From an uncultured Bacteroidales bacterium (GTDB lineage: Bacteria > Bacteroidota > Bacteroidia > Bacteroidales > UBA932): a stretch of DNA of 64,000 nt. How positions within the stretch are numbered: the first letter of the stretch is position 1; every line of letters starts with the position of its first letter. Of this stretch, positions 1 through 64,000 are shown piece by piece. The notes under the pieces were generated by a model. It was not told the DNA's origin. It searched no databases and saw nothing but the letters and a program-made list of their open reading frames with translations. Location: positions 62,001 to 126,000 of the forward strand of contig CALVDR010000002.1 in the NCBI GenBank assembly GCA_944326365.1, written 5' to 3'. Made by a program: the position numbers and the translations under genes.

Positions 1-1750
1 AGAATGCTCTGGCGAAGAAGGAAAGTCGCATGTTTTCTGACTTCGAGGTATTGACAACACTTGGAGTTGCGCCAAGACCCAAATTGTTGTTTGCAAGATC
101 TCCGAACGGAAATTCCTGAGCCTGCCCGAGAAGATATTCGGTTCCGCTGTATGAAACCTCATGTCCGACCATGACATTCAGATCATGCTTCTTGTTGAAA
201 GTATTGTTGTAGGTCAGGACGTTGTTATTTGACCATCTAAGGCCTCTTGTCATCTGTGTCTGGCCGTATTCAGAGCCCGACCTGTAAGCCTGGCTCGTGC
301 CGTTGTGCCAGAACTGATCCCTTCTCTGATACTGGGCATTGTAAGTAGCTCCGCTCTTGAATGACAGATGTTTGGTGAACTGGAAGTTCAGGGATGCATT
401 CGCTACCCATTGTTCCACTTTGCGGATATCATCAGTGTTCTCTGCCTGTACTATAGGGTTGTTGTTAGAAGAGTTGAAGTTGGAATCTCCTATAGATAGA
501 GGGTCGTATGCGGAGTGTCTCAAATCGTAGTCTGAAACATTCAGACCACCGGTAGGCCTGTATCTGATCAGATTTGCAAGCAGACTGCCTCCGGTACCTA
601 CACCGGTTCTTTTTGTCGATGTATAGTTGATGGATGCATCAAGGGTCAGCCACTTTGTGATTTTCTGATTGAGTTTCAGTCGAGCTGAGTTCTTGTCGTA
701 TCCGCTGTTCTTGAAGATACCGTTTTCATCGAAATGAGAGAATGAAACAGTATAAGTAGAACCTTTGGCTCCGCCTCTGAGACTGATGTCGTGATTCTGG
801 GACCATGTAGGCCTGAACGCCTCATCCTGCCAGTCAACACCTTCTAATCCTATGTAGTCATCTATAGTCTGATATTTGTATGGAATGCCGTCTGAATCTT
901 CGCCGACACGGAAATAGGTATTTCCGTATTTCGTTGGGTTTGCTTCCAGCTGGAGTTGCACGAATTCATATGGATTGAGAAGATCAAGTCTTTTTGACAG
1001 CTCCCTATAGCTCGCAGAACCGTTATATGTTACCTGAGGCTTGCCTTCGATACCGGACTTGGTAGTAACGAGGACTACTCCGTTCGCAGCACGGGCTCCG
1101 TAAATAGCAGCAGCTGACGCATCTTTCAAGACATCGACACTTTGGATATCCTGATTCGCGAGATAGTCTATGTTGTCGACCTCAAAGCCGTCCACTATGA
1201 ACAGCGGAGATGAATCTCCGTTCACTGTTCCCACACCGCGGATCTTGATGTCGTATCCGGCACCAGGAGTACCGTCAGATGCAGTGATATTCACACCGGC
1301 TATCTGACCGCCGAGTGCCTCGACTACAGAACTCACTTTGAAATCTTCGATCGCCTTCGAATTTACCGATGATACGGAACCGGTCAGGTCGCTTCTTTTC
1401 ATGGTACCGTAACCTATGACTACGACTTCGTCAAGGATGTTCGTGTCCGGCGCAAGTTTGACATTGATTACAGACTGGCTGCCTACGGCTATTTCCTGAG
1501 CGGCGTAGCTGATATAGTTGAATATCAGGGTAGCCCCGGGAATGACGGAAATGCTGAATTTTCCGTCAATATCCGTGACTACTCCGTTGGTCGTACCTTT
1601 TTCCTGAACTCCTGCCCCGATCAGAGGGAGGTCTGTCTCATCGACAACAGTACCTGTGACGGTGACTTTGTCCTGGGCCAGCGCAGTAATGTTGAACATC
1701 ACTGCCAGAAGGGCTATAAGCCCGTATATACCGAATTTATTATTTTTCAT
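1..1750 (-). CDS. SusC-like TonB-dependent receptor, C-terminus beyond the window
   Basis: This is the N-terminal ~583 residues of an outer-membrane oligosaccharide importer; the frame is open to the left edge. It starts MKNNKFGIYG and has a signal peptide ending near ITALAQ. A carboxypeptidase-regulatory-like domain follows (TVTGTVVDETDLPLIGAGV), then the plug domain with DEVVVIGYGTMKRSDLTGSV, IRGVGTVNGDSSPLFIVDG and AAIYGARAANGVVLVTT, all typical of SusC. It lies 15 nt downstream of the surface lipoprotein gene, so it is the third gene of the left operon. Its SusD partner should lie just outside the window. Position next to two PL12 heparinases suggests heparan sulfate oligosaccharides as cargo (inference). 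Confidence 0.95.
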   Translation of the reverse strand, partial: MKNNKFGIYGLIALLAVMFNITALAQDKVTVTGTVVDETDLPLIGAGVQEKGTTNGVVTDIDGKFSISVIPGATLIFNYISYAAQEIAVGSQSVINVKLAPDTNILDEVVVIGYGTMKRSDLTGSVSSVNSKAIEDFKVSSVVEALGGQIAGVNITASDGTPGAGYDIKIRGVGTVNGDSSPLFIVDGFEVDNIDYLANQDIQSVDVLKDASAAAIYGARAANGVVLVTTKSGIEGKPQVTYNGSASYRELSKRLDLLNPYEFVQLQLEANPTKYGNTYFRVGEDSDGIPYKYQTIDDYIGLEGVDWQDEAFRPTWSQNHDISLRGGAKGSTYTVSFSHFDENGIFKNSGYDKNSARLKLNQKITKWLTLDASINYTSTKRTGVGTGGSLLANLIRYRPTGGLNVSDYDLRHSAYDPLSIGDSNFNSSNNNPIVQAENTDDIRKVEQWVANASLNFQFTKHLSFKSGATYNAQYQRRDQFWHNGTSQAYRSGSEYGQTQMTRGLRWSNNNVLTYNNTFNKKHDLNVMVGHEVSYSGTEYLLGQAQEFPFGDLANNNLGLGATPSVVNTSKSENMRLSFFARAF

Positions 1751-1765
1751 TACAATGGATTTTCA

Positions 1766-4042
1766 TTAGAATTTCTCGTCGAACCATATTGCAACAGGCA
1801 TGAATCTGCTTGAATTCGGTTCCGTACCGTCAACAGAATATGCCAATCTTCCTATAAAGGCACCGTTTGCATATTTCCCGTTCCCATCTACCCATAGACC
1901 TGGGTTGATGCATACTTCGTATTGTCCATTCGGATTATCCGGAGTAAGTGTATTGATATAGCCCAGTGCATACGTATTGAGCCAACCATCTTTAGTCCCC
2001 TGATAATATGAGAGAGGCCATTTCTGACCGTAGTTTGGCGATTTTCCTAATTTCGCGTAGAATGTGTCATAAAGGCCACGCATAAATGATCCGGAAGTAG
2101 AAGGAAGTCCGCTTTTTTGGTTCTCAGGTCCATTTATATTGGCGTAAGAATAATCTGTACGGTATTCCATTCTAAAATTGGCAGGATCGGCCAATCCGTT
2201 TATTGCTGGAGGTAAAGATTTTCCACCAGTGCGAGGATTGATCTGAATTACAAACGGAGTATATTGTACGGTAATACCTTCTCCTGTGAAGCCGCCGTCA
2301 GGTTTTACAGGCTGCGATGTTTCTATGAAAACAGGAACCTTAACTGTTATCTGACTGTCAGGGTCATCTCCTGCAGTGACTTTAACAAGGAACATCATGA
2401 CTTTCGGGTTTCCTGACCATGCCTTGTCAGTGAATGTGATAGTTCCTGTATTGGCATCGATGCTTGCGCAGTCAGATACTTTAACCCATTTTGATTCGTC
2501 TGTTTGATATTCCGGCTGGTTTTTCTGGTCAACGAGACTGTTGGTTTCATCTATTTCATATCTCACTGTTACGCCTTCCGGCAGATCGTTGTCAGCCACT
2601 GTAATTTGAGCGCTTGTATAGTCGGCTTTCTTGGTGAAACGATATTGGCTTGCATAATCTGTAGCCGGAGTCAGTCCGAGGTTGTTCCCCCAGTGAACAA
2701 AAGTGAACATGTTAGGGTTTGCGACTACTGTTATGGTAAATGTAGCAGTAGCTTCACTCTTTATATTCTGGACTTTTACTGTGACGTTGTGAGTGCCGAG
2801 AGGTATCCTGTTCCCTTTTTCTGCATAAACGGTTCCTGTCGCCGCGTCGATCCTGAGATCTTCTAATTCGGTTGTCAGATCTACTAATGAATAGGTCACG
2901 GATTCTCCATCCATGGTTTTTACAGGATTCTCGAATGCTACCATTTCAATAGCCGATGTGACGTTTTCATATTCAAGAGTTGTAATCGGTTCTATGAAAT
3001 CAACGACTGTTATAGTATAAACATTGTCGAAATCTTTCGTTCCGTATGCATTGGTTGCAGTGATGGAAATTGTATAAGTATCCCCGATTTCAAGTGCGTT
3101 TTTATCTGCTACCGATATGACACCGGAAGTTGGGTCTATAGTAATCGGCGCATCAGTAACGGTTTCAGCACCATTCCGTACAATTGATTTGATGGAATAC
3201 TGTATTCCATCAAGCGAGCCGTTAAGCAGTGGGGCCTCCGAAGAAATGGCATATCCTGATTCTACTTCAGTGTTTGCAGGATTATATGTGATGCCGAGAG
3301 GTTCTGAGGTGACATTGATGGTAAGTGCATCGGAGAAGAGACCTTCTTCTGCTTCTTCATTTACCAGATATGTGGTGAGCTTGAAATCGAAAACATATTC
3401 GCCAGGCAAGAAGTCAGGATTGTTTCCGATAATGGATACAACACCATTAGAAGATACTTCGAACAGTTTCTCATAGTCTGTTATGACGACTCCGTTTCTG
3501 CGGACATTAGTCATAATATAGCTTTTGATAGATACAGATGTCCCATCAGTCTTGATTTGTGAAGTAGGAAGAACTGTGTCTTCTGATGGAGATATGATAT
3601 CTCCCAGTTTTACCGTCAATATTGCTGGATCTGCGGTGATGCCGTCAGGCACAGCTTTCATCATATTGATGGTAATGACATCTTCGAATGTGTATCTTTT
3701 CCCTCCTGAGACGCATGAAATGGTAAAACTGTAAAGGCCTGTTTCAAGGTTGTCCGTATTTGACATGGAGAACAGACCTGAATCAGGATCAATGCTGAAG
3801 CATTCGCTGGAAACAGCTTCGCCGTCCAATGTGATCTTATCTATGGCGAACTGTGACGGCTTTTCACCATGATATGTAGGACTCAGATTGAAATTGGTCG
3901 AAGGACCGATATCAGTGATGCCTGGATAGTAGAGCATGAAATCTGATGTATCGGTGATGCCTTCCGGCTCACATGAAACAGCAGAAAACGCCAGCCCGGC
4001 TACCGAAAGCAGCATGATGATTTTAGTTATCAAGTGTTTCAT
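1766..4042 (-). CDS. Surface glycan-binding-like lipoprotein with cadherin/Ig-like repeats
   Basis: A 758-residue lipoprotein with signal peptide and lipobox ending AVSC (Cys24). It is built from about five beta-sandwich repeats, each with a D..(S/T)G.(I/V/F) motif (for example DPDSGLFSM, DPTSGVISV, DAATGTVYA, DANTGTITF), so it looks like cadherin/Ig-like domains in a row. A distinct C-terminal domain of ~160 residues (after TGEGITVQYTPF) contains many aromatics and probably holds the binding surface. It sits between the outer PL12 gene (18 nt) and susC (15 nt). This is the place of the surface glycan-binding protein in Bacteroides heparin loci. The glycan-binding role is inferred from context; no catalytic motif is visible. 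Confidence 0.8.
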   Translation of the reverse strand: MKHLITKIIMLLSVAGLAFSAVSCEPEGITDTSDFMLYYPGITDIGPSTNFNLSPTYHGEKPSQFAIDKITLDGEAVSSECFSIDPDSGLFSMSNTDNLETGLYSFTISCVSGGKRYTFEDVITINMMKAVPDGITADPAILTVKLGDIISPSEDTVLPTSQIKTDGTSVSIKSYIMTNVRRNGVVITDYEKLFEVSSNGVVSIIGNNPDFLPGEYVFDFKLTTYLVNEEAEEGLFSDALTINVTSEPLGITYNPANTEVESGYAISSEAPLLNGSLDGIQYSIKSIVRNGAETVTDAPITIDPTSGVISVADKNALEIGDTYTISITATNAYGTKDFDNVYTITVVDFIEPITTLEYENVTSAIEMVAFENPVKTMDGESVTYSLVDLTTELEDLRIDAATGTVYAEKGNRIPLGTHNVTVKVQNIKSEATATFTITVVANPNMFTFVHWGNNLGLTPATDYASQYRFTKKADYTSAQITVADNDLPEGVTVRYEIDETNSLVDQKNQPEYQTDESKWVKVSDCASIDANTGTITFTDKAWSGNPKVMMFLVKVTAGDDPDSQITVKVPVFIETSQPVKPDGGFTGEGITVQYTPFVIQINPRTGGKSLPPAINGLADPANFRMEYRTDYSYANINGPENQKSGLPSTSGSFMRGLYDTFYAKLGKSPNYGQKWPLSYYQGTKDGWLNTYALGYINTLTPDNPNGQYEVCINPGLWVDGNGKYANGAFIGRLAYSVDGTEPNSSRFMPVAIWFDEKF

Positions 4043-4060
4043 TGTATTTGAGTTAAATGA

Positions 4061-6235
4061 TTAGTTCAATTTATAAGAAAGATCGTATTCCGTGCCGTTG
4101 ATTGTCACTTTTACTGACGCACCTTCTGAATGAAACGTTCCTTCCTGTCCTGCTGCATTGTCAGTGAATGACGCGGATATGGACATATTGGCGAAGTCTG
4201 CAGGTGCTCCGAGCGGATAGATGACTGTTATGAAACGGGCGGCCTTGTCCGCAGCTTTCTTTACATCCACTTTATAGAATGGCCTCTGTACCTTTTCCCC
4301 GATTTCAGGTGAATAGTATTTTGTATTCCATGTCGTTTTCAATCCATCGGTCGTTTCGGTGAAGGTCTTGAATATCATATTGTTGTTGTCGCTGAAAATA
4401 GTATGGGCTCCGTATGCGTTAGCTTCGTTCTCATACTTGTCCTCAGGGACATCGTTCTTTGTCTCGCAGAAAAGGAATGAAAGGCAGGCCGTGTGTTCCT
4501 TGTCTCCATGTCCTTCATCCACGATAACAAAGAACTTGTCTTCAACGAAGAATGTGGCCCTTCTGTGGGACATTCCGTCATATGAGTCATTTTCTGTGAC
4601 TATGAGATTGTAATTGGACCCTTCCTCTGATTTGAGGAGACGTCCGCGCATACGGTCATCAGGAATGTCAGCACCGTTGCTTGTCAGTGTATTGTGCATG
4701 GATGTGGCTGCATATGTGGCTCTGTCTGACTCATTCTGCTCGTTTCCTCCATAAGAGAACGCACCTGCATCAGGCAGGAAGTGTCGGCCGTTGCTGTACA
4801 GTCCGATGGTATTGTTGTCAGGCTGGCAGTGCCACCTCTGGTCATAATTGTCATTGTTCTTTATTATCAGCATGGTGGATTTTTTTGTCCAGCCGTTGCG
4901 GAGCATGTAGTATCCTCCGTCCGAGTAAAGGGCCATTTTCTTGGTAGGCATGGTACCTCTTTCACCTTCGGTAGCCATCCACAGGATTTCCTGATCTTCA
5001 GGGAACATTTCACTGTAATGTCTGAAGTTCCTCTTCATTACGTTTTTGGTAGTCTTTCTGGTGTCATTGAAATATTCAAGAAGATAGTCAGGATAAGTTA
5101 CATCGATCATGAACCAGCAGGCGTTCCTGAGTTTTGTGAGAAGGTCTGAAGGGAATACTTCTGAGCGTTCGTTGGCCTGTACCAGATTGTATGTAGTGTA
5201 GAAGTTGTCAAGTGTGCCTCTATGGTAGCTTGGATCCAGGTCGTTATGTACTCCATCAGGTCTGAATTGGAGATCAAGCTGGCTGTTTATCTGCTGCGAG
5301 GCATAAGTGAGCCAGTCCGGAGCATTCTTGAATTCAGGAAACATGACTCCTGCCGTGGTCACAGCTTTGATCTGAGAGAAGTAGATGTTGTTTTCCGGAG
5401 CGTAATAAGGGTTCTGGATTATGCTTTCCACTCCTTCCGCATAAGTGGCGAGAATCTGTGTCAGCCAGCCGGGGGTGAAGTTTACAGAGCCCATGAAATA
5501 CTTGAAAATAGCAGGCTGCTCCGATGTCCTTTCTGCTACCTGGAGGTTGGTCCACGCTGTAGCGAGTTCATCGCTGCCTGAAATCTTTCCTTCCGGACAA
5601 GGATATTGGTTCATGAAGTCACCATAGACCTCGATCCATGATGTCACGTATTTTTCGTCTTTTGTCATCCCGTATGCCTTGGCCTGAGGCATCATCCACT
5701 GATGGCGGAATCTCTGGGATTTCCATTCATTTTCACTCGCAGTCAGATTGTCTGGTACATATGTCCAGTCTATAATTCCTGTCCCATCGGTTTTTTCAGG
5801 GAACAGATAATACTGTTCTTTGCCGTCTGCCGTATTGCCATCCGAGAAGTTCTTTACATAAAATCTGTGCTCTATGGCCTGGTCTGCTATGTTCAGGTCG
5901 CTTTCAGATGCATAAGGATTTATGAAAGAGTATTCCGGCATGATGAAAGATCTGTTTCTGTAGTAATCCAGCAATTCGTACGCTGCCAGATAAAGTTCCG
6001 ATTCATCGACCGGATCTGTCGCTGTTGCCTTGGAGTAGTGTTCCTTTACACTTTCAAGTCCGGGATAATCAAGGTTCAGATAGTCGAAAACCTTTACGGA
6101 TATGGAATCCTGCAGATCAATCTCAGGAGAGATGACAGGACTCTGGTTTCCTGCTTTTTCGCTGAAATCCTCCTCTACTGTGCATGCGGCCATTGCCAGC
6201 AGGAAAGAGGATAAGATTAAGATCGATTTTCTCAT
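4061..6235 (-). CDS. PL12-type heparinase II/III lipoprotein (outer heparan-sulfate lyase)
   Basis: A 724-residue polysaccharide lyase of the heparinase II/III fold. The start at 6235 is preferred over an ATG at 6274 because the latter lies inside the -7 box; from 6235 the protein has a clean lipoprotein signal (LLAMAAC, Cys18). An alpha-toroid N-terminal part (about 45-400) precedes a beta-sandwich part (about 430-724). Residues aligning with the second PL12 in this window are Asn283, Tyr337-His338 (DLDPSYHRG) and His in RWHCQPDN, which are plausible catalytic residues. It is diverged from that paralogue and lipidated, so surface endo-cleavage of heparan sulfate is likely, as proposed for the outer PL12 of the Bacteroides heparin locus. 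First gene of the left operon. Confidence 0.88.
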   Translation of the reverse strand: MRKSILILSSFLLAMAACTVEEDFSEKAGNQSPVISPEIDLQDSISVKVFDYLNLDYPGLESVKEHYSKATATDPVDESELYLAAYELLDYYRNRSFIMPEYSFINPYASESDLNIADQAIEHRFYVKNFSDGNTADGKEQYYLFPEKTDGTGIIDWTYVPDNLTASENEWKSQRFRHQWMMPQAKAYGMTKDEKYVTSWIEVYGDFMNQYPCPEGKISGSDELATAWTNLQVAERTSEQPAIFKYFMGSVNFTPGWLTQILATYAEGVESIIQNPYYAPENNIYFSQIKAVTTAGVMFPEFKNAPDWLTYASQQINSQLDLQFRPDGVHNDLDPSYHRGTLDNFYTTYNLVQANERSEVFPSDLLTKLRNACWFMIDVTYPDYLLEYFNDTRKTTKNVMKRNFRHYSEMFPEDQEILWMATEGERGTMPTKKMALYSDGGYYMLRNGWTKKSTMLIIKNNDNYDQRWHCQPDNNTIGLYSNGRHFLPDAGAFSYGGNEQNESDRATYAATSMHNTLTSNGADIPDDRMRGRLLKSEEGSNYNLIVTENDSYDGMSHRRATFFVEDKFFVIVDEGHGDKEHTACLSFLFCETKNDVPEDKYENEANAYGAHTIFSDNNNMIFKTFTETTDGLKTTWNTKYYSPEIGEKVQRPFYKVDVKKAADKAARFITVIYPLGAPADFANMSISASFTDNAAGQEGTFHSEGASVKVTINGTEYDLSYKLN

Positions 6236-6272
6236 ATTGTTGTTGGTTTTTTTGGTGTTATTCGATGGATAC

Positions 6273-6280
6273 AAAATTAC
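6273..6280 (-). promoter_or_regulatory. -7 box of the left heparan-sulfate operon
   Basis: On the minus strand this reads TAATTTTG, matching the Bacteroidetes TAnnTTTG box. It lies 38 nt upstream of the start at 6235. There is no TTG at the -33 position, as expected for a promoter that depends on an activator. The right-arm promoter uses the identical -7 sequence. Confidence 0.6.
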
Positions 6281-6345
6281 TTGATAGGCTGTCGGCGGGA
6301 GTTACGGATTGTTCCATCTTCATTCAAAAATGTGCTGTGGCTTTA

Positions 6346-6433
6346 GATTTTGTCCAAATTGATTTAGATTTTGTGCAATTCGCAGCGCCGTATTTCGATT
6401 TGTAAAAAAACAAACACATTTCGGACAAAATCA
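6346..6433. promoter_or_regulatory. Candidate operator cluster for the divergent heparan-sulfate locus
   Basis: The 310-nt gap between the divergent operons holds three copies of a 14-nt motif. GATTTTGTCCAAAT is at 6346-6359 and GATTTTGTGCAATT at 6367-6380, in direct repeat with a 21-bp period (two helical turns). GATTTTGTCCGAAA is on the opposite strand at 6419-6432. The cluster lies between the two -7 boxes (6273-6280 and 6489-6496). Direct repeats of two turns fit an AraC-type DNA-binding domain such as that of hybrid two-component regulators, which control Bacteroides glycosaminoglycan loci. No such regulator gene is in the window, so the binder is an inference. Confidence 0.55.
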
Positions 6434-6488
6434 AAAGCAAATGCGGCCTGTTTGAACAATAGTGTTCTCCCGACCATGTGATTATGTG

Positions 6489-6496
6489 TAATTTTG
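6489..6496 (+). promoter_or_regulatory. -7 box of the right heparan-sulfate operon
   Basis: TAATTTTG matches TAnnTTTG and lies 50 nt upstream of the GH88 start. There is no TTG in the -33 position. The same box, same sequence, drives the divergent left operon. Confidence 0.6.
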
Positions 6497-6545
6497 TAAG
6501 ACTGAAAACACATGACGGACATTTAACTTTAATAACCATACAGAC

Positions 6546-7820
6546 ATGAAAAGAATTCTCCTGACCATCTCCATGGCGGCCCTTGCGATCACGGCCTGCC
6601 AGAATCAGACAGAAGATTACGCCTGGGTGAAGAATGGTATCGACACCGCCTCGCAGCAGCTCAAATGGACTGCGGAGGAAATCAAGGGCACCGGTATGCT
6701 CCCGCGTTCCATCCGTGTGGGTTATGACATGGATTTTCTCGAAAGACAGCTTGAACGTGACCGCTCCACTTTCGCCGACTCCCTCAGAGCCATTCCGGCA
6801 CCGGGACAGGAAGGCCAGCGCCGTCTGTGCAATATCTACGACTGGACCAGCGGTTTCTTCCCGGGCAGTCTCTGGTATGCCTATGAACTCACGGGTGACG
6901 AAGCCCTGAAATCGGAAGCCGTCCACTATACTGAACTTCTCGACCCGATCCGCCGCTACACCGGCACCCACGACCTCGGGTTCATGATAAACTGCAGCTA
7001 TGGCAATGCTCTCAGGCTTTCGCCCAATGACACCATTCCTGCTGTCCTCGTCGAGACTTCGGACAATCTCTGCAGCCGCTTCAAGGACTCTATCGGCTGT
7101 ATCCGCTCATGGGACTTCGGACCATGGAATTTCCCTGTCATCATAGACAATATGATGAATCTTGACCTGCTTTTCACGGCGAGCAAGCTCACCGGTGACA
7201 CCAAATATAAGGATATAGCTGTCCGTCATGCGGACCACACCATGGCGAACCACTTCCGTCCGGACTATACCTGCTGGCATGTAGTCAGCTACAACGATGA
7301 CGGCACTGTGGAACTCAAGCAGACTTTCCAGGGAAAGAACGATGACTCGTCATGGGCCCGCGGCCAGGCATGGGCAGTCTACGGCTATACCTCATGCTAC
7401 CGTGAGACCGGGGATGAGAAATATCTTGACTTCGCATGTAAGATAGCCGATATGATCATGTCCAAAGTAGTGACGGAAGACGCTGTACCGTACTGGGACT
7501 ATGACGCTCCGGTGACGAACGAGACGCCACGCGATGCATCCGCAGGTGCGGTGACGGCATGTGCCATGCTGGAACTCAGCACCATGGTGCCTGACGGACA
7601 GAAATACTTCGACTATGGCGAGAAGATACTGAAGAGCCTTTCTTCCGATGCATATCTGGCCGCGCCGGGCACAAACCAGGGCTTTGTCCTGATGCACTCG
7701 ACCGGTTCCCTGCCGAACGGCTCTGAAATCGACGTTCCTCTGAACTATGCCGACTATTACTATCTGGAAGGCCTGAAAAGATACATGGACCTGAAGGGCC
7801 TTTCCTATAGCGAACTCTAA
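6546..7820 (+). CDS. GH88 unsaturated glucuronyl hydrolase
   Basis: A 424-residue periplasmic lipoprotein (lipobox AITAC, Cys18) that would remove the 4,5-unsaturated uronic acid left at the non-reducing end by lyases. The (alpha/alpha)6 family hallmarks are present: YDWTSGFFPGSLWY near 98-111, THDLGFM with Asp143, and IIDNMMNLDLLF with Asp201. The two Asp residues match the catalytic pair of unsaturated glucuronyl hydrolases. SSWARGQAWAVYGY near residue 265 is another family signature. First gene of the right operon, 55 nt before the PL12 gene. This GH88-PL12-sulfatase order matches, from memory, that of the Bacteroides thetaiotaomicron heparin locus (BT4658-BT4657-BT4656). Confidence 0.93.
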   Translation: MKRILLTISMAALAITACQNQTEDYAWVKNGIDTASQQLKWTAEEIKGTGMLPRSIRVGYDMDFLERQLERDRSTFADSLRAIPAPGQEGQRRLCNIYDWTSGFFPGSLWYAYELTGDEALKSEAVHYTELLDPIRRYTGTHDLGFMINCSYGNALRLSPNDTIPAVLVETSDNLCSRFKDSIGCIRSWDFGPWNFPVIIDNMMNLDLLFTASKLTGDTKYKDIAVRHADHTMANHFRPDYTCWHVVSYNDDGTVELKQTFQGKNDDSSWARGQAWAVYGYTSCYRETGDEKYLDFACKIADMIMSKVVTEDAVPYWDYDAPVTNETPRDASAGAVTACAMLELSTMVPDGQKYFDYGEKILKSLSSDAYLAAPGTNQGFVLMHSTGSLPNGSEIDVPLNYADYYYLEGLKRYMDLKGLSYSEL

Positions 7821-7875
7821 AACCACGAAAAGACATTGGAGAGGGATTGCCCTCGCGATAAACCGATAATCAACG

Positions 7876-9894
7876 ATGAACAGAAAAATTATTTCAATTG
7901 CTGCGGCAGCTGCCGCAGCAATGTCATTGTCCGCAGGACTCCTGGCTCAGGAATTGAGACCGGAGGCGTTTGACCTGCTGGATCTGGACTGGCCCGGACT
8001 GGAACAGGTGAAGACATTGCACGCCGAAGGGCGTGATTCGGCTGCCGCTGCGGCACTTCTGGAGTACTATCGCGGCCGCGATATCAAAACGCCTGAGATT
8101 CAGGACATCAACAAGGTGAAAATCAGCAAGAAACAGCAGAAATGGGCAGACGAGGCCCTGGAACACACCTTCTACGTGCATGACGGATACCAGCCGTCCT
8201 TCAATTACGGGGAAGATATAGACTGGCAGTATTGGCCGGTAAGGGACAACGAACTGCGCTGGCAGCTCCACCGTCACAAATGGTTTTCTCCGATGGGATA
8301 TGCCTACAGGGTGAGCGGTGACGAAAAATACGCGAAAGAGTGGGCTTTCCAATATATGGACTGGATCAGGAAGAACCCTCTCGTGCAGATAGACCAGGAG
8401 GAGTATGAACTGGTGAGCAGCGGGGAAGTGAAAGGTGCGGCCGAGAACGTGCGTTTCGCATGGCGGCCTCTGGAAGTGAGCCACAGGCTGCAGGACCAGT
8501 GTTTCCAGTTCCAGCTTTTCATAGACTCTCCGTATTTTACCCCGGAGTTCCTGACGGAGTTTCTGGTGAACTACCACAGGCATGCCGACCATATCCTGCA
8601 CAACTACTCCGAGAAGGGGAACCACCTGCTCTTCGAGGCGCAGAGGATGATCTATGCGGGGACATTCTTCCCTGAATTCAAAGAGGCTTCGGTATGGAGA
8701 CAGAGCGGGGTGGATATCCTGAACAGGGAGATCAAGGTGCAGGTCTACGATGACGGAGGCCAGTTCGAGCTGGACCCTCACTATCATCTGGCTACCATCG
8801 AGATTTTCATCAAGGCCCTGTCCATGGCCGACCTGAACGGATTCCGCAGCGATTTCCCTCAGAGCTATATCGACACTGTGGAGAAAATGATAGTCTTCTA
8901 TGCGAACATCTGTTTCCCTGACTATACGAACCCTCTGTTCAGCGATGCCAAGCTGACGGGGAAGGACGCCATGCTGAGCCATTACGCGAAGTGGACGAAG
9001 ATATTCCCTGAAAACCGGTTCATCAGATACCTGGCTACGGAAGGTGCAGAGGGCGAGTTGCCTGACTATCTTTCAAAAGGATTCCTGACCTCCGGTTTCT
9101 TCGTGTTCCGCAACGGATGGGGCATGGATGCCCTCCAGATGGTCGTAAAGGCCGGTCCGAAAGGCGAATGGCACTGCCAGCCTGACAACGGTACCTTCGA
9201 AATGTGGTACAACGGGCGCAGCCTCTTCCAGGATTCCGGCTCCTATGTCTATGCCGGAGACGCCGAAGTGATGCAGTGGAGAAACTGGTTCAGGGCTACC
9301 GCCCATCACAATACGCTCACGCTTAACGATGAAAACCTGGAGACCACGGAGTCGGAGACCCTGCTCTGGCAGCCTGAAGGCGATGTCCAGATATTGGTGA
9401 CGGAAAACCCAAGCTATCAGGACCTGAAACACAGGCGTTCCGTCTTCTTCGTGGACGGGACATATTTTGTGATAGTGGACGAAGCTGTGGGCCCGGTATC
9501 GGGTAACAACAATGTCAACCTGCATTTCCAGATGCCGCGCGGAGACGTGCCGAACAGCCGCGAAGACATGACATTCTACACGAATTTCGAAGACGGGAGC
9601 AATTTCATGTTCCGCTGCTTCGGCCCGGAGAACATGACCATGAAGAAAGAGGCCGGATGGCTGTCAACGGCTTACAACAAGAAAGTCCAGCGCATGAACG
9701 TCAGCTTCAATGTCAAGAAACAGGACTCTCCGTCCGTTCGCTATATCACTGTCATATATCCTAAGGAAAAGGCAGGGAAGGAACCTGCTCTCGATGCGAA
9801 GTTCCTGAACAGGGAATTCAATGAAAAAGCCTTGAAGATACAGGTAAAGGTCGGTAAGGAAAAGAAACGCATACTGGAATATGAACTGGAATAA
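7876..9894 (+). CDS. hepC: PL12 heparinase III (heparan-sulfate lyase)
   Basis: A 672-residue secreted lyase that closely resembles Bacteroides heparinase III over its whole length (for example LRWQLHRHKWFSPMGYAYRV, NVRFAWRPLEVSHRLQDQ, WHCQPDNGTFEMWYNGR). The Ala-rich signal peptide ends ..LSAGLLAQ without a lipobox, so the enzyme is likely soluble in the periplasm. The N-terminal alpha toroid (about 25-390) contains Asn248 and Tyr302 (ELDPHYHLA). The C-terminal beta-sandwich half contains His432 (EWHCQPDN). These are candidate catalytic residues conserved with the second PL12 of this window. It acts after the surface lyase and before GH88. It overlaps the sulfatase gene by 14 nt. The symbol is given by family resemblance. 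Confidence 0.93.
   Translation: MNRKIISIAAAAAAAMSLSAGLLAQELRPEAFDLLDLDWPGLEQVKTLHAEGRDSAAAAALLEYYRGRDIKTPEIQDINKVKISKKQQKWADEALEHTFYVHDGYQPSFNYGEDIDWQYWPVRDNELRWQLHRHKWFSPMGYAYRVSGDEKYAKEWAFQYMDWIRKNPLVQIDQEEYELVSSGEVKGAAENVRFAWRPLEVSHRLQDQCFQFQLFIDSPYFTPEFLTEFLVNYHRHADHILHNYSEKGNHLLFEAQRMIYAGTFFPEFKEASVWRQSGVDILNREIKVQVYDDGGQFELDPHYHLATIEIFIKALSMADLNGFRSDFPQSYIDTVEKMIVFYANICFPDYTNPLFSDAKLTGKDAMLSHYAKWTKIFPENRFIRYLATEGAEGELPDYLSKGFLTSGFFVFRNGWGMDALQMVVKAGPKGEWHCQPDNGTFEMWYNGRSLFQDSGSYVYAGDAEVMQWRNWFRATAHHNTLTLNDENLETTESETLLWQPEGDVQILVTENPSYQDLKHRRSVFFVDGTYFVIVDEAVGPVSGNNNVNLHFQMPRGDVPNSREDMTFYTNFEDGSNFMFRCFGPENMTMKKEAGWLSTAYNKKVQRMNVSFNVKKQDSPSVRYITVIYPKEKAGKEPALDAKFLNREFNEKALKIQVKVGKEKKRILEYELE
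7897..7922. repeat. Perfect 26-bp palindrome inside the PL12 signal-peptide codons
   Basis: Two 13-nt half-sites (left half ATTGCTGCGGCAG) abut with no spacer, 21 nt after the start codon, and encode the poly-Ala stretch of the signal peptide. The mRNA could form a stable hairpin here. Similar palindromes lie in the signal-peptide codons of other genes in this window. Confidence 0.9.
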
Positions 9895-11494
9895 TATAGG
9901 AGCATTGGCAGCCGTACCGGCTGCCTTGCTGGGCATGTCCGGCTGCGGACAGCAGAAACCGGAGCGTCCGAACATAATATTCATCATGACCGATGACCAC
10001 ACTACCCAGGCCATGTCCTGCTATGGCGGGAATCTCGTGCAGACACCGAACATGGACCGTCTGGCCCGGGAAGGAATGAGGTTCGACAATTGCTATGCAG
10101 TCAATGCATTGTCCGGTCCTTCCAGAGCCTGCATCCTGACAGGAAAGTTCAGTCATGTGAACGGGTTCACCGACAATGCCTGCACATTCGACGGAGACCA
10201 GCAGACTCTTCCGAAGCTCCTGCAGCAGGCCGGATACCAGACAGCCGTGATAGGGAAGTGGCACCTGATTTCGGAACCTCAGGGCTTCGATTTCTGGAGC
10301 ATACTCACCGGACAGGAGGAACAGGGAGACTATTACGACCCTGACTTCAACGAAAACGGCCGCCATATCACGGAAAAGGGATACGTGACAGATATCATTA
10401 CGGACAAGGCTCTCGACTTCATCGATCACAGGGATCCTTCGAAGCCTTTCTTCATGATGTTCCATCACAAGGCCCCGCACAGGAACTGGATGCCTGCACC
10501 ACGCCACCTCGGGATGTTCAACGACACCGTGTTCCCTGAGCCTGAGAACCTTCTGGACGACTATGCGGGAAGAGGACGTGCGGCTCGCGAACAGGACATG
10601 AATCTCGAAAACACCTTTACGGAAGACTGGGACCTGAAGCTCCTGACACGTGAGGAGATGCTGGCGGATACCACTAACAGACTCTACAAGGTCTATAACC
10701 GGATGCCTGCGGAAGTCCAGGAGAAATGGGATTCAGTCTATGCAGGACGTATCGCCGAGTACAGGAGCGGAAAACTCCGCGGTGACGAACTGGTGAGATG
10801 GAAATACCAGCAGTACATGAGGGACTATCTCGCTACTGCCATGTCTGTGGATGAAAGCATAGGACGCCTTCTCGACCACCTGGAGGAGACGGGCGAACTG
10901 GACAATACCATTATAGTCTACACTTCCGACCAGGGCTTTTTCCTCGGAGAACACGGGTGGTTCGACAAGCGTTTCATGTACGAAGAATGCCAGCGGATGC
11001 CTCTGCTGGTGCGGTATCCGAAAGCCGTCAGCGCAGGCTCCGTGTCTGACGCCATCTGCATGAATGTGGACTTTGCCCCTACTTTCCTGGAATTTGCCGG
11101 TGCGGAGATTCCTGATGACATCCAGGGTGTATCGCTGAAGCCTGTCCTGGAAAATTCCGGTGCAGAACCTGAGGGATGGCGCGAGGCTGCGTACTATCAT
11201 TACTATGAGTATCCGGCCGAGCACTCCGTCAAACGCCACTACGGCATCAGGACAGCGGACTACAAGCTCATCCATTTCTACAATGACATAGATGAATGGG
11301 AACTGTACGACGAGACTCAGGATCCTCACGAGATGCGAAATGTCTACAACGATCCTGACTATGCCCAGGTCCGTGCCGACATGCACCGGATACTCAAAGA
11401 GGTCCAGAAGCAGTACGGCGATACCGATCCTGACGAGAAGGAAAAGGTCCTGTTCAAGGGTGACCGCCGATATCAGGGGCGTGCCGGTTTGTAG
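9881..11494 (+). CDS. S1-family serine-type sulfatase, likely heparan-sulfate 6-O-sulfatase
   Basis: A 537-residue type I sulfatase. Metal-site residues appear in NIIFIMTDDHTTQ (Asp38, Asp39). The maturation motif is S78-G-P-S-R82 (NALSGPSRACILTGK), so Ser78 would be turned into formylglycine by an anaerobic maturase, which is not in the window. GKWHLI, FHHKAPHRNWMP and YTSDQGFFLGEHGWFDK are further family motifs. A signal with lipobox LGMSGC (Cys22) supports the start at 9881 even though it overlaps the lyase end by 14 nt. Its place after PL12 matches the GlcNAc-6-O-sulfatase of the Bacteroides heparin locus. The 6-O specificity is inferred from that synteny. Confidence 0.9.
   Translation: MNWNNIGALAAVPAALLGMSGCGQQKPERPNIIFIMTDDHTTQAMSCYGGNLVQTPNMDRLAREGMRFDNCYAVNALSGPSRACILTGKFSHVNGFTDNACTFDGDQQTLPKLLQQAGYQTAVIGKWHLISEPQGFDFWSILTGQEEQGDYYDPDFNENGRHITEKGYVTDIITDKALDFIDHRDPSKPFFMMFHHKAPHRNWMPAPRHLGMFNDTVFPEPENLLDDYAGRGRAAREQDMNLENTFTEDWDLKLLTREEMLADTTNRLYKVYNRMPAEVQEKWDSVYAGRIAEYRSGKLRGDELVRWKYQQYMRDYLATAMSVDESIGRLLDHLEETGELDNTIIVYTSDQGFFLGEHGWFDKRFMYEECQRMPLLVRYPKAVSAGSVSDAICMNVDFAPTFLEFAGAEIPDDIQGVSLKPVLENSGAEPEGWREAAYYHYYEYPAEHSVKRHYGIRTADYKLIHFYNDIDEWELYDETQDPHEMRNVYNDPDYAQVRADMHRILKEVQKQYGDTDPDEKEKVLFKGDRRYQGRAGL
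9907..9925. repeat. 7-bp-arm hairpin in the sulfatase signal-peptide codons
   Basis: GGCAGCC and GGCTGCC flank a 5-nt centre, 26 nt after the start codon. This is a weaker member of the set of palindromes found in signal-peptide coding sequences of this window. Confidence 0.6.
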
Positions 11495-11569
11495 TATGTT
11501 CGGGTTTGTTCCGGCAACCGGACTTGGACAATTGAAATCGATATTCATAATGAAAACAAAATAACCGAT

Positions 11570-13201
11570 ATGGACAGAAGAAAATTTCTGAAAACATCAG
11601 GCTGGTCCCTCGTGGGACTGGCAGCTTCCGGCAGCCTTCTCCAGGCATGCGTGAACGGCTCGAAAGAAGCGAAAAAGATCATGCCGTCCCCTACAGGGCT
11701 GAAATTGTTCTGGGGAGACCTGCACAACCACTGTAACATCACATACGGTCACGGAGACATGCGTGATGCTTTCGAAGCGGCAAAGGAACAGCTTGACTTC
11801 GTCAGCGTCACTCCGCACGCCATGTGGCCTGACATAGACACTTTGAAAAACGATCCGCGCCTCGAATGGGTGATCGGCTACCATACCGACGCTTTCAAGC
11901 GACTCCGCAGCGGAAACTACGAGAAGTATGTACGGATGACGAACGAGTACAACGATGAGGGAAAGTTCCTGACATTCGTCGGATATGAGGCGCACAGTCT
12001 GGAGCACGGCGACCACGTGGCCCTGAACTATGACCTCGATGCCCCGCTTGTGGAGTGTACATCCATAGAAGACTGGAAAGAAAAGGCCAGAGGCCACAAA
12101 GTCTTCATCACACCGCATCACATGGGGTACCAGACAGGCTACAGAGGCTACAACTGGAAATGCTTCACGGAGGGTGACCAGACTCCGTTCGTGGAAATGT
12201 ACTCCAGACACGGACTCGCGGAAAGCGACCAGGGCGACTATCCTTATCTGCATGACATGGGACCGCGCGAGTGGGAAGGGACCATACAGTACGGTCTCAG
12301 TCTCGGCCACAAATTCGGTCTCATAGGCTCTACGGACCAGCATTCGGGCTATCCGGGAAGCTATGGAGACGGACGTGTCGGCGTGCTCGCACCGTCCCTG
12401 ACACGTGACGCCATCTGGGAGGCCCTGCGTACCCGCCACGTGTGCTGTGTCACCGGAGACAAGATCAACATAGATTTCAGGATAAACGACGCTCTCATGG
12501 GTGATGTCGTGAAAGGTGTCCGCCGCCGCATCTACGTGAATGTGACCGGAGACAGCTGCATCGACTATGTGGATCTGATCAAGAACGGCAGGCTCCTCGC
12601 CAGGATGAACGGTCCGTACACGCCTGTAATTCCTGACGGGGACACCGTGCGCTGCAAGGTCAAGGTCGAGTTCGGATGGAACCGTGAAGAACAGTATGTG
12701 GAATGGAACGGAAAACTCTCTGTCAACAAGGGACGCATCGTCAGCGTGACCCCATGCTTCCGCGGGGCCGCCTTCACCTCGCCGCAGCCTGGCGAAAAGG
12801 AATTCCATACCAGGGTGAATCGGATTCTGGGCGTATCGGATCAGGATGTCGAACTGAAAATGTTCTCCACGAAGAATCCGAACACCCTTACCCCTGCCAC
12901 CCAGGCCGTAACCCTCGAACTGGAGGTCCCGAAGGACTGCGTCCTGACAGCCGATTTCAACGGCAAGCAGTTCAGCCACACCATCGCAGAACTCCTCGAA
13001 GGTTCACGTACGCATTTCGTGGTGGGCTGGCTCAGCGAAGCCATTCTCTTCAACCGCGCCATGCCTGAGAGCTGCTACACCATCGAGCACTACATGGAAG
13101 ACCGTGAACCTGAAAAGGATACCGACTACTACTATGTCAGAGTCCGCCAGCGTGACCAGCAGTGGGCATTCAGTTCTCCTATCTGGGTCGAAAGGGCATG
13201 A
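11570..13201 (+). CDS. PHP-like DUF3604-type metal-dependent hydrolase, exported
   Basis: A 543-residue protein with a twin-arginine-like start (MDRRKFLK) and a lipobox (LLQAC, Cys27), so probably a lipoprotein. After it comes a PHP-type metal site: GDLHNHCN (His52, His54), VTPHAMWP, YEAHSLEHGDH, TPHHMGYQ and GSTDQHSGYPG, a set of histidines and aspartates expected for a di- or trinuclear centre. The pattern fits the DUF3604 family. PHP domains hydrolyse phosphoesters and related bonds; the substrate here is unknown. It lies inside the heparan-sulfate operon, 75 nt after the sulfatase and overlapping the ROK gene by 4 nt (ATGA), so a role in handling a modified glycosaminoglycan fragment is likely but unproven. 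Confidence 0.8.
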   Translation: MDRRKFLKTSGWSLVGLAASGSLLQACVNGSKEAKKIMPSPTGLKLFWGDLHNHCNITYGHGDMRDAFEAAKEQLDFVSVTPHAMWPDIDTLKNDPRLEWVIGYHTDAFKRLRSGNYEKYVRMTNEYNDEGKFLTFVGYEAHSLEHGDHVALNYDLDAPLVECTSIEDWKEKARGHKVFITPHHMGYQTGYRGYNWKCFTEGDQTPFVEMYSRHGLAESDQGDYPYLHDMGPREWEGTIQYGLSLGHKFGLIGSTDQHSGYPGSYGDGRVGVLAPSLTRDAIWEALRTRHVCCVTGDKINIDFRINDALMGDVVKGVRRRIYVNVTGDSCIDYVDLIKNGRLLARMNGPYTPVIPDGDTVRCKVKVEFGWNREEQYVEWNGKLSVNKGRIVSVTPCFRGAAFTSPQPGEKEFHTRVNRILGVSDQDVELKMFSTKNPNTLTPATQAVTLELEVPKDCVLTADFNGKQFSHTIAELLEGSRTHFVVGWLSEAILFNRAMPESCYTIEHYMEDREPEKDTDYYYVRVRQRDQQWAFSSPIWVERA

Positions 13202-14157
13202 CGATGAAGAAACATGAATACGCCATAGGTATCGACCTCGGCGGTACCAACGTGAAATACGCCCTTATCGACAGCAAGGGCGTGTTTCATTTCGACGGCA
13301 TTTTGCCGTCAATGGCAGAAGTGTCGGCGGAAGCCGTCATAGGCCAGCTGGCAGAGGCGGTCTCGCAGGTGAAGAAAGTGGCGGCGCTCAACGGCATTGA
13401 CCTGAAAGGTGTCGGAATAGGTACGCCGGGTATCGTCGACGAGACAGGGAGGATAGTCGTGGGCGGTGCCGAGAACATCAGAGGCTGGGAGAATATCGCA
13501 TTGGCCGGCAGGCTGGAAGAAATATCCGGTCTTCCTGTCCGTATGGGAAACGATGCGAACCTCATGGGGCTCGGCGAAACTGTCTTCGGAGCTGGGCGCG
13601 GTGCATCTGATGTCGTCTTCATCACCGTAGGTACAGGGATCGGCGGCGCCGTGGTCATAGGCGGGAAACTCTTCGCCGGATATGCCGGCAGGGGAACGGA
13701 ACTCGGACATGTCCCTCTCATCGCTGACGGCGAGAAATGCGCCTGCGGCTCGGTCGGCTGTCTGGAGCATTATGCCTCGGCCTCCGCTCTGGTCCGCAGA
13801 TTCTGCGACAGGATGTCTACCTTGTCTCCCGGGTTTGATGCCGGAAAGGTAGACGGGAAATATATAGTGAATCTGTATAGGCAGGGCGATGCCGTGGCAG
13901 TGGAGAGTCTGGACGAGCACTGTGACTTTCTCGGCCACGGGATTGCGGGGTTCATAAATATTTTCAGTCCGCAGAGAGTGGTTATAGGTGGAGGCATTTC
14001 GCAGGCGGGAGAGTTCTATATCTCGAAAGTCCGTGAAACTGCCATGAAATATGCCATGCGTGACTGTGCCGTGAATACGGAAATCGTGGCGGCGGAGCTG
14101 GGAAACAGGGCCGGCTGTCTCGGTGCTGCATCACTGATCCTCTTCGAAGGAGCCTGA
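13198..14157 (+). CDS. ROK-family sugar kinase
   Basis: A ~320-residue cytoplasmic kinase. The N-terminal phosphate-binding motif is GIDLGGTNVKYAL, and the ROK signature follows (ITVGTGIGGAVVIGGKL, then ELGHVPL). The zinc motif CACGSVGCLEHYAS is complete. There is no N-terminal helix-turn-helix, so it is an enzyme rather than a repressor. The ATG at 13198 overlaps the preceding stop in an ATGA; the ATG at 13204 is an alternative. As last gene of the operon it probably phosphorylates the hexosamine released from heparan sulfate (GlcNAc or GlcN). The exact sugar cannot be read from the sequence. Confidence 0.88.
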   Translation: MTMKKHEYAIGIDLGGTNVKYALIDSKGVFHFDGILPSMAEVSAEAVIGQLAEAVSQVKKVAALNGIDLKGVGIGTPGIVDETGRIVVGGAENIRGWENIALAGRLEEISGLPVRMGNDANLMGLGETVFGAGRGASDVVFITVGTGIGGAVVIGGKLFAGYAGRGTELGHVPLIADGEKCACGSVGCLEHYASASALVRRFCDRMSTLSPGFDAGKVDGKYIVNLYRQGDAVAVESLDEHCDFLGHGIAGFINIFSPQRVVIGGGISQAGEFYISKVRETAMKYAMRDCAVNTEIVAAELGNRAGCLGAASLILFEGA

Positions 14158-14183
14158 TCCGGATGATTTCACCGGATCCACGT

Positions 14184-14702
14184 TCAATACGTGCTTGCAG
14201 CCCGGATGTCCGAGACGAGATTTTCGTATGTGGCGACCGGGCTGTCATCGTATATGCTGTGAATGATCAGGCCGCCGGACGATACATACACGCGAGGGAC
14301 TCCTTCGGATGCGAAAAGACTATATACCGTACGGTCTTTTTGTGCTGAATACGGGAGCGTGAGTCCGTTTTCCGCCCAATATTCCGCTATGTCTGCGGCA
14401 TCTTCTTCCCGGCTTATGCAGAGAACGGCGGCTTCAGGACTGAATTCATCATGGATGCGCTGTATGACAGGAAGTTCGGCCTGACAGTCGGGACATCCGG
14501 TATGGAAGAATACTATCACGGATACCTTGCCTGCCAGATCTCCGGTACTCAGGACCGAGCCGTCGTCCATCGTCACGCTGAACCAGGGCAGTCTGTCCCC
14601 CGGCCTCAGGTCAGCCCCTTCCGGAATCCTGTCCCTGATGCAGGCTGACATCGTCAGCAATATCACCCCTATGACCGTGAGTCTCAATTTGTTCCAATTC
14701 AT
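14184..14702 (-). CDS. TlpA/ResA-like thioredoxin-fold lipoprotein
   Basis: A 172-residue periplasmic lipoprotein when started at 14702 (MNWNKLRLTV, lipobox TMSAC); an upstream in-frame ATG at 14732 would add ten residues before the signal. The thioredoxin fold contains the CxxC active site CPDC (FFHTGCPDCQAELP) and the cis-Pro loop EGVPRVYV. It would act in thiol-disulfide exchange. It lies on the opposite strand from the heparan-sulfate genes, 26 nt from the end of the ROK gene and divergent from the MFS gene, so a functional link to the locus is not evident. Confidence 0.85.
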   Translation of the reverse strand: MNWNKLRLTVIGVILLTMSACIRDRIPEGADLRPGDRLPWFSVTMDDGSVLSTGDLAGKVSVIVFFHTGCPDCQAELPVIQRIHDEFSPEAAVLCISREEDAADIAEYWAENGLTLPYSAQKDRTVYSLFASEGVPRVYVSSGGLIIHSIYDDSPVATYENLVSDIRAASTY

Positions 14703-14753
14703 ATATGGCTGACCGGTACAAATGTATGACATTTTTGTAATATAGACAATATT

Positions 14754-15050
14754 AACGTCAGTTCGACGAATTATTCTACTCAGTACCAGAGACTTCGTCG
14801 AACTGACGTTACGATTTCTTCGAAATCTCCCTTCATTTTACGTGTCACCCCACCTAAATTGGGTGACCCAGTCACCCAATTACGTCTTTCTTCGAAAGAC
14901 TAGCCCTGTCTTAACCCCCTGCACCCCCTATTAGGGGGATTTTCTTAGGCCTCTCGTATGGGAGGACTTGCCTACGGATTCGTTCCACGAATCCTCTAAA
15001 AGAGGTAGTTCTCTGAAATTCACTGCGTTCTTTTCATCGAACTCACGTTA
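14754..15050. repeat. Hairpin-dense intergenic element with imperfect terminal inverted repeats
   Basis: This fills most of the 455-nt gap between the thioredoxin-like and MFS genes. It starts with a perfect 17-bp inverted repeat (AACGTCAGTTCGACGAA at 14754-14770, complement at 14794-14810). Then come stem-loops around GATTT/AAATC, ATTGGGTGAC/GTCACCCAAT, GTCTTT/AAAGAC, CCCCC/GGGGG, GGATTCGT/ACGAATCC and CCTCT/AGAGG. The right end (TTCATCGAACTCACGTTAA) is an imperfect complement of the left end (TTAACGTCAGTTCGACGAA), 17 of 19. It has no gene. It could be a MITE-like element or a structured RNA. Confidence 0.7.
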
Positions 15051-15087
15051 ATTAGATGAACACTATGTCAGTCATATTTTCAAAATC

Positions 15088-15118
15088 TTGGTAATGTCAG
15101 CGGTTCGTGCTATCTTTG
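15088..15118 (+). promoter_or_regulatory. Promoter of the MFS transporter gene
   Basis: TTG at 15088-15090 and TATCTTTG at 15111-15118, 20 nt apart, match the Bacteroidetes -33/-7 consensus. The -7 box lies 39 nt upstream of the ATG at 15158. Confidence 0.75.
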
Positions 15119-15157
15119 GAAGATTTTTAACCGGAATGACACACAAATAACCGCAAA

Positions 15158-16543
15158 ATGGGTCTATACTCTTTCTACAGGATCAGCAAGCCATCGCAGG
15201 AAAAGGTCCCTGCCGGGAAAGTGCCTGAAGTCTATAAGCGTCTTAGACGGAATACTTTCTGGGCGGCGACAGTAGCTTACAGCCTTTATTATGTCTGCAG
15301 GCTCAGCCTGAGCGTGGTGAAACAGCCTCTCATCGATTCCGAACTCCTGACTGCAGGACAGCTGGGAATCATAGGCTCTGCCATGCTTTTCGTCTATGCA
15401 GTGGGGAAATTCATGAACGGCTTTATCGCAGACTACTGCAATATCCGCCGTTTCATGGCGACCGGACTGGCGGTATCTGCCCTGATAAACCTGCTGATGG
15501 GAGTGCTCGGCTTCCTGCATGGCGATATGGGGATAGCTTCCGTGGCGGTGTTCATATCGTTCGTCATCCTGTGGGGGATCAACGGCTGGGCACAGTCCAT
15601 GGGTTCTCCTCCGGGGATCATAAATCTTTCCCGCTGGTTCCCGCTGAACAAGAGGGGAACGTATTACGGGATATTCAGTGCCACTCCTTATTTGGGAGAG
15701 TTCCTGTCATTCATAGTCATAGGGGCCATAGTGGGGACTTTCGGATGGCAGTCCGGATTCATATTCGCCGCCGCGGCAGGAGTGATCGGTACGCTGGCCA
15801 TTCTTTTTTTCGTGAGCGATACACCGGAGAGCAAGGGCCTGCCTTCCGTTCAGGAACTTTCTTCGGAAGAACTCAGGAAAGAGGACAGGATGAGGACTTC
15901 CGAGGTCCAGAAATCGGTCCTGAAGCATCCGGGAATATGGATCATTTCCGCTGCGAGCGCATTCATCTATATCACCAAGTATGCCGTGGCAGGCTGGGGC
16001 GTGCTCTTCCTGCAGAAAGAAAAGCTCTTTTCCCTGGAATCCGCCTCGCAGATCATCGCTTTTTCCGCAGTATTCGGAGTGGTCGGTACCGTATTGGCCG
16101 GATGGCTGTCCGATACGGTATTCAGGAGTGACCGTATCAAGCCGGCGATATTGTCCGGAGCCGTAGGCTTCGTGGCACTGGCCCTTTTTCTGTTTTCCGA
16201 GGGCGGATATGTGCTGAACGTAGTATATGTTTCCGTATTCAGCCTGGCGATAGGGGTGCTGTACTGTATTGTCGCAGGCCTGATGGCCGTAGACATCGTA
16301 CCGAGAAAGGCTACGGGGGCGGCATTGGGTATCGTCGGGATTTCGAGCTATCTGGCAGCCGGCATCCAGGATATCGCCAGCGGCTATCTGATAGAAGGTA
16401 ATATGCAGCATGCCGGTGAGGTGGCGGATGCCGTGTACAATTTCACACCCGTTTCTGTCTTCTGGCTGGCAGCGGCTCTGGTTTCCTTCCTGCTGCCGGT
16501 GTTCAACTGGAAGAAAATGATGAAGCAGGCGAATGAAGAATGA
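15158..16543 (+). CDS. MFS transporter of the OPA (GlpT/UhpT-like) family
   Basis: A 461-residue inner-membrane permease with about 12 hydrophobic segments. The N-terminal half carries the OPA-type pattern: AYSLYYVCRLSLSVV near residue 40, GKFMNGFIADYCNIRR near 88, and WAQSMGSPPGIINLSRWFPLNKRGTYYGI near 148-176. The central loop (about 225-250) is charged. Members exchange organic anions or phosphorylated sugars, and relatives carry hexuronates. In the Bacteroides heparin locus a transporter of this kind accompanies the kinase, so uptake of a sugar or uronate from digested heparan sulfate is plausible. It has its own promoter, separate from the main operon. Confidence 0.85.
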   Translation: MGLYSFYRISKPSQEKVPAGKVPEVYKRLRRNTFWAATVAYSLYYVCRLSLSVVKQPLIDSELLTAGQLGIIGSAMLFVYAVGKFMNGFIADYCNIRRFMATGLAVSALINLLMGVLGFLHGDMGIASVAVFISFVILWGINGWAQSMGSPPGIINLSRWFPLNKRGTYYGIFSATPYLGEFLSFIVIGAIVGTFGWQSGFIFAAAAGVIGTLAILFFVSDTPESKGLPSVQELSSEELRKEDRMRTSEVQKSVLKHPGIWIISAASAFIYITKYAVAGWGVLFLQKEKLFSLESASQIIAFSAVFGVVGTVLAGWLSDTVFRSDRIKPAILSGAVGFVALALFLFSEGGYVLNVVYVSVFSLAIGVLYCIVAGLMAVDIVPRKATGAALGIVGISSYLAAGIQDIASGYLIEGNMQHAGEVADAVYNFTPVSVFWLAAALVSFLLPVFNWKKMMKQANEE

Positions 16544-16642
16544 ATTGATTCCGCCGGTGTCTCCCTGACATGAAAAGCCGGTCCGCCCGTCGTCCGTGAT
16601 GAAAAAAACTGCGGATAAGGTATCAACATACCGAAAAAATGA

Positions 16643-16650
16643 TATATTTG
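16643..16650 (+). promoter_or_regulatory. -7 box of the S9 peptidase-SusCD operon
   Basis: TATATTTG lies 21 nt upstream of the ATG at 16672. It overlaps the first codons of a longer reading frame starting at 16639, which therefore cannot be the true start. No clear TTG is seen at -33. Confidence 0.6.
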
Positions 16651-16671
16651 CGACGAAACGGACATTGGCAG

Positions 16672-19002
16672 ATGAGATTCTCCCCTAAAATTCTATTTCT
16701 CACCGGCTGTTTCCTGCTATTCTCTTATAGTATCTACGCCGGACCGACGGTGGCGGAAGCCATCGCCGGGGCAGAACGTTTTTCATATGATTCATTGAGT
16801 CCTCTGGTCAGGAACGCCTCCATGCAGGTGGACTGGCTGCAGGGTGACAGATATTTCCATTACAGGACCGAAGACAGCCTCGGCGTGCATCATTATGTCG
16901 TGGATACGCGGAACTGGAAAAAACGCGAGCTTTTCGACCCGAAGGCATTGTCCGGCAGGATAGCCGGACTCCTGGAAAACGAAAGGGGGGGGGTAGCTCC
17001 TCGCGGATATGCGGCTGACGAGCCTCTGACGGTTTATTCCCTGACGTTTGAAGATGGGAATCCGTTCAGGTTCGAATTCGGCTGGCACGGGCATCGCTTC
17101 AGATACGATGTCAGGAAAGACAGTCTGGAAATGGTCCTGGAGCGGGAAATCCGGAATCTCCCCGGCATGAAGAACGAATGGTACAAAAGCTATTCAGCCG
17201 ACAGCCTTTATTATATCTCCACCATCGGCCATGATCTGGTGCTTTATTCAGACGGAGGGAGGGACAGTCTCAGACTCACATACGACGGGGAGCAGTATTT
17301 TTCTTTCGCCATCGGAGGAGATTCTCAGAAAGAACCTGATGTCAGGTATGCCCCGATAGGTACATGGATAGGCTCTACCCATAAATTCTTCCTCATCAGG
17401 GAAGACAAACGGGAAGTAGGGACCATGTCCCTGATAAACAGTCTTTCTTCTCCGAGACCTACGGTCAAAACCTACAAGTACACACTTCCAGGGGACAAGC
17501 ATGTGCCTCAGTATGACGTCTATATGGTAGATGCGGAACAAAAGTCCATCCGGCGTATAGATGCAGATGCCTATCCTGACCAGAGGATAGTGGTGCCGCG
17601 GTTCAGCCGTTTTTTCCAGACGGACAGGTACATATATTTCATCAGGATGAACAGACAGGCCGATGTCGTGGACCTCTGCCGCGTGGATGCGGAGGACGGC
17701 AGCCTGAAGGTGCTGATCAGTGAAGAATGCAAGCCTCACCTGAACGAGCAGCTGTTTTCATTTTATGTGATGGACGAGGGAGAAGAAATCCTCTGGTGGT
17801 CGGAGCGGACAGGAAAAGGGATGTATTATCTCTATGACGGTGAAGGCTGCCTGAAAAATGCCATAACGGATGAGGATTTCGTGGCCGGGAGAGTAGTCAG
17901 GATATTCAGGAAGACCAGGGAAGTCATTTTCGAGGGCTTCGGCAGGGAAAAAGACGTGAATCCTGCGTACACTTTCTATTACAAGGCATCTCTGGACGGG
18001 AACAGGAAAGCCGTATGTCTGACACCGGGAGACGGAGAGCACAGGATGACTCTTTCTCCGGACTACCGTTTCCTGCATGACGAGATGTCCAGAATGGACC
18101 TTCCTCCACAGAACAGGATATATGACCTTTCCGGCAGGGAGAAGTTCAGAATGGAGGACTGCGATGTTTCCGGACTGTACCGGCGCGGCTGGAAAGAGCC
18201 TCTGCTGATGAAACTTCACGCGGCGGACTCGCTCACTGACCTGTACGGCATCGTATATCTGCCTTTCGATCTGGATACGACGAAGAAATACCCGATCATA
18301 AGCAGCGTGTATCCGGGACCTCAGACCGACCTGGTGCCGAATGCCTTTTCGCTGGATGACAACTACAACCAGTCCCTCGCCCAGATGGGTTTTGTGGTCG
18401 TGAATTTCTCCTATCGCGGAAGCAATCCGTTCAGAGGTCGCGACTTCTCCAATTTCGGTTACGGGAATCTCCGCGACTATCCGTTGGATGATGACTATGC
18501 CGTGATCAGGCAGATAGGGGAGAAGCTCCCGTTCGCCGACACCACCAGGGTGGGAATATACGGCCATTCCGGAGGCGGTTTCATGACTGCCACCGCCATG
18601 ATGACCAGGCCGGATTTCTACAAGGTCGGAGTGGCTGCCTCGGGAAACTACGACAACAATATCTACATGCAGTGGTGGGGTGAATCCTATCAGGGACTGC
18701 AGACTGAAACGACGGAGGACGGTTCCGTCATTTTCCGGTGCGACGTGCCTGTCACTGCAGAACTCGCCCCGAACCTGAAAGGCAGGCTTCTGCTCATCAC
18801 CGGAGATGTGGACAACAATGTCCATCCTGCCAGCACCCTCCGTCTTGCCAGGGCCCTGATCCGGGCAGGAAAATACTTCGACATGATGATCCTTCCTGGC
18901 GAAGACCACGGACTGGGTGACAAGTACTATGTGAATATGATCCGCCTGTACTTCGCCGAACACCTTCTCGGCATGAATGCGGATGACATCAACGATTATT
19001 AA
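16672..19002 (+). CDS. S9B-type prolyl peptidase (DPP IV-like), secreted
   Basis: A 776-residue secreted peptidase. The signal peptide (MRFSPKILFLTGCFLLFSYSIYA) supports this start. A beta-propeller region spans about 40-520 and is followed by the alpha/beta-hydrolase domain. The catalytic triad is visible as Ser633 (YGHSGGGF), Asp714 (GDVDNNVHP) and His746 (GEDHGLGD), with spacing close to that of DPP IV. It would release dipeptides or small peptides from proline-containing substrates in the periplasm. It opens an operon with susC 18 nt downstream, so peptide capture and import are probably coupled. A run of nine G at 16985-16993, around residues 105-108, makes the frame prone to slippage. 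Confidence 0.92.
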   Translation: MRFSPKILFLTGCFLLFSYSIYAGPTVAEAIAGAERFSYDSLSPLVRNASMQVDWLQGDRYFHYRTEDSLGVHHYVVDTRNWKKRELFDPKALSGRIAGLLENERGGVAPRGYAADEPLTVYSLTFEDGNPFRFEFGWHGHRFRYDVRKDSLEMVLEREIRNLPGMKNEWYKSYSADSLYYISTIGHDLVLYSDGGRDSLRLTYDGEQYFSFAIGGDSQKEPDVRYAPIGTWIGSTHKFFLIREDKREVGTMSLINSLSSPRPTVKTYKYTLPGDKHVPQYDVYMVDAEQKSIRRIDADAYPDQRIVVPRFSRFFQTDRYIYFIRMNRQADVVDLCRVDAEDGSLKVLISEECKPHLNEQLFSFYVMDEGEEILWWSERTGKGMYYLYDGEGCLKNAITDEDFVAGRVVRIFRKTREVIFEGFGREKDVNPAYTFYYKASLDGNRKAVCLTPGDGEHRMTLSPDYRFLHDEMSRMDLPPQNRIYDLSGREKFRMEDCDVSGLYRRGWKEPLLMKLHAADSLTDLYGIVYLPFDLDTTKKYPIISSVYPGPQTDLVPNAFSLDDNYNQSLAQMGFVVVNFSYRGSNPFRGRDFSNFGYGNLRDYPLDDDYAVIRQIGEKLPFADTTRVGIYGHSGGGFMTATAMMTRPDFYKVGVAASGNYDNNIYMQWWGESYQGLQTETTEDGSVIFRCDVPVTAELAPNLKGRLLLITGDVDNNVHPASTLRLARALIRAGKYFDMMILPGEDHGLGDKYYVNMIRLYFAEHLLGMNADDINDY
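16985..16993 (+). repeat. G9 homopolymer in the S9 peptidase gene
   Basis: Nine consecutive G encode Arg-Gly-Gly-Val early in the propeller. A one-base slip would truncate the protein. It is one of three 9-nt G tracts in envelope-protein genes of this window. Confidence 0.95.
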
Positions 19003-19020
19003 CAACTCATATTTTCGCCT

Positions 19021-22000
19021 ATGAAAATATCCGACTACAAACTTACAGGATTACTGGCTTTTCTTCTGTCTGTGCTGTCTCTGGCAGTGCCGGCGGCTGC
19101 AAATGCCCAGACTCCGCAGATCACGGTCAGCGGAAAGATTACGGATTCTTCAGGCGAGCCGCTTGCAGGCGTGTCGGTGATGATACCGGGAACGATGATA
19201 GGCGTAGGCTCGGGACTGGAAGGAGACTACAGCATCACCGTGGATCTCGGCTCTACCTTGCGTTTCAGCTGTATAGGCTTCGAGTCGAAGGATATAAAGG
19301 CTACCAAGACGCATTTCGACGTGGTCCTCGAAGAAGAAACCATGATGATGGACCAGGTGGTGGTCACGGGCTACTCCCAGGTGGAACTCCGCAAGAGCAC
19401 GGGTGCCGTGGCAGTCATCGATGCCGAGGAACTTCAGGGCTCTCCTCTGAAAACTGTCGACCAGCTTCTGCAGGGAAAGCTCGCCGGAGTGAATGTCCAG
19501 ATGACTTCCGGCCGTCCCGGAGCTGCGGCTTCCGTCAGAATCAGGGGTACGAACACCATCACCGGAAATGCCGAACCGCTCTGGGTCATCGACGGAGTGC
19601 CCATGCAGAAGAATACTCCCCAGATGAATCTTAGCCAGATCCAGTCCGGTGACTTCGACAACATCTTCGCTACTGGCATCGGAAACATAAACCCGAACGA
19701 CATCGAGTCCATAACTGTCCTGAAGGATGCCGCCGCCGCGGCAATATACGGGTCACAGGCAGCCAACGGTGTCATCGTGGTCACGACCAAGAGAGGCAAT
19801 GCCGGAAAGACTTCCGTCAGCTATATGGGTTCAGTGACCGTGCAGACCAAGCCGGCCAGGGACGCAAATCTGATGGATTCCAGGGAGAAGCTGGCCTGGG
19901 AACAGGAACTGTGGGATGAATTCTCTGCTGCCGGATATCAGGACTACATAAGCGGCAATACCTCCGCGCACTATCCTGTCATAGGTATCGTGGGGCAGAT
20001 CCGTTCCGGTTACGGAAAGTTCGCCGGGATGTCTGTAGCCGAGCAGGATGCCTATATCGAAGAACTGGGGTCGCATACCACCGACTGGTTCGATGTGCTG
20101 TTCAGGAACACAGTTTCCACCAGCCACTATCTGTCGGTTTCCGGAGGAACGGACAAGATGACTTACTATGTGTCAGGCGGATTCGGCTACAACAACGGCC
20201 TGGTCCAGAAGACCAGCGCGACGAACTACAGCCTGAATGCGAAAATAGACTCGCGTCCTGCCAAATGGCTGAAATTCGGGATACAGACCGATTTCAGCTA
20301 TCAGAAGGCCCTGTCTCCGTCGAACAATGTCAGCCTTTTCGACTATGCCTATTTCGCAAATCCTTACGAGCAGCTGTACAATGCCGACGGTTCGTACCGT
20401 TCTGACGATACTTATCTGACCATCAGCAGCGCGAACGGAGCTGTCGGCGCCCAGATTCCGGACAACGGTTTCAACCTCATGCGCGAGATAAACGAGACCT
20501 CCAGCGAGGCGAATTCCACTACGTTCACCATACAGGGGAATACTACGATAAATATTGCCAAAGGCCTGACATTCACCGGCCTGGCTTCGTTTTCGTATTC
20601 GGGAGACATGTCCGAGAACATAAACGGGGCGAATACATACGCCGCCTTCATGGACAGGCCGTTCGAGGGAGAGTCCTATACTTCCCAGAGAAAATACGGG
20701 TCCATCACACAGTCTTCGACATACAATACATCGTACATGCTCCGCGGCCAGCTGAACTATGCCAGGACATTTGCGACCGACCATGCCCTCAGCGTGATAG
20801 GCGGAGCCGAGATCCGCAGTTCCTACGCGAAAAACATCACTACGAAACGGTACGGATATGATCCGGTGACCGGCAACCATTCCACTCCGATGTGGCCGAC
20901 GAATTCCGACGGGGACTACGACTACGGGGATCTGGTGAATTTCGGAGCGGTATTGGACGGCAGCGCCGGCCAGAATATCATAGAGAATGCCTTCGCGTCA
21001 TTTTACGGGTCAGTCACTTATACGTTCAGGAACAAATACGTGGTCAGCGGGACGGTCAGAAGCGACGGGTCGAACAATTTCGGAAGCGACGAACAGTTCA
21101 ACGTGAACTGGTCAGGCAGTGCCGCGTGGAACATAGACGAAGAGCCGTGGATGCAGGGCGGAATCTCGAAGGCGATCAGTACGCTGAGCCTGCGTGCAGG
21201 TTTCGGATATACCGGAGGCGTGAACCAGTCTGTCTATCCGGTGCTGATCATGAATTACAGGGATTATTTCAGGAATACCGGAGATGATTACTACCGGCTC
21301 GGGCAGATCAGCAACCCGCCGAACCCGCATCTGCGCTGGGAGAAGAATCAGACCTTCAATGTAGGCCTGAATTTCGGCCTGATCCATGACCGGATTTTCG
21401 GAGAGGTATCCTACTACAGGAACCACAACATGGATCTGGTCACGAATGTCCGTGTGCCCGAGAGCACGGGGTTCGATACCCAGAGCTACAACACTTCCGA
21501 GCAGGTAAACAACGGAGTGGAGCTTATGCTAGGCTCGACCATACTGAAATTCAAGCATTTCCATTGGAGACTGACCGCCAATGCCGCCTACAACTACAAC
21601 GAACTCACCAAATATGATTCCCCTACGGGCAATATTTTCGGCGACTATTATGTAGGCTATCCTCTCGGACATATTTTTACAGGAAAGACTTCGGGAATAG
21701 ATCCTGCGACAGGGGTATACAAGTTCATCATCCGTCCTGATGCGCAGATTTCGACCATCGAGGACTACAGGCTGTTCACGAATTACCTCTACTATGTGGG
21801 CACTTCACATGCTCCGTGGACAGGCGGTCTTTCGACGACGTTTACTTACAAGAGGCTTTCTCTCAATATCGCCGGAAATTTCTCCATAGGCGGGAAGATG
21901 CTGAACAATATCGAATGTCCGGTGTCATGGCGCGATGCCGGTTCCGGTACTGACAACGAGCCTATAGCCACGCAGATGAATGACGTGTATGTGAATCATC

Positions 22001-22383
22001 TGAATGTGCGCAAGGATGTGACCCACCGCTGGACCGTGGCGAATCCGGTGACTGACGGCTATCCGCGTCTGATAGATGCTTACGGACCGAGGATCACCGA
22101 TCCGAGCGGACAGTATCTGGATGCCATGCAGCCGTATATTGACGATGTGACGGACTGCGTCATGCTGGAGGATGTGTCGTATTTCAAGCTCAGTACGATA
22201 TCTCTCTCATACGACCTGCCGAAGAAGTGGGTGGACGCCATGAGGATGGGTTCGTTTACGGTGAGTTTCCTGATGAACAATCTGTTCATCCTGACGAACT
22301 ACACGGGTATCGATCCGGAGACTCCGGGGGCCGTTTACCCTCAGAGCCGTTCGTTTACGTTCAGCCTGAGCTGTAGTTTTTAA
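19021..22383 (+). CDS. SusC/RagA-like TonB-dependent receptor
   Basis: A complete 1120-residue outer-membrane importer. The signal peptide ends AAANAQ. A CarboxypepD_reg-like domain (TVSGKITDSSGEPLAGVSVMI) is followed by the plug: DQVVVTGYSQVELRKSTGAV, LAGVNVQMTSGRPGAAASVRIRG, PLWVIDGVPM and AAAIYGSQAANGVIVVTTKRG. A ~22-strand barrel ends in RSFTFSLSCSF with the terminal aromatic. It is 18 nt after the S9 peptidase gene and 94 nt before susD. The protease partner suggests peptide import, in the manner of RagAB. No glycosidase is nearby. Confidence 0.95.
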   Translation: MKISDYKLTGLLAFLLSVLSLAVPAAANAQTPQITVSGKITDSSGEPLAGVSVMIPGTMIGVGSGLEGDYSITVDLGSTLRFSCIGFESKDIKATKTHFDVVLEEETMMMDQVVVTGYSQVELRKSTGAVAVIDAEELQGSPLKTVDQLLQGKLAGVNVQMTSGRPGAAASVRIRGTNTITGNAEPLWVIDGVPMQKNTPQMNLSQIQSGDFDNIFATGIGNINPNDIESITVLKDAAAAAIYGSQAANGVIVVTTKRGNAGKTSVSYMGSVTVQTKPARDANLMDSREKLAWEQELWDEFSAAGYQDYISGNTSAHYPVIGIVGQIRSGYGKFAGMSVAEQDAYIEELGSHTTDWFDVLFRNTVSTSHYLSVSGGTDKMTYYVSGGFGYNNGLVQKTSATNYSLNAKIDSRPAKWLKFGIQTDFSYQKALSPSNNVSLFDYAYFANPYEQLYNADGSYRSDDTYLTISSANGAVGAQIPDNGFNLMREINETSSEANSTTFTIQGNTTINIAKGLTFTGLASFSYSGDMSENINGANTYAAFMDRPFEGESYTSQRKYGSITQSSTYNTSYMLRGQLNYARTFATDHALSVIGGAEIRSSYAKNITTKRYGYDPVTGNHSTPMWPTNSDGDYDYGDLVNFGAVLDGSAGQNIIENAFASFYGSVTYTFRNKYVVSGTVRSDGSNNFGSDEQFNVNWSGSAAWNIDEEPWMQGGISKAISTLSLRAGFGYTGGVNQSVYPVLIMNYRDYFRNTGDDYYRLGQISNPPNPHLRWEKNQTFNVGLNFGLIHDRIFGEVSYYRNHNMDLVTNVRVPESTGFDTQSYNTSEQVNNGVELMLGSTILKFKHFHWRLTANAAYNYNELTKYDSPTGNIFGDYYVGYPLGHIFTGKTSGIDPATGVYKFIIRPDAQISTIEDYRLFTNYLYYVGTSHAPWTGGLSTTFTYKRLSLNIAGNFSIGGKMLNNIECPVSWRDAGSGTDNEPIATQMNDVYVNHLNVRKDVTHRWTVANPVTDGYPRLIDAYGPRITDPSGQYLDAMQPYIDDVTDCVMLEDVSYFKLSTISLSYDLPKKWVDAMRMGSFTVSFLMNNLFILTNYTGIDPETPGAVYPQSRSFTFSLSCSF

Positions 22384-22388
22384 TATCA

Positions 22389-22430
22389 GATCTCTCCACT
22401 GCGGTCCGCAGGACCTCCGGTCGAGATGAC
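22389..22430. repeat. Short imperfect inverted repeat between susC and susD
   Basis: The gap holds a GC-rich imperfect stem (GATCTCTCCACTGCGGTCC ... GACCTCCGGTCGAGATGAC). It could work as a processing or attenuation hairpin that sets the susC:susD ratio. The pairing is interrupted, so this is a tentative call. Confidence 0.4.
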
Positions 22431-22477
22431 AAGGTGAAGAAATTTTGGCGGATAGTCATTAACAAATAATTAAGATA

Positions 22478-23875
22478 ATGAAGGAAATCAAGGTAATGAA
22501 GAATATCGGTAAATATGCGGTGCTGGCCGGTCTGGTTCTGGCTGCGGTTTCGTGTACGGACTATCTGGACATCAAGCCGTACGGAAAGACGATTCCGCAG
22601 ACGCCGGAGGAATATTCGGCCTTGTTGCAGACCCGACTGTACGAGATAGAGGAAGGAGAGGAGACCATCATCGGGGATGTCGGCTCTGTCGCGGATCTGG
22701 AGTGCTATGCCGATGATCTGGAGTCGAAACTGACCCAGTACCCTACAGGGAACTATGTACCCCTCTATGTAGGTGATGACCTCTCTGACAAACAGGTGCT
22801 GTATGCCCATCTGTATGAGGTCATCAGGGACTGCAATATCGTACTCGACGGACTGGCTGAGGATACATCGGAGGAAGCTTCCGATGTGAAAGGTCTGGCT
22901 TATGCGCTGCGTGGCATATGCTACTACAACCTGTTGCGGGATTTCTGCGAGCCGTGGGAGGGCAATGCTTCCGGGAAGCTCGGCGTGCCTCTGGTGACTG
23001 TATTCGATATGGAGGCCAGAACCATCCGCTCATCTTTCTCCGAGACGGTGGAGAGGGTGGCGGACGATCTTCAGTCGGCCATAGACTGCAATATCCGGAA
23101 TGAGGACTACCTGTTCGACAGCGATGTGATGCTTGGCTATCTTGCCCGGGTGCATTTCTGGGCAGGAAATTACAGTCAGGCTGCTTCCTGTGCTTCCCAG
23201 GTGTTGGAAAGGCACCCTCTGCTTGGCGGGGATGCCTACAAGTCCATGATGGAGGAAACAGGAGAAGGGACCGGCAATATCCTGATGAAGGGAGGTACTC
23301 GATCCACGGGCAGCGGTGATTCGCAGGCTATATCCTATCTTCAGTGCAAGCCTGTCAGCAAGCAGTTCATCAACTTGTTCGCGGAAGGTGAACAGGATAT
23401 CAGATACGGAATATCTCTGGGCAAGAAGCGGACCTTTGCAAAACGTCCAATGGCGTGCCTCAGGAGTGCAGAGATGCAGTGTATCCTGATGGAAAGCCAG
23501 TATCATCAGGGATTGGAGACAGAGGCTCTTGCATCGCTGAATGAACTGCGCCGTCACAGGATCACCGGCGTGACTGACTATACTATGGAGACTCTGCCTC
23601 CGGTGGATCCTGATGACAATGTCAAGGTGGATGCCCGCGGGCAGGCCCTTACTCCGCTGATTTATGCCATACTGTGCGAGAGGCGGAAGGAGCTGTTCCT
23701 GGAAGGGGACCGCTGGTATGAGCTGAAGAGGAACGGGAGGCCTGAGATGTGGACGCACCGGCAGGGCCGCAAATACACGACTCTGGAGTTCATGTATACG
23801 TTCCCTCTTCCGATAGCTGATGTGATTCTGACGGACGGGCTTGTGCAGAATCCGGGTTATGATAATGTCAAGTAA
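22478..23875 (+). CDS. SusD/RagB-like surface lipoprotein
   Basis: A 465-residue lipoprotein (lipobox AAVSC) that acts as the lid of the SusC partner just upstream. It starts MKEIKVMKNIG; the second ATG (22496) is an equally good start. The post-lipobox TDYLDIKPYGKTIPQTPEEY is a classic SusD start. RagB/SusD TPR-like features follow, such as GLAYALRGICYYNLLRDFCEPW and, near the C-terminus, ILCERRKELFLEGDRWYELKRNGRPEMW and FPLPIADVILTDGLVQNPGY. It is followed after 7 nt by a small lipoprotein gene. Confidence 0.94.
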   Translation: MKEIKVMKNIGKYAVLAGLVLAAVSCTDYLDIKPYGKTIPQTPEEYSALLQTRLYEIEEGEETIIGDVGSVADLECYADDLESKLTQYPTGNYVPLYVGDDLSDKQVLYAHLYEVIRDCNIVLDGLAEDTSEEASDVKGLAYALRGICYYNLLRDFCEPWEGNASGKLGVPLVTVFDMEARTIRSSFSETVERVADDLQSAIDCNIRNEDYLFDSDVMLGYLARVHFWAGNYSQAASCASQVLERHPLLGGDAYKSMMEETGEGTGNILMKGGTRSTGSGDSQAISYLQCKPVSKQFINLFAEGEQDIRYGISLGKKRTFAKRPMACLRSAEMQCILMESQYHQGLETEALASLNELRRHRITGVTDYTMETLPPVDPDDNVKVDARGQALTPLIYAILCERRKELFLEGDRWYELKRNGRPEMWTHRQGRKYTTLEFMYTFPLPIADVILTDGLVQNPGYDNVK

Positions 23876-23882
23876 AAAATTG

Positions 23883-24104
23883 ATGATGATGAAAAGGAAT
23901 ATAAAATATATGGTGATGGCGGCATTCGCCGCAATGCTGATGATGTCGGCTGTTTCGTGTGATGATGCCGATGAGCTGCCGCCGATGAATGACGGTTATG
24001 CGACGGAGTTCATTCTTCCTGATCCGGAGGATCTTACTGCCGCTGACCGGGAGGTCATTCAGGAGCTGCAGGATGAGTACAATGCGGATATTTCTTCCAA
24101 TTGA
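23883..24104 (+). CDS. Small lipoprotein of about 73 residues, unknown function
   Basis: Three ATGs in a row (23883, 23886, 23889) precede KRNIKYMVMAAFAAMLMMSAVSC, a strong lipoprotein signal. The mature peptide is only about 45 residues long, very acidic (DDADELPP, LPDPEDLTAADREVIQELQDEYNADISS) and probably partly helical. It lies 7 nt after susD in the same operon. I recognise no family. A short acidic lipoprotein next to SusCD could be an accessory of the surface complex, but this is only positional. It is real coding sequence judged by the signal, lipobox and operon position. Confidence 0.7.
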   Translation: MMMKRNIKYMVMAAFAAMLMMSAVSCDDADELPPMNDGYATEFILPDPEDLTAADREVIQELQDEYNADISSN

Positions 24105-24236
24105 CGGGTCCGCGGCTTCGCAGTGCTCGCACAGACATACCCCCCTTCGTGGGTCAACAGTGCCCGCATATGCGATGCAGCTGCCTGCAAGGATAAAAAT
24201 GCAATTTACGAACTGACAATATTAATTTTTACGCGT

Positions 24237-25508
24237 ATGAAAAAAAGTTTGTTTATGATTTTCGCGGCCATGACGGCTCTGTTCATGGTGTCTTGCGAGC
24301 CTGAGGACACTGTGGAGTTCCCTACGGTAAGTTTTGCGGTCCAGCCTGTCAATGTGGACGGGGTTTTCACCCTCACTCTGATGACATCCGGCTATGACAG
24401 TACAGATCCTGTCACGGTACCTCTTGATTTTAGTGGCAGTGCCGTGGAGTTTGAGGATTATCGTCTTTCCGCAGAAGCTTTTGTAATCGGTGGTGCGGAG
24501 CCTGTCAATACTATTACTGTCACTACTCTTACGACTGTTCCTGACAAGGAACTGACCATATCTCTTACAGCTCCTGAAGGTTTCGTCCTTGGCAAGATTC
24601 CGAGTGTGACCCTGTCTCTCACTCCGGTCAAGATTTATCTATCTTTCGAGACTAATGCTGTTTCTGCTCCAGAAGCGGCCACTGTCGTACTTAACACTTA
24701 TGATGGGCAAGGTACTCTGAAACGGGTGGGTCAGGCCATGACGTTTGAGGTAGAAGTGAATACCGAAAAATCTACGGCGGAACTCGGTACTCATTTTGTT
24801 TTTGACAGCGATGAGCCGGAAGAGAATATCCAGAAGGTCGTGGTAGATGCAAATGATCTTGAAGGGGCATTGACAATAAATCTTGTCAAATATGAGGAAG
24901 GTCACAATACTGTCGTTCTGAACATCAAGGAGACTGAGAATTCTCCGATAGGCGAGTATGGAGAAGTTGCCATTACCTTTTCAGGTTCGCTATGGGACAG
25001 GCTTGATGGAACTTGGGTGATAAATGAGTTTGTTACGGACAGAGAATATTATGAAGGCATGTATGGTAACGCTGGTGCTACTGGTTTCGAATTGTTCCCG
25101 ACAATAACTCAGAACGATAAAATTACTTTTGATCTTTCCGGAAATAAGTTTATCCCAGAATTCAGTGGATCATTTAAAGATTATTTTATAGGTGAATCTT
25201 CTATTAAGCAAGGAGATTATTATGATGCTTATGGAATGATTGATCCTGCTGTTTTGTTGGTAGAATTGGATAATGTAAACAGATGGTTCTCTCCGACAGA
25301 GACAAGTGAAGATAAAGTCGCATATATCGGTGCTCGATTCATTACTGACGAAGGTACTGGTGATGAGTTGCTTGATTTTTATGTCCTTGACTATGAATCT
25401 CATACGTTCTGCCCTGAGTGGCTTGACCCTATATATGGAATGTATATGCCTGACAAGCCGACCGCTGGAATCGTTTATCTCGAAATGACCTTCAAACGTG
25501 CCGAATAG
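24237..25508 (+). CDS. Calx-beta-like surface lipoprotein of the S9-SusCD operon
   Basis: A 423-residue lipoprotein. The start MKKSLFMIFAAMTALFMVSC (24237) is preferred because it gives a lipobox; the frame stays open upstream to 24123 without a signal. The N-terminal ~260 residues form beta-sandwich repeats with Calx-beta-like phrases (FTLTLMTSGYDSTDPVTVPLDFSG, AELGTHFVFDSDEPEENIQKVVVDANDLEGALTINLV). The C-terminal ~160 residues form a different beta-rich domain beginning LWDRLDGTWVINEFVT. It is last in the operon, before a terminator. A binding role for the imported substrate is likely by position. The C-terminal half is more AT-rich than its neighbours. Confidence 0.75.
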   Translation: MKKSLFMIFAAMTALFMVSCEPEDTVEFPTVSFAVQPVNVDGVFTLTLMTSGYDSTDPVTVPLDFSGSAVEFEDYRLSAEAFVIGGAEPVNTITVTTLTTVPDKELTISLTAPEGFVLGKIPSVTLSLTPVKIYLSFETNAVSAPEAATVVLNTYDGQGTLKRVGQAMTFEVEVNTEKSTAELGTHFVFDSDEPEENIQKVVVDANDLEGALTINLVKYEEGHNTVVLNIKETENSPIGEYGEVAITFSGSLWDRLDGTWVINEFVTDREYYEGMYGNAGATGFELFPTITQNDKITFDLSGNKFIPEFSGSFKDYFIGESSIKQGDYYDAYGMIDPAVLLVELDNVNRWFSPTETSEDKVAYIGARFITDEGTGDELLDFYVLDYESHTFCPEWLDPIYGMYMPDKPTAGIVYLEMTFKRAE

Positions 25509-25556
25509 CTGGTTGGTTCGTAGAATCGGCAGATAAACAGCGTATTTTACGCATTG

Positions 25557-25595
25557 GAGACTGTGTCAAAATGGTAAATTTTGCACAGTCTCTTT
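25557..25595 (+). terminator. Terminator of the S9-SusCD operon
   Basis: GAGACTGTG and CACAGTCTC pair around an inner CAAAAT/ATTTTG stem with one bulge, followed by TTT. It lies 48 nt after the last stop codon. Confidence 0.8.
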
Positions 25596-25613
25596 AGGTG
25601 TATCAGAATTGAT

Positions 25614-25706
25614 AAAATGCAAGGCATTGAGGGTGAGGGCGACAGGAGTTTACTTTCGTAAATGACTTAGCCCGAATCCCGATAATAACGCAGCAGTTTG
25701 CATTTA
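25614..25706. repeat. Intergenic hairpin element A (paired arms AAATGCAA/TTGCATTT)
   Basis: Outer arms at 25615-25622 and 25698-25705 enclose an inner hairpin, GTTTACTTTCGTAAATGAC, at 25648-25666. A 17/19 match to that inner hairpin recurs in element B at 46821-46839, within different but again complementary outer arms. This suggests a family of structured intergenic elements. Confidence 0.6.
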
Positions 25707-25744
25707 TGGTACACCGCTTTTTTTTGACAAACGTACCGGAATGT

Positions 25745-25826
25745 GTTTTTTGTAAAAAACAAAAATGTACTCAAATGTTTTTTATAGAAAACAGATTTAT
25801 ATCGGAAATGTTTTTTGTAAAAAAAC
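25745..25826. promoter_or_regulatory. Three phased GTTTTTT-AAAAAC near-palindromes upstream of the radical SAM gene
   Basis: Copies start at 25745, 25777 and 25810 (for example GTTTTTTGTAAAAAAC), 32 and 33 bp apart, so they lie on the same face of the helix. The reading frame is open across them, but the resulting peptide (FFIENRF, FFVKKHS) looks like translated repeats, so a non-coding role such as an operator or bent DNA is more likely. The 353-nt gap 25509-25861 also holds the terminator and element A. Confidence 0.5.
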
Positions 25827-25861
25827 ACTCGCTTGAAAATTTCATTGGAAAGAAAAGATTT

Positions 25862-26875
25862 ATGACATTTGCAGGAAAACACAGCCATATGGAATTTGAC
25901 GGAGGTAAAAGATACCGTTCATTTGTAGGTTATTACAGGGAAAAATACGGAGAACGGCTGCAGAAAATAGTCCTCGATGCAGGCTTTACTTGCCCGAACA
26001 GGGACGGTACTGTCGGTACGGGAGGCTGCACCTATTGTGACAATGCTGCATTTCATCCGGGTTACAGCGTCCCCGGGAAGACATTGCGCCGGCAGATGGA
26101 CGAGGGTATTGAATTCCATCGTGTCAGATACCGGAATTCCGGCCATTATCTGGCCTATTTCCAGGCTTATTCGAATACTTACGCCCCCGTTGGACGCCTG
26201 CGCTCCCTGTATACGGAAGCATTGGACCACCCGGAGGTGGTCGGAATAGTCATAGGAACAAGACCGGATTGCGTAGACGAGGAAAAACTGGACATGATAG
26301 CGGCATTGAAAGACGGCAGTCTTTTGCCGGAATGGCGGCGGAAAGTCGGGGAAAACGTCCTCAGTGCGCCGGTGGTGACGGTCGAGTACGGGATAGAGTC
26401 GTGCTATGACGCGACTTTGAAGAGGATAAACAGAGGTCATGATTTCGCCTGTGCGGAGAAAGCCGTGGAGATGACTGCGGAGAGAGGGATCGACACAGGG
26501 GCGCATTTCATTCTGGGACTCCCGGGCGAGAGCAGGCAGATGCTGCTGGACCAGACGGCCATGATCAATGCCCTGCCGCTGAAATCAGTGAAATTCCACC
26601 AGCTGCAGATCATAAAGGGCACGGCGATGGAGAGGGAATATGCCCGTAAACCGGAGGATTTCCTGCGTTTCGGGATGGAGGAATATCTGGATTTCATCAT
26701 CGATATTCTGGAGCGGCTTCGGCCAGACCTGTATATCGAACGGATAGCAGGAGAGGTGCCTCCGCGATTCGTGAACGAGACTCCGTGGGGCCTGGTGCGG
26801 AATTTCGAACTGCTGCGCTTGCTGGACCTCCGTATGGAGGAGAGAAATGCATGGCAGGGGCGGCTTGTGAAGTGA
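25862..26875 (+). CDS. Radical SAM protein of the YhcC (TIGR01212) family
   Basis: A 337-residue cytoplasmic protein. The radical SAM cluster motif is in CPNRDGTVGTGGCTYCDNAAF, with the family's widely spaced first Cys followed by CTYC. Later motifs are FQAYSNTYAPV, GIVIGTRPDCVDEE, VEYGIESCYDATLKRINRGHD, GAHFILGLPGES and VKFHQLQIIKGT, all typical of YhcC. The start at 25862 is chosen because upstream codons run through repeats; the ATG at 25889 is also possible, since family members begin about 25 residues before the first Cys. The function of the family is not established; an RNA- or protein-modifying role is assumed. Confidence 0.85.
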   Translation: MTFAGKHSHMEFDGGKRYRSFVGYYREKYGERLQKIVLDAGFTCPNRDGTVGTGGCTYCDNAAFHPGYSVPGKTLRRQMDEGIEFHRVRYRNSGHYLAYFQAYSNTYAPVGRLRSLYTEALDHPEVVGIVIGTRPDCVDEEKLDMIAALKDGSLLPEWRRKVGENVLSAPVVTVEYGIESCYDATLKRINRGHDFACAEKAVEMTAERGIDTGAHFILGLPGESRQMLLDQTAMINALPLKSVKFHQLQIIKGTAMEREYARKPEDFLRFGMEEYLDFIIDILERLRPDLYIERIAGEVPPRFVNETPWGLVRNFELLRLLDLRMEERNAWQGRLVK

Positions 26876-26937
26876 GTACGGTGCTGCGATATTACGATGG
26901 TGAAGTGCCGTACAAGTGGATGACAAGTGAGGATAAT

Positions 26938-26969
26938 TTGATTTTTTTACGCAAAAATCACTATCTTTG
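26938..26969 (+). promoter_or_regulatory. Promoter of guaB
   Basis: TTG at 26938-26940 and TATCTTTG at 26962-26969, 21 nt apart, match the Bacteroidetes consensus. The -7 box would be inside a longer frame starting at 26967, which supports the start at 26991. Confidence 0.75.
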
Positions 26970-26990
26970 CAGATTATAAAATTTTCGAGC

Positions 26991-28460
26991 ATGCAGACAT
27001 TTACCAATTACGAGATTCCCGAAGGTCTGACCTTCGATGATGTGTTGCTGATTCCGGCACGTTCAGAAGTGCTCCCGAGAGAGGTGGACGTCACCACCTG
27101 GTTTTCAAGAGACATCAGGCTGCAGACGCCTATAGTGTCGGCGGCGATGGATACTGTGACAGAGGCTGATCTGGCTATCGCCATGGCCAGGGCAGGAGGA
27201 ATAGGTGTCATTCACAAGAACATGACCATCGAGGCGCAGATGAATCAGGTGAAAAAGGTCAAAAGAGCCGAAAACGGCATGATCGACGACCCTATCACCA
27301 TCAGTCCTGACGCTACGGTCGGCGATGCCCTGGGGATGATGGCCCAGCACCATATCGGAGGAATCCCTGTCGTGGATGGCAGCATGCACCTTATAGGTAT
27401 CGTGACCAACAGGGATCTGCGTTTCCAGGACAACATGAAGCTACCGATTTCCCGGATCATGACTTCCGAGAACCTGGTGACCGCTCCTGCCGGCATCAGC
27501 CTTTCCGAGGCTACCGAACTCCTGAGAAACTACAAGGTGGAGAAACTCCCTGTAGTGAACAAGGACGGTACTCTGGAAGGACTCATCACCTATAAGGACC
27601 TGATGAAGATCAAGGACAATCCTATCGCTTCCAAGGATTCGAAGGGCCGTCTTCTCGTGGCTGCTGCGGTAGGTGTCAAATCGGATACTATCGAGCGTAT
27701 AGAGATGCTGACTCATGCGGGTGCCGATGCCGTAGTGGTGGATACTGCCCACGGACATTCGGTAGGTGTGCTCAATGTGATCAAGAAAGCCTGCGAAGCC
27801 CTTCCTGACATACAGATAGTAGCCGGAAATGTGGCTACGGCCGAAGGTGCGAAAGCTCTTGCCGATGCAGGTGTCAGCGCAGTGAAAGTCGGCATAGGAC
27901 CTGGTTCCATCTGTACGACCCGTGTCATAGCCGGTGTCGGCATGCCTCAGCTTTCAGCCGTGATGATGGCTTCGAATGCGCTGAAAGGTACCGGTATCCC
28001 TGTCATAGCGGACGGCGGTATCAGATATTCCGGAGATGTAGTCAAGGCTCTGGCTGCAGGTGCCAGCACCATCATGGCCGGCTCTCTCTTCGCAGGAGTC
28101 GAGGAGTCACCGGGTGAAACTATTATCCTGAACGGCCGTAAATTCAAGTCTTACAGGGGAATGGGTTCGCTCGAAGCCATGCAGCAGGGATCGAAGGACA
28201 GGTATTTCCAGGACATGGAGGACGATATCAAGAAACTTGTTCCGGAAGGAATCGTAGCCCAGGTGCCGTACAAGGGTACCCTCTCTGAAGTGGTTTACCA
28301 GCTCGTCGGAGGTCTCCGTGCAGGTATGGGCTACTGCGGCGCGAAGGATATCGAAACTCTCCGCAGCGCGAAATTCGTCCGCATCACCCATGCCGGGTTC
28401 GTGGAAGGACATCCTCATGATGTCACCATCACCCGTGAATCCCCTAACTATTCAAGATAA
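26991..28460 (+). CDS. guaB: Inosine-5'-monophosphate dehydrogenase
   Basis: A 489-residue enzyme that oxidises IMP to XMP with NAD+, the first committed step of GMP synthesis. The protein starts [20 protein letters not shown]. The barrel is interrupted by two CBS domains (about 90-205). The catalytic loop [11 protein letters not shown] contains the active-site Cys. [20 protein letters not shown] and [12 protein letters not shown] complete the family picture. It heads a run with two parvulin-like genes and an OstA-like gene, an order I recall from other Bacteroidales. Confidence 0.98.
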
Positions 28461-28468
28461 TCCGCAGG

Positions 28469-29338
28469 ATGAAAGGCTGGATTTTGTCTTTGACGGTTCT
28501 CATGGTCGCCTTGCCGGTGTTTTCATCGTGTAAGGCGATTTCGTCACTTTTTGACGATGACAGGAAAGTAGTGGCGAAAGTAGGCCAGCACAAGCTCAGC
28601 CATAGTGACATAGCCGCACTGGTGCCCAAGGGCACATCGCATGAGGACAGCATGAAGATAGTGATGCAGTATATAAACTCGTGGGCATCCGATCTGGTCT
28701 ATGCGGACATCGCCGAAGCGCAGCTTTCAAAACAGGAAAAGGACGTCTCCAGGGAAGTGGAGGAATACCGGAAAGCGCTGCTGAAATACCGCTATGAACA
28801 GAGGTATGTGAACGAGCGTCTTGATACGAGCGTCACCAGGGAGGAACTCCAGGAATATTATGATTCGCACAAACAGAAATTCGTGGCGGACATGCCGCTG
28901 GTGAAGGCCCACTTCATGAGGATATCGGCCGATTCCCCGAGTATCGAACCGATAAAGAAGAACATCACGTCGGACAATATCGATGACATGGCGTATGTGG
29001 ACAGCCTCGCATATTCTTCCGCTGACAGGTATACGGACTATGGCGGCAAATGGATAAGCATGAAGGCCCTTGCCCGTGATTTCGGGCAGGAAGACTGGTC
29101 CGGACTCCTTTCGAAAATGCGCAATTCGTTCATACAGGTGCGCGATACTGACTATGACAAGCTGGACATCGCCTATATTTCGGATTTCGTCCGTGCAGGC
29201 GACCCGCTTCCTCTGGAATACTGCGAGGCGGAGATCCGAGGAATCCTCATCGGGATACGGAGACATGAGCTGGTGACCGGTCTGGAACAGGACTTGCTGG
29301 AAGATGCCCGCGCAAAAGGGAAATTCGTCATTTACTGA
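28469..29338 (+). CDS. SurA/PpiC-like periplasmic lipoprotein
   Basis: A 289-residue lipoprotein (lipobox FSSC) 8 nt after guaB. The helical region (about 40-130) resembles a SurA-type chaperone arm (KVGQHKLSHSDIAALVPKGTSHEDS, then LQEYYDSHKQKFVADMPLVKAHFMRI). A complete parvulin domain is not evident, since the usual GG-L-G-W-type motif is only suggested by YGGKWISMKALARDFG. It may be a chaperone-like relative of the larger SurA protein that follows after 37 nt. Role in outer-membrane protein folding is inferred from this. Confidence 0.75.
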   Translation: MKGWILSLTVLMVALPVFSSCKAISSLFDDDRKVVAKVGQHKLSHSDIAALVPKGTSHEDSMKIVMQYINSWASDLVYADIAEAQLSKQEKDVSREVEEYRKALLKYRYEQRYVNERLDTSVTREELQEYYDSHKQKFVADMPLVKAHFMRISADSPSIEPIKKNITSDNIDDMAYVDSLAYSSADRYTDYGGKWISMKALARDFGQEDWSGLLSKMRNSFIQVRDTDYDKLDIAYISDFVRAGDPLPLEYCEAEIRGILIGIRRHELVTGLEQDLLEDARAKGKFVIY

Positions 29339-29375
29339 TACTGACGGCCGGAAAATATTTGTTAAATTGACAGGA

Positions 29376-30764
29376 ATGAAAAACATCGCTCTCAGAATAA
29401 CCGCTGTCATGGCTGCTGCCATGACAGCAATATTGCCGTCATCGGCACAGCAGTACCCGGACGGGATCATCGACAAGACCGTCGCCGTGGTCGGAAACGA
29501 GATGATATCCATCTCCCAGCTCGAAGAGGAGGTGCAGATCATGCGTGCGCAGGGCATGGCTTCCGACAGGAATATCCGCTGCGAACTGCTGGAGCAGATG
29601 ATGACATCCAAGCTTTTCCTGATACAGGCGAGGCTCGACTCGCTGACCGTGAACAATGACATGGTAGAAGCCGAGCTGAGCAACCGGGTGGACAATATCA
29701 GGACACAGCTCGGAGGAGACGAGAATGTGGAGAAATATTTCGGCAAGCCGCTGTACAAGCTCCGTCAGGAATGGCGTCAGACACTTCAGGACCAGAGCCT
29801 TACACAGCAGATGCAGCAGAATGTGGCTTCTTCGGCTCCTGAAATGACCCCTTTCGACGTGCAGGAGTATGTCGACGCCACCGATTCTCTGGACCTGCCT
29901 GTCGTCCCGATCAAGTACCAGCTCAGCCAGATATGCATATATCCTGACCGCGAAGCGGCCAATCTGGCTGTGAAGGACCGTCTTCTGGCCATCAGGGAAA
30001 GGATAATGAACGGAGAGAAGTTCGCGGTACTGGCGAGGATCTATTCGCAGGACCCCGGAAGCGCAAGGAGGGGTGGAGAGCTGGGCATGGCTTCCAAATC
30101 CGTCTTCTGGCCTGCTTTCTCGGATGCCGCCATGGCTCTGAAACCGGGCATAGTTTCACAGATAGTGGAGACTCCGGACGGTTTCCATATCATTGAAGTG
30201 CTGGAAAAGAAAGGCGACATGTTCAATGCCCGCCACATCCTGATGAAGCCGGAGTATACGGCGGATGACATGGAGAAGGCGTTCAAGACACTGGACAGCC
30301 TGAAGACCGAACTGCAGAACGGAGCCGTGTCGTTCGACCTGGCTGCACGTTTCTATTCGCAGGATCCGTCTACCAGAACGAACGGAGGCCAGATGTCGGA
30401 CCCGAACACCGGTTCGTCATATTTCGAGATAGACCAGCTGAAACCGGAAGACTACAACGCCATCAAGGATCTGAAGGAGGGCGAAATATCAGCACCTTTC
30501 GAATCCAGAGACAATGAAGGCCGCTCCGGAAACACTGTCTACAAAATCATAAAGGTGGACAGGATCCTGCCTGCCCATACGGCATCTTTCTCTGAAGACT
30601 ACGCCCTGCTGCTGGAGCAGGCAAAGAACGAGAGGGCCATGGAAGCCATCGATGAATTCATAAAGGAGAAGATAGCGGATACCTATATCGTCATAGATCC
30701 TATTTTCAAGGACTGTACTTTCGACCATGAGGAGTGGTCTTCGAAAATCAGAACGGAAGAATAA
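29376..30764 (+). CDS. SurA-like periplasmic peptidyl-prolyl isomerase
   Basis: A 462-residue protein starting MKNIALRITAV with a signal peptide ending PSSAQQ; the open frame extends to 29304 without a signal. The N-terminal SurA chaperone region is IDKTVAVVGNEMISISQLEEEV and the following helices (about 25-170). Two parvulin domains follow: domain one has IYSQDPGSARRGGELGMASKSVFWPAFSDAAMALKPG, and domain two starts FNARHILMKPEYT with FYSQDPSTRTNGGQM. It would escort outer-membrane beta-barrel proteins. It is followed after 3 nt by the OstA-like gene, which fits an envelope-assembly operon. Confidence 0.9.
   Translation: MKNIALRITAVMAAAMTAILPSSAQQYPDGIIDKTVAVVGNEMISISQLEEEVQIMRAQGMASDRNIRCELLEQMMTSKLFLIQARLDSLTVNNDMVEAELSNRVDNIRTQLGGDENVEKYFGKPLYKLRQEWRQTLQDQSLTQQMQQNVASSAPEMTPFDVQEYVDATDSLDLPVVPIKYQLSQICIYPDREAANLAVKDRLLAIRERIMNGEKFAVLARIYSQDPGSARRGGELGMASKSVFWPAFSDAAMALKPGIVSQIVETPDGFHIIEVLEKKGDMFNARHILMKPEYTADDMEKAFKTLDSLKTELQNGAVSFDLAARFYSQDPSTRTNGGQMSDPNTGSSYFEIDQLKPEDYNAIKDLKEGEISAPFESRDNEGRSGNTVYKIIKVDRILPAHTASFSEDYALLLEQAKNERAMEAIDEFIKEKIADTYIVIDPIFKDCTFDHEEWSSKIRTEE
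29403..29428. repeat. 11-bp-arm palindrome in the SurA-like signal-peptide codons
   Basis: GCTGTCATGGC and GCCATGACAGC flank a 4-nt TGCT centre, 27 nt after the start codon. It encodes AVMAAAMTA of the signal peptide and could form an mRNA hairpin. Confidence 0.9.
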
Positions 30765-30767
30765 GTC

Positions 30768-33437
30768 ATGCGGAATATTCCCAGCATCGCGTTGTCGCTA
30801 CTGTTGCCGGCCATGTTTTCCCTCGGGGCTTCAGCCCAGGAACAGCAGAAGGAGCCGGAGGACAGTCTTGTGCGCCTGCTGAGCGGAAAGAGCGCCCAGC
30901 TTCTGGAGATCGACGGCATGAGCTACAGGAAGATAGTGGGTCCTGCCAGATTCTTTCACAACAACACCTATCTTCTCTGCGACACCGCACTCTGGAATGT
31001 GGATACCCGAGTGATAGATGCCATCGGGAACGTGCAGATCATCCAGGACCAGACCGAGCTGCACAGCGAGAAGATGAAATACTACATCGATACCGACCTG
31101 GCCGAGTTCCGCGGAGACGTGGTCCAGCTTCAGGACAAGGACAGGAATACTCTGCGCACCAAGTTCCTGGATTACAATACGAAAGACAGTGTCGCCGTCT
31201 TTTTCCGCGGAGGTTCCATGCGGGACAAGGACGGACAGATCATAGAAAGTCAGACGGGTACGTATGATTCGAAAATAAAGACATTCGATTTCGCGACTGA
31301 CGTCAATATGTTCACTGACTCCATCTTCATCAAGACCAATACCCTGAAATACCAGTCGGAAACGTCCCTGGCCACTTTCGGGACCGGGACCAATGCCTGG
31401 AAAGAGGACAACATGCTTTCTTCCGAGTACGGGTGGTATGACCGCGGCCGCGAACTTTTCTTTTTCAGCAGGAAGGTGCATCTGATGTCCGATACCCAGG
31501 AAGCGTGGTGCGACTCCCTGTATTTCAACAGGAATACGTCCGATATACAGATGTTGGGGAACGTGCAGCTGACAGATACTACCCGCAACGTCTACGGGCT
31601 TGCCGGCAGACTTGACTATGTGGATTCCATATCCACGGTGACTCTGACGCGTGATCCGGCAGTGGTGGCCGTCACAGAGGAAGAGGGGCAGAAAGATACC
31701 GTCTATTTCGGGGCCGATACCCTGATACATTATACATTGAAGATGTTCGAGATAGATTCCCTGACGGTAGCCGAGGCCGCGACCAGAAAGGCGAATCTCG
31801 ACATCGATCCGGTGACCGAATTCCGAAGAAAGGCTGCCGAGGAGGCTGCAAAGAAGGCCGCAGAGGCTGCGGCCAATGATCCGAACCAGAAGGCCCGGAT
31901 GGAGGCCGAGCAGAGGGCGAAGGCAAAGGCTGCCGCAGATTCTCTGAAGGCTGCACAGGCGGCCGAAACATTGGCCAGGGCTAAGGCTGCGGCGGATTCC
32001 CTTGCGGTGACGGACTCGCTGGCTGCAGGCCCGGATTCGCTTGCGGTGACGGACTCGTTGGCCGCAGGTCAGGATTCGCTCGCGGTGACAGACTCGTTGG
32101 CCGCAGGTCAGGATTCGCTTGCGGTGACAGACTCGTTGGCCGCAGGTCAGGATTCGCTTGCGGTGACAGACTCGTTGGCCGCAGGCCTGGATTCTCTTGC
32201 GATGGCGGACTCGTTGGCGAACGTGGAACCGGATACGACGAAAATCGGCTTCGTGGTGGCGCTGAGAAATGTGAAGATTTTCCGGAAAAGCATGCAGGTG
32301 GTCTGCGACTCGCTGCTGTATTGCGACCTGGATTCGCTGGCGCGCCTGTTCAAGGAACCGGTTATCTGGAACGAAATCACACAGCAGTACAACGCGGACA
32401 GTATTTCCGTGGTGGTAAAGAATAATGCGATGGAGAAGGCGAGCCTGATGTCCAATGCTTTCATCCATATAGAAGAGGATACGACCCATTATGACCAGAT
32501 CAAGGGTGCGGAGATGATGGCTTATTTCTCGAAAGAAGGAGAGCTGTCGCGGTTCGATGCGCTCGGAGGGGCTTCTGCATTGTTCTACATAGAGGAAAAT
32601 GATGCTCTGGCGACTGTGAACAAGAAGGATTCCAAGATGTTGTCAGCTGTCTTCAAGGACGGGAACATAAACAGGATTTACTATTTCGATACAGCCGTGA
32701 GCGATGCATATCCTGTGGTGCAGCTGTCTGAAGAGGACCGGAAACTGAAGGGGTTCAACTGGATGCCGGAGAGACGTCCCCAGGACAGACATGCGGTGAC
32801 TTCCCTGGATCTCAGGCCGTCGGAGAGGACGCGGTACAATGCCAGACCTCGTGCACGCTATGCCCAGACGGACCTTTATTTCCCTGGTTATATAGATGAC
32901 ATATATCTGCAGATAGCTGTCAGGGATTCCCTGAATCATGTACGTTCGGTGGAAAGGCAGAGACAGGTGCAGCTGGAGGAAATCAGGCAGCAGGAGATCA
33001 AGGATTCCCTGGCTGTCGCACGTCTGGATTCGCTGGAGCAGGTGAAGGCGGATTCTCTGGCGTTGGCTGACAGCATCAAGGCCGTGTCGGACTCTCTGGC
33101 GTTGGCTGACAGTTTGGCGAAGGCGGATTCTGCCGCCAGAATGGACAGCATCCCGGAGACTGAACTGACGAAGGACCAGCTCAGACAGAAGAAGGCGGCC
33201 GAGCGTGAAAGGAAGAAGTCGGAGAGGATAGCTGCCCGGGAGGCCAGATGGAAGGCTCTGGACGAGGCCGATGCCAGGAAGGCGCAGGCCAAACTTGACC
33301 GGAAGGCAGAGAAGGCGAGGGCGAAGAAACGCCGTGCCCTGAAACAGGCACAGGCCAGGGCCAGGCAGGATGCGGACATGCTGCAACGGTATATCGAGCG
33401 GTATGAAAAGCAGCTGGAAAAGCGCCGGAAGATATAG
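30768..33437 (+). CDS. OstA/LptA-like envelope protein with low-complexity tracts
   Basis: An 889-residue secreted protein (signal peptide ending LGASAQ). The region ~35-330 is a beta-jellyroll OstA/LptA-like domain rich in short strands (NTYLLCDTALWNVDTRVIDAIGNVQIIQDQTELHSEKMKYY is the start of the pattern), and a second such region occupies ~495-700. Between them lies an Ala-rich helical linker (about 345-485) with five 13-residue repeats, AVTDSLAAGxDSL. The C-terminus (about 720-889) is Lys/Ala/Asp-rich and probably coiled. OstA-like domains carry lipopolysaccharide to the outer membrane. It follows surA by 3 nt. The repeats vary in other lineages, so length polymorphism is likely. Confidence 0.82.
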   Translation: MRNIPSIALSLLLPAMFSLGASAQEQQKEPEDSLVRLLSGKSAQLLEIDGMSYRKIVGPARFFHNNTYLLCDTALWNVDTRVIDAIGNVQIIQDQTELHSEKMKYYIDTDLAEFRGDVVQLQDKDRNTLRTKFLDYNTKDSVAVFFRGGSMRDKDGQIIESQTGTYDSKIKTFDFATDVNMFTDSIFIKTNTLKYQSETSLATFGTGTNAWKEDNMLSSEYGWYDRGRELFFFSRKVHLMSDTQEAWCDSLYFNRNTSDIQMLGNVQLTDTTRNVYGLAGRLDYVDSISTVTLTRDPAVVAVTEEEGQKDTVYFGADTLIHYTLKMFEIDSLTVAEAATRKANLDIDPVTEFRRKAAEEAAKKAAEAAANDPNQKARMEAEQRAKAKAAADSLKAAQAAETLARAKAAADSLAVTDSLAAGPDSLAVTDSLAAGQDSLAVTDSLAAGQDSLAVTDSLAAGQDSLAVTDSLAAGLDSLAMADSLANVEPDTTKIGFVVALRNVKIFRKSMQVVCDSLLYCDLDSLARLFKEPVIWNEITQQYNADSISVVVKNNAMEKASLMSNAFIHIEEDTTHYDQIKGAEMMAYFSKEGELSRFDALGGASALFYIEENDALATVNKKDSKMLSAVFKDGNINRIYYFDTAVSDAYPVVQLSEEDRKLKGFNWMPERRPQDRHAVTSLDLRPSERTRYNARPRARYAQTDLYFPGYIDDIYLQIAVRDSLNHVRSVERQRQVQLEEIRQQEIKDSLAVARLDSLEQVKADSLALADSIKAVSDSLALADSLAKADSAARMDSIPETELTKDQLRQKKAAERERKKSERIAAREARWKALDEADARKAQAKLDRKAEKARAKKRRALKQAQARARQDADMLQRYIERYEKQLEKRRKI
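31995..32228 (+). repeat. 39-bp coding tandem repeat (AVTDSLAAGxDSL), about six units
   Basis: Five near-identical 39-bp units and a degenerate sixth occupy the linker of the OstA-like protein. Units 2 to 5 differ by only a few bases, so they arose recently and can change number without breaking the frame. Confidence 0.9.
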
Positions 33438-33510
33438 TCTGAAATGGTGATATTGCACCATTCTGCTTCATAATTTGTATTGATTTGTCAGGGGCCGTCA
33501 GTCCCTGGAC

Positions 33511-33541
33511 TTGACTTTTTGCGCGGAAATTCATACTTTTG
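33511..33541 (+). promoter_or_regulatory. Promoter of the SusCD-M16-ChaN operon
   Basis: TTG at 33511-33513 and TACTTTTG at 33534-33541, 20 nt apart, match the Bacteroidetes consensus. The -7 box is 34 nt upstream of the start at 33576. No operator is recognisable. Confidence 0.7.
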
Positions 33542-33575
33542 AAATCTGTATAAACGAATTTAACAGATTTTGCCT

Positions 33576-36500
33576 ATGGAATTTTTGCGTACGATAGCTG
33601 TTTTCATGGCTGTCATCGTTTCCGTAATGGCATCCGCCCAGGGAGGAAATCCCCGAATTCTTGCCGGGCGGGTGACTGATATATGGGACGAGCCTCTGGC
33701 CGGTGCCAATGTCTGGGTACGCGGCGATACCGGTACCGGTACATCTACAGACATCAACGGATATTTCTCCATCGAACTACCGGCCAGGAACGATATCCTG
33801 ATCGAGGTGTCCTTCCTCGGAATGAAGTCCCAGACCATTTCATATACTGGGCAGAAGGAGGTCACCGTGATTCTGGAAGAGGATGCGAACATGATGGAAG
33901 GGGCCGTGGTCACCGGAAAGCAGAATATCAACGACCTGGATATCCGTTCCAAATCCGGTGTCATCAGTACCGTGGATGTCAAGAGACTGCAGGACAAGCC
34001 TGTGGTGGACATGTCCGTGGCGCTCCAGGGTTCTGCTCCCGGACTCGTGGTGACGAACAGGGGAGACCTGGGAACGAAGCCTGAAATCCGTATCAGGGGA
34101 AACTCATCTTTCCGTGAGGGCGATGCGGCGAACGAGCCTCTTTTCGTTCTGGACGGACAGGTCATTTCTTCCGATGCGTTCATGACCCTGAATCCTCTGG
34201 ACATAGCGGATATCAAGATATTGAAGGACGCCGTGGCCTGCGCCCTGTACGGTACGAAGGCTTCGAACGGTGTCATCGAGATCACATCGGTCAGGGGAAC
34301 CGCAGGCGAGGCTCTGGTCACGTACAACTTCAACGCAGGTATCACCACCCGCGGGCGTCGCGGCGTACTCATGATGGATACAGACGAGAAACTCGAACTT
34401 GAACGCAGGCTCAGGAATCCGTCTGCTCCGGGCTATCTGTACAGCGAGGAATATATCCGTGAGACGAATCCGGGTGCGGCGAACATCGATGAACTGGTGG
34501 CGGCCGGTCAGGCCAAACTGGACGAACTCCGGAAGACTAATACCGACTGGTTCAAGGAACTGCTCCGCAATGACTTCTATCAGAGGCACAATCTCAGTGT
34601 CAGGGGAGGAAACAGCAAGACTTCCTACTATGCTTCCGCGAACTACAGCTATCAGGGCGGACAGATTCCGGGGAACGACGTGAGCCGCTTTACAGGCAGG
34701 ATAAGCCTGGACCAGGCGGTCGGACAGATAGGATACGTGTCGGTGAGCGTGAACGGCGGATATTCGAAGGCGAACAGCCCGAACAGTTCGGAATATTCCC
34801 CTACTTCCCTGATTTACGAACTGAACCCGTATGAGAGCAAGACGAGCGGAGAACTCTGGTCATATCCGAACAGGACATACGATGACCTCTTCTATCAGTA
34901 TGAGAAGGTGTCCACTGAAAAAAGGTTCGGCGCTACGGCCAGTATAAATCTCCAGCCTCTGAAAGGTCTGGATCTGGATGCCGTGGTGGGTCTGGATATG
35001 GTGCTTTCCGAGTCCCAGGACTTTACTCCGTCCACATCGTATTCAGAGCAGCAGAGCGGCGCCCCGGAGATAGAAAGGGGACGCCTGGGCAGGGCGAAGA
35101 ATGTCATGACGAATATCACTTATAATATACGTGCCACCTGGAACAGGGTTTTCGGGAAGCATGACATCACACTCGGTGCCAATACCGACTATTATATGGA
35201 CGATGTGGACAATATGTCCATCACCGGCTACGGTGTCGGCCAGCTGAATTCGGCAGCCGCCATAAACCAGTCCATAGAAGGCAGCAGGAAGGTCAGTACC
35301 TCGAATCTGAAGGAGAAGACGGCCCAGGTCGGCATAGGTGTGCTGGGCGGTTACAGTTTCGACGGGACCTATGACGTCTTCGGCACTTACAAGGCCGATG
35401 CTTCGTCCATCCTGCCCAAGGACAAGAGGTGGAATGCAGCATGGGCCGTGGGTGCAGGGTGGAATGTGAAGAGCTATTTCCAGGACTGGAATCCGATCTC
35501 GGCATTGCGGTTCAAGGCCTCATACGGGCGTACGGCGAGTCTCGCCGGTATCTCGCCGTCATTGGCGGTAGCCACCTTCCAGTATCTGGAGGACAGCTAT
35601 GGTGACCGCAGGCTTCTGGACCTGATGTCGCTCTACAACGATTCACTGAAACCGGAGCAGACGGTCTCTACCGAGGCCGGAGTGTCCATAGGGTTCTGGA
35701 ACAGGGTGTCTCTCGATGTCGGCTGGTACAACAGGATTACCGAGGATGCCCTTCTGGATGTGCCTATCCCGGCATCGAACGGCTTCACTACGATGAAGAG
35801 GAACATCGGAGTGCTGAGCAATTCCGGTATCGAGGCGGCGGTTTCGGCCACTCTTCTGGATATGGAAAATACCCGTCTGAACCTGCGCTTTTCCGTGGCA
35901 TACAATGAAAACAAGGTGCTGGACCTGTATGACGGGGACAAGCTGTACACGAGTGAATATACCCTGGTGCCGGATTATGAGGTGGGAAAGGCTTATGACA
36001 TCATATACGGACCGATTTCCAACGGTATAGACCCGATGACAGGTTTTCCTACGTTCAGAAAAGCCGACGGCAGCGAGATTCCTGCATCCGGAAAACTGGA
36101 AAGGGAAGACATGGTGGCCCTCGGACATGGAGTACCTCCTTTCAGCGGGACCATAAACCTGAGTTTCACATACAGGAACCTGGAGTTCGATGCCGACTTC
36201 TATTATGTTCTGGGCGGTATCAAGGCCTATGCCTTTTCGTATGTGAGGGACGTGGATGATGCGAACAAGAACGCTGTACGCGGACAGGTGGAGAACATGT
36301 GGTTCAAGAAAGGGGATCAGGACAAGATCTACAATTCCCCTTATACCGAGACGGCTTCCCTGGAGAATCTGACCCTGTACCCGAACAGCCGCACGGTAGG
36401 CAGCAGCGATTATCTGAGACTGTCCATGCTGTCTCTCCGCTACAGGTTCCCGCAGCGGCTCCTGCAGAAGGCAGGGAATTTCTTCAAGTACGGTAATATC

Positions 36501-36620
36501 GCTTTCCAGGCTTCTAACCTGTTCACCCTTACGCGCTACAAGGAGTCCGACCCTGAATCCGGTTCGCTCGTAGGTGCGCAGCAGCCTATCTATACCATAA
36601 GCCTGAGTCTGTCATTCTAA
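33576..36620 (+). CDS. SusC/RagA-like TonB-dependent receptor of the M16-ChaN operon
   Basis: A complete 1014-residue outer-membrane importer starting MEFLRTIAVFMAV, with a signal peptide ending MASAQ. A CarboxypepD_reg-like domain (AGRVTDIWDEPLAGANVWV) precedes the plug (EGAVVTGKQNINDLDIRSKSGV, IRGNSSFREGDAANEPLFVLDG, ACALYGTKASNGVIEITSVRG). The TonB-side and plug motifs are diverged from the other two SusC proteins of the window. The barrel ends YTISLSLSF. susD follows 7 nt later. With an M16 protease and a ChaN-like protein in the same operon, peptides or a protein-bound cofactor such as haem are the likely cargo (inference). Confidence 0.93.
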   Translation: MEFLRTIAVFMAVIVSVMASAQGGNPRILAGRVTDIWDEPLAGANVWVRGDTGTGTSTDINGYFSIELPARNDILIEVSFLGMKSQTISYTGQKEVTVILEEDANMMEGAVVTGKQNINDLDIRSKSGVISTVDVKRLQDKPVVDMSVALQGSAPGLVVTNRGDLGTKPEIRIRGNSSFREGDAANEPLFVLDGQVISSDAFMTLNPLDIADIKILKDAVACALYGTKASNGVIEITSVRGTAGEALVTYNFNAGITTRGRRGVLMMDTDEKLELERRLRNPSAPGYLYSEEYIRETNPGAANIDELVAAGQAKLDELRKTNTDWFKELLRNDFYQRHNLSVRGGNSKTSYYASANYSYQGGQIPGNDVSRFTGRISLDQAVGQIGYVSVSVNGGYSKANSPNSSEYSPTSLIYELNPYESKTSGELWSYPNRTYDDLFYQYEKVSTEKRFGATASINLQPLKGLDLDAVVGLDMVLSESQDFTPSTSYSEQQSGAPEIERGRLGRAKNVMTNITYNIRATWNRVFGKHDITLGANTDYYMDDVDNMSITGYGVGQLNSAAAINQSIEGSRKVSTSNLKEKTAQVGIGVLGGYSFDGTYDVFGTYKADASSILPKDKRWNAAWAVGAGWNVKSYFQDWNPISALRFKASYGRTASLAGISPSLAVATFQYLEDSYGDRRLLDLMSLYNDSLKPEQTVSTEAGVSIGFWNRVSLDVGWYNRITEDALLDVPIPASNGFTTMKRNIGVLSNSGIEAAVSATLLDMENTRLNLRFSVAYNENKVLDLYDGDKLYTSEYTLVPDYEVGKAYDIIYGPISNGIDPMTGFPTFRKADGSEIPASGKLEREDMVALGHGVPPFSGTINLSFTYRNLEFDADFYYVLGGIKAYAFSYVRDVDDANKNAVRGQVENMWFKKGDQDKIYNSPYTETASLENLTLYPNSRTVGSSDYLRLSMLSLRYRFPQRLLQKAGNFFKYGNIAFQASNLFTLTRYKESDPESGSLVGAQQPIYTISLSLSF

Positions 36621-36627
36621 ACGGAAG

Positions 36628-38010
36628 ATGAAAATGAAAAAATATATCATAAGCCTGCTGTGCATGATGCCGGTATTCACCGGCTGTCTCGACATCAAGC
36701 TGGAGAACCAGTTTTCCGATCCCGATGCCATCACTACGGTGGATACGGCCAGGGAACTTCTGGCTACGGCATACAGTTCCATCCCACGCTATCAGATGGA
36801 GTTTTCGGTGCTGGGCGATGATTTTTATCCCACCACGTATGCGAACCAGTATGCGGAAATGCAGAATCTCTACAACTGGCAGGACAATGCCATTACCGAC
36901 CTTTCTTCACAGGTATGGAACGATTATTATATGACAGTGGCATATCTGAATGCTCTTCTCGACAGGATAGATAACGTGAAGACTGAGGATGAAGCCGGAG
37001 CTCTGGAACTGCAGAAAGTCCGCAGCGAAGCTTATGCCCTGAAAGCGTACTGCTATTTCGACCTGTTGAGGATTTATGCCCCGGCTTATTCTGAAGACGT
37101 GCTGGACAGGGACGGCATCATCCTGAAAAACAGGCTGGAACTGGACTTCCTGCCGAGGTCTTCAGTCAGGGCTTGCGTAGAGGAGATAGCTTCCTTGCTT
37201 TCGGAGGCCGCGAAGGTGTCGAATACCGGTAACGCCGTCTATTATTTCGGTTCCGATGCCGTGAATGCATTGCGTGCGGAATTCGAACTGTACCGCGGCG
37301 CCTATGATGTCGCAGTGGAGTACGGTCTGCCCCTGCTTTCGGATCTGGAGTCGCGGCTGACGGAAACGGAGTATTCGAATCTCTGGACCGAAAACGAGAG
37401 TCAGGAGCGTATTTTCGCCCCTTATATCTTCGACTCCTTCTACATAAACCTGAACTATGACAGGGAGAGCGGAGACTATTTCTGTCTTGCGGACGGGGTC
37501 ACGTATGAAGACACGGATATGAGGAAGTCCTGGTGCGAATATCAGGGTCCTCAGACAGGAGTCCGCAGTCTGGGCAAGTACAACAGGATGTATTATGAAA
37601 ATACGGAAGTGCGCTATATCAACACTCTGCGTTATTCGGGAGTGTGCTTCACTGTAGCAGAGGCCTATGCCAGGGACAGGCAGCCTGGCGAGGCAGTGGC
37701 TCTGATGAACAGGTATCTCGGTGCGCGCGGCTGCACTCTGCTGGATGAATCCCTTTCAGGGGACGCTCTGGTGGATGCCATCCTGACTGAGAAGCAGAGG
37801 GAGTTCGTAGGCGAGGGTGTGAGATATTTCGACCTCAAGCGTATCGGCAGTCCTCTTGACAGGTACAATGCTGCCGGAAACCGTACGTCCACCATCGCTG
37901 CCGATGACTACCGCCATCTTTTCCCGATACCTCAGTCAGAGTACAGGTACAATGAAAACATCACCGCCGAACACCAGAACCCGGGCTGGTCCTACGAGGT
38001 GGCCGAATAA
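36628..38010 (+). CDS. SusD/RagB-like surface lipoprotein of the M16-ChaN operon
   Basis: A 460-residue lipoprotein (MKMKKYIISLLCMMPVFTGC, lipobox FTGC). The typical SusD start is LDIKLENQFSDPDAITTVDTARELLATAYSS. The TPR-like region includes EAYALKAYCYFDLLRIYAPAYSEDV, and near the C-terminus are LTEKQREFVGEGVRYFDLKRIGSPLDRYNA and HLFPIPQSEYRYNENITAEHQNPGW. It is the lid partner of the SusC 7 nt upstream. The DUF4929-like lipoprotein gene follows after 44 nt. Confidence 0.93.
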   Translation: MKMKKYIISLLCMMPVFTGCLDIKLENQFSDPDAITTVDTARELLATAYSSIPRYQMEFSVLGDDFYPTTYANQYAEMQNLYNWQDNAITDLSSQVWNDYYMTVAYLNALLDRIDNVKTEDEAGALELQKVRSEAYALKAYCYFDLLRIYAPAYSEDVLDRDGIILKNRLELDFLPRSSVRACVEEIASLLSEAAKVSNTGNAVYYFGSDAVNALRAEFELYRGAYDVAVEYGLPLLSDLESRLTETEYSNLWTENESQERIFAPYIFDSFYINLNYDRESGDYFCLADGVTYEDTDMRKSWCEYQGPQTGVRSLGKYNRMYYENTEVRYINTLRYSGVCFTVAEAYARDRQPGEAVALMNRYLGARGCTLLDESLSGDALVDAILTEKQREFVGEGVRYFDLKRIGSPLDRYNAAGNRTSTIAADDYRHLFPIPQSEYRYNENITAEHQNPGWSYEVAE

Positions 38011-38054
38011 ATTCGGAATAATTTCAGAAAAATCATTTATAAACGGATAAAGAC

Positions 38055-39236
38055 ATGAAAAAATTTCTGACTTGGTGCTGCGTGGCCGCAGCAATGTCCG
38101 CAGGAATGACTTCCTGCGAAGAGCCTGAGACAGGCTATGAGGGAACCAATTACATTTATCTGGAGTCTGCATCCAGTTCGATGTATGACAATGCCTCTCT
38201 CGAAATTTCAGTGGTCCTGACAACAGCTCTGGACCAGGATCTGACACTGACTCTGAAAACGGACGATACTGAAGACATCATAACTCTCGAAGGGAATCCA
38301 GTGACGATTCCTGCAGGAGAGAGGTCTGGGACTGTGACCGTAAAGAGTGCCGAACTCTCCGAGAACTCCATGAATTTCAGGATTTCCCTGGACGAGTCCA
38401 CCGTGCTTCCTGAGAATGTCAAGTGGGACAAAGACTTCACATTCACTGTGAATTCCTCTGCAGTGCCGGACCTGACCGATGATCAGCTGGCCATCATCGA
38501 AGCTTACAAGACCGCTACTGGTATCGACCTGTCGAAGTATCTGGGTCTGGTGGAAGTCAGCACTGTCTATACGGCAGCAAGTATTGAAACCGAGATTCCT
38601 TTGGACCCTGTTACTGTCAGCGGTATCACGGCCATTACGCTTTCTGAAGAGTCCACAGCTGACCAGCCTGTGCTGAAAATGACCAATAATCCAATGGGTA
38701 TTCAGGATATTCTTTATAGCAAGTTGAAATCTCTTACTCTTGAAAATCCGGACTGGACCAATGAAGACGCTTCTCCGGATTTCAAGACACTGCTTGATGC
38801 CATAGAATGGACTTCAACGTCTACAGAAACTTTCACTATGTCTCTTGACGGTATAAAACCGAAAGTAGACAAGACAGTGGAATTCTTGGACGAAGTTACA
38901 TTCATAGACAGCTATGGAGATGAAGTGACACAGACTAAAGTCCCGTTTGAATTTTATTTTTCGGCATATGAAAGAGAAAAAGAAGCTTTGGCTGCGGGAA
39001 AAATAGGTACGGCAGTCAATCCTGAGTGGTATTATACCGCCACTGTAAATCCTGCCTCAAATCTCAATACTGACGATGTTTCTGAGGATACTTGGGAAGT
39101 GGGAAATTACATAGCCCCTTCAGCGTCTATTTCCACGGACAAGATGGTATTTTCATTCTCCATATATAACAGCATGGATGCATCATACGACTATGATTAT
39201 TCGAAAGTCGTAGCAACATATACACCTAACGAATGA
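38055..39236 (+). CDS. DUF4929-like lipoprotein
   Basis: A 393-residue lipoprotein (lipobox MTSC) with an N-terminal Calx-beta/DUF1735-like beta sandwich (LEISVVLTTALDQDLTLTLKTDDTEDIITLEGNPVTIPAGERSGTVTV). A second domain after PDLTDDQLAIIEAYKTATGIDLSKYLGLVEV resembles DUF4929, a family seen beside SusCD pairs. It overlaps the M16 gene by 4 nt, so translation of the two is probably coupled. Surface exposure and substrate binding are inferred. The second half is more AT-rich than its neighbours. The signal-peptide codons hold an 8-bp-arm palindrome at 38099-38118. Confidence 0.72.
   Translation: MKKFLTWCCVAAAMSAGMTSCEEPETGYEGTNYIYLESASSSMYDNASLEISVVLTTALDQDLTLTLKTDDTEDIITLEGNPVTIPAGERSGTVTVKSAELSENSMNFRISLDESTVLPENVKWDKDFTFTVNSSAVPDLTDDQLAIIEAYKTATGIDLSKYLGLVEVSTVYTAASIETEIPLDPVTVSGITAITLSEESTADQPVLKMTNNPMGIQDILYSKLKSLTLENPDWTNEDASPDFKTLLDAIEWTSTSTETFTMSLDGIKPKVDKTVEFLDEVTFIDSYGDEVTQTKVPFEFYFSAYEREKEALAAGKIGTAVNPEWYYTATVNPASNLNTDDVSEDTWEVGNYIAPSASISTDKMVFSFSIYNSMDASYDYDYSKVVATYTPNE
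38099..38118. repeat. 8-bp-arm palindrome in the DUF4929-like signal-peptide codons
   Basis: CGCAGGAA and TTCCTGCG flank a 4-nt TGAC centre right at the lipobox codons, 44 nt after the start. It belongs to the set of hairpins in signal-peptide coding regions. Confidence 0.8.
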
Positions 39237-42094
39237 GGAAAGGACTGATATCGACAGCGGCAGCTGTCGCTGCCATTGTGAACTGTTTCGGGGTGCGAGC
39301 CTCGGAACAGTCTTCATTTGACGGCAGTACGGACGGGAAGACATGGGAAGAGCCGGTATTGCCTCCGGCAGGAATAGTGACGGACAGATTGGCCAACGGC
39401 CTGGATTATGTCATAGTGGAGAACCAGTCTCCATCGAGGATGATAGAGTTCCGTCTGATTTTCAGGACGGGATCGATGATGGAGACGGACGGGAACAGGG
39501 GGGCGGCGCATTTTCTGGAGCACATGGCTTTCGGAGGGACACGCCATTTCCCGAAACGGAAACTGGTGGAGTATCTGGAGTCTCTGGGAGTCCAGTACGG
39601 GATAGGCATCAATGCCTTCACCGGCTACGACAGGACCATCTATATGTTTTCCATGCCTTCCGATGATCCTGAGAATCTGGATCGTGCGCTGCTGATATTG
39701 AAAGACTGGCTCACTGACATCACTATTGCCCGGCAGAAAGTGGAGAAAGAGAAGGGCGTGATCAAGGAGGAACTGCGCGGATATGATGTCGGGGACGAGT
39801 TTTATGATCTGAAGATAGGTACTGGACGCTATAGCGAGGGTATCCCTCTCGGTACGGAAGAGGATATAGACAGGATCACTCCGGAGATATTGAGGGATTT
39901 CCATGATACGTGGTACACTCTCGACAGGGCTACTGTGGCCGTGGTGGGCGATGTGTACCGGGACGATTTGGAAGAACGGATAAAAAGGATTCTCGGCCCG
40001 CTGAAGCCTACGGTGTCTCCGGAATTCGACGAGTCTCCGCTGGAATACGCCGGGGGAGTGACTGTGAAAAATATCGCGGATACCATGGCACGCAGCATGA
40101 GTTTCGAACTCATCGTTCCCCATACGGCCGTGATGAGACGGACTCTTGGGGATGCCGTGTCGTTCGGAAGGAACAGGATGCTGGTCAGGGGGATTTCTTC
40201 ACGCCTGTATGAGACGGGAAGGTATGCCACCATATCGAACAACTGGTATTTCGCCGACAAGGAGCATTTCGTGGTTTCCGTTTCCGGGGACGTAAAGGAA
40301 GAGGTGTCGGAGTGTTTTGCGGATGTGATGGCGGAATTGTACCGCCTTTCCCGTGAGGGATTCCAGGACGGGGAGATGGATCAGCTCAGGGAATCCGTGG
40401 GGATTTATGTCCCGGCTTCCTCCAGTTCGTCTATGATATGCGACAACATAGCTGATGCCGTGCTTTTCGGTGACATGGATGTGACTGATCCGGAGCAGGT
40501 GGCTGCCGTGGAAGAAGAGCTCCGCGCCACTTCGTCAGAAGATTTGCGGGAAATTCTTTCCCGGTGGCTGGATGATGCCGGAAAGTGTGCTCTCGCGGCC
40601 TGCAAGTACAATCCTCTTTCCACTTCCGGTTTTTCTCCGGCGGACGTTGAGGCTCTTATGTCCGAAGCCTCGGAAACCGTGTGCGAGCCTTATGTTTTCG
40701 TGCCGGACGAGCCTGAGGACGAAACTGCACGGACGGTGATTCCGGCGTTTCTGCTTGAAGAAAGGCCTTCGGGCGAGGATATGATAGCGAACATGCTGTT
40801 TTACCGGAACATCGCAGTGACGGATGTTTTCCTGAAGAACGGCTTCCGCCTGATTCTGAGACCTACCAGGGACGAGGAGGGGAGGATACAGATGCAGACC
40901 TTCGCTCCGGGAGGACTCTCGCGTGTGCCTGAGGATGAGTACGCGAAATATGAGGGGCTTGCCGGCTACATGGAACTGGGAGGAATCGAAGGCGTGGACG
41001 ATGATGTCTACAGATCGGTGATGGCAGAGAACGGCATAGGACTGTTGCTCGGTATCGAATCCTACTGGCATGGAATGATAGCTTCCGGCCCGTCGCGGAA
41101 CATGCGCCTGCTTTTCAATCTCGTGTATGAGCGTATGATGCACCCGTCCCTGGACTATGAGGGTTTCGAGGAAATACGGCAGGAAGAACTGGAGAGTTTC
41201 GGGGAAGAGTCTTATCTGACCCGTCTCATGAAACAGGATGTCATGCGGCAGGTCGGCATGCAGATAGACAGCCTGATGGGAAATCTCATGTATGGCAGGA
41301 GGACTGCAATGACTGAAGATGAACTCAGGTCTCTGGACCTGGATTCGCTGGCGGCATGTTACCGGGATCTTTTCTCGAATCCGGACGGCATGACGTGCGT
41401 CATCTGCGGCGATTTCGATGTGGACAGCCTGCTCAGGGAAGCAGTTCCTGTCTTCGGACGCATCCCGCGCGGTGACAGGCCTAACTGGATGGGGCCGTCC
41501 CATTTCACTCTGCCGGAAGTCACGGTCAAACGCGAATTTCCGAATGCGAACGAGTCCCAGACGATGTTCGACTACATCAGGTTCGGCAAGTACGATCCGT
41601 CTCTGCGCTCCGGACTGAAACTCAAGCTGATGAACAACCTCATACGGAACCGTCTGCTGACTGTCCTCCGCGAGCAGGAGTCGCTGGTATATTCCCCGTA
41701 TGCATCGCTTTTCTACAATGCATCTCCGGACAGTATCTTCTATATGGACATAAATGCTTCCGTGGACAGGAACAACACCGGGCGCGTGCATGAAGTCCTC
41801 GATGAAATCATCGAGGAACTGCAGCGGAAAAAGGTGTCCGTGAAGGAACTGAATACCCTGAAGCAGATATTCATAGTGAACAGACGTTCATATCTGGAGG
41901 AAGATGCCACCGCGAACTGGAAGAGCCATCTGGTGCGCCAGCTCCGGAATGACGAGACCCTGGTGGAGATGGATATGTATGAAGCCGTGCTCGAGAGCAT
42001 TACGCCTGAAGAACTCAGGGATGAGTTCAGGCATTGCTTCGATACCGACAGGTACATGATACTGTCGATAGGTCCTTTCCAGGAAAACGATTAA
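39233..42094 (+). CDS. M16 (pitrilysin/insulinase) zinc metalloprotease, secreted
   Basis: A 953-residue secreted protease with a signal peptide ending about residue 24 (GVRASEQ). The inverted zinc motif is HFLEH (His93, Glu96, His97), and the third ligand is near Glu173 in EKEKGVIKEEL, about 76 residues later as the family requires. The inactive second half of the clam shell carries the usual Arg-Tyr type pair (IRNRLLTVLREQESLVYSPYAS, near 805-825). M16 enzymes degrade peptides enclosed in their chamber. In an operon with SusCD this enzyme probably trims imported peptides in the periplasm or at the cell surface. An imperfect palindrome lies in its signal codons at 39255-39272. Confidence 0.93.
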   Translation: MRKGLISTAAAVAAIVNCFGVRASEQSSFDGSTDGKTWEEPVLPPAGIVTDRLANGLDYVIVENQSPSRMIEFRLIFRTGSMMETDGNRGAAHFLEHMAFGGTRHFPKRKLVEYLESLGVQYGIGINAFTGYDRTIYMFSMPSDDPENLDRALLILKDWLTDITIARQKVEKEKGVIKEELRGYDVGDEFYDLKIGTGRYSEGIPLGTEEDIDRITPEILRDFHDTWYTLDRATVAVVGDVYRDDLEERIKRILGPLKPTVSPEFDESPLEYAGGVTVKNIADTMARSMSFELIVPHTAVMRRTLGDAVSFGRNRMLVRGISSRLYETGRYATISNNWYFADKEHFVVSVSGDVKEEVSECFADVMAELYRLSREGFQDGEMDQLRESVGIYVPASSSSSMICDNIADAVLFGDMDVTDPEQVAAVEEELRATSSEDLREILSRWLDDAGKCALAACKYNPLSTSGFSPADVEALMSEASETVCEPYVFVPDEPEDETARTVIPAFLLEERPSGEDMIANMLFYRNIAVTDVFLKNGFRLILRPTRDEEGRIQMQTFAPGGLSRVPEDEYAKYEGLAGYMELGGIEGVDDDVYRSVMAENGIGLLLGIESYWHGMIASGPSRNMRLLFNLVYERMMHPSLDYEGFEEIRQEELESFGEESYLTRLMKQDVMRQVGMQIDSLMGNLMYGRRTAMTEDELRSLDLDSLAACYRDLFSNPDGMTCVICGDFDVDSLLREAVPVFGRIPRGDRPNWMGPSHFTLPEVTVKREFPNANESQTMFDYIRFGKYDPSLRSGLKLKLMNNLIRNRLLTVLREQESLVYSPYASLFYNASPDSIFYMDINASVDRNNTGRVHEVLDEIIEELQRKKVSVKELNTLKQIFIVNRRSYLEEDATANWKSHLVRQLRNDETLVEMDMYEAVLESITPEELRDEFRHCFDTDRYMILSIGPFQEND

Positions 42095-42107
42095 ACGGAT
42101 ATTTCAG

Positions 42108-42980
42108 ATGAAAAAGATTGTATTTATGATAATATTGGCGGTCACGACCGCCAATATTGCCGTACAGGCACAGGACAAGCCGGCTTATACCGTATTTGCC
42201 GGTGACGGCAAGCCGTCGGATTACGGGCGTATGCTGGAGGCCCTTTCAGAGGCTGACGTGATTTTCATCGGGGAGACGCACAACTGTCCCATAGCGCACT
42301 GGATAGAGTTTGAACTGACGCGGGACTTATACGGAAAGCATTCTGACGGGCTGGTCCTGGGGGCAGAGATGTTCGAGACCGATGACCAGCTTCTGGTGGA
42401 CGAGTATGTGACAGGGGTCATTTCTTCAGACAAGTTCGAAAGTGAAGCCAAGTTGTGGGACAATTACTATACGGACTATTATCCTCTGCTTTCTTTCGCC
42501 AGGGAGAAAGGGCTGAAATTCGTGGCTACGAATGTGCCGCGGCGTTATGCTTCATATGTGAAGGACCATGGCCTGGAGGCTCTGGAGAATCTGTCAGACG
42601 GGGCCAAAGCGCTGATGGCGCCGCTTCCGATAGATTTCGAGGCCTCGGAGGAGGATGAGGCGATGTTCGGCTTCATGAAGATGATCAGCGGTTCTGACGG
42701 GAAGAAGTCATATTTCGCCGAGGCCCAGGCTATCAAGGATGCCACCATGGCCTGGTCGGTAGCACGGAACATGGACCGCAGGTTCATACATTACAACGGG
42801 AACTTCCATTCGGATTTCCATGGCGGGATCATTCCGTATTTCAATAAGTATTGCCCCGGAAAGTCAGTCATGACCGTTTGCTGTGTGCGACAGGACGATA
42901 TCAGTGTTCTCGGGGAGGAGAATCTGGGCAGGGCCGATTTTATCGTCTGCGTTCCTGTGGACATGACCATGAGTTATTAG
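42108..42980 (+). CDS. ChaN-like (Cofac_haem_bdg) protein, periplasmic
   Basis: A 290-residue protein with a non-lipid signal peptide (ILAVTTANIAVQAQ). The hallmark of the ChaN/TIKI-TraB-like fold is IGETHNCPIAHWIEFEL (Glu56, His58, His64), and a second motif near the end is YNGNFHSDFHGG. VLGAEMFETDDQ and FVATNVPRRYASYV are further family features. ChaN from Campylobacter binds haem, while relatives such as TIKI are metalloproteases, so the role may be haem or metal binding or proteolysis. It lies 13 nt after the M16 gene and is last in the operon. A second ChaN-like gene is at 52960-53883. Confidence 0.85.
   Translation: MKKIVFMIILAVTTANIAVQAQDKPAYTVFAGDGKPSDYGRMLEALSEADVIFIGETHNCPIAHWIEFELTRDLYGKHSDGLVLGAEMFETDDQLLVDEYVTGVISSDKFESEAKLWDNYYTDYYPLLSFAREKGLKFVATNVPRRYASYVKDHGLEALENLSDGAKALMAPLPIDFEASEEDEAMFGFMKMISGSDGKKSYFAEAQAIKDATMAWSVARNMDRRFIHYNGNFHSDFHGGIIPYFNKYCPGKSVMTVCCVRQDDISVLGEENLGRADFIVCVPVDMTMSY
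42131..42158. repeat. 13-bp-arm palindrome in the ChaN-like signal-peptide codons
   Basis: AATATTGGCGGTC and GACCGCCAATATT flank a 2-nt centre, 23 nt after the start codon. It is one of the longest palindromes in the window and would form a strong mRNA hairpin near the start of translation. Confidence 0.92.
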
Positions 42981-43239
42981 CTCCGGGGGTTAAGAGGATT
43001 TTAATTATCAACAATTTTTGTCCGTAAAACTAATAAGTCCCGGCGGGACCGCGACAGAAAGGAGCGAGATCCCCCTAATAGGGGGCTCCGGGGGTTAGGA
43101 GGATTTTAATTATCAACAATTTTTGTCCGTAAAACTAATAAGTCCCGGCGGGACCGCGACAGAAAGGAGCGAGATCCCCCTAATAGGGGGCTCCGGGGGT
43201 TAGGAGGATTTTAATTATCAACAATTTTTGTCCGTAAAA
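42981..43239. repeat. 105-bp tandem repeat, two full copies and a partial third
   Basis: Copies begin at 42981, 43086 and 43191 (exact 105-bp period); the third ends after ~49 bp where a large inverted repeat takes over. Apart from one base (TTAAGAGG versus TTAGGAGG) the copies are identical, so the duplication is recent. Each full unit has GTCCCGGCGGGAC and CCCCCTAATAGGGGG hairpins. The 344-nt gap 42981-43324 is filled by this repeat, the inverted repeat and the rpsL promoter and leader. Confidence 0.95.
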
Positions 43240-43256
43240 TTGTTGATAATTAAAAT
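43208..43256. repeat. 21-bp-arm inverted repeat overlapping the rpsL promoter
   Basis: The arms 43208-43228 and 43236-43256 are perfect complements around a 7-nt TGTCCGT loop. The left arm is part of the third tandem copy; the right arm (AAAATTGTTGATAATTAAAA) contains the TTG of the -33 element. The DNA could form a cruciform at the promoter. Confidence 0.93.
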
Positions 43257-43272
43257 ATTATCTGTATATTTG
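43243..43272 (+). promoter_or_regulatory. Promoter of the str operon
   Basis: TTG at 43243-43245 and TATATTTG at 43265-43272, 19 nt apart, match the Bacteroidetes consensus. A leader hairpin, CCCCAAAGTTTGGGG (43276-43290), lies at the predicted transcript start, then an A-rich leader to the rpsL ATG. Confidence 0.8.
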
Positions 43273-43324
43273 CAGCCCCAAAGTTTGGGGAAAGGTTACA
43301 TAAATTAAAGATTAACAATCATTT

Positions 43325-43708
43325 ATGCCTACAATTCAACAATTAGTTCGCAAAGGGCGCGAGGTTATCGAGATCAAGAGTAAATCCCGCGCGTTGGATG
43401 CTTGCCCTCAGAGAAGGGGCGTATGCGTGCGTGTCTACACTACGACACCTAAGAAACCTAACTCAGCGATGCGTAAGGTTGCCCGTGTACGTCTTACCAA
43501 CTCTAAAGAGGTCAATGCCTACATCCCGGGCGAAGGTCACAACCTCCAGGAGCACTCGATCGTGCTCGTAAGGGGCGGTCGTGTAAAGGACCTTCCGGGT
43601 GTACGTTACCACATCCTTAGAGGAGCTTTGGATACTGCAGGTGTAGAGGGAAGGACTCAGTCACGTTCTCTCTATGGTGCAAAGAGGCCGAAGAAATCTA
43701 AGAAGTAA
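43325..43708 (+). CDS. rpsL: 30S ribosomal protein S12
   Basis: A 127-residue ribosomal protein at the decoding centre. The conserved [19 protein letters not shown] and [12 protein letters not shown] are present, and [13 protein letters not shown] follows. The lysines associated with streptomycin sensitivity (in PKKPNSA and GRVKDLPG) are unchanged. First gene of the str operon, followed by rpsG after 28 nt. Confidence 0.99.
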
Positions 43709-43736
43709 TCATTTTTTATTTTAATTTTTCAAGACA

Positions 43737-44213
43737 ATGAGAAAAACGAAGCCTAAGAAGAGGATTCTACTTCCAGATCCTAAGTATCACGACGTGATGG
43801 TTACGCGTTTCGTGAACAATCTTATGTTGCAGGGGAAGAAGAGTATCGCGTATTCTATTTTTTACGATGCCATTGACATGGTAGGCGAGAAGATGAAAGA
43901 TTCTGACAAGGCTCCTCTGGATATTTGGAGGAAAGCTCTTGAGAATGTGACGCCTCAGGTAGAGGTGAAGAGTCGCAGGATCGGCGGAGCTAACTTCCAG
44001 GTGCCTACCGAGGTGCGCCCGGAGAGGAAGATTTCACTTTCCATGAAGAATATGATCGTATTCGCCCGCAAGCGTTCCGGCCACTCGATGGCAGAAAAAC
44101 TCGCCGCAGAGATCATCGCAGCCTATAACTGTGAAGGTGCGGCATTCAAGAGAAAAGAAGATATGCACAGGATGGCAGAGGCCAACAAGGCATTTGCACA
44201 TTTCCGTTTCTAA
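43737..44213 (+). CDS. rpsG: 30S ribosomal protein S7
   Basis: A 158-residue primary 16S rRNA-binding protein of the 30S head. It begins [19 protein letters not shown], and [19 protein letters not shown] and [41 protein letters not shown] are typical. It lies between rpsL and fusA in the conserved str order. Confidence 0.99.
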
Positions 44214-44235
44214 TCCCCAATTAAGTTAAGAACAA

Positions 44236-46350
44236 ATGGCAAGAGATCTTAAATTCACCAGGAATATCGGTATTATGGCCCACATCGATGCCGGTAAGAC
44301 TACTACTTCAGAGCGTATTCTCTACTATACGGGGAAGACCCACAAGATAGGAGAGGTGCATGAGGGAGCTGCCACCATGGACTGGATGGTTCAGGAGCAG
44401 GAGCGTGGTATTACCATCACATCGGCTGCGACTACCGCTTTCTGGCATTACAAAGGGGATACTTATCAGATTAACTTGATCGATACTCCGGGCCACGTGG
44501 ACTTCACTGTCGAGGTCGAGCGTTCTCTCCGTGTGCTGGACGGTACCGTAGCCACTTTCTGCGCTGTGGGCCGTGTACAGCCTCAGTCAGAGACAGTATG
44601 GCGTCAGGCAGACAAGTACGGTGTTCCGAAGATAGCATATGTAAACAAGATGGACCGTGTGGGTGCGGATTTCCTCGCAGTAGTCGACGAGATCAAGGAA
44701 AAGCTCGGTGCAAGGGCAGTTCCTATCTGTCTCCCTATCGGTGCAGAAGACAAGTTCCAGGGTATCGTGGACCTGATCGCAAACAAGGCCCTTATCTATG
44801 ACAGCGGTGAAGAGCTCGTGAACTACAAGGTCACTGATGTGCCTGAAGAGATGAAGGCTGAAGTGGCAGCATGGAGAGAGAAACTGATCGAGGCTGCCGC
44901 AGAGTATGACGAGTCCCTGATGGAGAAGTTCTTCGAGGACCCTGATTCCATTTCAGAAGATGAGATCATTTCGGCTCTGAGAAAGGCTACCATCGACATG
45001 TCCATCGTGCCTGCATGCTGCGGTTCTTCATTCAAGAACAAGGGTGTACAGTTCCTGCTTGATGCAGTGATGCGTTATCTGCCGTCTCCGCTCGACAAGG
45101 GCGCAGTGAAGGGTACGAACCCTAATACGGGTGAAGAGGAAGAGCGTCGTCCTGATTCCAAGGAGCCGTTCTGCGCACTCGTCTTCAAGATCGCCACTGA
45201 CCCGTTCGTGGGACGTCTTGCATTCCTGAGGGCTTATTCAGGCCGTCTCGATGCAGGTTCTTACGTCCTGAACACCAGGTCAGGCAAGAAAGAGCGTGTG
45301 GCACGTCTTTATCAGATGCACTCGAACAAGCAGAACCCTATCGAATTCGTGGAGGCAGGTGATATCTGCGCCGCAGTAGGATTCAAGGATCTGCGTACAG
45401 GCGATACTATCTGCGTGGAGAGCTCTCCTATCACTCTCGAGTCCATGGAGTTCCCTGATCCGGTGATCGGACTTGCAGTGGAGCCTAAGACCCAGAAGGA
45501 TCTGGACAAGCTCGGAATCGCTCTTGCAAAACTTGCTGAAGAGGACCCTACATTCACTGTGAAGACTGACCATGAGACAGGTCAGACTGTCATCAGCGGT
45601 ATGGGTGAGCTTCACCTGGATATCATCGTGGACCGTCTCCGCCGTGAATTCGGTGTCGAGATCAACCAGGGTGCTCCTCAGGTGAACTACAAGGAAGCCA
45701 TCACAGGTACAGTCCAGCATCGTGAGGTCTTCAAGAAACAGACCGGAGGCCGCGGTAAGTTCGCCGATATCATAGTCGAGATCGGACCTGCAGACGAGGG
45801 CACTACCGGACTCCAGTTCATCGACGAGGTGAAGGGCGGTAACGTTCCTAAGGAGTTCATTCCGTCTGTAGAGAAAGGCTTCAAGTCTGCCATGGCGAAC
45901 GGTGTTCTCGCAGGATACGAGGTACAGTCTCTGAAAGTGACACTGAAGGATGGTTCGTTCCACCCTGTCGATTCAGACCAGCTTTCATTCGAGATCTGCG
46001 CCCGTCAGGCATTCCGTCACGCCTGCCCTAAGGCAAAGCCGGTTCTCCTCGAACCTATCATGTCTCTCGAAGTCGTGACTCCGGAGGACTACATGGGTGA
46101 TATCGTAGGTGACCTGAACCGTCGTCGCGGACAGATCAACGCGATGGATTCCACTACGGGTGGAGCAAGAATCGTGAAGGCTTTCGTTCCGCTCGCAGAG
46201 CAGTTCGGCTATGTGACTATTCTGAGAACCATTTCTTCCGGCCGTGCTACCAGCACCATGTCATTCGACCACTATGCTGAAGTTCCGGCAAATCTCGCGA
46301 AGGAGATCATCGAGAAGAGCGGTTACAAGAATGTCGATGAGGACGAATAG
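44236..46350 (+). CDS. fusA: Translation elongation factor G
   Basis: A 704-residue GTPase that moves the tRNA-mRNA complex during elongation. GTP-binding motifs: [15 protein letters not shown] (P-loop), [11 protein letters not shown] (switch I), DTPGHVDF and [10 protein letters not shown]. Domains II to V follow, with [19 protein letters not shown] in domain III-IV and [18 protein letters not shown] in domain V. Complete and canonical, 22 nt after rpsG and 32 nt before rpsJ. Confidence 0.99.
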
Positions 46351-46382
46351 TACCGAAGTTTAATTTGTAGAAAATTATTGAT

Positions 46383-46688
46383 ATGAGCCAAAAGATAAGA
46401 ATTAAACTCAAATCATTCGATCACATGCTGGTAGACAAGTCTGCCAAGAAGATCGTTGATACAGTGGCTTCTACAGGAGCTCGTGTGAATGGTCCCATTC
46501 CACTTCCTACTGACAAGAAGATCTTCACTGTGAACCGCTCGACTTTCGTCAACAAGAAGTCGCGCGAACAGTTCGAGCTCAACTCATTCTGCCGTCTGCT
46601 TGATATCTATGATTCAACTCAGAAGACAGTGGATGCCCTGATGAAGCTGGAGCTTCCAAGCGGTGTTGAGGTCGAGATCAAAGTCTGA
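46383..46688 (+). CDS. rpsJ: 30S ribosomal protein S10
   Basis: A 101-residue protein of the 30S head, also a NusB partner in antitermination. [21 protein letters not shown] and [28 protein letters not shown] are typical. It is last in the run; rplC, which usually follows rpsJ, is absent here. Instead a promoter, repeats and a tRNA follow. Confidence 0.98.
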
Positions 46689-46691
46689 TGT

Positions 46692-46751
46692 TGCAGTTTA
46701 AAAAATAATTGCTATATTTGCATTCCTGTCCGCGCGACGGGCAGGAATGCT
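46692..46751 (+). promoter_or_regulatory. Promoter and overlapping hairpin after rpsJ
   Basis: TTG at 46692-46694 and TATATTTG at 46714-46721, 19 nt apart, form a good promoter only 4 nt after the rpsJ stop. Starting at the last base of the -7 box is a hairpin (GCATTCCTGTCCG / CGGGCAGGAATGC, 46721-46751, one G-U pair) with no T-run. The promoter would read through elements B and C into the tRNA, giving a leader of about 285 nt. The gap 46689-47012 contains no gene. Confidence 0.6.
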
Positions 46752-46775
46752 TGAAAAAGTTCTTTATAATACGAA

Positions 46776-46884
46776 GTTTGTTTTAGGTCAGAACAAGGAA
46801 GACAAGTCCGGAAAGAGGAAGTTTACTTGTGTAAATGACCGACAGACGGTACGCAGTCTGACGCAGTTATTACCTAAAAGAAAC
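46776..46884. repeat. Intergenic hairpin element B
   Basis: Outer arms GTTTGTTTTAGGT (46776-46788) and its near-complement (46872-46884; 12/13) enclose the inner hairpin GTTTACTTGTGTAAATGAC. The core GACAAG with CGCAGTCTGACGCAGT (46852-46867) is shared with element C at a 121-bp spacing. Confidence 0.7.
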
Positions 46885-46897
46885 GAGTTAATTTGAA

Positions 46898-47005
46898 GTT
46901 TAGTTTTTGTGAGGACAAGGAAGACAAGCGACGAGAGACGCAGCAACCTTGTGGTTGTGAGGAACGAGGATGCGCAGTCTGACGCAGTAATCGCAAAAAA
47001 TGAAC
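46898..47005. repeat. Intergenic hairpin element C
   Basis: Outer arms 46898-46912 and 46991-47005 pair at 14 of 15 positions if G-U is allowed; the sequence differs from the arms of element B. The inner hairpin is CAACC/GGTTG. The 5' core GACAAGGAAGACAAG and the 3' core CGCAGTCTGACGCAGT (46973-46988) are shared with element B. It ends 7 nt before the tRNA. Confidence 0.7.
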
Positions 47006-47012
47006 GAAAAGA

Positions 47013-47087
47013 GGTCCCATAGCTCAGTTGGTTAGTAGCACCTGACTCATAATCAGGGGGTCACAGGTTCAAGCCCTGTTGGGACCA
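47013..47087 (+). tRNA. tRNA with CAT anticodon (Met, or Ile2)
   Basis: The acceptor GGTCCCA/TGGGACC, anticodon stem CCTGA/TCAGG with loop CTCATAA (CAT at 47048-47050) and T-arm ACAGG-TTCAAGC-CCTGT are complete. Discriminator A is at 47087; CCA is not encoded. The D-arm reads GCTC...GTAGC where GAGC is usual, so there is one extra T and the tRNA is 75 nt without CCA. The loop alone cannot separate elongator Met from lysidine-modified Ile2. An initiator is unlikely because the stem lacks the GGG/CCC pairs. Confidence 0.9.
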
Positions 47088-47117
47088 CGGAAACGGCCAC
47101 AGACGGCCTTTATGATG

Positions 47118-47150
47118 AAGCACTTACATGAAAATGCAGGTGCTTTTTTC
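47118..47150 (+). terminator. Terminator after the tRNA
   Basis: AAGCACTTACAT pairs imperfectly with ATGCAGGTGCTT around a GAAA loop, followed by a run of T. It lies 30 nt after the tRNA. Confidence 0.8.
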
Positions 47151-47320
47151 GTATCTAACAGTGTCTCTTAACGCACTGACGGTCTGCTTTGACAGGTTTG
47201 AGACGGATTCATGTAAACCGAGATATAAAGAAACAGCATTCTTATTGCCATTGCAAAATATATTTCCAAGGCTAATGAACAAATTACTTGGTAATTTATC
47301 ATTAATTTGAATTCTTTCCG

Positions 47321-47328
47321 TATCTTTG
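47321..47328 (+). promoter_or_regulatory. -7 box of the AbiE-type operon
   Basis: TATCTTTG lies 33 nt upstream of the ATG at 47362 and overlaps the start of a longer open frame (47326), so the ATG at 47362 is the likely start. No TTG is well placed at -33. The preceding 47151-47320 is AT-rich and holds no gene I can support. Confidence 0.6.
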
Positions 47329-47361
47329 CATTTGAAAAATCGTCAAAATTTCAAAGGTGAT

Positions 47362-47970
47362 ATGACAAATGAATATTCTATAGATAGTACTACTCTCAAG
47401 CAACGTATAGAAACGATGCCTGAAGATTGTATCCTGTTTCGTTCAGACTTCCCTGAATATCACACTGAATTTGTTGGTAGTATTTTGACTGAATTGACAA
47501 ATGAAGGTACACTTGTTAAAATTGCACATGGAATATATACCAAGCCAAGAAAAAGTCGATTCGGTATTGTACTTCCTTCGGTCGATAAAGTTGTACAGGC
47601 AATTGCAGTCCGAGATAACGCAAAAGTGTTACCATCAGGCATGACTGCATTGAATTTATTAGGGCTATCGACTCAAGTACCGATGAATTACACATTCCTG
47701 ACTACTGGAAGTGAAAGAACAATAATTATATCAAATAGGAAAGTAGTATTAAAACGAGGTGTCCCCAAAAACTTCTGTTATAGAACTCGTCTTATTTCAC
47801 TACTTGTTCAAGCGCTTAAGGCTCTGAAAAAGGAGAATATAGGAGAAGGTGAATTGAATATAATTCGACAATTGGTATCTAAGGAAACAGATAGGGAGAC
47901 TTTAATCAAAGATGTAGATATGATGCCTGCATGGATGAAACGAATTATAAAACCAATGCTAACCGCATAA
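47362..47970 (+). CDS. DUF6088/AbiEi-like antitoxin of a type IV toxin-antitoxin pair
   Basis: A 202-residue protein. The N-terminal ~80 residues form a winged-helix domain (LKQRIETMPEDCILFRSDF, then VGSILTELTNEGTLVKIAHGIYTKP). The rest resembles the AbiEi/DUF6088 antitoxin core (VLPSGMTALNLLGLSTQVPMNYTFLTTGSERTIIISNRKVVLKRGVPKNF). Members of this family repress their own operon and neutralise the paired nucleotidyltransferase toxin. The toxin gene follows after 14 nt. The gene is clearly more AT-rich than the ribosomal-protein genes next door, which suggests horizontal transfer. Confidence 0.85.
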   Translation: MTNEYSIDSTTLKQRIETMPEDCILFRSDFPEYHTEFVGSILTELTNEGTLVKIAHGIYTKPRKSRFGIVLPSVDKVVQAIAVRDNAKVLPSGMTALNLLGLSTQVPMNYTFLTTGSERTIIISNRKVVLKRGVPKNFCYRTRLISLLVQALKALKKENIGEGELNIIRQLVSKETDRETLIKDVDMMPAWMKRIIKPMLTA

Positions 47971-47984
47971 AAGGAACTTAAATT

Positions 47985-49010
47985 ATGGGAAAACTGTGGT
48001 TAAACAATGAGATAGTGGACCGTTTAGCAATGTTACAGCAGACGGAGGTTGGACATCCTGGCGTTAATCAGGTAGCTATAGAAAAGGACTGGTGGGTAAC
48101 AGTTACGCTGAAGGTATTATTCCAAACAGATTGCCGTGATTCTTTGATATTCAAAGGCGGAACATCGTTGTCAAAAGGTTTTAATATCATAGAGCGTTTC
48201 TCTGAAGACATTGATTTGGCAATCAATCATTCGTTCTTTGGTATTGATGGAACAAGTAAAAGTCAGCGGGAGAAATTACGCAAAAAGGCACGAGCATATA
48301 TTCACGAGACCCTTTCTTCACAATTAGATGCCCGTTTGAAAGAAATGGGAGTTTCTGGTTACAGTATAGAGAATGTATCTCAAGAACAAGATAAAAATGG
48401 AGAATGGAGACTAATAGATTCGGACAAAGATCCTAGTGTAATTCTATTGCACTACCCGTCAATTCTTGAAGATTCAATAAATTATATTCCTCCTCGTGTA
48501 AAGATAGAAATCAGTTGCCTTTCAATGGATGAGCCAACAGAGATACGACACATAAGTTCTTTGATAGGCGATAGTTTTGATGGCGAAGATGCTGATGCTG
48601 AAAGTTTTGTCAGGACTGTAGTTCCGACTCGTACATTCCTTGAGAAGCTGTTTCTTTTGGCGGAAGAATTCCAAAAAGAAAAACCACGGAGCGTACGAAT
48701 GTCACGACATCTGTATGATTTGGAAAAGTTGATGGATACAGAATATGGAGAAGAAGCTTTGTCGAATCGAAAACTTTATGATGCCATTGTTCAACATCGT
48801 AAAACTTATAATGCTTTGAAGTATGTAAACTATGATTTACATGCCCCATCAACCATCAACTTTATGATACCGGAATCGGCTATAGAAGCATGGCGAGATG
48901 ATTATGCCGATATGAGGCGTTTCTTTATTTATGGCAAATCCTTAGAGTTTGATGCGCTTATGCAGAAAATGGCAGAGCTGCATGAAAGAGTTAGAGCTAT
49001 AAAAATTTAG
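47985..49010 (+). CDS. AbiEii-like nucleotidyltransferase toxin
   Basis: A 341-residue protein of the AbiEii/DUF1814 family. The nucleotidyltransferase signature is FKGGTSLSKGFNIIERFSEDIDLAI near residues 57-82, with the GGTSLSK motif and the acidic pair in EDIDLA. PRVKIEISCLS and TRTFLEKLFLLAEEFQKEKPRSVRMSRHLYDLEKLM follow, as in the family. Such toxins modify tRNA or other RNA with nucleotides and block growth, which can also stop phage spread. It is 14 nt downstream of its presumed antitoxin. AT-rich, like the rest of the island. Confidence 0.88.
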   Translation: MGKLWLNNEIVDRLAMLQQTEVGHPGVNQVAIEKDWWVTVTLKVLFQTDCRDSLIFKGGTSLSKGFNIIERFSEDIDLAINHSFFGIDGTSKSQREKLRKKARAYIHETLSSQLDARLKEMGVSGYSIENVSQEQDKNGEWRLIDSDKDPSVILLHYPSILEDSINYIPPRVKIEISCLSMDEPTEIRHISSLIGDSFDGEDADAESFVRTVVPTRTFLEKLFLLAEEFQKEKPRSVRMSRHLYDLEKLMDTEYGEEALSNRKLYDAIVQHRKTYNALKYVNYDLHAPSTINFMIPESAIEAWRDDYADMRRFFIYGKSLEFDALMQKMAELHERVRAIKI

Positions 49011-49055
49011 TTTTAAGAAACTGTTGAGAAAATAAAATTTACAATATATAAAAAT

Positions 49056-49286
49056 ATGTATATTTCTCATATAAAAATAAAAGGATTCCGCAATTTTAAA
49101 GATTCGGACATCGAATTTAATGATGGCCTCAATGTTCTAATAGGTCATAACAATGCTGGAAAAACAAACTTACTGAAGGCATTACAATTGGTAATAGAGC
49201 CACATTATAGATACAGGAGAGGAAGAAGATTCAAAGGGCTTTGTTGCTGTTTGAAACGGAGGACAAGATACCTCATCATTATATAA
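49056..49286 (+). pseudogene. N-terminal fragment of a RecF/OLD-like AAA ATPase
   Basis: The frame begins MYISHIKIKGFRNFKDSDIEFNDGLNVLIGHNNAGKTNLLKALQLVIEP, a typical SMC/RecF-like start with Walker A GHNNAGKTN. After about residue 50 (near 49207) similarity stops, and the rest reads through sequence belonging, in another frame, to a HigB-like toxin. The remaining ~400 residues expected for such ATPases are missing. A deletion or recombination joined the two genes. Proteins of this type often belong to defence systems. Confidence 0.75.
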
Positions 49287-49477
49287 AGTTCATTCGGGAC
49301 GGGATTTATGAGTTCAGAGTAAACTATGGCAACAATGAGTTCCGGCTGTTCTTTACATACGACGGAGATACGATAGTGATTTTGTTCAACTGTTTCAAGA
49401 AAAAGACACAGAAAACCCCGAAAAGCGAGATAGACAAGGCTGTGAAACTAAAGAATGAATATTATGAAAGCAAATGA
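49211..49477 (+). pseudogene. HigB/Gp49-like RelE-family toxin lacking its N-terminus
   Basis: From 49211 the frame reads IQERKKIQRALLLFETEDK, then HHYIKFIRDGIYEFRVNYGN, ending in LFNCFKKKTQKTPKSEID and further helix. This is the C-terminal ~88 residues of a phage-Gp49-like HigB toxin (family length about 110). The first ~25 residues and their ATG are gone at the junction with the ATPase fragment; only a TTG at 49241 remains as start. The key KFIRDGIYEFRV and KKTQKTPK segments are intact, so some activity is conceivable. Its 3' end overlaps the HigA-like gene. Confidence 0.75.
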
Positions 49478-49757
49478 CATTTACGATGTAAGTGCAGAAC
49501 TTGAACAGGAGTTCGGGGCAAAAGGTACACCACAGAGGGAAGCAGCGATAAACCATGCGTGGGAGGAGTACAATGCCCAGATTCTTTTGGATGCAAGAAA
49601 AAATGCAGGACTTACACAGGCAGAACTTGCACAGCGCATCGGAGCGGACAAAGGCTATATTTCCAGAGTAGAACGAGGTTTGACAATCCCCACTGTTGCA
49701 ACACTCTACAAGATAGCGGCAGCAATGGGAATGACAGTGGAACTTCGCCCGATATAA
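49455..49757 (+). CDS. HigA-like XRE-family antitoxin
   Basis: A 100-residue protein (97 if started at 49464). The helix-turn-helix is LLDARKNAGLTQAELAQRIGADKGYISRVERGLTIPTVATLYKIAAAMGM. Its N-terminus (YDVSAELEQEFGAKGTPQREAAINHAWEEYNAQ) is typical of antitoxins paired with Gp49-like toxins. It overlaps the end of the truncated toxin, which is the usual order. With the toxin broken it may be an orphan that still acts as an autorepressor, or it may be in decay. Confidence 0.85.
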   Translation: MNIMKANDIYDVSAELEQEFGAKGTPQREAAINHAWEEYNAQILLDARKNAGLTQAELAQRIGADKGYISRVERGLTIPTVATLYKIAAAMGMTVELRPI

Positions 49758-49830
49758 TGTTTTGTAGGGCAATTAAGACAATTCAATTTATTGATTTACA
49801 ATTATATTACTTTATGTTTAACCCGACTTT

Positions 49831-52035
49831 TCAACACCTCATGCGCCTGATTACGATGATGCAGCCGGCTGCAATAAGAAGAGCCGTCAGCACCCATTTG
49901 AAAATCAGGGACACGATTTCCGCATCGGACGGAGACAGCGCTATATTGTTGTCGACAGGAGCAGGACGCCGCACATCTACCGGATAGCGTGCATCCGACA
50001 GCCAGTTGAAGATGCCTTTGCAGAAAAACGAATTGATGGAGGAAAGATTTTTCCTCGACACTGTCATCTCCATGTTCCCGAGACAGTCGGCATCGCCGAG
50101 TACTATGATTCTCTGCTCTTTACCGTTCACATCGCGCGACAAAGCCAGGGCAAGGCTCCGGGTGCCGTCAGGAGTCAGCAAAAGCGGCACTGCCTCCCAT
50201 TCCGGAGACATGACATAGTCCAAGGCCGTACATCCCGGCATGGTCACGGCATATCCCGGAGGGAACATGTACGACAGAGCCGGACCATAAAAAGAAACGA
50301 CGGCAGGCACTAACTCCGGAGCATAATCCGTATCCTCGCAGAGAATTTCACCGGGTATGACACTCACGTCCATATACTCTAACAAAGCGGCCACATTCTT
50401 CTCGCCTCCAGGCTCTATTGCGACAAGCATGTTGCCGCCACGGTCCAAATGACTGAAAACATAATCCATATCAGCCCCTCCGAGTTCCGACTCGGGATCA
50501 GCCACGACCAGAATATCGGACACGGCGAGAGAATTCTGCTGCCGTGGGTCGACGGTAAAGATGTCGAAACCATTATTCACGAGAGCATTGCGGCCGGCCT
50601 TCGAAGTGGAAAATCCGGCATATCCTTCATCTGAAATACTGTAGACATCCCGCTCTCCATGCCCGGTCATGACCCCGAGCGTTATCGGCGGCTCAAGGAG
50701 CCGTCTGACAGCCGCGGATATCTCCTGCTCTTCCGGGATTCGCGTGAAGTCATCGAACATTCTCAGGAAAGTCTGCTTCCCGCCGCTGCTTTCCAGCAGC
50801 TTGACGACGGTATTGTTCTCCGGAACAAGATCTACCCTGGCCCTTATCTCCTCGGGCGTGAGCACCTTTCGCCATGGGATACCGAATCCCTTGGCGAACT
50901 TCTGTGCCAGTTCCAATACAGGCATTGCACCTTCGGTGCCATAATCCTCGTTCGCATACGGCTCGTCATAAAAATAGACGTATTCCATGTTTATGTCCGG
51001 CTTGAACCTCATGAACTGCTTGTAGCGCTTGATATCGTCATTTATGGACGACGGCGCTCCCAACCACGCGCTGTAATCGCTGAGGTTTACGTATGTCGTG
51101 ATATCGAGAGGGCCTTCGAGCCTTTCTATCAGCTCCCGGCTCGTATCGGTAATGGTATTGTCGTCATTGCGTGTAGCATCATAATACACGGTCAGCCAAG
51201 GATTCGACGTCAGCACGCCTACAATCAGGACTATGACCGTGCTTCCTACGTATTTGGCCGCACACAGCCATTTATTCCTGTCTCTTCTGTACTGGAGCAG
51301 AAAAACGCTGAATGACAGGAACAGGCCGATCACAAGGATGAAATATGCCACATCCTCGGATGATACGAGACCCTCGATCAGGGCATCCGCACGTCCGGAA
51401 ATGGAAGCCCAGTAAGTCGCAGGCCTGAGGAATTCCACATTCTGTCCCAAGGAGCCGAGCTGCTCCAGGAACGAGAACGCGCCGAGTGTCAAAAGCGCGG
51501 CCACTATCTGATACCCGGTGAGCGCCGACATGAAGAGACCTATCGCCGAATAGGCGCACAAAGTCAGATACACCCCGCACAGCCCGCTTATTATCAGACC
51601 GAAATCGATGTTGCCCACCGTAAAGGCTGCAAATATTACCCCTGGGAGGAGCACCGCAGTCAGAATCGCGGAAAATATGGCCATTGACCTGAATTTCCCG
51701 AAAATTATCTGGAACGGCGTCACAGGAGAAGAATACAGGAGCTTGATGGAGCCGCTGCTGATTTCCTTGCTCATCAGCCCCATCGTTACTATCGGCATAT
51801 AAAGATAGAGATAGTTCAGGACCGAAGGGAACAGTCCTCTTATTCCTGAAAAAAGCTCTTTCGATATGTTCGGTACCATCCCGTACATATCCTGGTCGTT
51901 CGCTATGCCCAACAGATTCGACGTGAAATTAGAATATGCCTGAAAACTGAAAAGCACAATTACGAGCCAGGCCACCGGAGAAAAAAACAGCTGGGCGGTT
52001 TCGGCCCGGGTTATAGCTTTAATCTGTCTTATCAT
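49831..52035 (-). CDS. GldF-GldG fusion: ABC permease joined to a GldG-like auxiliary domain
   Basis: A 734-residue membrane protein. Residues 1-280 are an ABC-2 permease with six or so membrane segments (TAQLFFSPVAWLVIVLFSF, MGLMSKEISSGSIKLLYSSPVTPFQIIFGK). Residues 290-690 form a periplasmic ABC_transp_aux/GldG-like domain (PLDITTYVNLSDYSAW, LGVMTGHGERDVYS, LVVADPESELGG). A last membrane helix (WVLTALLIAAGCIIVI) ends the protein. In gliding bacteria GldF and GldG are separate. It overlaps the ATPase gene by 4 nt. The substrate is unknown; export or assembly at the envelope is expected. It is last in the TonB-receptor operon. Confidence 0.85.
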   Translation of the reverse strand: MIRQIKAITRAETAQLFFSPVAWLVIVLFSFQAYSNFTSNLLGIANDQDMYGMVPNISKELFSGIRGLFPSVLNYLYLYMPIVTMGLMSKEISSGSIKLLYSSPVTPFQIIFGKFRSMAIFSAILTAVLLPGVIFAAFTVGNIDFGLIISGLCGVYLTLCAYSAIGLFMSALTGYQIVAALLTLGAFSFLEQLGSLGQNVEFLRPATYWASISGRADALIEGLVSSEDVAYFILVIGLFLSFSVFLLQYRRDRNKWLCAAKYVGSTVIVLIVGVLTSNPWLTVYYDATRNDDNTITDTSRELIERLEGPLDITTYVNLSDYSAWLGAPSSINDDIKRYKQFMRFKPDINMEYVYFYDEPYANEDYGTEGAMPVLELAQKFAKGFGIPWRKVLTPEEIRARVDLVPENNTVVKLLESSGGKQTFLRMFDDFTRIPEEQEISAAVRRLLEPPITLGVMTGHGERDVYSISDEGYAGFSTSKAGRNALVNNGFDIFTVDPRQQNSLAVSDILVVADPESELGGADMDYVFSHLDRGGNMLVAIEPGGEKNVAALLEYMDVSVIPGEILCEDTDYAPELVPAVVSFYGPALSYMFPPGYAVTMPGCTALDYVMSPEWEAVPLLLTPDGTRSLALALSRDVNGKEQRIIVLGDADCLGNMEMTVSRKNLSSINSFFCKGIFNWLSDARYPVDVRRPAPVDNNIALSPSDAEIVSLIFKWVLTALLIAAGCIIVIRRMRC

Positions 52036-52970
52036 ATAGCAGGACTGTTTGAAAGATATTCGAAAATGTCATCGGCGGAAGGCGTTTCCTTCATGATTTC
52101 GTGCAGCATCCATCCTTCTTCTACCGATGCTCTGACCAGATTTTCGCAGACGGTGTCGGAATCTCCGGAAAAAGATATTCTCACGGTATCGTGCCTGTCC
52201 GGCAATATTTCCGATCCTGTGACACCAGGAATCCGGACGAGACGCTCGTGCGACGGGAGAGCGGCCCCCGTAAGCAGCACGGACGTCGGCTTGATGATAC
52301 TGTTGAACGTCTCTATCGACCCGTCGAAAACGGTCTGCCCGTGAGCTATCATGATTATCTGCCTGCAGCACATCTGCACCTCATGCAGGATATGCGTGGA
52401 AAGAAGCACCATGCAGTTCGAGGATATCTCCTCTATCAGTTTCCTGATTTCGATGATCTGGGTAGGGTCCAGACCGTTGGTCGGCTCATCCAAAACGATG
52501 AACGACGGAGTATGGATGATGGCCTGGGCGATTCCGACCCGCTGCTGGTATCCTCCCGACAGGTTTTTTATAAGCCGTTTGCGGAAATGCGTTATCCCGC
52601 ATTTCTCCATGGCTCGCTCCACGGCCCGACGTTCATCCTTCACCTCCCGCAGACGCGCAGCGTATCGCAGATATTCTTCGATGCTCAGATCCGGAAGCAG
52701 CGGCGGCTTCTGCGGCAGGAATCCCAACCTCTGCTTCGCTTCTTCCGGAGAAGAGGCTATCGTATACCCGTTTATGCTGACGGAGCCGGATGTAGGAGTA
52801 AGCACTCCGCATATAATATTCATAAGCGTAGACTTCCCTGCACCGTTCGCGCCGAGCAGTCCTATCGTATTATGCCCGGAAAGTTCGAGGCAGACATCGT
52901 CCAAAGCCTTTTGCGTGCCGTAGCAATGCGTGATATGGTCTATCTTTATCTCGATATCCTCAGTCTGCAT
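52032..52970 (-). CDS. GldA-like ABC transporter ATP-binding protein
   Basis: A 312-residue ATPase with Walker A GANGAGKST, signature LSGGYQQRVGIAQAI, Walker B FIVLDEPTNGLDP and the H-loop LLSTHILHEV. It also has a ~90-residue C-terminal extension (after FDGSIETFN). It pairs with the GldF-GldG fusion encoded immediately downstream (4-nt overlap) and overlaps the ChaN-like gene upstream by 11 nt, so all three are probably translated together. It would energise the permease. Confidence 0.93.
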   Translation of the reverse strand: MQTEDIEIKIDHITHCYGTQKALDDVCLELSGHNTIGLLGANGAGKSTLMNIICGVLTPTSGSVSINGYTIASSPEEAKQRLGFLPQKPPLLPDLSIEEYLRYAARLREVKDERRAVERAMEKCGITHFRKRLIKNLSGGYQQRVGIAQAIIHTPSFIVLDEPTNGLDPTQIIEIRKLIEEISSNCMVLLSTHILHEVQMCCRQIIMIAHGQTVFDGSIETFNSIIKPTSVLLTGAALPSHERLVRIPGVTGSEILPDRHDTVRISFSGDSDTVCENLVRASVEEGWMLHEIMKETPSADDIFEYLSNSPAI

Positions 52971-53883
52971 AAGTCCTTGTCATTGAGAGTGGAACAACCA
53001 CGACATAGTCCGCACGCCCCTTTTCTATCTTCGCTTTCGCAGGGTCCTCCGCTTCCTCGACGGACACGGTGGAAATTTTTGTCCCCGGAGCATATTTTCT
53101 GATATAATACGCTATTGCAGAATGATATGCAGAATGGAGTTCCCCCTGAAAATGGAAGAAAGTCTGGTCATCCTCACGGTTTTCAGTGATGAAATATGCC
53201 ATGGTCGCATCTTTCAACGCCTGGGCATCCACGAGATTCCGCACATCGCTCTTTTTGGCAGGCATGCCGCCCATATTCTTAAAGAAATCGGCCACATACT
53301 CATAAAGCCGGTCTTCATAATCCACCTCTATAGGAAGCGGAGCCATATAAGAATAGGCTGCCGTATCGAGCGAATCCAGAATGCCCAACCCCATTTTCGA
53401 AACCATATTGGCATACTTGCGGGGTACGTTCGTGGCGATGAACGGAATCCTGTTCCCGGCGGCGAACTCCAATACCGGCTTATAATCCGTATCGAAATTC
53501 GGCCACAGTCTCGAGTTAGCCACATAGGTATCCATATCCATCAGGGAATCGAGCACGAATTCGTCCAACGTCAGCTGATTGTCGCACTCCCACATCTCGG
53601 CGCCGATTACGAGCCCGTCGCCTTTCAAATCATAAAGATCCTTCGCGATATTGAGTTCCATCCAGTGCGAAATCGGATCATTGTGCATTTCTCCGAAAAG
53701 GATGACATCCGATCTTGAAATATCCTGCATCATCTTTTCGTACGAAACCGGCGTTCCGTTACCGTTATAAATCACGAAAGCGTCAAGTCCGGTCATACCG
53801 GATGCGTTGCTGCAGGATAAAAACGCCCCTGCGGACAACAATGTAGCCAAGACGGCTGCCGCCGCCGAAAAACCTTTGCTCAT
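52960..53883 (-). CDS. ChaN-like (Cofac_haem_bdg) lipoprotein
   Basis: A 307-residue lipoprotein (lipobox FLSC, Cys24). It shares with the other ChaN-like protein of the window FGEMHNDPISHWMELN (Glu65, His67, His73), GLVIGAEMWECDNQLTLDEFV and, near the end, FQGELHSAYHSAIAYY. FIATNVPRKYANMV also matches. This fold binds haem in Campylobacter ChaN and is related to TIKI/TraB metalloproteases. It is fourth in a TonB-receptor operon, between DUF6850 and the ABC ATPase. That two separate TonB-importer operons here each contain a ChaN-like protein argues for a shared task. Confidence 0.86.
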   Translation of the reverse strand: MSKGFSAAAAVLATLLSAGAFLSCSNASGMTGLDAFVIYNGNGTPVSYEKMMQDISRSDVILFGEMHNDPISHWMELNIAKDLYDLKGDGLVIGAEMWECDNQLTLDEFVLDSLMDMDTYVANSRLWPNFDTDYKPVLEFAAGNRIPFIATNVPRKYANMVSKMGLGILDSLDTAAYSYMAPLPIEVDYEDRLYEYVADFFKNMGGMPAKKSDVRNLVDAQALKDATMAYFITENREDDQTFFHFQGELHSAYHSAIAYYIRKYAPGTKISTVSVEEAEDPAKAKIEKGRADYVVVVPLSMTRTYAD

Positions 53884-53885
53884 AA

Positions 53886-55415
53886 TCAGAAAAAAATACT
53901 TATGGATAATTGTGCTGTGTTGAAATTCCGTTTTGAGACGAGACTCATGTCTCTCGAATATTTGGCGCCTACGGCAATGATGTTGTTCTTCCCTGTCGGG
54001 ATATCGACATCGATGCCGGCAGAAAAGCCGGCAATGTCTTCATCATACCATTCGCTCAATGGGATGCCTATGTATTCCGTATAAATATTTCCGGTATTTG
54101 CGGCAGCCCCGGGGCTGTGGGAAACAGAAAGCCCGGTCACGTAGCTGCCGGCAGCGGATATCCCCGCATATACGCGTCCTATGCTGAAACCGGTCTGCAC
54201 TTTCAGGAACGCATCAGCCGCAGAATGTCCGAACCGGTAATTGTAGTTTTTGTCCTGTCTGTTCTCCGACAGATATCCTGCTCCGGCCATTACCGATTCG
54301 AGGACCGGCATTCCGGGCCTCCACTCAAGGGAAACATCGGCCGTCAGAGCATTGTAGTTATAATTCCGGATATACACCGAGGAAGAGTTGTTCCATGATT
54401 TTCCGGAACCTGTCGTCATACCGGCATTGCCGCGCAGATGCAGGGAGGATCTGCCGAGAAAAAGAGATTCGGAGAAAGTAACCTGATGCTTCATGTAGCG
54501 GTAATCGGTCCAGCGCTGCTGCCTCTTGGCAGACTGGATACCCTGCTGATACCATCCGTCGTTTCCGGAACAGAAATCGTACGCCACGGAAAACTCGTTC
54601 CTGTCGTTCTTCTGCAGCCACTGTGCAAACGCCCCGGGAGCATTTTCGATCCAAGCCATATTGTTCAGCAAATCGGACAGATATGTTCCGAGACCGTTTA
54701 TCAGATAAATGGTAAAATCAGGGCCGCTCGAGTAAATCGTACTGAATCCGGGCTTCTCCTTGGCATGCAGCCAGCCCGCTCCGAGACTGAAGACATGGCC
54801 TGAAGGCAGGCTGCAGGAAGCCGCTATTCTCAGATCGATGTTGAGCGTAGTCTGGGCATTCCTCACATCGTTCTTGCGGAAAGACATATCCCCGGTATAG
54901 ACCGCTGAAGCCCCTGCAGACCAGCGTGTGCCGAACTTTCTCGCTGCTGCGGCCGTCAGTCCGTACTTCTGGATATTCCATTTCGTCCCAGGATTCTTGC
55001 AGAAATAGAAAGACGGGGAGCCATTGTTCCTGAGACGGTATGAAAGATTGGCGCGGACGCTGTCTGCCTGCCCGTTTTCATAGACGAAACTGCCGCTGAA
55101 CACCCATTTGTTGTCCGGAAACCGGACAATGGATTCGGTATACACACGTCCCGTCAGCAGGCCGTCGCAAGTCTGCGGATGATGCAGTTTCCCGTCTTCG
55201 TAGTCGCCTTCGAGACTGATTTCCGCATATGTCGGATACTCCCACCATGTCAGCATGGACGGGTTATCCCCGTAAACATAACGGTACTGTGTCCCGAAAA
55301 ACTCCCTTTCAGCCCTGTCCGGAACAGACAAGGTATCCGTATCCCGCATCCCCGCAGCATGCAGGGATACGGAAAGCAGACTGAAAAGCAATATGATTCT
55401 ATATGAATTCATCAA
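53886..55415 (-). CDS. DUF6850-type outer-membrane beta-barrel protein
   Basis: A 509-residue protein with a signal peptide (IILLFSLLSVSLHAAG). The body is rich in alternating amphipathic strands with many Tyr, Trp and Phe and ends AQLSISIFF, with the terminal Phe of outer-membrane barrels. The region EFFGTQYRYVYGDNPSMLTWWEYPTYAEISLEGDYEDGKL near 38-75 and the overall layout fit DUF6850. It overlaps the DUF4876 gene by 4 nt and ends 2 nt before the ChaN-like gene. Function is unknown. It may form a second pore or scaffold for the TonB receptor of the operon. Confidence 0.75.
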   Translation of the reverse strand: MMNSYRIILLFSLLSVSLHAAGMRDTDTLSVPDRAEREFFGTQYRYVYGDNPSMLTWWEYPTYAEISLEGDYEDGKLHHPQTCDGLLTGRVYTESIVRFPDNKWVFSGSFVYENGQADSVRANLSYRLRNNGSPSFYFCKNPGTKWNIQKYGLTAAAARKFGTRWSAGASAVYTGDMSFRKNDVRNAQTTLNIDLRIAASCSLPSGHVFSLGAGWLHAKEKPGFSTIYSSGPDFTIYLINGLGTYLSDLLNNMAWIENAPGAFAQWLQKNDRNEFSVAYDFCSGNDGWYQQGIQSAKRQQRWTDYRYMKHQVTFSESLFLGRSSLHLRGNAGMTTGSGKSWNNSSSVYIRNYNYNALTADVSLEWRPGMPVLESVMAGAGYLSENRQDKNYNYRFGHSAADAFLKVQTGFSIGRVYAGISAAGSYVTGLSVSHSPGAAANTGNIYTEYIGIPLSEWYDEDIAGFSAGIDVDIPTGKNNIIAVGAKYSRDMSLVSKRNFNTAQLSISIFF

Positions 55416-56743
55416 TAATTGAAACCGCCTTTCGGTGTAGGAGGGTCTATCGGCTCGAAATCGTTCGTGGTGTTGTTCGTGTCCTGGAATATGGTGCGGC
55501 CAGCCTTTGCGGAAGCCTCGGCATCCACTTTTCTGCGCTGGCTGAAATTGGTCATGGACCCGTCATCGTTAGGAATATAGCCGAAACCGATATCCACTAC
55601 GTCAGGAAGCCTCTTCCAGCGGGCGGATTCCATGTTGTTCACGAAGTCGGCGCCGTCTATTATGCAGTCTACGGGGATTTTCATGAGAGCCTGTTCATTC
55701 ACGTTGCCGTCGCGTGTATAAGTGTAAATCATGACATCTTCATCCGTAAGTTCTTCTTCCGGTTTGAATACTATCAGGGAGCCGCCACTCATGTCGAGCA
55801 AGAAATAATCATACGGATCCGCTATATAGACATTGTCCATATTCGGTACGTCCGGATTGTCAAGATCGAAGTAGTCATTTCCTGTCCGTCCCTGATCCTG
55901 AAGCCACTGCACGGCATACGTCTCCATATTAGCCACGGACAGATCTATGATATGGCTGAGCTGCGTCTGATCTACAGTCGTTTCATATTCTTCGGCGGCC
56001 CTGCGGACCTCTTCCTTGAAATTAATGGCATTAGTAGCGACCAAGAAACTTTCTCCCGGCTCCAGAAGATAATCATCGCCATCTCCAGGGATCCGGATTA
56101 CAAGACTCGCATAGACATGGTTGTGATCCAGATTCGGGTCCTCTCGCATGGAAACTGCCGGAGCGGACTCGAAATCGGCAGTGGCAGGTGTCCAGGCATC
56201 GGCAATATGGACTCCATCCAGATAGATGGCCTTGTCGCCATTGTTGTACAGTTCGAAGAACTGGTCTTTCAACATTGTCGCTGTCGCAGGATCATAGTTA
56301 TAGCTGTGCCCCGAATAAAACACCTCTTTGATTATCAGACCATAATACGGGCTGTCCAAATCAACTGTAGTTGCCGTCAAACTTACCGTAGAGTATGCGG
56401 TCAGCTGTGATTCCACCAGCACTCCGTTGTCCACACCGTTAATACTGGTACCTTCGTATGTTCCGGATACCGAAACATTATATGTTCCCGCAGTCAATTC
56501 CTCGAAAAGGGCTGTTCCCTTGTCATCGGTGGTCTGTGTGGACTGTACGCCGTCGGCAGTACTCAGGATGGATACTGTAAGTCCGGACAGCTCCATGTCA
56601 GGATATGCTTCTGGAGCTTCGACTGTTACGCTGAGAGAGCCGAGATAAGACTCGTCATCCATGTTGTCCATGCAGGACACGGACATGAATCCCGCTGCCG
56701 TCATGCAGAAAAGGATTCCGGTTAAAGAATTAAAACGTGTCAT
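55412..56743 (-). CDS. DUF4876-like surface lipoprotein
   Basis: A 443-residue lipoprotein (lipobox SVSC). A carboxypeptidase-regulatory/Ig-like domain occupies ~35-125 (GSLSVTVEAPEAYPDMELSGLTVSIL, TTDDKGTALFEELTAGTYNVSVSG). A lamin-tail-like beta domain follows (IIKEVFYSGHSY, KDQFFELYNNGDKAIYLDGVHIAD). The C-terminus DPPTPKGGFNY is conserved-looking. It overlaps the receptor gene by 4 nt and the DUF6850 gene by 4 nt. A surface capture role for the receptor's cargo is inferred from order; the family has no assigned function that I know. Confidence 0.78.
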   Translation of the reverse strand: MTRFNSLTGILFCMTAAGFMSVSCMDNMDDESYLGSLSVTVEAPEAYPDMELSGLTVSILSTADGVQSTQTTDDKGTALFEELTAGTYNVSVSGTYEGTSINGVDNGVLVESQLTAYSTVSLTATTVDLDSPYYGLIIKEVFYSGHSYNYDPATATMLKDQFFELYNNGDKAIYLDGVHIADAWTPATADFESAPAVSMREDPNLDHNHVYASLVIRIPGDGDDYLLEPGESFLVATNAINFKEEVRRAAEEYETTVDQTQLSHIIDLSVANMETYAVQWLQDQGRTGNDYFDLDNPDVPNMDNVYIADPYDYFLLDMSGGSLIVFKPEEELTDEDVMIYTYTRDGNVNEQALMKIPVDCIIDGADFVNNMESARWKRLPDVVDIGFGYIPNDDGSMTNFSQRRKVDAEASAKAGRTIFQDTNNTTNDFEPIDPPTPKGGFNY

Positions 56744-59403
56744 TTGTTGTTTGTTTTAGATGTTATGGTAAATGTCATGCTGAAACCGAAATTGATGTCG
56801 CCGTTCAGGGTCCTCCTGGAGTCTTTAAAGACGTAAGTCGGATTGTACCAAAGAAAATTGTTGGCATAGAGGCTGAACGAATGTCCGTTTCTCGTCTCTT
56901 TTCTTATTTGCATGTGGAAATTGGCATAGACAGGCTTTTTGTCCGTGATCTCCAGGACGCTCGCCTCGCGTTTCAAATCGGCGTACTGTTCTGTCTCCCT
57001 TTCCTCTACAGGTATGTCATGGTATGTCCCGTCCCCGTCATAGTAGGCTATGGGCCACAGGCTTCCTCCGACAGGCTCCACATAGTCCACGAAATTCAGT
57101 TCCGCACTGAGGGTGAAAATAAGTCTCAGTTTGGGTATCTGCTGTATGGCGGTGATGCGGCCGGAGCCGATCCTGGTGATGTACTGCGAATTCTCATATA
57201 CTCCGTAACGGGCTTTCGCATCTCCCACGACATACCTCGATAGTTCCAGTTTGTAGCCGTGGTTCTGCTGCCTCGTCCTGACATAGCTTCCCTGTATGTT
57301 GAACTCGGTATGAGTGCTTTCGATTCTGGCCGGGACCAATGTGAGTTCTATTCCGTCCGTGGTCTCCTCGATATCGTTGCTCATCACCAATTTCTCCCTC
57401 AGCAGGATATCAGTGTCGCCCTCTATCGGACTTACTTTCGGCGGTTCCCCTTCGGGAGCATCCACGACCTCATAATTTTGCTTGTAGAGCATCAGCAGTT
57501 CCGGCGAGAGAGTGATTCCGTTTTTGAGCACCTTGTGATATGCCGTCAGCCGGAGGGTCAGCCATCGTGACTCCCAGTCGATTCCGGCCTCCACGGTATT
57601 CGTATGGCTCGGCCTCAGATGCTCGTTTCTGGCTTCATACACGTAGGTACTGACGATTGCAAGCCTTTCCGCAGGGTCCGTGGCATAGTAGCTCATGTTC
57701 GTATAGTCGAAGTATGCCGGACCCGGATAGAGCTGGACCATGGCGGGAGCCTTGTAGGCAAGTCCCCAGGCGGCCCTTACAGACAGCTGGTCGAAGAATT
57801 TCAACGTTCCGGAAAGCCGCGGAGCCAGCAGATGATAGCGTCCGTTCATAAAGTCGTATCTGAGTCCGAGACGCATGTTCGTACCGACCTTTTCCGAATC
57901 GTTCCTGACCGTAGTTTCGTGATAAGCGGAAAATGTGTTGGAAGCCGGAATTTCATAGAATGTAGCGTTTCTGGCGCCTATTCCTCCGACGGAAGACACG
58001 GCATTGCCCACGATAGACCTTCCGCTGCCGAAATTCTTGTCCCATGTGTATTGCAGACCGGTCAGGAAATTGAAAGACCAGGATTTGCGGCTCATGGTCT
58101 TGTTCCAGTCGATATTGGCATTCAGGTTGACCGGAAGCCCTTTCATTATCTGTTCCTGCTTGAAAAAGATGGAGGAGTAGCCTGTAATATATGTTCCTGT
58201 CTCCAACGCTTCTATCAGAGGCAGCGGTCCGGTACCGTAATCCATATAATAGGAGTACTGGTTGTCAATACTTCCTCCGAGAGTATAGCTCAGCTTTCCG
58301 AAGCGTTTGAAATCCATGTCTCCGGTGATGCTGAGATTTATGTTCTGGTTGTTGACTTCGGTCTCGCTCGGCATTTTCTCCTCAGGCTCGAATCTCTGGC
58401 CGTTGAAGCCGAGATAAGCCTGCATGGCGACGGTATTGGTCCAGTTCAGTTTCTTATTGACGGTAGTCATCCATCTCAGACCTACCGAGGCATTCTGATA
58501 GAAATTTTTCCGCTGTACGGGACTTTCATCCGCGTACGTGTAGGAGACGTCGGTGTTCAGGACTCCGCCTTTTTTCCCGAGGTCGAATCCTTTCGAAAGT
58601 GCGACCTGATAAGAGGTCGAGTTCATGTTGGCGGAAATGCTGAGCGGAGAAAAACCGGTCTTGTTTTTTACTATAATGGTGCCGGAGGCAAGATTGCCGT
58701 ATTTGGCTGAGGCTACGCCGGTGATGACTTCGACGCTCTGTATTCCCGAGGCGGAAATGGATCTTAGGTCAATACCCCCCCCCACGGATGATCGGCTGTC
58801 GCCTATTCCTATCGTAGGATTGGACGCTTGCATGTTCGCATCATTGCTCAGAGCCATACCGTTCACGATGACGGACGTACCGAAATTGTTCGCATCGGAA
58901 ACTACTGCGGAGCGGAGGTTGGCCTGCTGCACGCTCATGAAATCGGATGCTCCCATCTTGTTTCCAGGAAGCAGGGACAGAATATCGTTCAGGTTCATAG
59001 CCTGAATCTGCTTGATGGCCTGGTCGTCGACCCGGTAGACGCTTGTGCCCTTGTTGCTGTTGACCGCAGTGGCGGTCACTACGACTTCGTCCATGTTGAG
59101 TGCCTCCGGCTGCAATGTGAATATCAGGGAATCCATATCGCTGTCGATATCAAGACAGCACTCTATCGTCCTGAAGCCCATGAACGATATGCCGATAGTG
59201 CTTCGGCCCTTGGGCAGCCGTATCGAGAAATTTCCGTCATGATCGGTGTATGTGGAAATAAAGAGGTCTTTCTGCACGACAGACACGAACTCCATCGGTC
59301 TGTCCCTGTCGTCGTATACGGTACCGGACACGGTAAATTCCTGAGCGGCAACCGACAGCGCCGTTAAAAACAGAATCAATACGGATGCGAAAAGTCTGTT
59401 CAT
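56740..59403 (-). CDS. TonB-dependent receptor of the six-gene ABC/ChaN operon
   Basis: An 887-residue outer-membrane receptor. The signal peptide ends SVAAQ. A CarboxypepD_reg-like domain (TVSGTVYDDRDRPMEFVSVV) is followed by a plug (MDEVVVTATAVNSNKGTSVYRV, VNGMALSNDANMQ, VITGVASAKYGNLASGTIIVKNKTG), then a barrel ending NGDINFGFSMTFTITSKTNNK. No SusD gene is adjacent. It is first in the operon. A G9 tract (58775-58783 on the plus strand as C9) encodes Gly208-Gly210 inside the plug, so a slip would abolish the protein. It is shorter than the SusC proteins and closer to siderophore/haem-type receptors in layout. Confidence 0.92.
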   Translation of the reverse strand: MNRLFASVLILFLTALSVAAQEFTVSGTVYDDRDRPMEFVSVVQKDLFISTYTDHDGNFSIRLPKGRSTIGISFMGFRTIECCLDIDSDMDSLIFTLQPEALNMDEVVVTATAVNSNKGTSVYRVDDQAIKQIQAMNLNDILSLLPGNKMGASDFMSVQQANLRSAVVSDANNFGTSVIVNGMALSNDANMQASNPTIGIGDSRSSVGGGIDLRSISASGIQSVEVITGVASAKYGNLASGTIIVKNKTGFSPLSISANMNSTSYQVALSKGFDLGKKGGVLNTDVSYTYADESPVQRKNFYQNASVGLRWMTTVNKKLNWTNTVAMQAYLGFNGQRFEPEEKMPSETEVNNQNINLSITGDMDFKRFGKLSYTLGGSIDNQYSYYMDYGTGPLPLIEALETGTYITGYSSIFFKQEQIMKGLPVNLNANIDWNKTMSRKSWSFNFLTGLQYTWDKNFGSGRSIVGNAVSSVGGIGARNATFYEIPASNTFSAYHETTVRNDSEKVGTNMRLGLRYDFMNGRYHLLAPRLSGTLKFFDQLSVRAAWGLAYKAPAMVQLYPGPAYFDYTNMSYYATDPAERLAIVSTYVYEARNEHLRPSHTNTVEAGIDWESRWLTLRLTAYHKVLKNGITLSPELLMLYKQNYEVVDAPEGEPPKVSPIEGDTDILLREKLVMSNDIEETTDGIELTLVPARIESTHTEFNIQGSYVRTRQQNHGYKLELSRYVVGDAKARYGVYENSQYITRIGSGRITAIQQIPKLRLIFTLSAELNFVDYVEPVGGSLWPIAYYDGDGTYHDIPVEERETEQYADLKREASVLEITDKKPVYANFHMQIRKETRNGHSFSLYANNFLWYNPTYVFKDSRRTLNGDINFGFSMTFTITSKTNNK
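58775..58783 (-). repeat. G9 homopolymer in the TonB-dependent receptor gene
   Basis: Nine consecutive G on the coding strand encode Val-Gly-Gly-Gly in the plug domain. Slippage would switch the receptor off, and possibly reduce expression of the five genes downstream. Confidence 0.95.
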
Positions 59404-59793
59404 GCTTACAGCCTTGGGGATTAAGCTATAAAATGATTATAAGTTCGTCGTAAACGACTTCCGCCTTTACGGACGGTGCTGTCTGCAACCTGTGGGGAAG
59501 TCATCATATCTACAAATATAAACTTTTATTCATAAATTGTTCAGAATTCCACCCGTATTTTTACAGAATTTTCACGGTTCTTTCATTTAAGTTTGGCGAA
59601 TGACATTCCGTTACCTGTAAATAATCAAGACCATATGCTGAAAGGAGAGTATTAGATTTATTCAAGAAATAGTTTAACGATACGCCCTCTTGCAGAAATG
59701 TAGGAGGTTTTGTCGTATAGTTTTAAGAAATATCACTATATTTACTTAGTTTGATCAAATCGGTGTTTTGCATGAATTTTATAAAAATCGTTT
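59404..59793. other. 390-nt divergent intergenic region
   Basis: It separates the TonB-receptor operon from the C69 peptidase gene. It holds the receptor -7 box (59513-59520) and a leader of about 100 nt with short stem-loops (a GTCGTTTACGAC hairpin and CTTAATCCCCAAG). For the peptidase gene I see only a weak TATATTTA at 59737-59744. No coding sequence or known riboswitch is recognisable. Confidence 0.6.
59513..59520 (-). promoter_or_regulatory. -7 box of the TonB-receptor operon
   Basis: On the minus strand TATATTTG matches the Bacteroidetes consensus. It lies about 110 nt upstream of the receptor start. No TTG is found at the -33 spacing, so an activator may be needed. Confidence 0.55.
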
Positions 59794-61605
59794 ATGAAGA
59801 TGTATAGAAAACCATCATTCTTTTTAGCATTATCCAGCAGTCTTGCATCCATGCTGCTGTGCCTGGCCGCAGCACCCGAAGCGAATGCCTGCACGAATGT
59901 CCTTATCTCCAGAGGTGCCAGCGCGGATGGCTCGTGCATGGTTTCATATGCGGCTGATTCTCATACACTTTTCGGAGAACTGTATTTCCGCCCGGCGGCC
60001 AGCCATGAAAAAGGCGAGATGCTGAAAATATACGAGTGGGACACCGGAAAATTCCTCGGCGAGATCCCACAGGTGCCGTATACTTACCAGACAGTCGGAA
60101 ACATGAACGAGCACCAGCTCATCATCGGCGAATCCACGTTCGGAGGGCGTATGGAACTCTTTGACTCCACAGGGATCATGGACTACGGTTCGCTCATCTA
60201 TACCACGCTCCAGAGAGCGAAGACCGCGCGTGAAGCCATAAACATCATAGTTGACCTGGCGAACACTTACGGCTACTATTCCAGCGGGGAATCATTCTCT
60301 ATCGCGGACAAGGATGAAGTCTGGGTCATGGACCTCATCGGGAAAGGCTACAGGGAGGAAAACGGACAGAATGCGAACAAAGGTATAGTCTGGGTGGCCA
60401 GAAGATTGCCGGACGGCTATATATGCGCCCATGCGAACCAGTCCAGAATCAGCACCTTCCCCCTTGACGACCCGGAGAACTGTCTCTATGCGCCGGATGT
60501 CATCTCCTTTGCACGAGAGATGGGCTATTTCGATGGAAAAGACGAGGACTTCAGCTTTTGTGATGCATATAATCCGCTGAATTTCGGTGCCATGCGTGGC
60601 TGCGAAGCCCGGGCCTGGTCAGCTTTCAATATCCTCTGCGACGGGCAGTTCACGTTCGAGGATGAAAACGGAAAGGAAGTGACGTGCGACTCATATGAAT
60701 ATCTCGATTATGCCATGGGGTATGACGCATCGAAGCGTTTCCCTCTCTTCGTGAAACCGTCCAGGAAAATCACCATGAAAGATGTCGCTGATGTCATGCG
60801 CGACCATTTCGAAGGCACTCCGATGGACATGACCACAGATATAGGTGCCGGAGGCAATGCACTTCCGTATCGCTGGAGACCGATGGACTTCGAATATGAA
60901 GGCCATGTTTACGTGAACGAACGTGCGATAGCCACCCAGCAGACCGGATTCTGGTTCGTGGGACAGTCACGCGGCTGGCTACCTGATGTGATAGGCGGCC
61001 TGCTATGGTTCGGTACGGACGATGCCGCCACTTCGTATCTGACTCCGATATATACCAATATAAACAAGGTGCCCGACTGCTTCGCAGAGGGCAATGGCAG
61101 TATCCTCGAATATTCCCCGACTTCGGCATTCTGGATATGCAACCGCGTGGCCAATGCCTGCTACAGAATGTACAATGTCATGGCTCCGGTAGTCATGGCG
61201 AAAGCCGATGATTTCGAGAATGCCCAGATGTCTCTCATCCCTGAAATAGACATCCAGGCCATGGCTCTGTATCAGAAGGCTCTCGACACTCCGAGAAAGC
61301 AGATAAGGCGGAATGACGAAGTGCAGAAAGTCCCAGATCCGTTTGCCGAGGTGAAAGATTTTCTGACAGACTATTCTGTCGGTACTGCTCAGGGCATGTT
61401 TGATGAATGGGTGGACCTGGAAACGTTCCTGCTGGTTAAATTCATGGACGGAAACGTCAAGGCACAGAATCCTGACGGTTCCTTCGTCACAAACGGATAT
61501 TCTGACCGCATCCCTGACGGTATCACGAACCCCGGCTATACGGACAAGTGGAAGGAAGCCGTAGTACGTGATCACGGCGATATCCTCCGTCAGCCTGAAG
61601 AATGA
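59794..61605 (+). CDS. C69-family dipeptidase-like Ntn hydrolase, secreted
   Basis: A 603-residue peptidase of the PepD-like C69 family. The signal peptide ends PEANA and is followed at once by Cys33 (CTNVLISRGASADGS), so signal cleavage would expose the N-terminal nucleophile. The family motifs GESTFGG, YGYYSSGESFSIADKDEVWVMDLIGKG and GIVWVARRLPDGYICAHANQSRI are present. It would cleave dipeptides in the periplasm. It is a single-gene unit ending at a strong terminator. The context (peptidase loci elsewhere in the window) fits growth on proteins or peptides. Confidence 0.92.
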   Translation: MKMYRKPSFFLALSSSLASMLLCLAAAPEANACTNVLISRGASADGSCMVSYAADSHTLFGELYFRPAASHEKGEMLKIYEWDTGKFLGEIPQVPYTYQTVGNMNEHQLIIGESTFGGRMELFDSTGIMDYGSLIYTTLQRAKTAREAINIIVDLANTYGYYSSGESFSIADKDEVWVMDLIGKGYREENGQNANKGIVWVARRLPDGYICAHANQSRISTFPLDDPENCLYAPDVISFAREMGYFDGKDEDFSFCDAYNPLNFGAMRGCEARAWSAFNILCDGQFTFEDENGKEVTCDSYEYLDYAMGYDASKRFPLFVKPSRKITMKDVADVMRDHFEGTPMDMTTDIGAGGNALPYRWRPMDFEYEGHVYVNERAIATQQTGFWFVGQSRGWLPDVIGGLLWFGTDDAATSYLTPIYTNINKVPDCFAEGNGSILEYSPTSAFWICNRVANACYRMYNVMAPVVMAKADDFENAQMSLIPEIDIQAMALYQKALDTPRKQIRRNDEVQKVPDPFAEVKDFLTDYSVGTAQGMFDEWVDLETFLLVKFMDGNVKAQNPDGSFVTNGYSDRIPDGITNPGYTDKWKEAVVRDHGDILRQPEE

Positions 61606-61661
61606 GAAGGACGGACTCCTTTTGAGTCCATGCCCCTCTCTTGATCTGATGGAATAATGTA

Positions 61662-61707
61662 AAAGAAACAAGGTGGCTGTCGTTTAGGACAGCCACCTTG
61701 TTTCTTT
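61662..61707. terminator. Bidirectional terminator between convergent genes
   Basis: Two 20-nt arms (left arm AAAGAAACAAGGTGGCTGTC) are perfectly complementary around a 6-nt loop. The A-run on one side and the T-run on the other serve the C69 gene and the minus-strand fimbrillin-like gene. Confidence 0.95.
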
Positions 61708-61721
61708 TATTGCCGGATATT

Positions 61722-63308
61722 TTATTCCGCATCCTTGATGCAGCGGAGCTGCTGGCCGGTTTCGCAGTGTGCGAACATCATTGTAGCCCTACCTTCAGGA
61801 TATAAACTCGTAAACGTAGTCGCCAGACACATAAACTGGAAATTGTTTGTTCCTTCCTGATAGAATGTGGATGTCATGAAATAGTTTATGGAAGGTTTCC
61901 CAGCTAAATCCGGGTCTGTAGTGGATGTAACTTTAGTTTTTTGGTATGAAGGTGTTGCCGTGAAATTGCTCTTCATACGTACCCCTGACAGAACGAAATT
62001 CCAGCCGCCTTCATTGAATTTCTTAATACTTCCTCCGCCATATGCGGAATCGTAAAACAGGGCATCAGGATTAGTTTGCGATGTATTGACTGTGGCTGTT
62101 TTGTTTGAGTATCCGCAAAGATCATAATACTCCTGCCATGTCGGTATATGCCATCCGTCAGGACAGATGCCTTGTGCTCCTTCATATTCGGCAACCTTGT
62201 CTGCGGATAATTCCGCAACGTCGAGAGCCGCATACATATCATAAAGATATCCGTTTTTGGCAATGGATGCATCATCCGTCAGGGCAGTAGTTGTGGTGCC
62301 GTCTGTGCTGTAAGGATACCAGATATGTGCATCAGCAGCTGCCGGGTCGCTTGAAACAGTCATACCTTCGGGAACATATCTCAGAGGCTCTGCCATCCAT
62401 GTCTGGCCGTTGCTCAGTGTGACAGCCTTGTAGGTGACACCGCCGTACTCGATGGTGTTCTCTCCGCCAGGTGTATCTCCGCCTTCTCCAGGACCTACTT
62501 CACCTTCATCGGTCCAGTCTACTATTTCTCCGTCTACTGATATCTGGATTCCGGATGCTGCGGATACTATTGCAGTCACAGTGTATTGTCCTCCGGACAC
62601 ATAATTTTTGGTCTCAAGATTCTGTGTGTATTCCTTGGAATCGGCCGTGGTGACTTTTACTGTCAGAGCCGCTTCCTGAGGCACGATGATAGCGGCATAA
62701 GTCTTGTCGTTCTCGGTTTCGCATGTCGTTATATCGGCGGTCTCGGAATCGGCTGCTACTGTAACCGATGCCTCGGCTACATTCACGTCTGCAGTAGTCT
62801 TCGACCCTGACAATACAACTGAAGTTATGTCGGAGCCGGTATTGTTGGTCATATTGACTACGATTTTCGTGAGTTTGTGTCTGAAAGTCATGCCAACGGC
62901 AGATTCTGTAGGCTTGATTCCGGTCTCTGTGCCTATGATGAGGTCTGAAGGTGAGACTCCTTCGCTCTGGTCTGTCTGGACAGTGAATGTCTCTGGAGCG
63001 CCGGCAGGATTGTAAGGATAATATGCGATGAAGTCGGAAACCGCTTCAGTGTCGCCGTACCATGTGATGGCACCGGAAAATACATTGTCAGCAAATGTCA
63101 GTGGAGCATTCTCTACGTAGTTTGTACCCCCCCCCATTGAAATTGTGAGACCTATTTGGTCACCTTCATCGAAGTTCAGATCAGATACGCGTGTCAGAAG
63201 TGGGGAGATGGTGATGGTTCCGTTGACAGGTTCTGTCTCTACGGGAGTCTTGTCGCATGCCGAGATGAGCAAGGCTGCGCCCAATGCGATAAAATAAAAC
63301 TTTTTCAT
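61722..63308 (-). CDS. Fimbrillin-like (Mfa1-type) lipoprotein fused to a Fib_succ_major domain
   Basis: A 528-residue lipoprotein (lipobox LISAC). Residues ~25-265 resemble the fimbrillin/Mfa-like family (SPLLTRVSDLNFDEGDQIGLTI, FIAYYPYN, VGMTFRHKLTKIVVNMTNN). After a Gly/Pro/Glu-rich linker (GEVGPGEGGDTPGGE, near 270-285) comes a Fib_succ_major domain (YKAVTLSNGQTWMAEPLRYVPEG, NGYLYDMYAA, GICPDGWHIPTWQEYYDLCG). It is probably an adhesin or fimbrial tip. A G9 tract encodes Gly59-Gly61. No other fimbrial genes are adjacent. Confidence 0.82.
   Translation of the reverse strand: MKKFYFIALGAALLISACDKTPVETEPVNGTITISPLLTRVSDLNFDEGDQIGLTISMGGGTNYVENAPLTFADNVFSGAITWYGDTEAVSDFIAYYPYNPAGAPETFTVQTDQSEGVSPSDLIIGTETGIKPTESAVGMTFRHKLTKIVVNMTNNTGSDITSVVLSGSKTTADVNVAEASVTVAADSETADITTCETENDKTYAAIIVPQEAALTVKVTTADSKEYTQNLETKNYVSGGQYTVTAIVSAASGIQISVDGEIVDWTDEGEVGPGEGGDTPGGENTIEYGGVTYKAVTLSNGQTWMAEPLRYVPEGMTVSSDPAAADAHIWYPYSTDGTTTTALTDDASIAKNGYLYDMYAALDVAELSADKVAEYEGAQGICPDGWHIPTWQEYYDLCGYSNKTATVNTSQTNPDALFYDSAYGGGSIKKFNEGGWNFVLSGVRMKSNFTATPSYQKTKVTSTTDPDLAGKPSINYFMTSTFYQEGTNNFQFMCLATTFTSLYPEGRATMMFAHCETGQQLRCIKDAE
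63127..63135 (-). repeat. G9 homopolymer in the fimbrillin-like gene
   Basis: Nine G on the coding strand encode Met-Gly-Gly-Gly-Thr near the mature N-terminus. It is the third such tract in the window; a slip would truncate the adhesin early. Confidence 0.95.
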
Positions 63309-63408
63309 GGCGATTATATTTTGTTATAATTCGTTTTCGTGAGAATGGTTTGAAAGTCAATTAATTCACGAGGCATCGATTGCTCACGTCTTAGACACCT
63401 ACCGATTA

Positions 63409-63440
63409 CAAAGATAAAAAATATTCCCGTAAAGGAGCAA
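63409..63440 (-). promoter_or_regulatory. Promoter of the fimbrillin-like gene
   Basis: On the minus strand TTG (63438-63440) and TATCTTTG (63409-63416) are 21 nt apart, matching the consensus. The leader is about 95 nt long. Confidence 0.7.
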
Positions 63441-63487
63441 CTGACATTATTTTTTTTAACTTCGTCAATAGAAAAAACGAACTCCCC

Positions 63488-64000
63488 ATGATGAAAAGGT
63501 TCTTTTTATTACTTGTTTTTATCGGCCTGTCTGTAGCTGTGTTGTCTGCCCAGGACAACAAGTCGTACACTATAAGCGGTTCTGTCCTGGATAAAAGTAC
63601 AGGCAAGCCGGTGGAGTATGCCACTGTTCTGCTCATGTCGACCGAGCAGTGGGCTGTTGCCGATGCTGAAGGAAAATTCACTATCCAGAATGTCCAGCCC
63701 GGCAAGAATGTCATAAGCATCTCCTGCCTGGGATTTGTCACGGATACAAAGGAGATAGTCGTCAGCAAGGATATCCGGAATTACACGGTTTCCCTGGCAG
63801 AGGATAATCTTACCCTTGAAAGCGTGGTGGTCACGGCCCAGGACAACAGCAACAGTGCCACAACGAGCCGTACTATAGACAGGACGGCACTTGACCATAT
63901 CCAGATGGTAAACGTGGCCGATGTGTCCAGCCTTCTGCCCGGAGGTGCTACCAAAAGCCCGGACTTGCTCAGCGACCAGGTCTTCAACATCAGGGCAGGT
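63488..64000 (+). CDS. TonB-dependent receptor, N-terminal part, cut by the window edge
   Basis: The 171 visible residues start MMKRFFLLLVFIGLSVAVLSAQ (signal peptide). They continue with a CarboxypepD_reg-like domain (SGSVLDKSTGKPVEYATVLLM, GKFTIQNVQPGKNVISISCLGF) and the start of the plug (LESVVVTAQDNSNSATTSRTID, VADVSSLLPGG). The frame is open to the right edge. It diverges from the fimbrillin-like gene. Whether it has a SusD partner cannot be seen. The absence of the SusC-type IRG and GVI motifs so far reflects truncation. Confidence 0.9.
   Translation, partial: MMKRFFLLLVFIGLSVAVLSAQDNKSYTISGSVLDKSTGKPVEYATVLLMSTEQWAVADAEGKFTIQNVQPGKNVISISCLGFVTDTKEIVVSKDIRNYTVSLAEDNLTLESVVVTAQDNSNSATTSRTIDRTALDHIQMVNVADVSSLLPGGATKSPDLLSDQVFNIRAG

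Follow-up and report, generated by a model that had tools for sequence, protein, structure and literature searches.

The window, by which we mean the whole 64,000-nucleotide stretch of DNA analysed here, carries six open reading frames on the minus strand, running from 59403 to 49831 as the initial annotation had them (Table 1). Spacing between successive genes is −4, −4 (or −1), +2, −11 and −4 nt, where the second value depends on whether the DUF6850 gene starts at TTG 55415 (4-nt overlap) or ATG 55412 (1-nt overlap), both equally possible. GC content is even across the operon (0.51, window 0.50). The open reading frames, gaps and Pfam assignments confirmed the spacing and the six families first proposed, and the claim that the genes form one unit is borne out by conserved gene order in other lineages. 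On balance, we think that the six packed genes make up one TonB-dependent acquisition system in the outer membrane.

Table 1. Genes of the operon and a candidate promoter element upstream of it, in window positions.
Feature	Position	Strand	Assignment
TonB-dependent receptor, 887 aa	56740..59403	-	Plug and barrel, carboxypeptidase-regulatory-like N-terminal domain
DUF4876 lipoprotein, 443 aa	55412..56743	-	PF16215; fold of BT_1938
DUF6850 outer-membrane beta-barrel (predicted), 509 aa from TTG 55415	53886..55415	-	PF21012; C-terminal Phe
ChaN/TIKI-superfamily lipoprotein, 307 aa	52960..53883	-	PF04187, motifs, 2g5g similarity
ABC ATPase, distant GldA-like, 312 aa	52032..52970	-	PF00005
Fused ABC-2 permease, periplasmic GIFT/ABC_transp_aux domain and C-terminal TM (GldFG), 734 aa	49831..52035	-	PF12679 and PF09822
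TATATTTG	59513..59520	-	Candidate -7 element, fits TAnnTTTG by eye; about 110 nt upstream of receptor ATG

Relatives were sought with an alignment of the fused permease/GIFT protein (GldFG), which gave at least 532 relatives, and 80 loci were retrieved. The initial annotation had suggested checking whether the families co-occur in other genomes, and they do: all six genes stand in the same order in Puteibacter caeruleilacunae (receptor 892 aa, GldFG 42% identical), and the uncultured Bacteroidales contig CALUQC010000120.1 has ChaN, ATPase and GldFG (78% identical) behind a DUF6850 gene that the contig end truncates. As the order recurs in full in Puteibacter and for its last four genes in a second lineage, the arrangement is beyond chance. 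Of the 295 genomes surveyed in the order, the window's own is the sole one with all six genes as a unit; four others have full-length GldFG relatives, never beside DUF4876 or DUF6850. Wider samples, with 395 genomes drawn from the phylum and 393 from the order, held no close relative of the receptor except in one genome (G283), and the same receptor is absent from two congeneric genomes, G008 and G757. The unit recurs in few, scattered genomes and is therefore conserved, but rare and patchy.

The outer-membrane core and its inner modules

The receptor scores above the Pfam cut-offs for the plug (PF07715, 35.3 bits, cut-off 23.9) and barrel (PF00593, 62.7, cut-off 27), as expected of a TonB-dependent receptor. 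A SusC/RagA identity was rejected, with TIGR04056 at 80.9 against a cut-off of 368 and no SusD in the operon. The DUF4876 protein (PF16215, 106 bits, cut-off 27.9) has an AlphaFold2 model with the fold of PDB 4q1z/BT_1938, and its N-terminal Ig-like half gave generic structure matches only. Its lipobox (...SVSC-MDNMDDE) shows an acidic run after the Cys, a trait of surface-exposed Bacteroidota lipoproteins, and the protein is expected to reach the surface by the ordinary surface-lipoprotein route on its own signal. The DUF6850 protein (PF21012, 167 bits, cut-off 27) was modelled by AlphaFold2 as a long-stranded beta-barrel (pLDDT 84), which supports its assignment as an outer-membrane beta-barrel. 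Its structural neighbours are outer-membrane barrels generally (FadL/TodX, CymA, TonB receptors), and because TM-scores were low we claim no specific structural relative; a PDB sequence search and a literature search on DUF6850 found nothing.

DUF4876 and DUF6850 are a fixed pair, usually next to a TonB receptor. A same-strand DUF4876 gene lies within 3 kb in 59 of the 61 DUF6850 matches, every genome with DUF6850 also has DUF4876 (46/46, Fisher p = 6e-52), and 30 of the 33 DUF4876/DUF6850 loci have a TonB receptor no more than 7 kb away. The window operon has this importer core, with the pair adjacent and the receptor beside it.

The inner modules beside this core swap between loci. A DUF4857 ABC occurs in 12 of the 33 loci, seven of these with PepSY, a layout that corresponds by annotation to BT3625-33 of Bacteroides thetaiotaomicron. 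HEAT-repeat proteins of about 740 aa lie beside the core in five loci, M16, S46 or Fer4-HMA genes in a few and ChaN in three. One to three tandem copies of the HEAT-repeat protein were observed after DUF6850 (L052 1635-8255, also L049, L054, L055 and L058). Elsewhere (L053, L062, L077 and others, e.g. L077 5447-8151) an ATPase, an unclassified 223-aa permease and DUF4857 adjoin DUF4876-DUF6850, apparently an ABC module without earlier description. Homology of the DUF4857 protein or the 223-aa permease to the fused protein of the window was rejected (hhalign probability 0.4 and 1.9%, respectively), and by sequence comparison the two kinds of ABC would be analogous at most.

The window's own genome has a second such core, which starts at window position 63488 and runs past the right end (L004 4489-17677, equal to C2:125488-138676). 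Its order is receptor, DUF4876, DUF6850, M16, Fer4_5/HMA membrane protein and S46 peptidase, and the same cassette is found in congeneric G008 (L051). In G283, receptor, DUF4876, DUF6850 and ChaN are followed by M16 peptidases (three genes) in the place where the window has its ABC.

The ChaN assignment (Cofac_haem_bdg) rests on three observations. PF04187 gave 169 bits against a cut-off of 27.7; the motifs GExH...PxxHW, GxEMxE, NxPRxYA and HxxGxxHS, including the GExH and GxxH signatures, are kept in the window protein and its operon relatives; and a five-sequence profile matched the solved C. jejuni-type lipoprotein 2g5g (E 2e-11), where a PDB sequence search with the window protein alone gave no useful match. 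The lipobox (LSC-SNASG) has no acidic run, and the protein is predicted to face the periplasm. ChaN homologues can be hydrolase-like, as in the TIKI superfamily. A second ChaN gene (window 42108-42980) ends a SusC-SusD-DUF4929-M16-ChaN cassette (33570-42980); its M16 and ChaN genes are joined in G008 as a single 1252-aa open reading frame (L175 7584-11342). Through this fusion ChaN is tied to the processing of peptides or proteins, and a peptidase-linked alternative stays alive. At another locus (L178 8230-11558), a ChaN gene directly follows a true gldF-gldG pair that scores above the NCBIfam cut-offs.

An ABC family beside TonB-dependent importers

The ATPase motifs are intact (Walker A GANGAGKS, LSGG, Walker B FIVLDEP, H-switch STH), and the GIFT domain of the fused protein matches IFT52 structures (E 1e-6). 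The initial annotation had linked these proteins to the gliding machinery. Gliding Bacteroidota do combine an ATPase, an ABC-2 permease and a GIFT domain in GldA-GldF-GldG, as in the window; however, their GldF and GldG are separate genes, whereas in the window the permease and GIFT parts are fused, and the window proteins lie in an import context and fall below all curated Gld cut-offs (GldA model TIGR03522 240.8 against 402.6, GldF model TIGR03518 73.8 against 288.5, no match to the GldG model TIGR03521). The gldF-gldG pair of the L178 locus, our positive control, passed both the GldF and GldG cut-offs, and a GldA/GldF/GldG identity was rejected. A search of the window's genome for GldL had no match, and its control was likewise without a match anywhere.

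By full-length alignment, adjoining ATPase and TonB importer, the window pair belongs instead with the ATPase/GldFG proteins of SusCD loci. In Flavobacterium, Pedobacter, Chitinophaga, Butyricimonas and Bacteroides the same ATPase and fused permease/GIFT protein stand by a TonB importer, in the order SusCD-(DUF4843-PKD_2)-ATPase-GldFG. The outer-membrane part is SusC/SusD in those loci and TonB-DUF4876-DUF6850 in the window; they often carry M16 or MutS-like genes, and no ChaN was seen in the loci examined.

A same-strand TonB, SusC or SusD gene lies within 9 kb in 74 of the 87 loci of the ABC family, and several of the exceptions stop at a contig edge. This importer location runs against the proposed gliding association. 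Chance expectation is roughly 14–28%, from SusC counts of about 23–103 per 2.6–3.9 Mb with unscored candidates included. Taking p = 0.28, the binomial p is < 1e-27, a value that overstates independence because many of the loci are near relatives and the SusC expectation is an estimate. M16 peptidases were found in 28 of the 87 loci and more than one GldFG copy in 27. A tree built from 119 GldFG copies groups the three DUF4876-linked members in a single clade (SH-aLRT 99) within a mostly SusCD-linked family, and the ABC was therefore recruited once.

These ABC proteins are a family separate from GldA/F/G, with at least 532 loci and tied to TonB importers, which they accompany across the phylum. 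A literature search for ATPase/GldFG with TonB importers found no description within a limited collection, and one on ‘Gldg family protein’ returned nothing related. Directly downstream of ATPase-GldFG at several loci, among them L088, L100 and L122 (L122 12318-14977), stand MutS_III/MutS_V proteins of about 445 aa, paired or fused, an odd partner for a transporter. Two loci have tandem GldFG genes behind one ATPase (L043 7971-12498, L046 10152-14579), whose products possibly form heterodimers.

Probable substrate and mode of action

Published regulation of related loci, together with the ChaN protein, points to a substrate of the iron or haem type. Three clusters, BT3625-33, PG1019-22 and BT_1938-39, share with the window operon a TonB receptor and DUF4876 in one cluster; BT_1938 is the solved DUF4876 fold (4q1z), and BT3625-33 also has an ABC ATPase. 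By RNA-seq, BT3625-33 is up 37–128-fold in low iron and 14–19-fold in colitis, and PG1019-22 of P. gingivalis is up 21–214-fold under low iron (PMC10434189). A P. gingivalis DUF4876 gene has a log2 fold change of −5.4 in a haemin-availability comparison (PMC10470040). We read the substrate as iron or haem mainly because the DUF4876 loci of these relatives are induced by low iron. The inner part of BT3625-33 is PepSY, ATPase, a hypothetical protein and DUF4857, where the window has ChaN, a GldA-like ATPase and the GldF/GIFT fusion; the low-iron loci thus carry a different ABC and no ChaN, and transferring ‘iron’ to the window operon assumes a shared core function. Given the conserved order, and given that related DUF4876 loci are induced by low iron, the haem, metal or metallophore theme of the initial annotation appears plausible.

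The division of labour that we infer among the operon proteins would begin at the cell surface, where the DUF4876 lipoprotein would capture substrate for transfer to the TonB receptor, with the DUF6850 barrel alongside. The receptor would import the ligand, most likely iron-bearing (haem, an iron chelate or a fragment of a haem or iron protein), and ChaN would take or process it in the periplasm. The ATPase and GldF/GIFT fusion may spend ATP to move the large periplasmic domain. Rather than driving gliding, this movement would most likely help to unload, process or clear imported material, by mechanotransmission or export. MacB, LptB2FG and NosDFY, ABC systems whose action depends on movement of their periplasmic parts, serve as an analogy for the ABC part; we know of no ABC-2 system with a GIFT domain that has a demonstrated role in import.

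Overall, we favour, by a modest degree of confidence, an iron/haem-type TonB importer that has once recruited a SusCD-associated ABC module. More tentatively, the ATPase and permease/GIFT protein could be a widespread, unrecognised accessory motor of Bacteroidota TonB importers, an inner-membrane machine driven by ATP that unloads or processes cargo in the periplasm, moved here once from SusCD onto an importer of the iron/haem type. TonB importers bring in many nutrients in this phylum, and cargo release and periplasmic processing are largely a gap. If the proposal is true, at least 532 loci coupling an ATP-driven, periplasm-reaching ABC to importers would represent a missing step open to testing, with a concrete phenotype to score in the iron-linked variant.

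Capture by a surface lipoprotein beside a TonB receptor is a principle that the window shares with XusABC (xenosiderophore), HmuYR and BtuB-BtuG, although the lipoprotein families differ (DUF4374, HmuY and BtuG). To our knowledge, neither a second barrel nor a GIFT-type ABC has been described for these systems. XusABC also includes an inner-membrane PepSY protein (PMC13142918). FusABC and YddB/PqqL, as protease-associated import systems, couple TonB import to processing in the periplasm (PMC6793856), and M16 peptidases occur in the sister cassettes of the window operon.

After the Fus/PqqL example, the operon could be an importer of peptides or small proteins, with cargo possibly bearing metal or haem, ChaN acting as a metal-dependent hydrolase or binder of proteolysis products, and the ABC clearing or importing those products. 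The M16-ChaN fusion in G008 and the hydrolase-like ChaN homologues point to peptides or proteins as much as to haem. M16 peptidases also stand beside the same ABC family in 28/87 loci, M16 and S46 follow the paralogous TonB-DUF4876-DUF6850 core in the window genome and G008, three M16 genes follow ChaN in G283, and DUF4953/DUF5117 metalloproteases lie upstream in L096. However, the window operon itself holds no peptidase, M16 or other, and DUF4876 core loci elsewhere are iron-regulated, and we regard this alternative as possible but rather doubtful. It is not exclusive of the favoured iron/haem importer, and the two are compatible should the imported cargo be an iron protein.

An assembly role, in which the ABC/GIFT module inserts or matures the surface lipoprotein/receptor complex of the operon, would fit the presence of the module in loci rich in surface lipoproteins (SusD, DUF4843, PKD_2, DUF4876), but it is unlikely, as most TonB-DUF4876-DUF6850 and most SusCD loci do without the module and the general Lol/surface-lipoprotein pathway should suffice. 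The initial annotation had raised the possibility that the ABC exports a capture protein which the receptor then takes back. This idea is not supported: DUF4876 has its own lipoprotein signal and needs no ABC, and most genomes with the core are without this ABC. In its small-molecule form, with a metallophore or peptide exported and then recovered, the idea draws on the occurrence of importer and exporter in one operon and on ABC-2 type permeases being exporters. It seems slightly less probable still than assembly, since neither the window operon nor the Puteibacter copy has a biosynthetic gene and the SusCD importers found with the ABC family are many and take diverse ligands. Finally, gliding or type 9 secretion machinery is highly improbable despite the distant GldA/GldF/GIFT similarity, given scores far under the curated Gld cut-offs that the L178 pair passes and the location beside importers.

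Flanking sequence

The motif TATATTTG is a weak match to the Bacteroidota -7 element TAnnTTTG and could be due to chance; scans for promoters and terminators gave results close to chance or were built for the wrong promoter type. Control by a riboswitch or other Rfam RNA was rejected, as the sole Rfam match in 42–64 kb was a tRNA, and the lack of a riboswitch at the operon speaks against B12 control. A defence role was likewise rejected, the PADLOC matches to the operon ATPase being generic ATPase matches. Adjoining the 3′ end of the operon (window 47013-49800) are a tRNA-Met and then a stretch of low GC content (about 0.37) that holds AbiEi/AbiEii toxin-antitoxin genes, a truncated AAA open reading frame and a small HTH gene; no repeat of the tRNA-Met end was found within the window. 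On the other side, a peptidase family C69 gene (window 59794-61605) is divergent from the operon and lies between the two DUF4876 cassettes.
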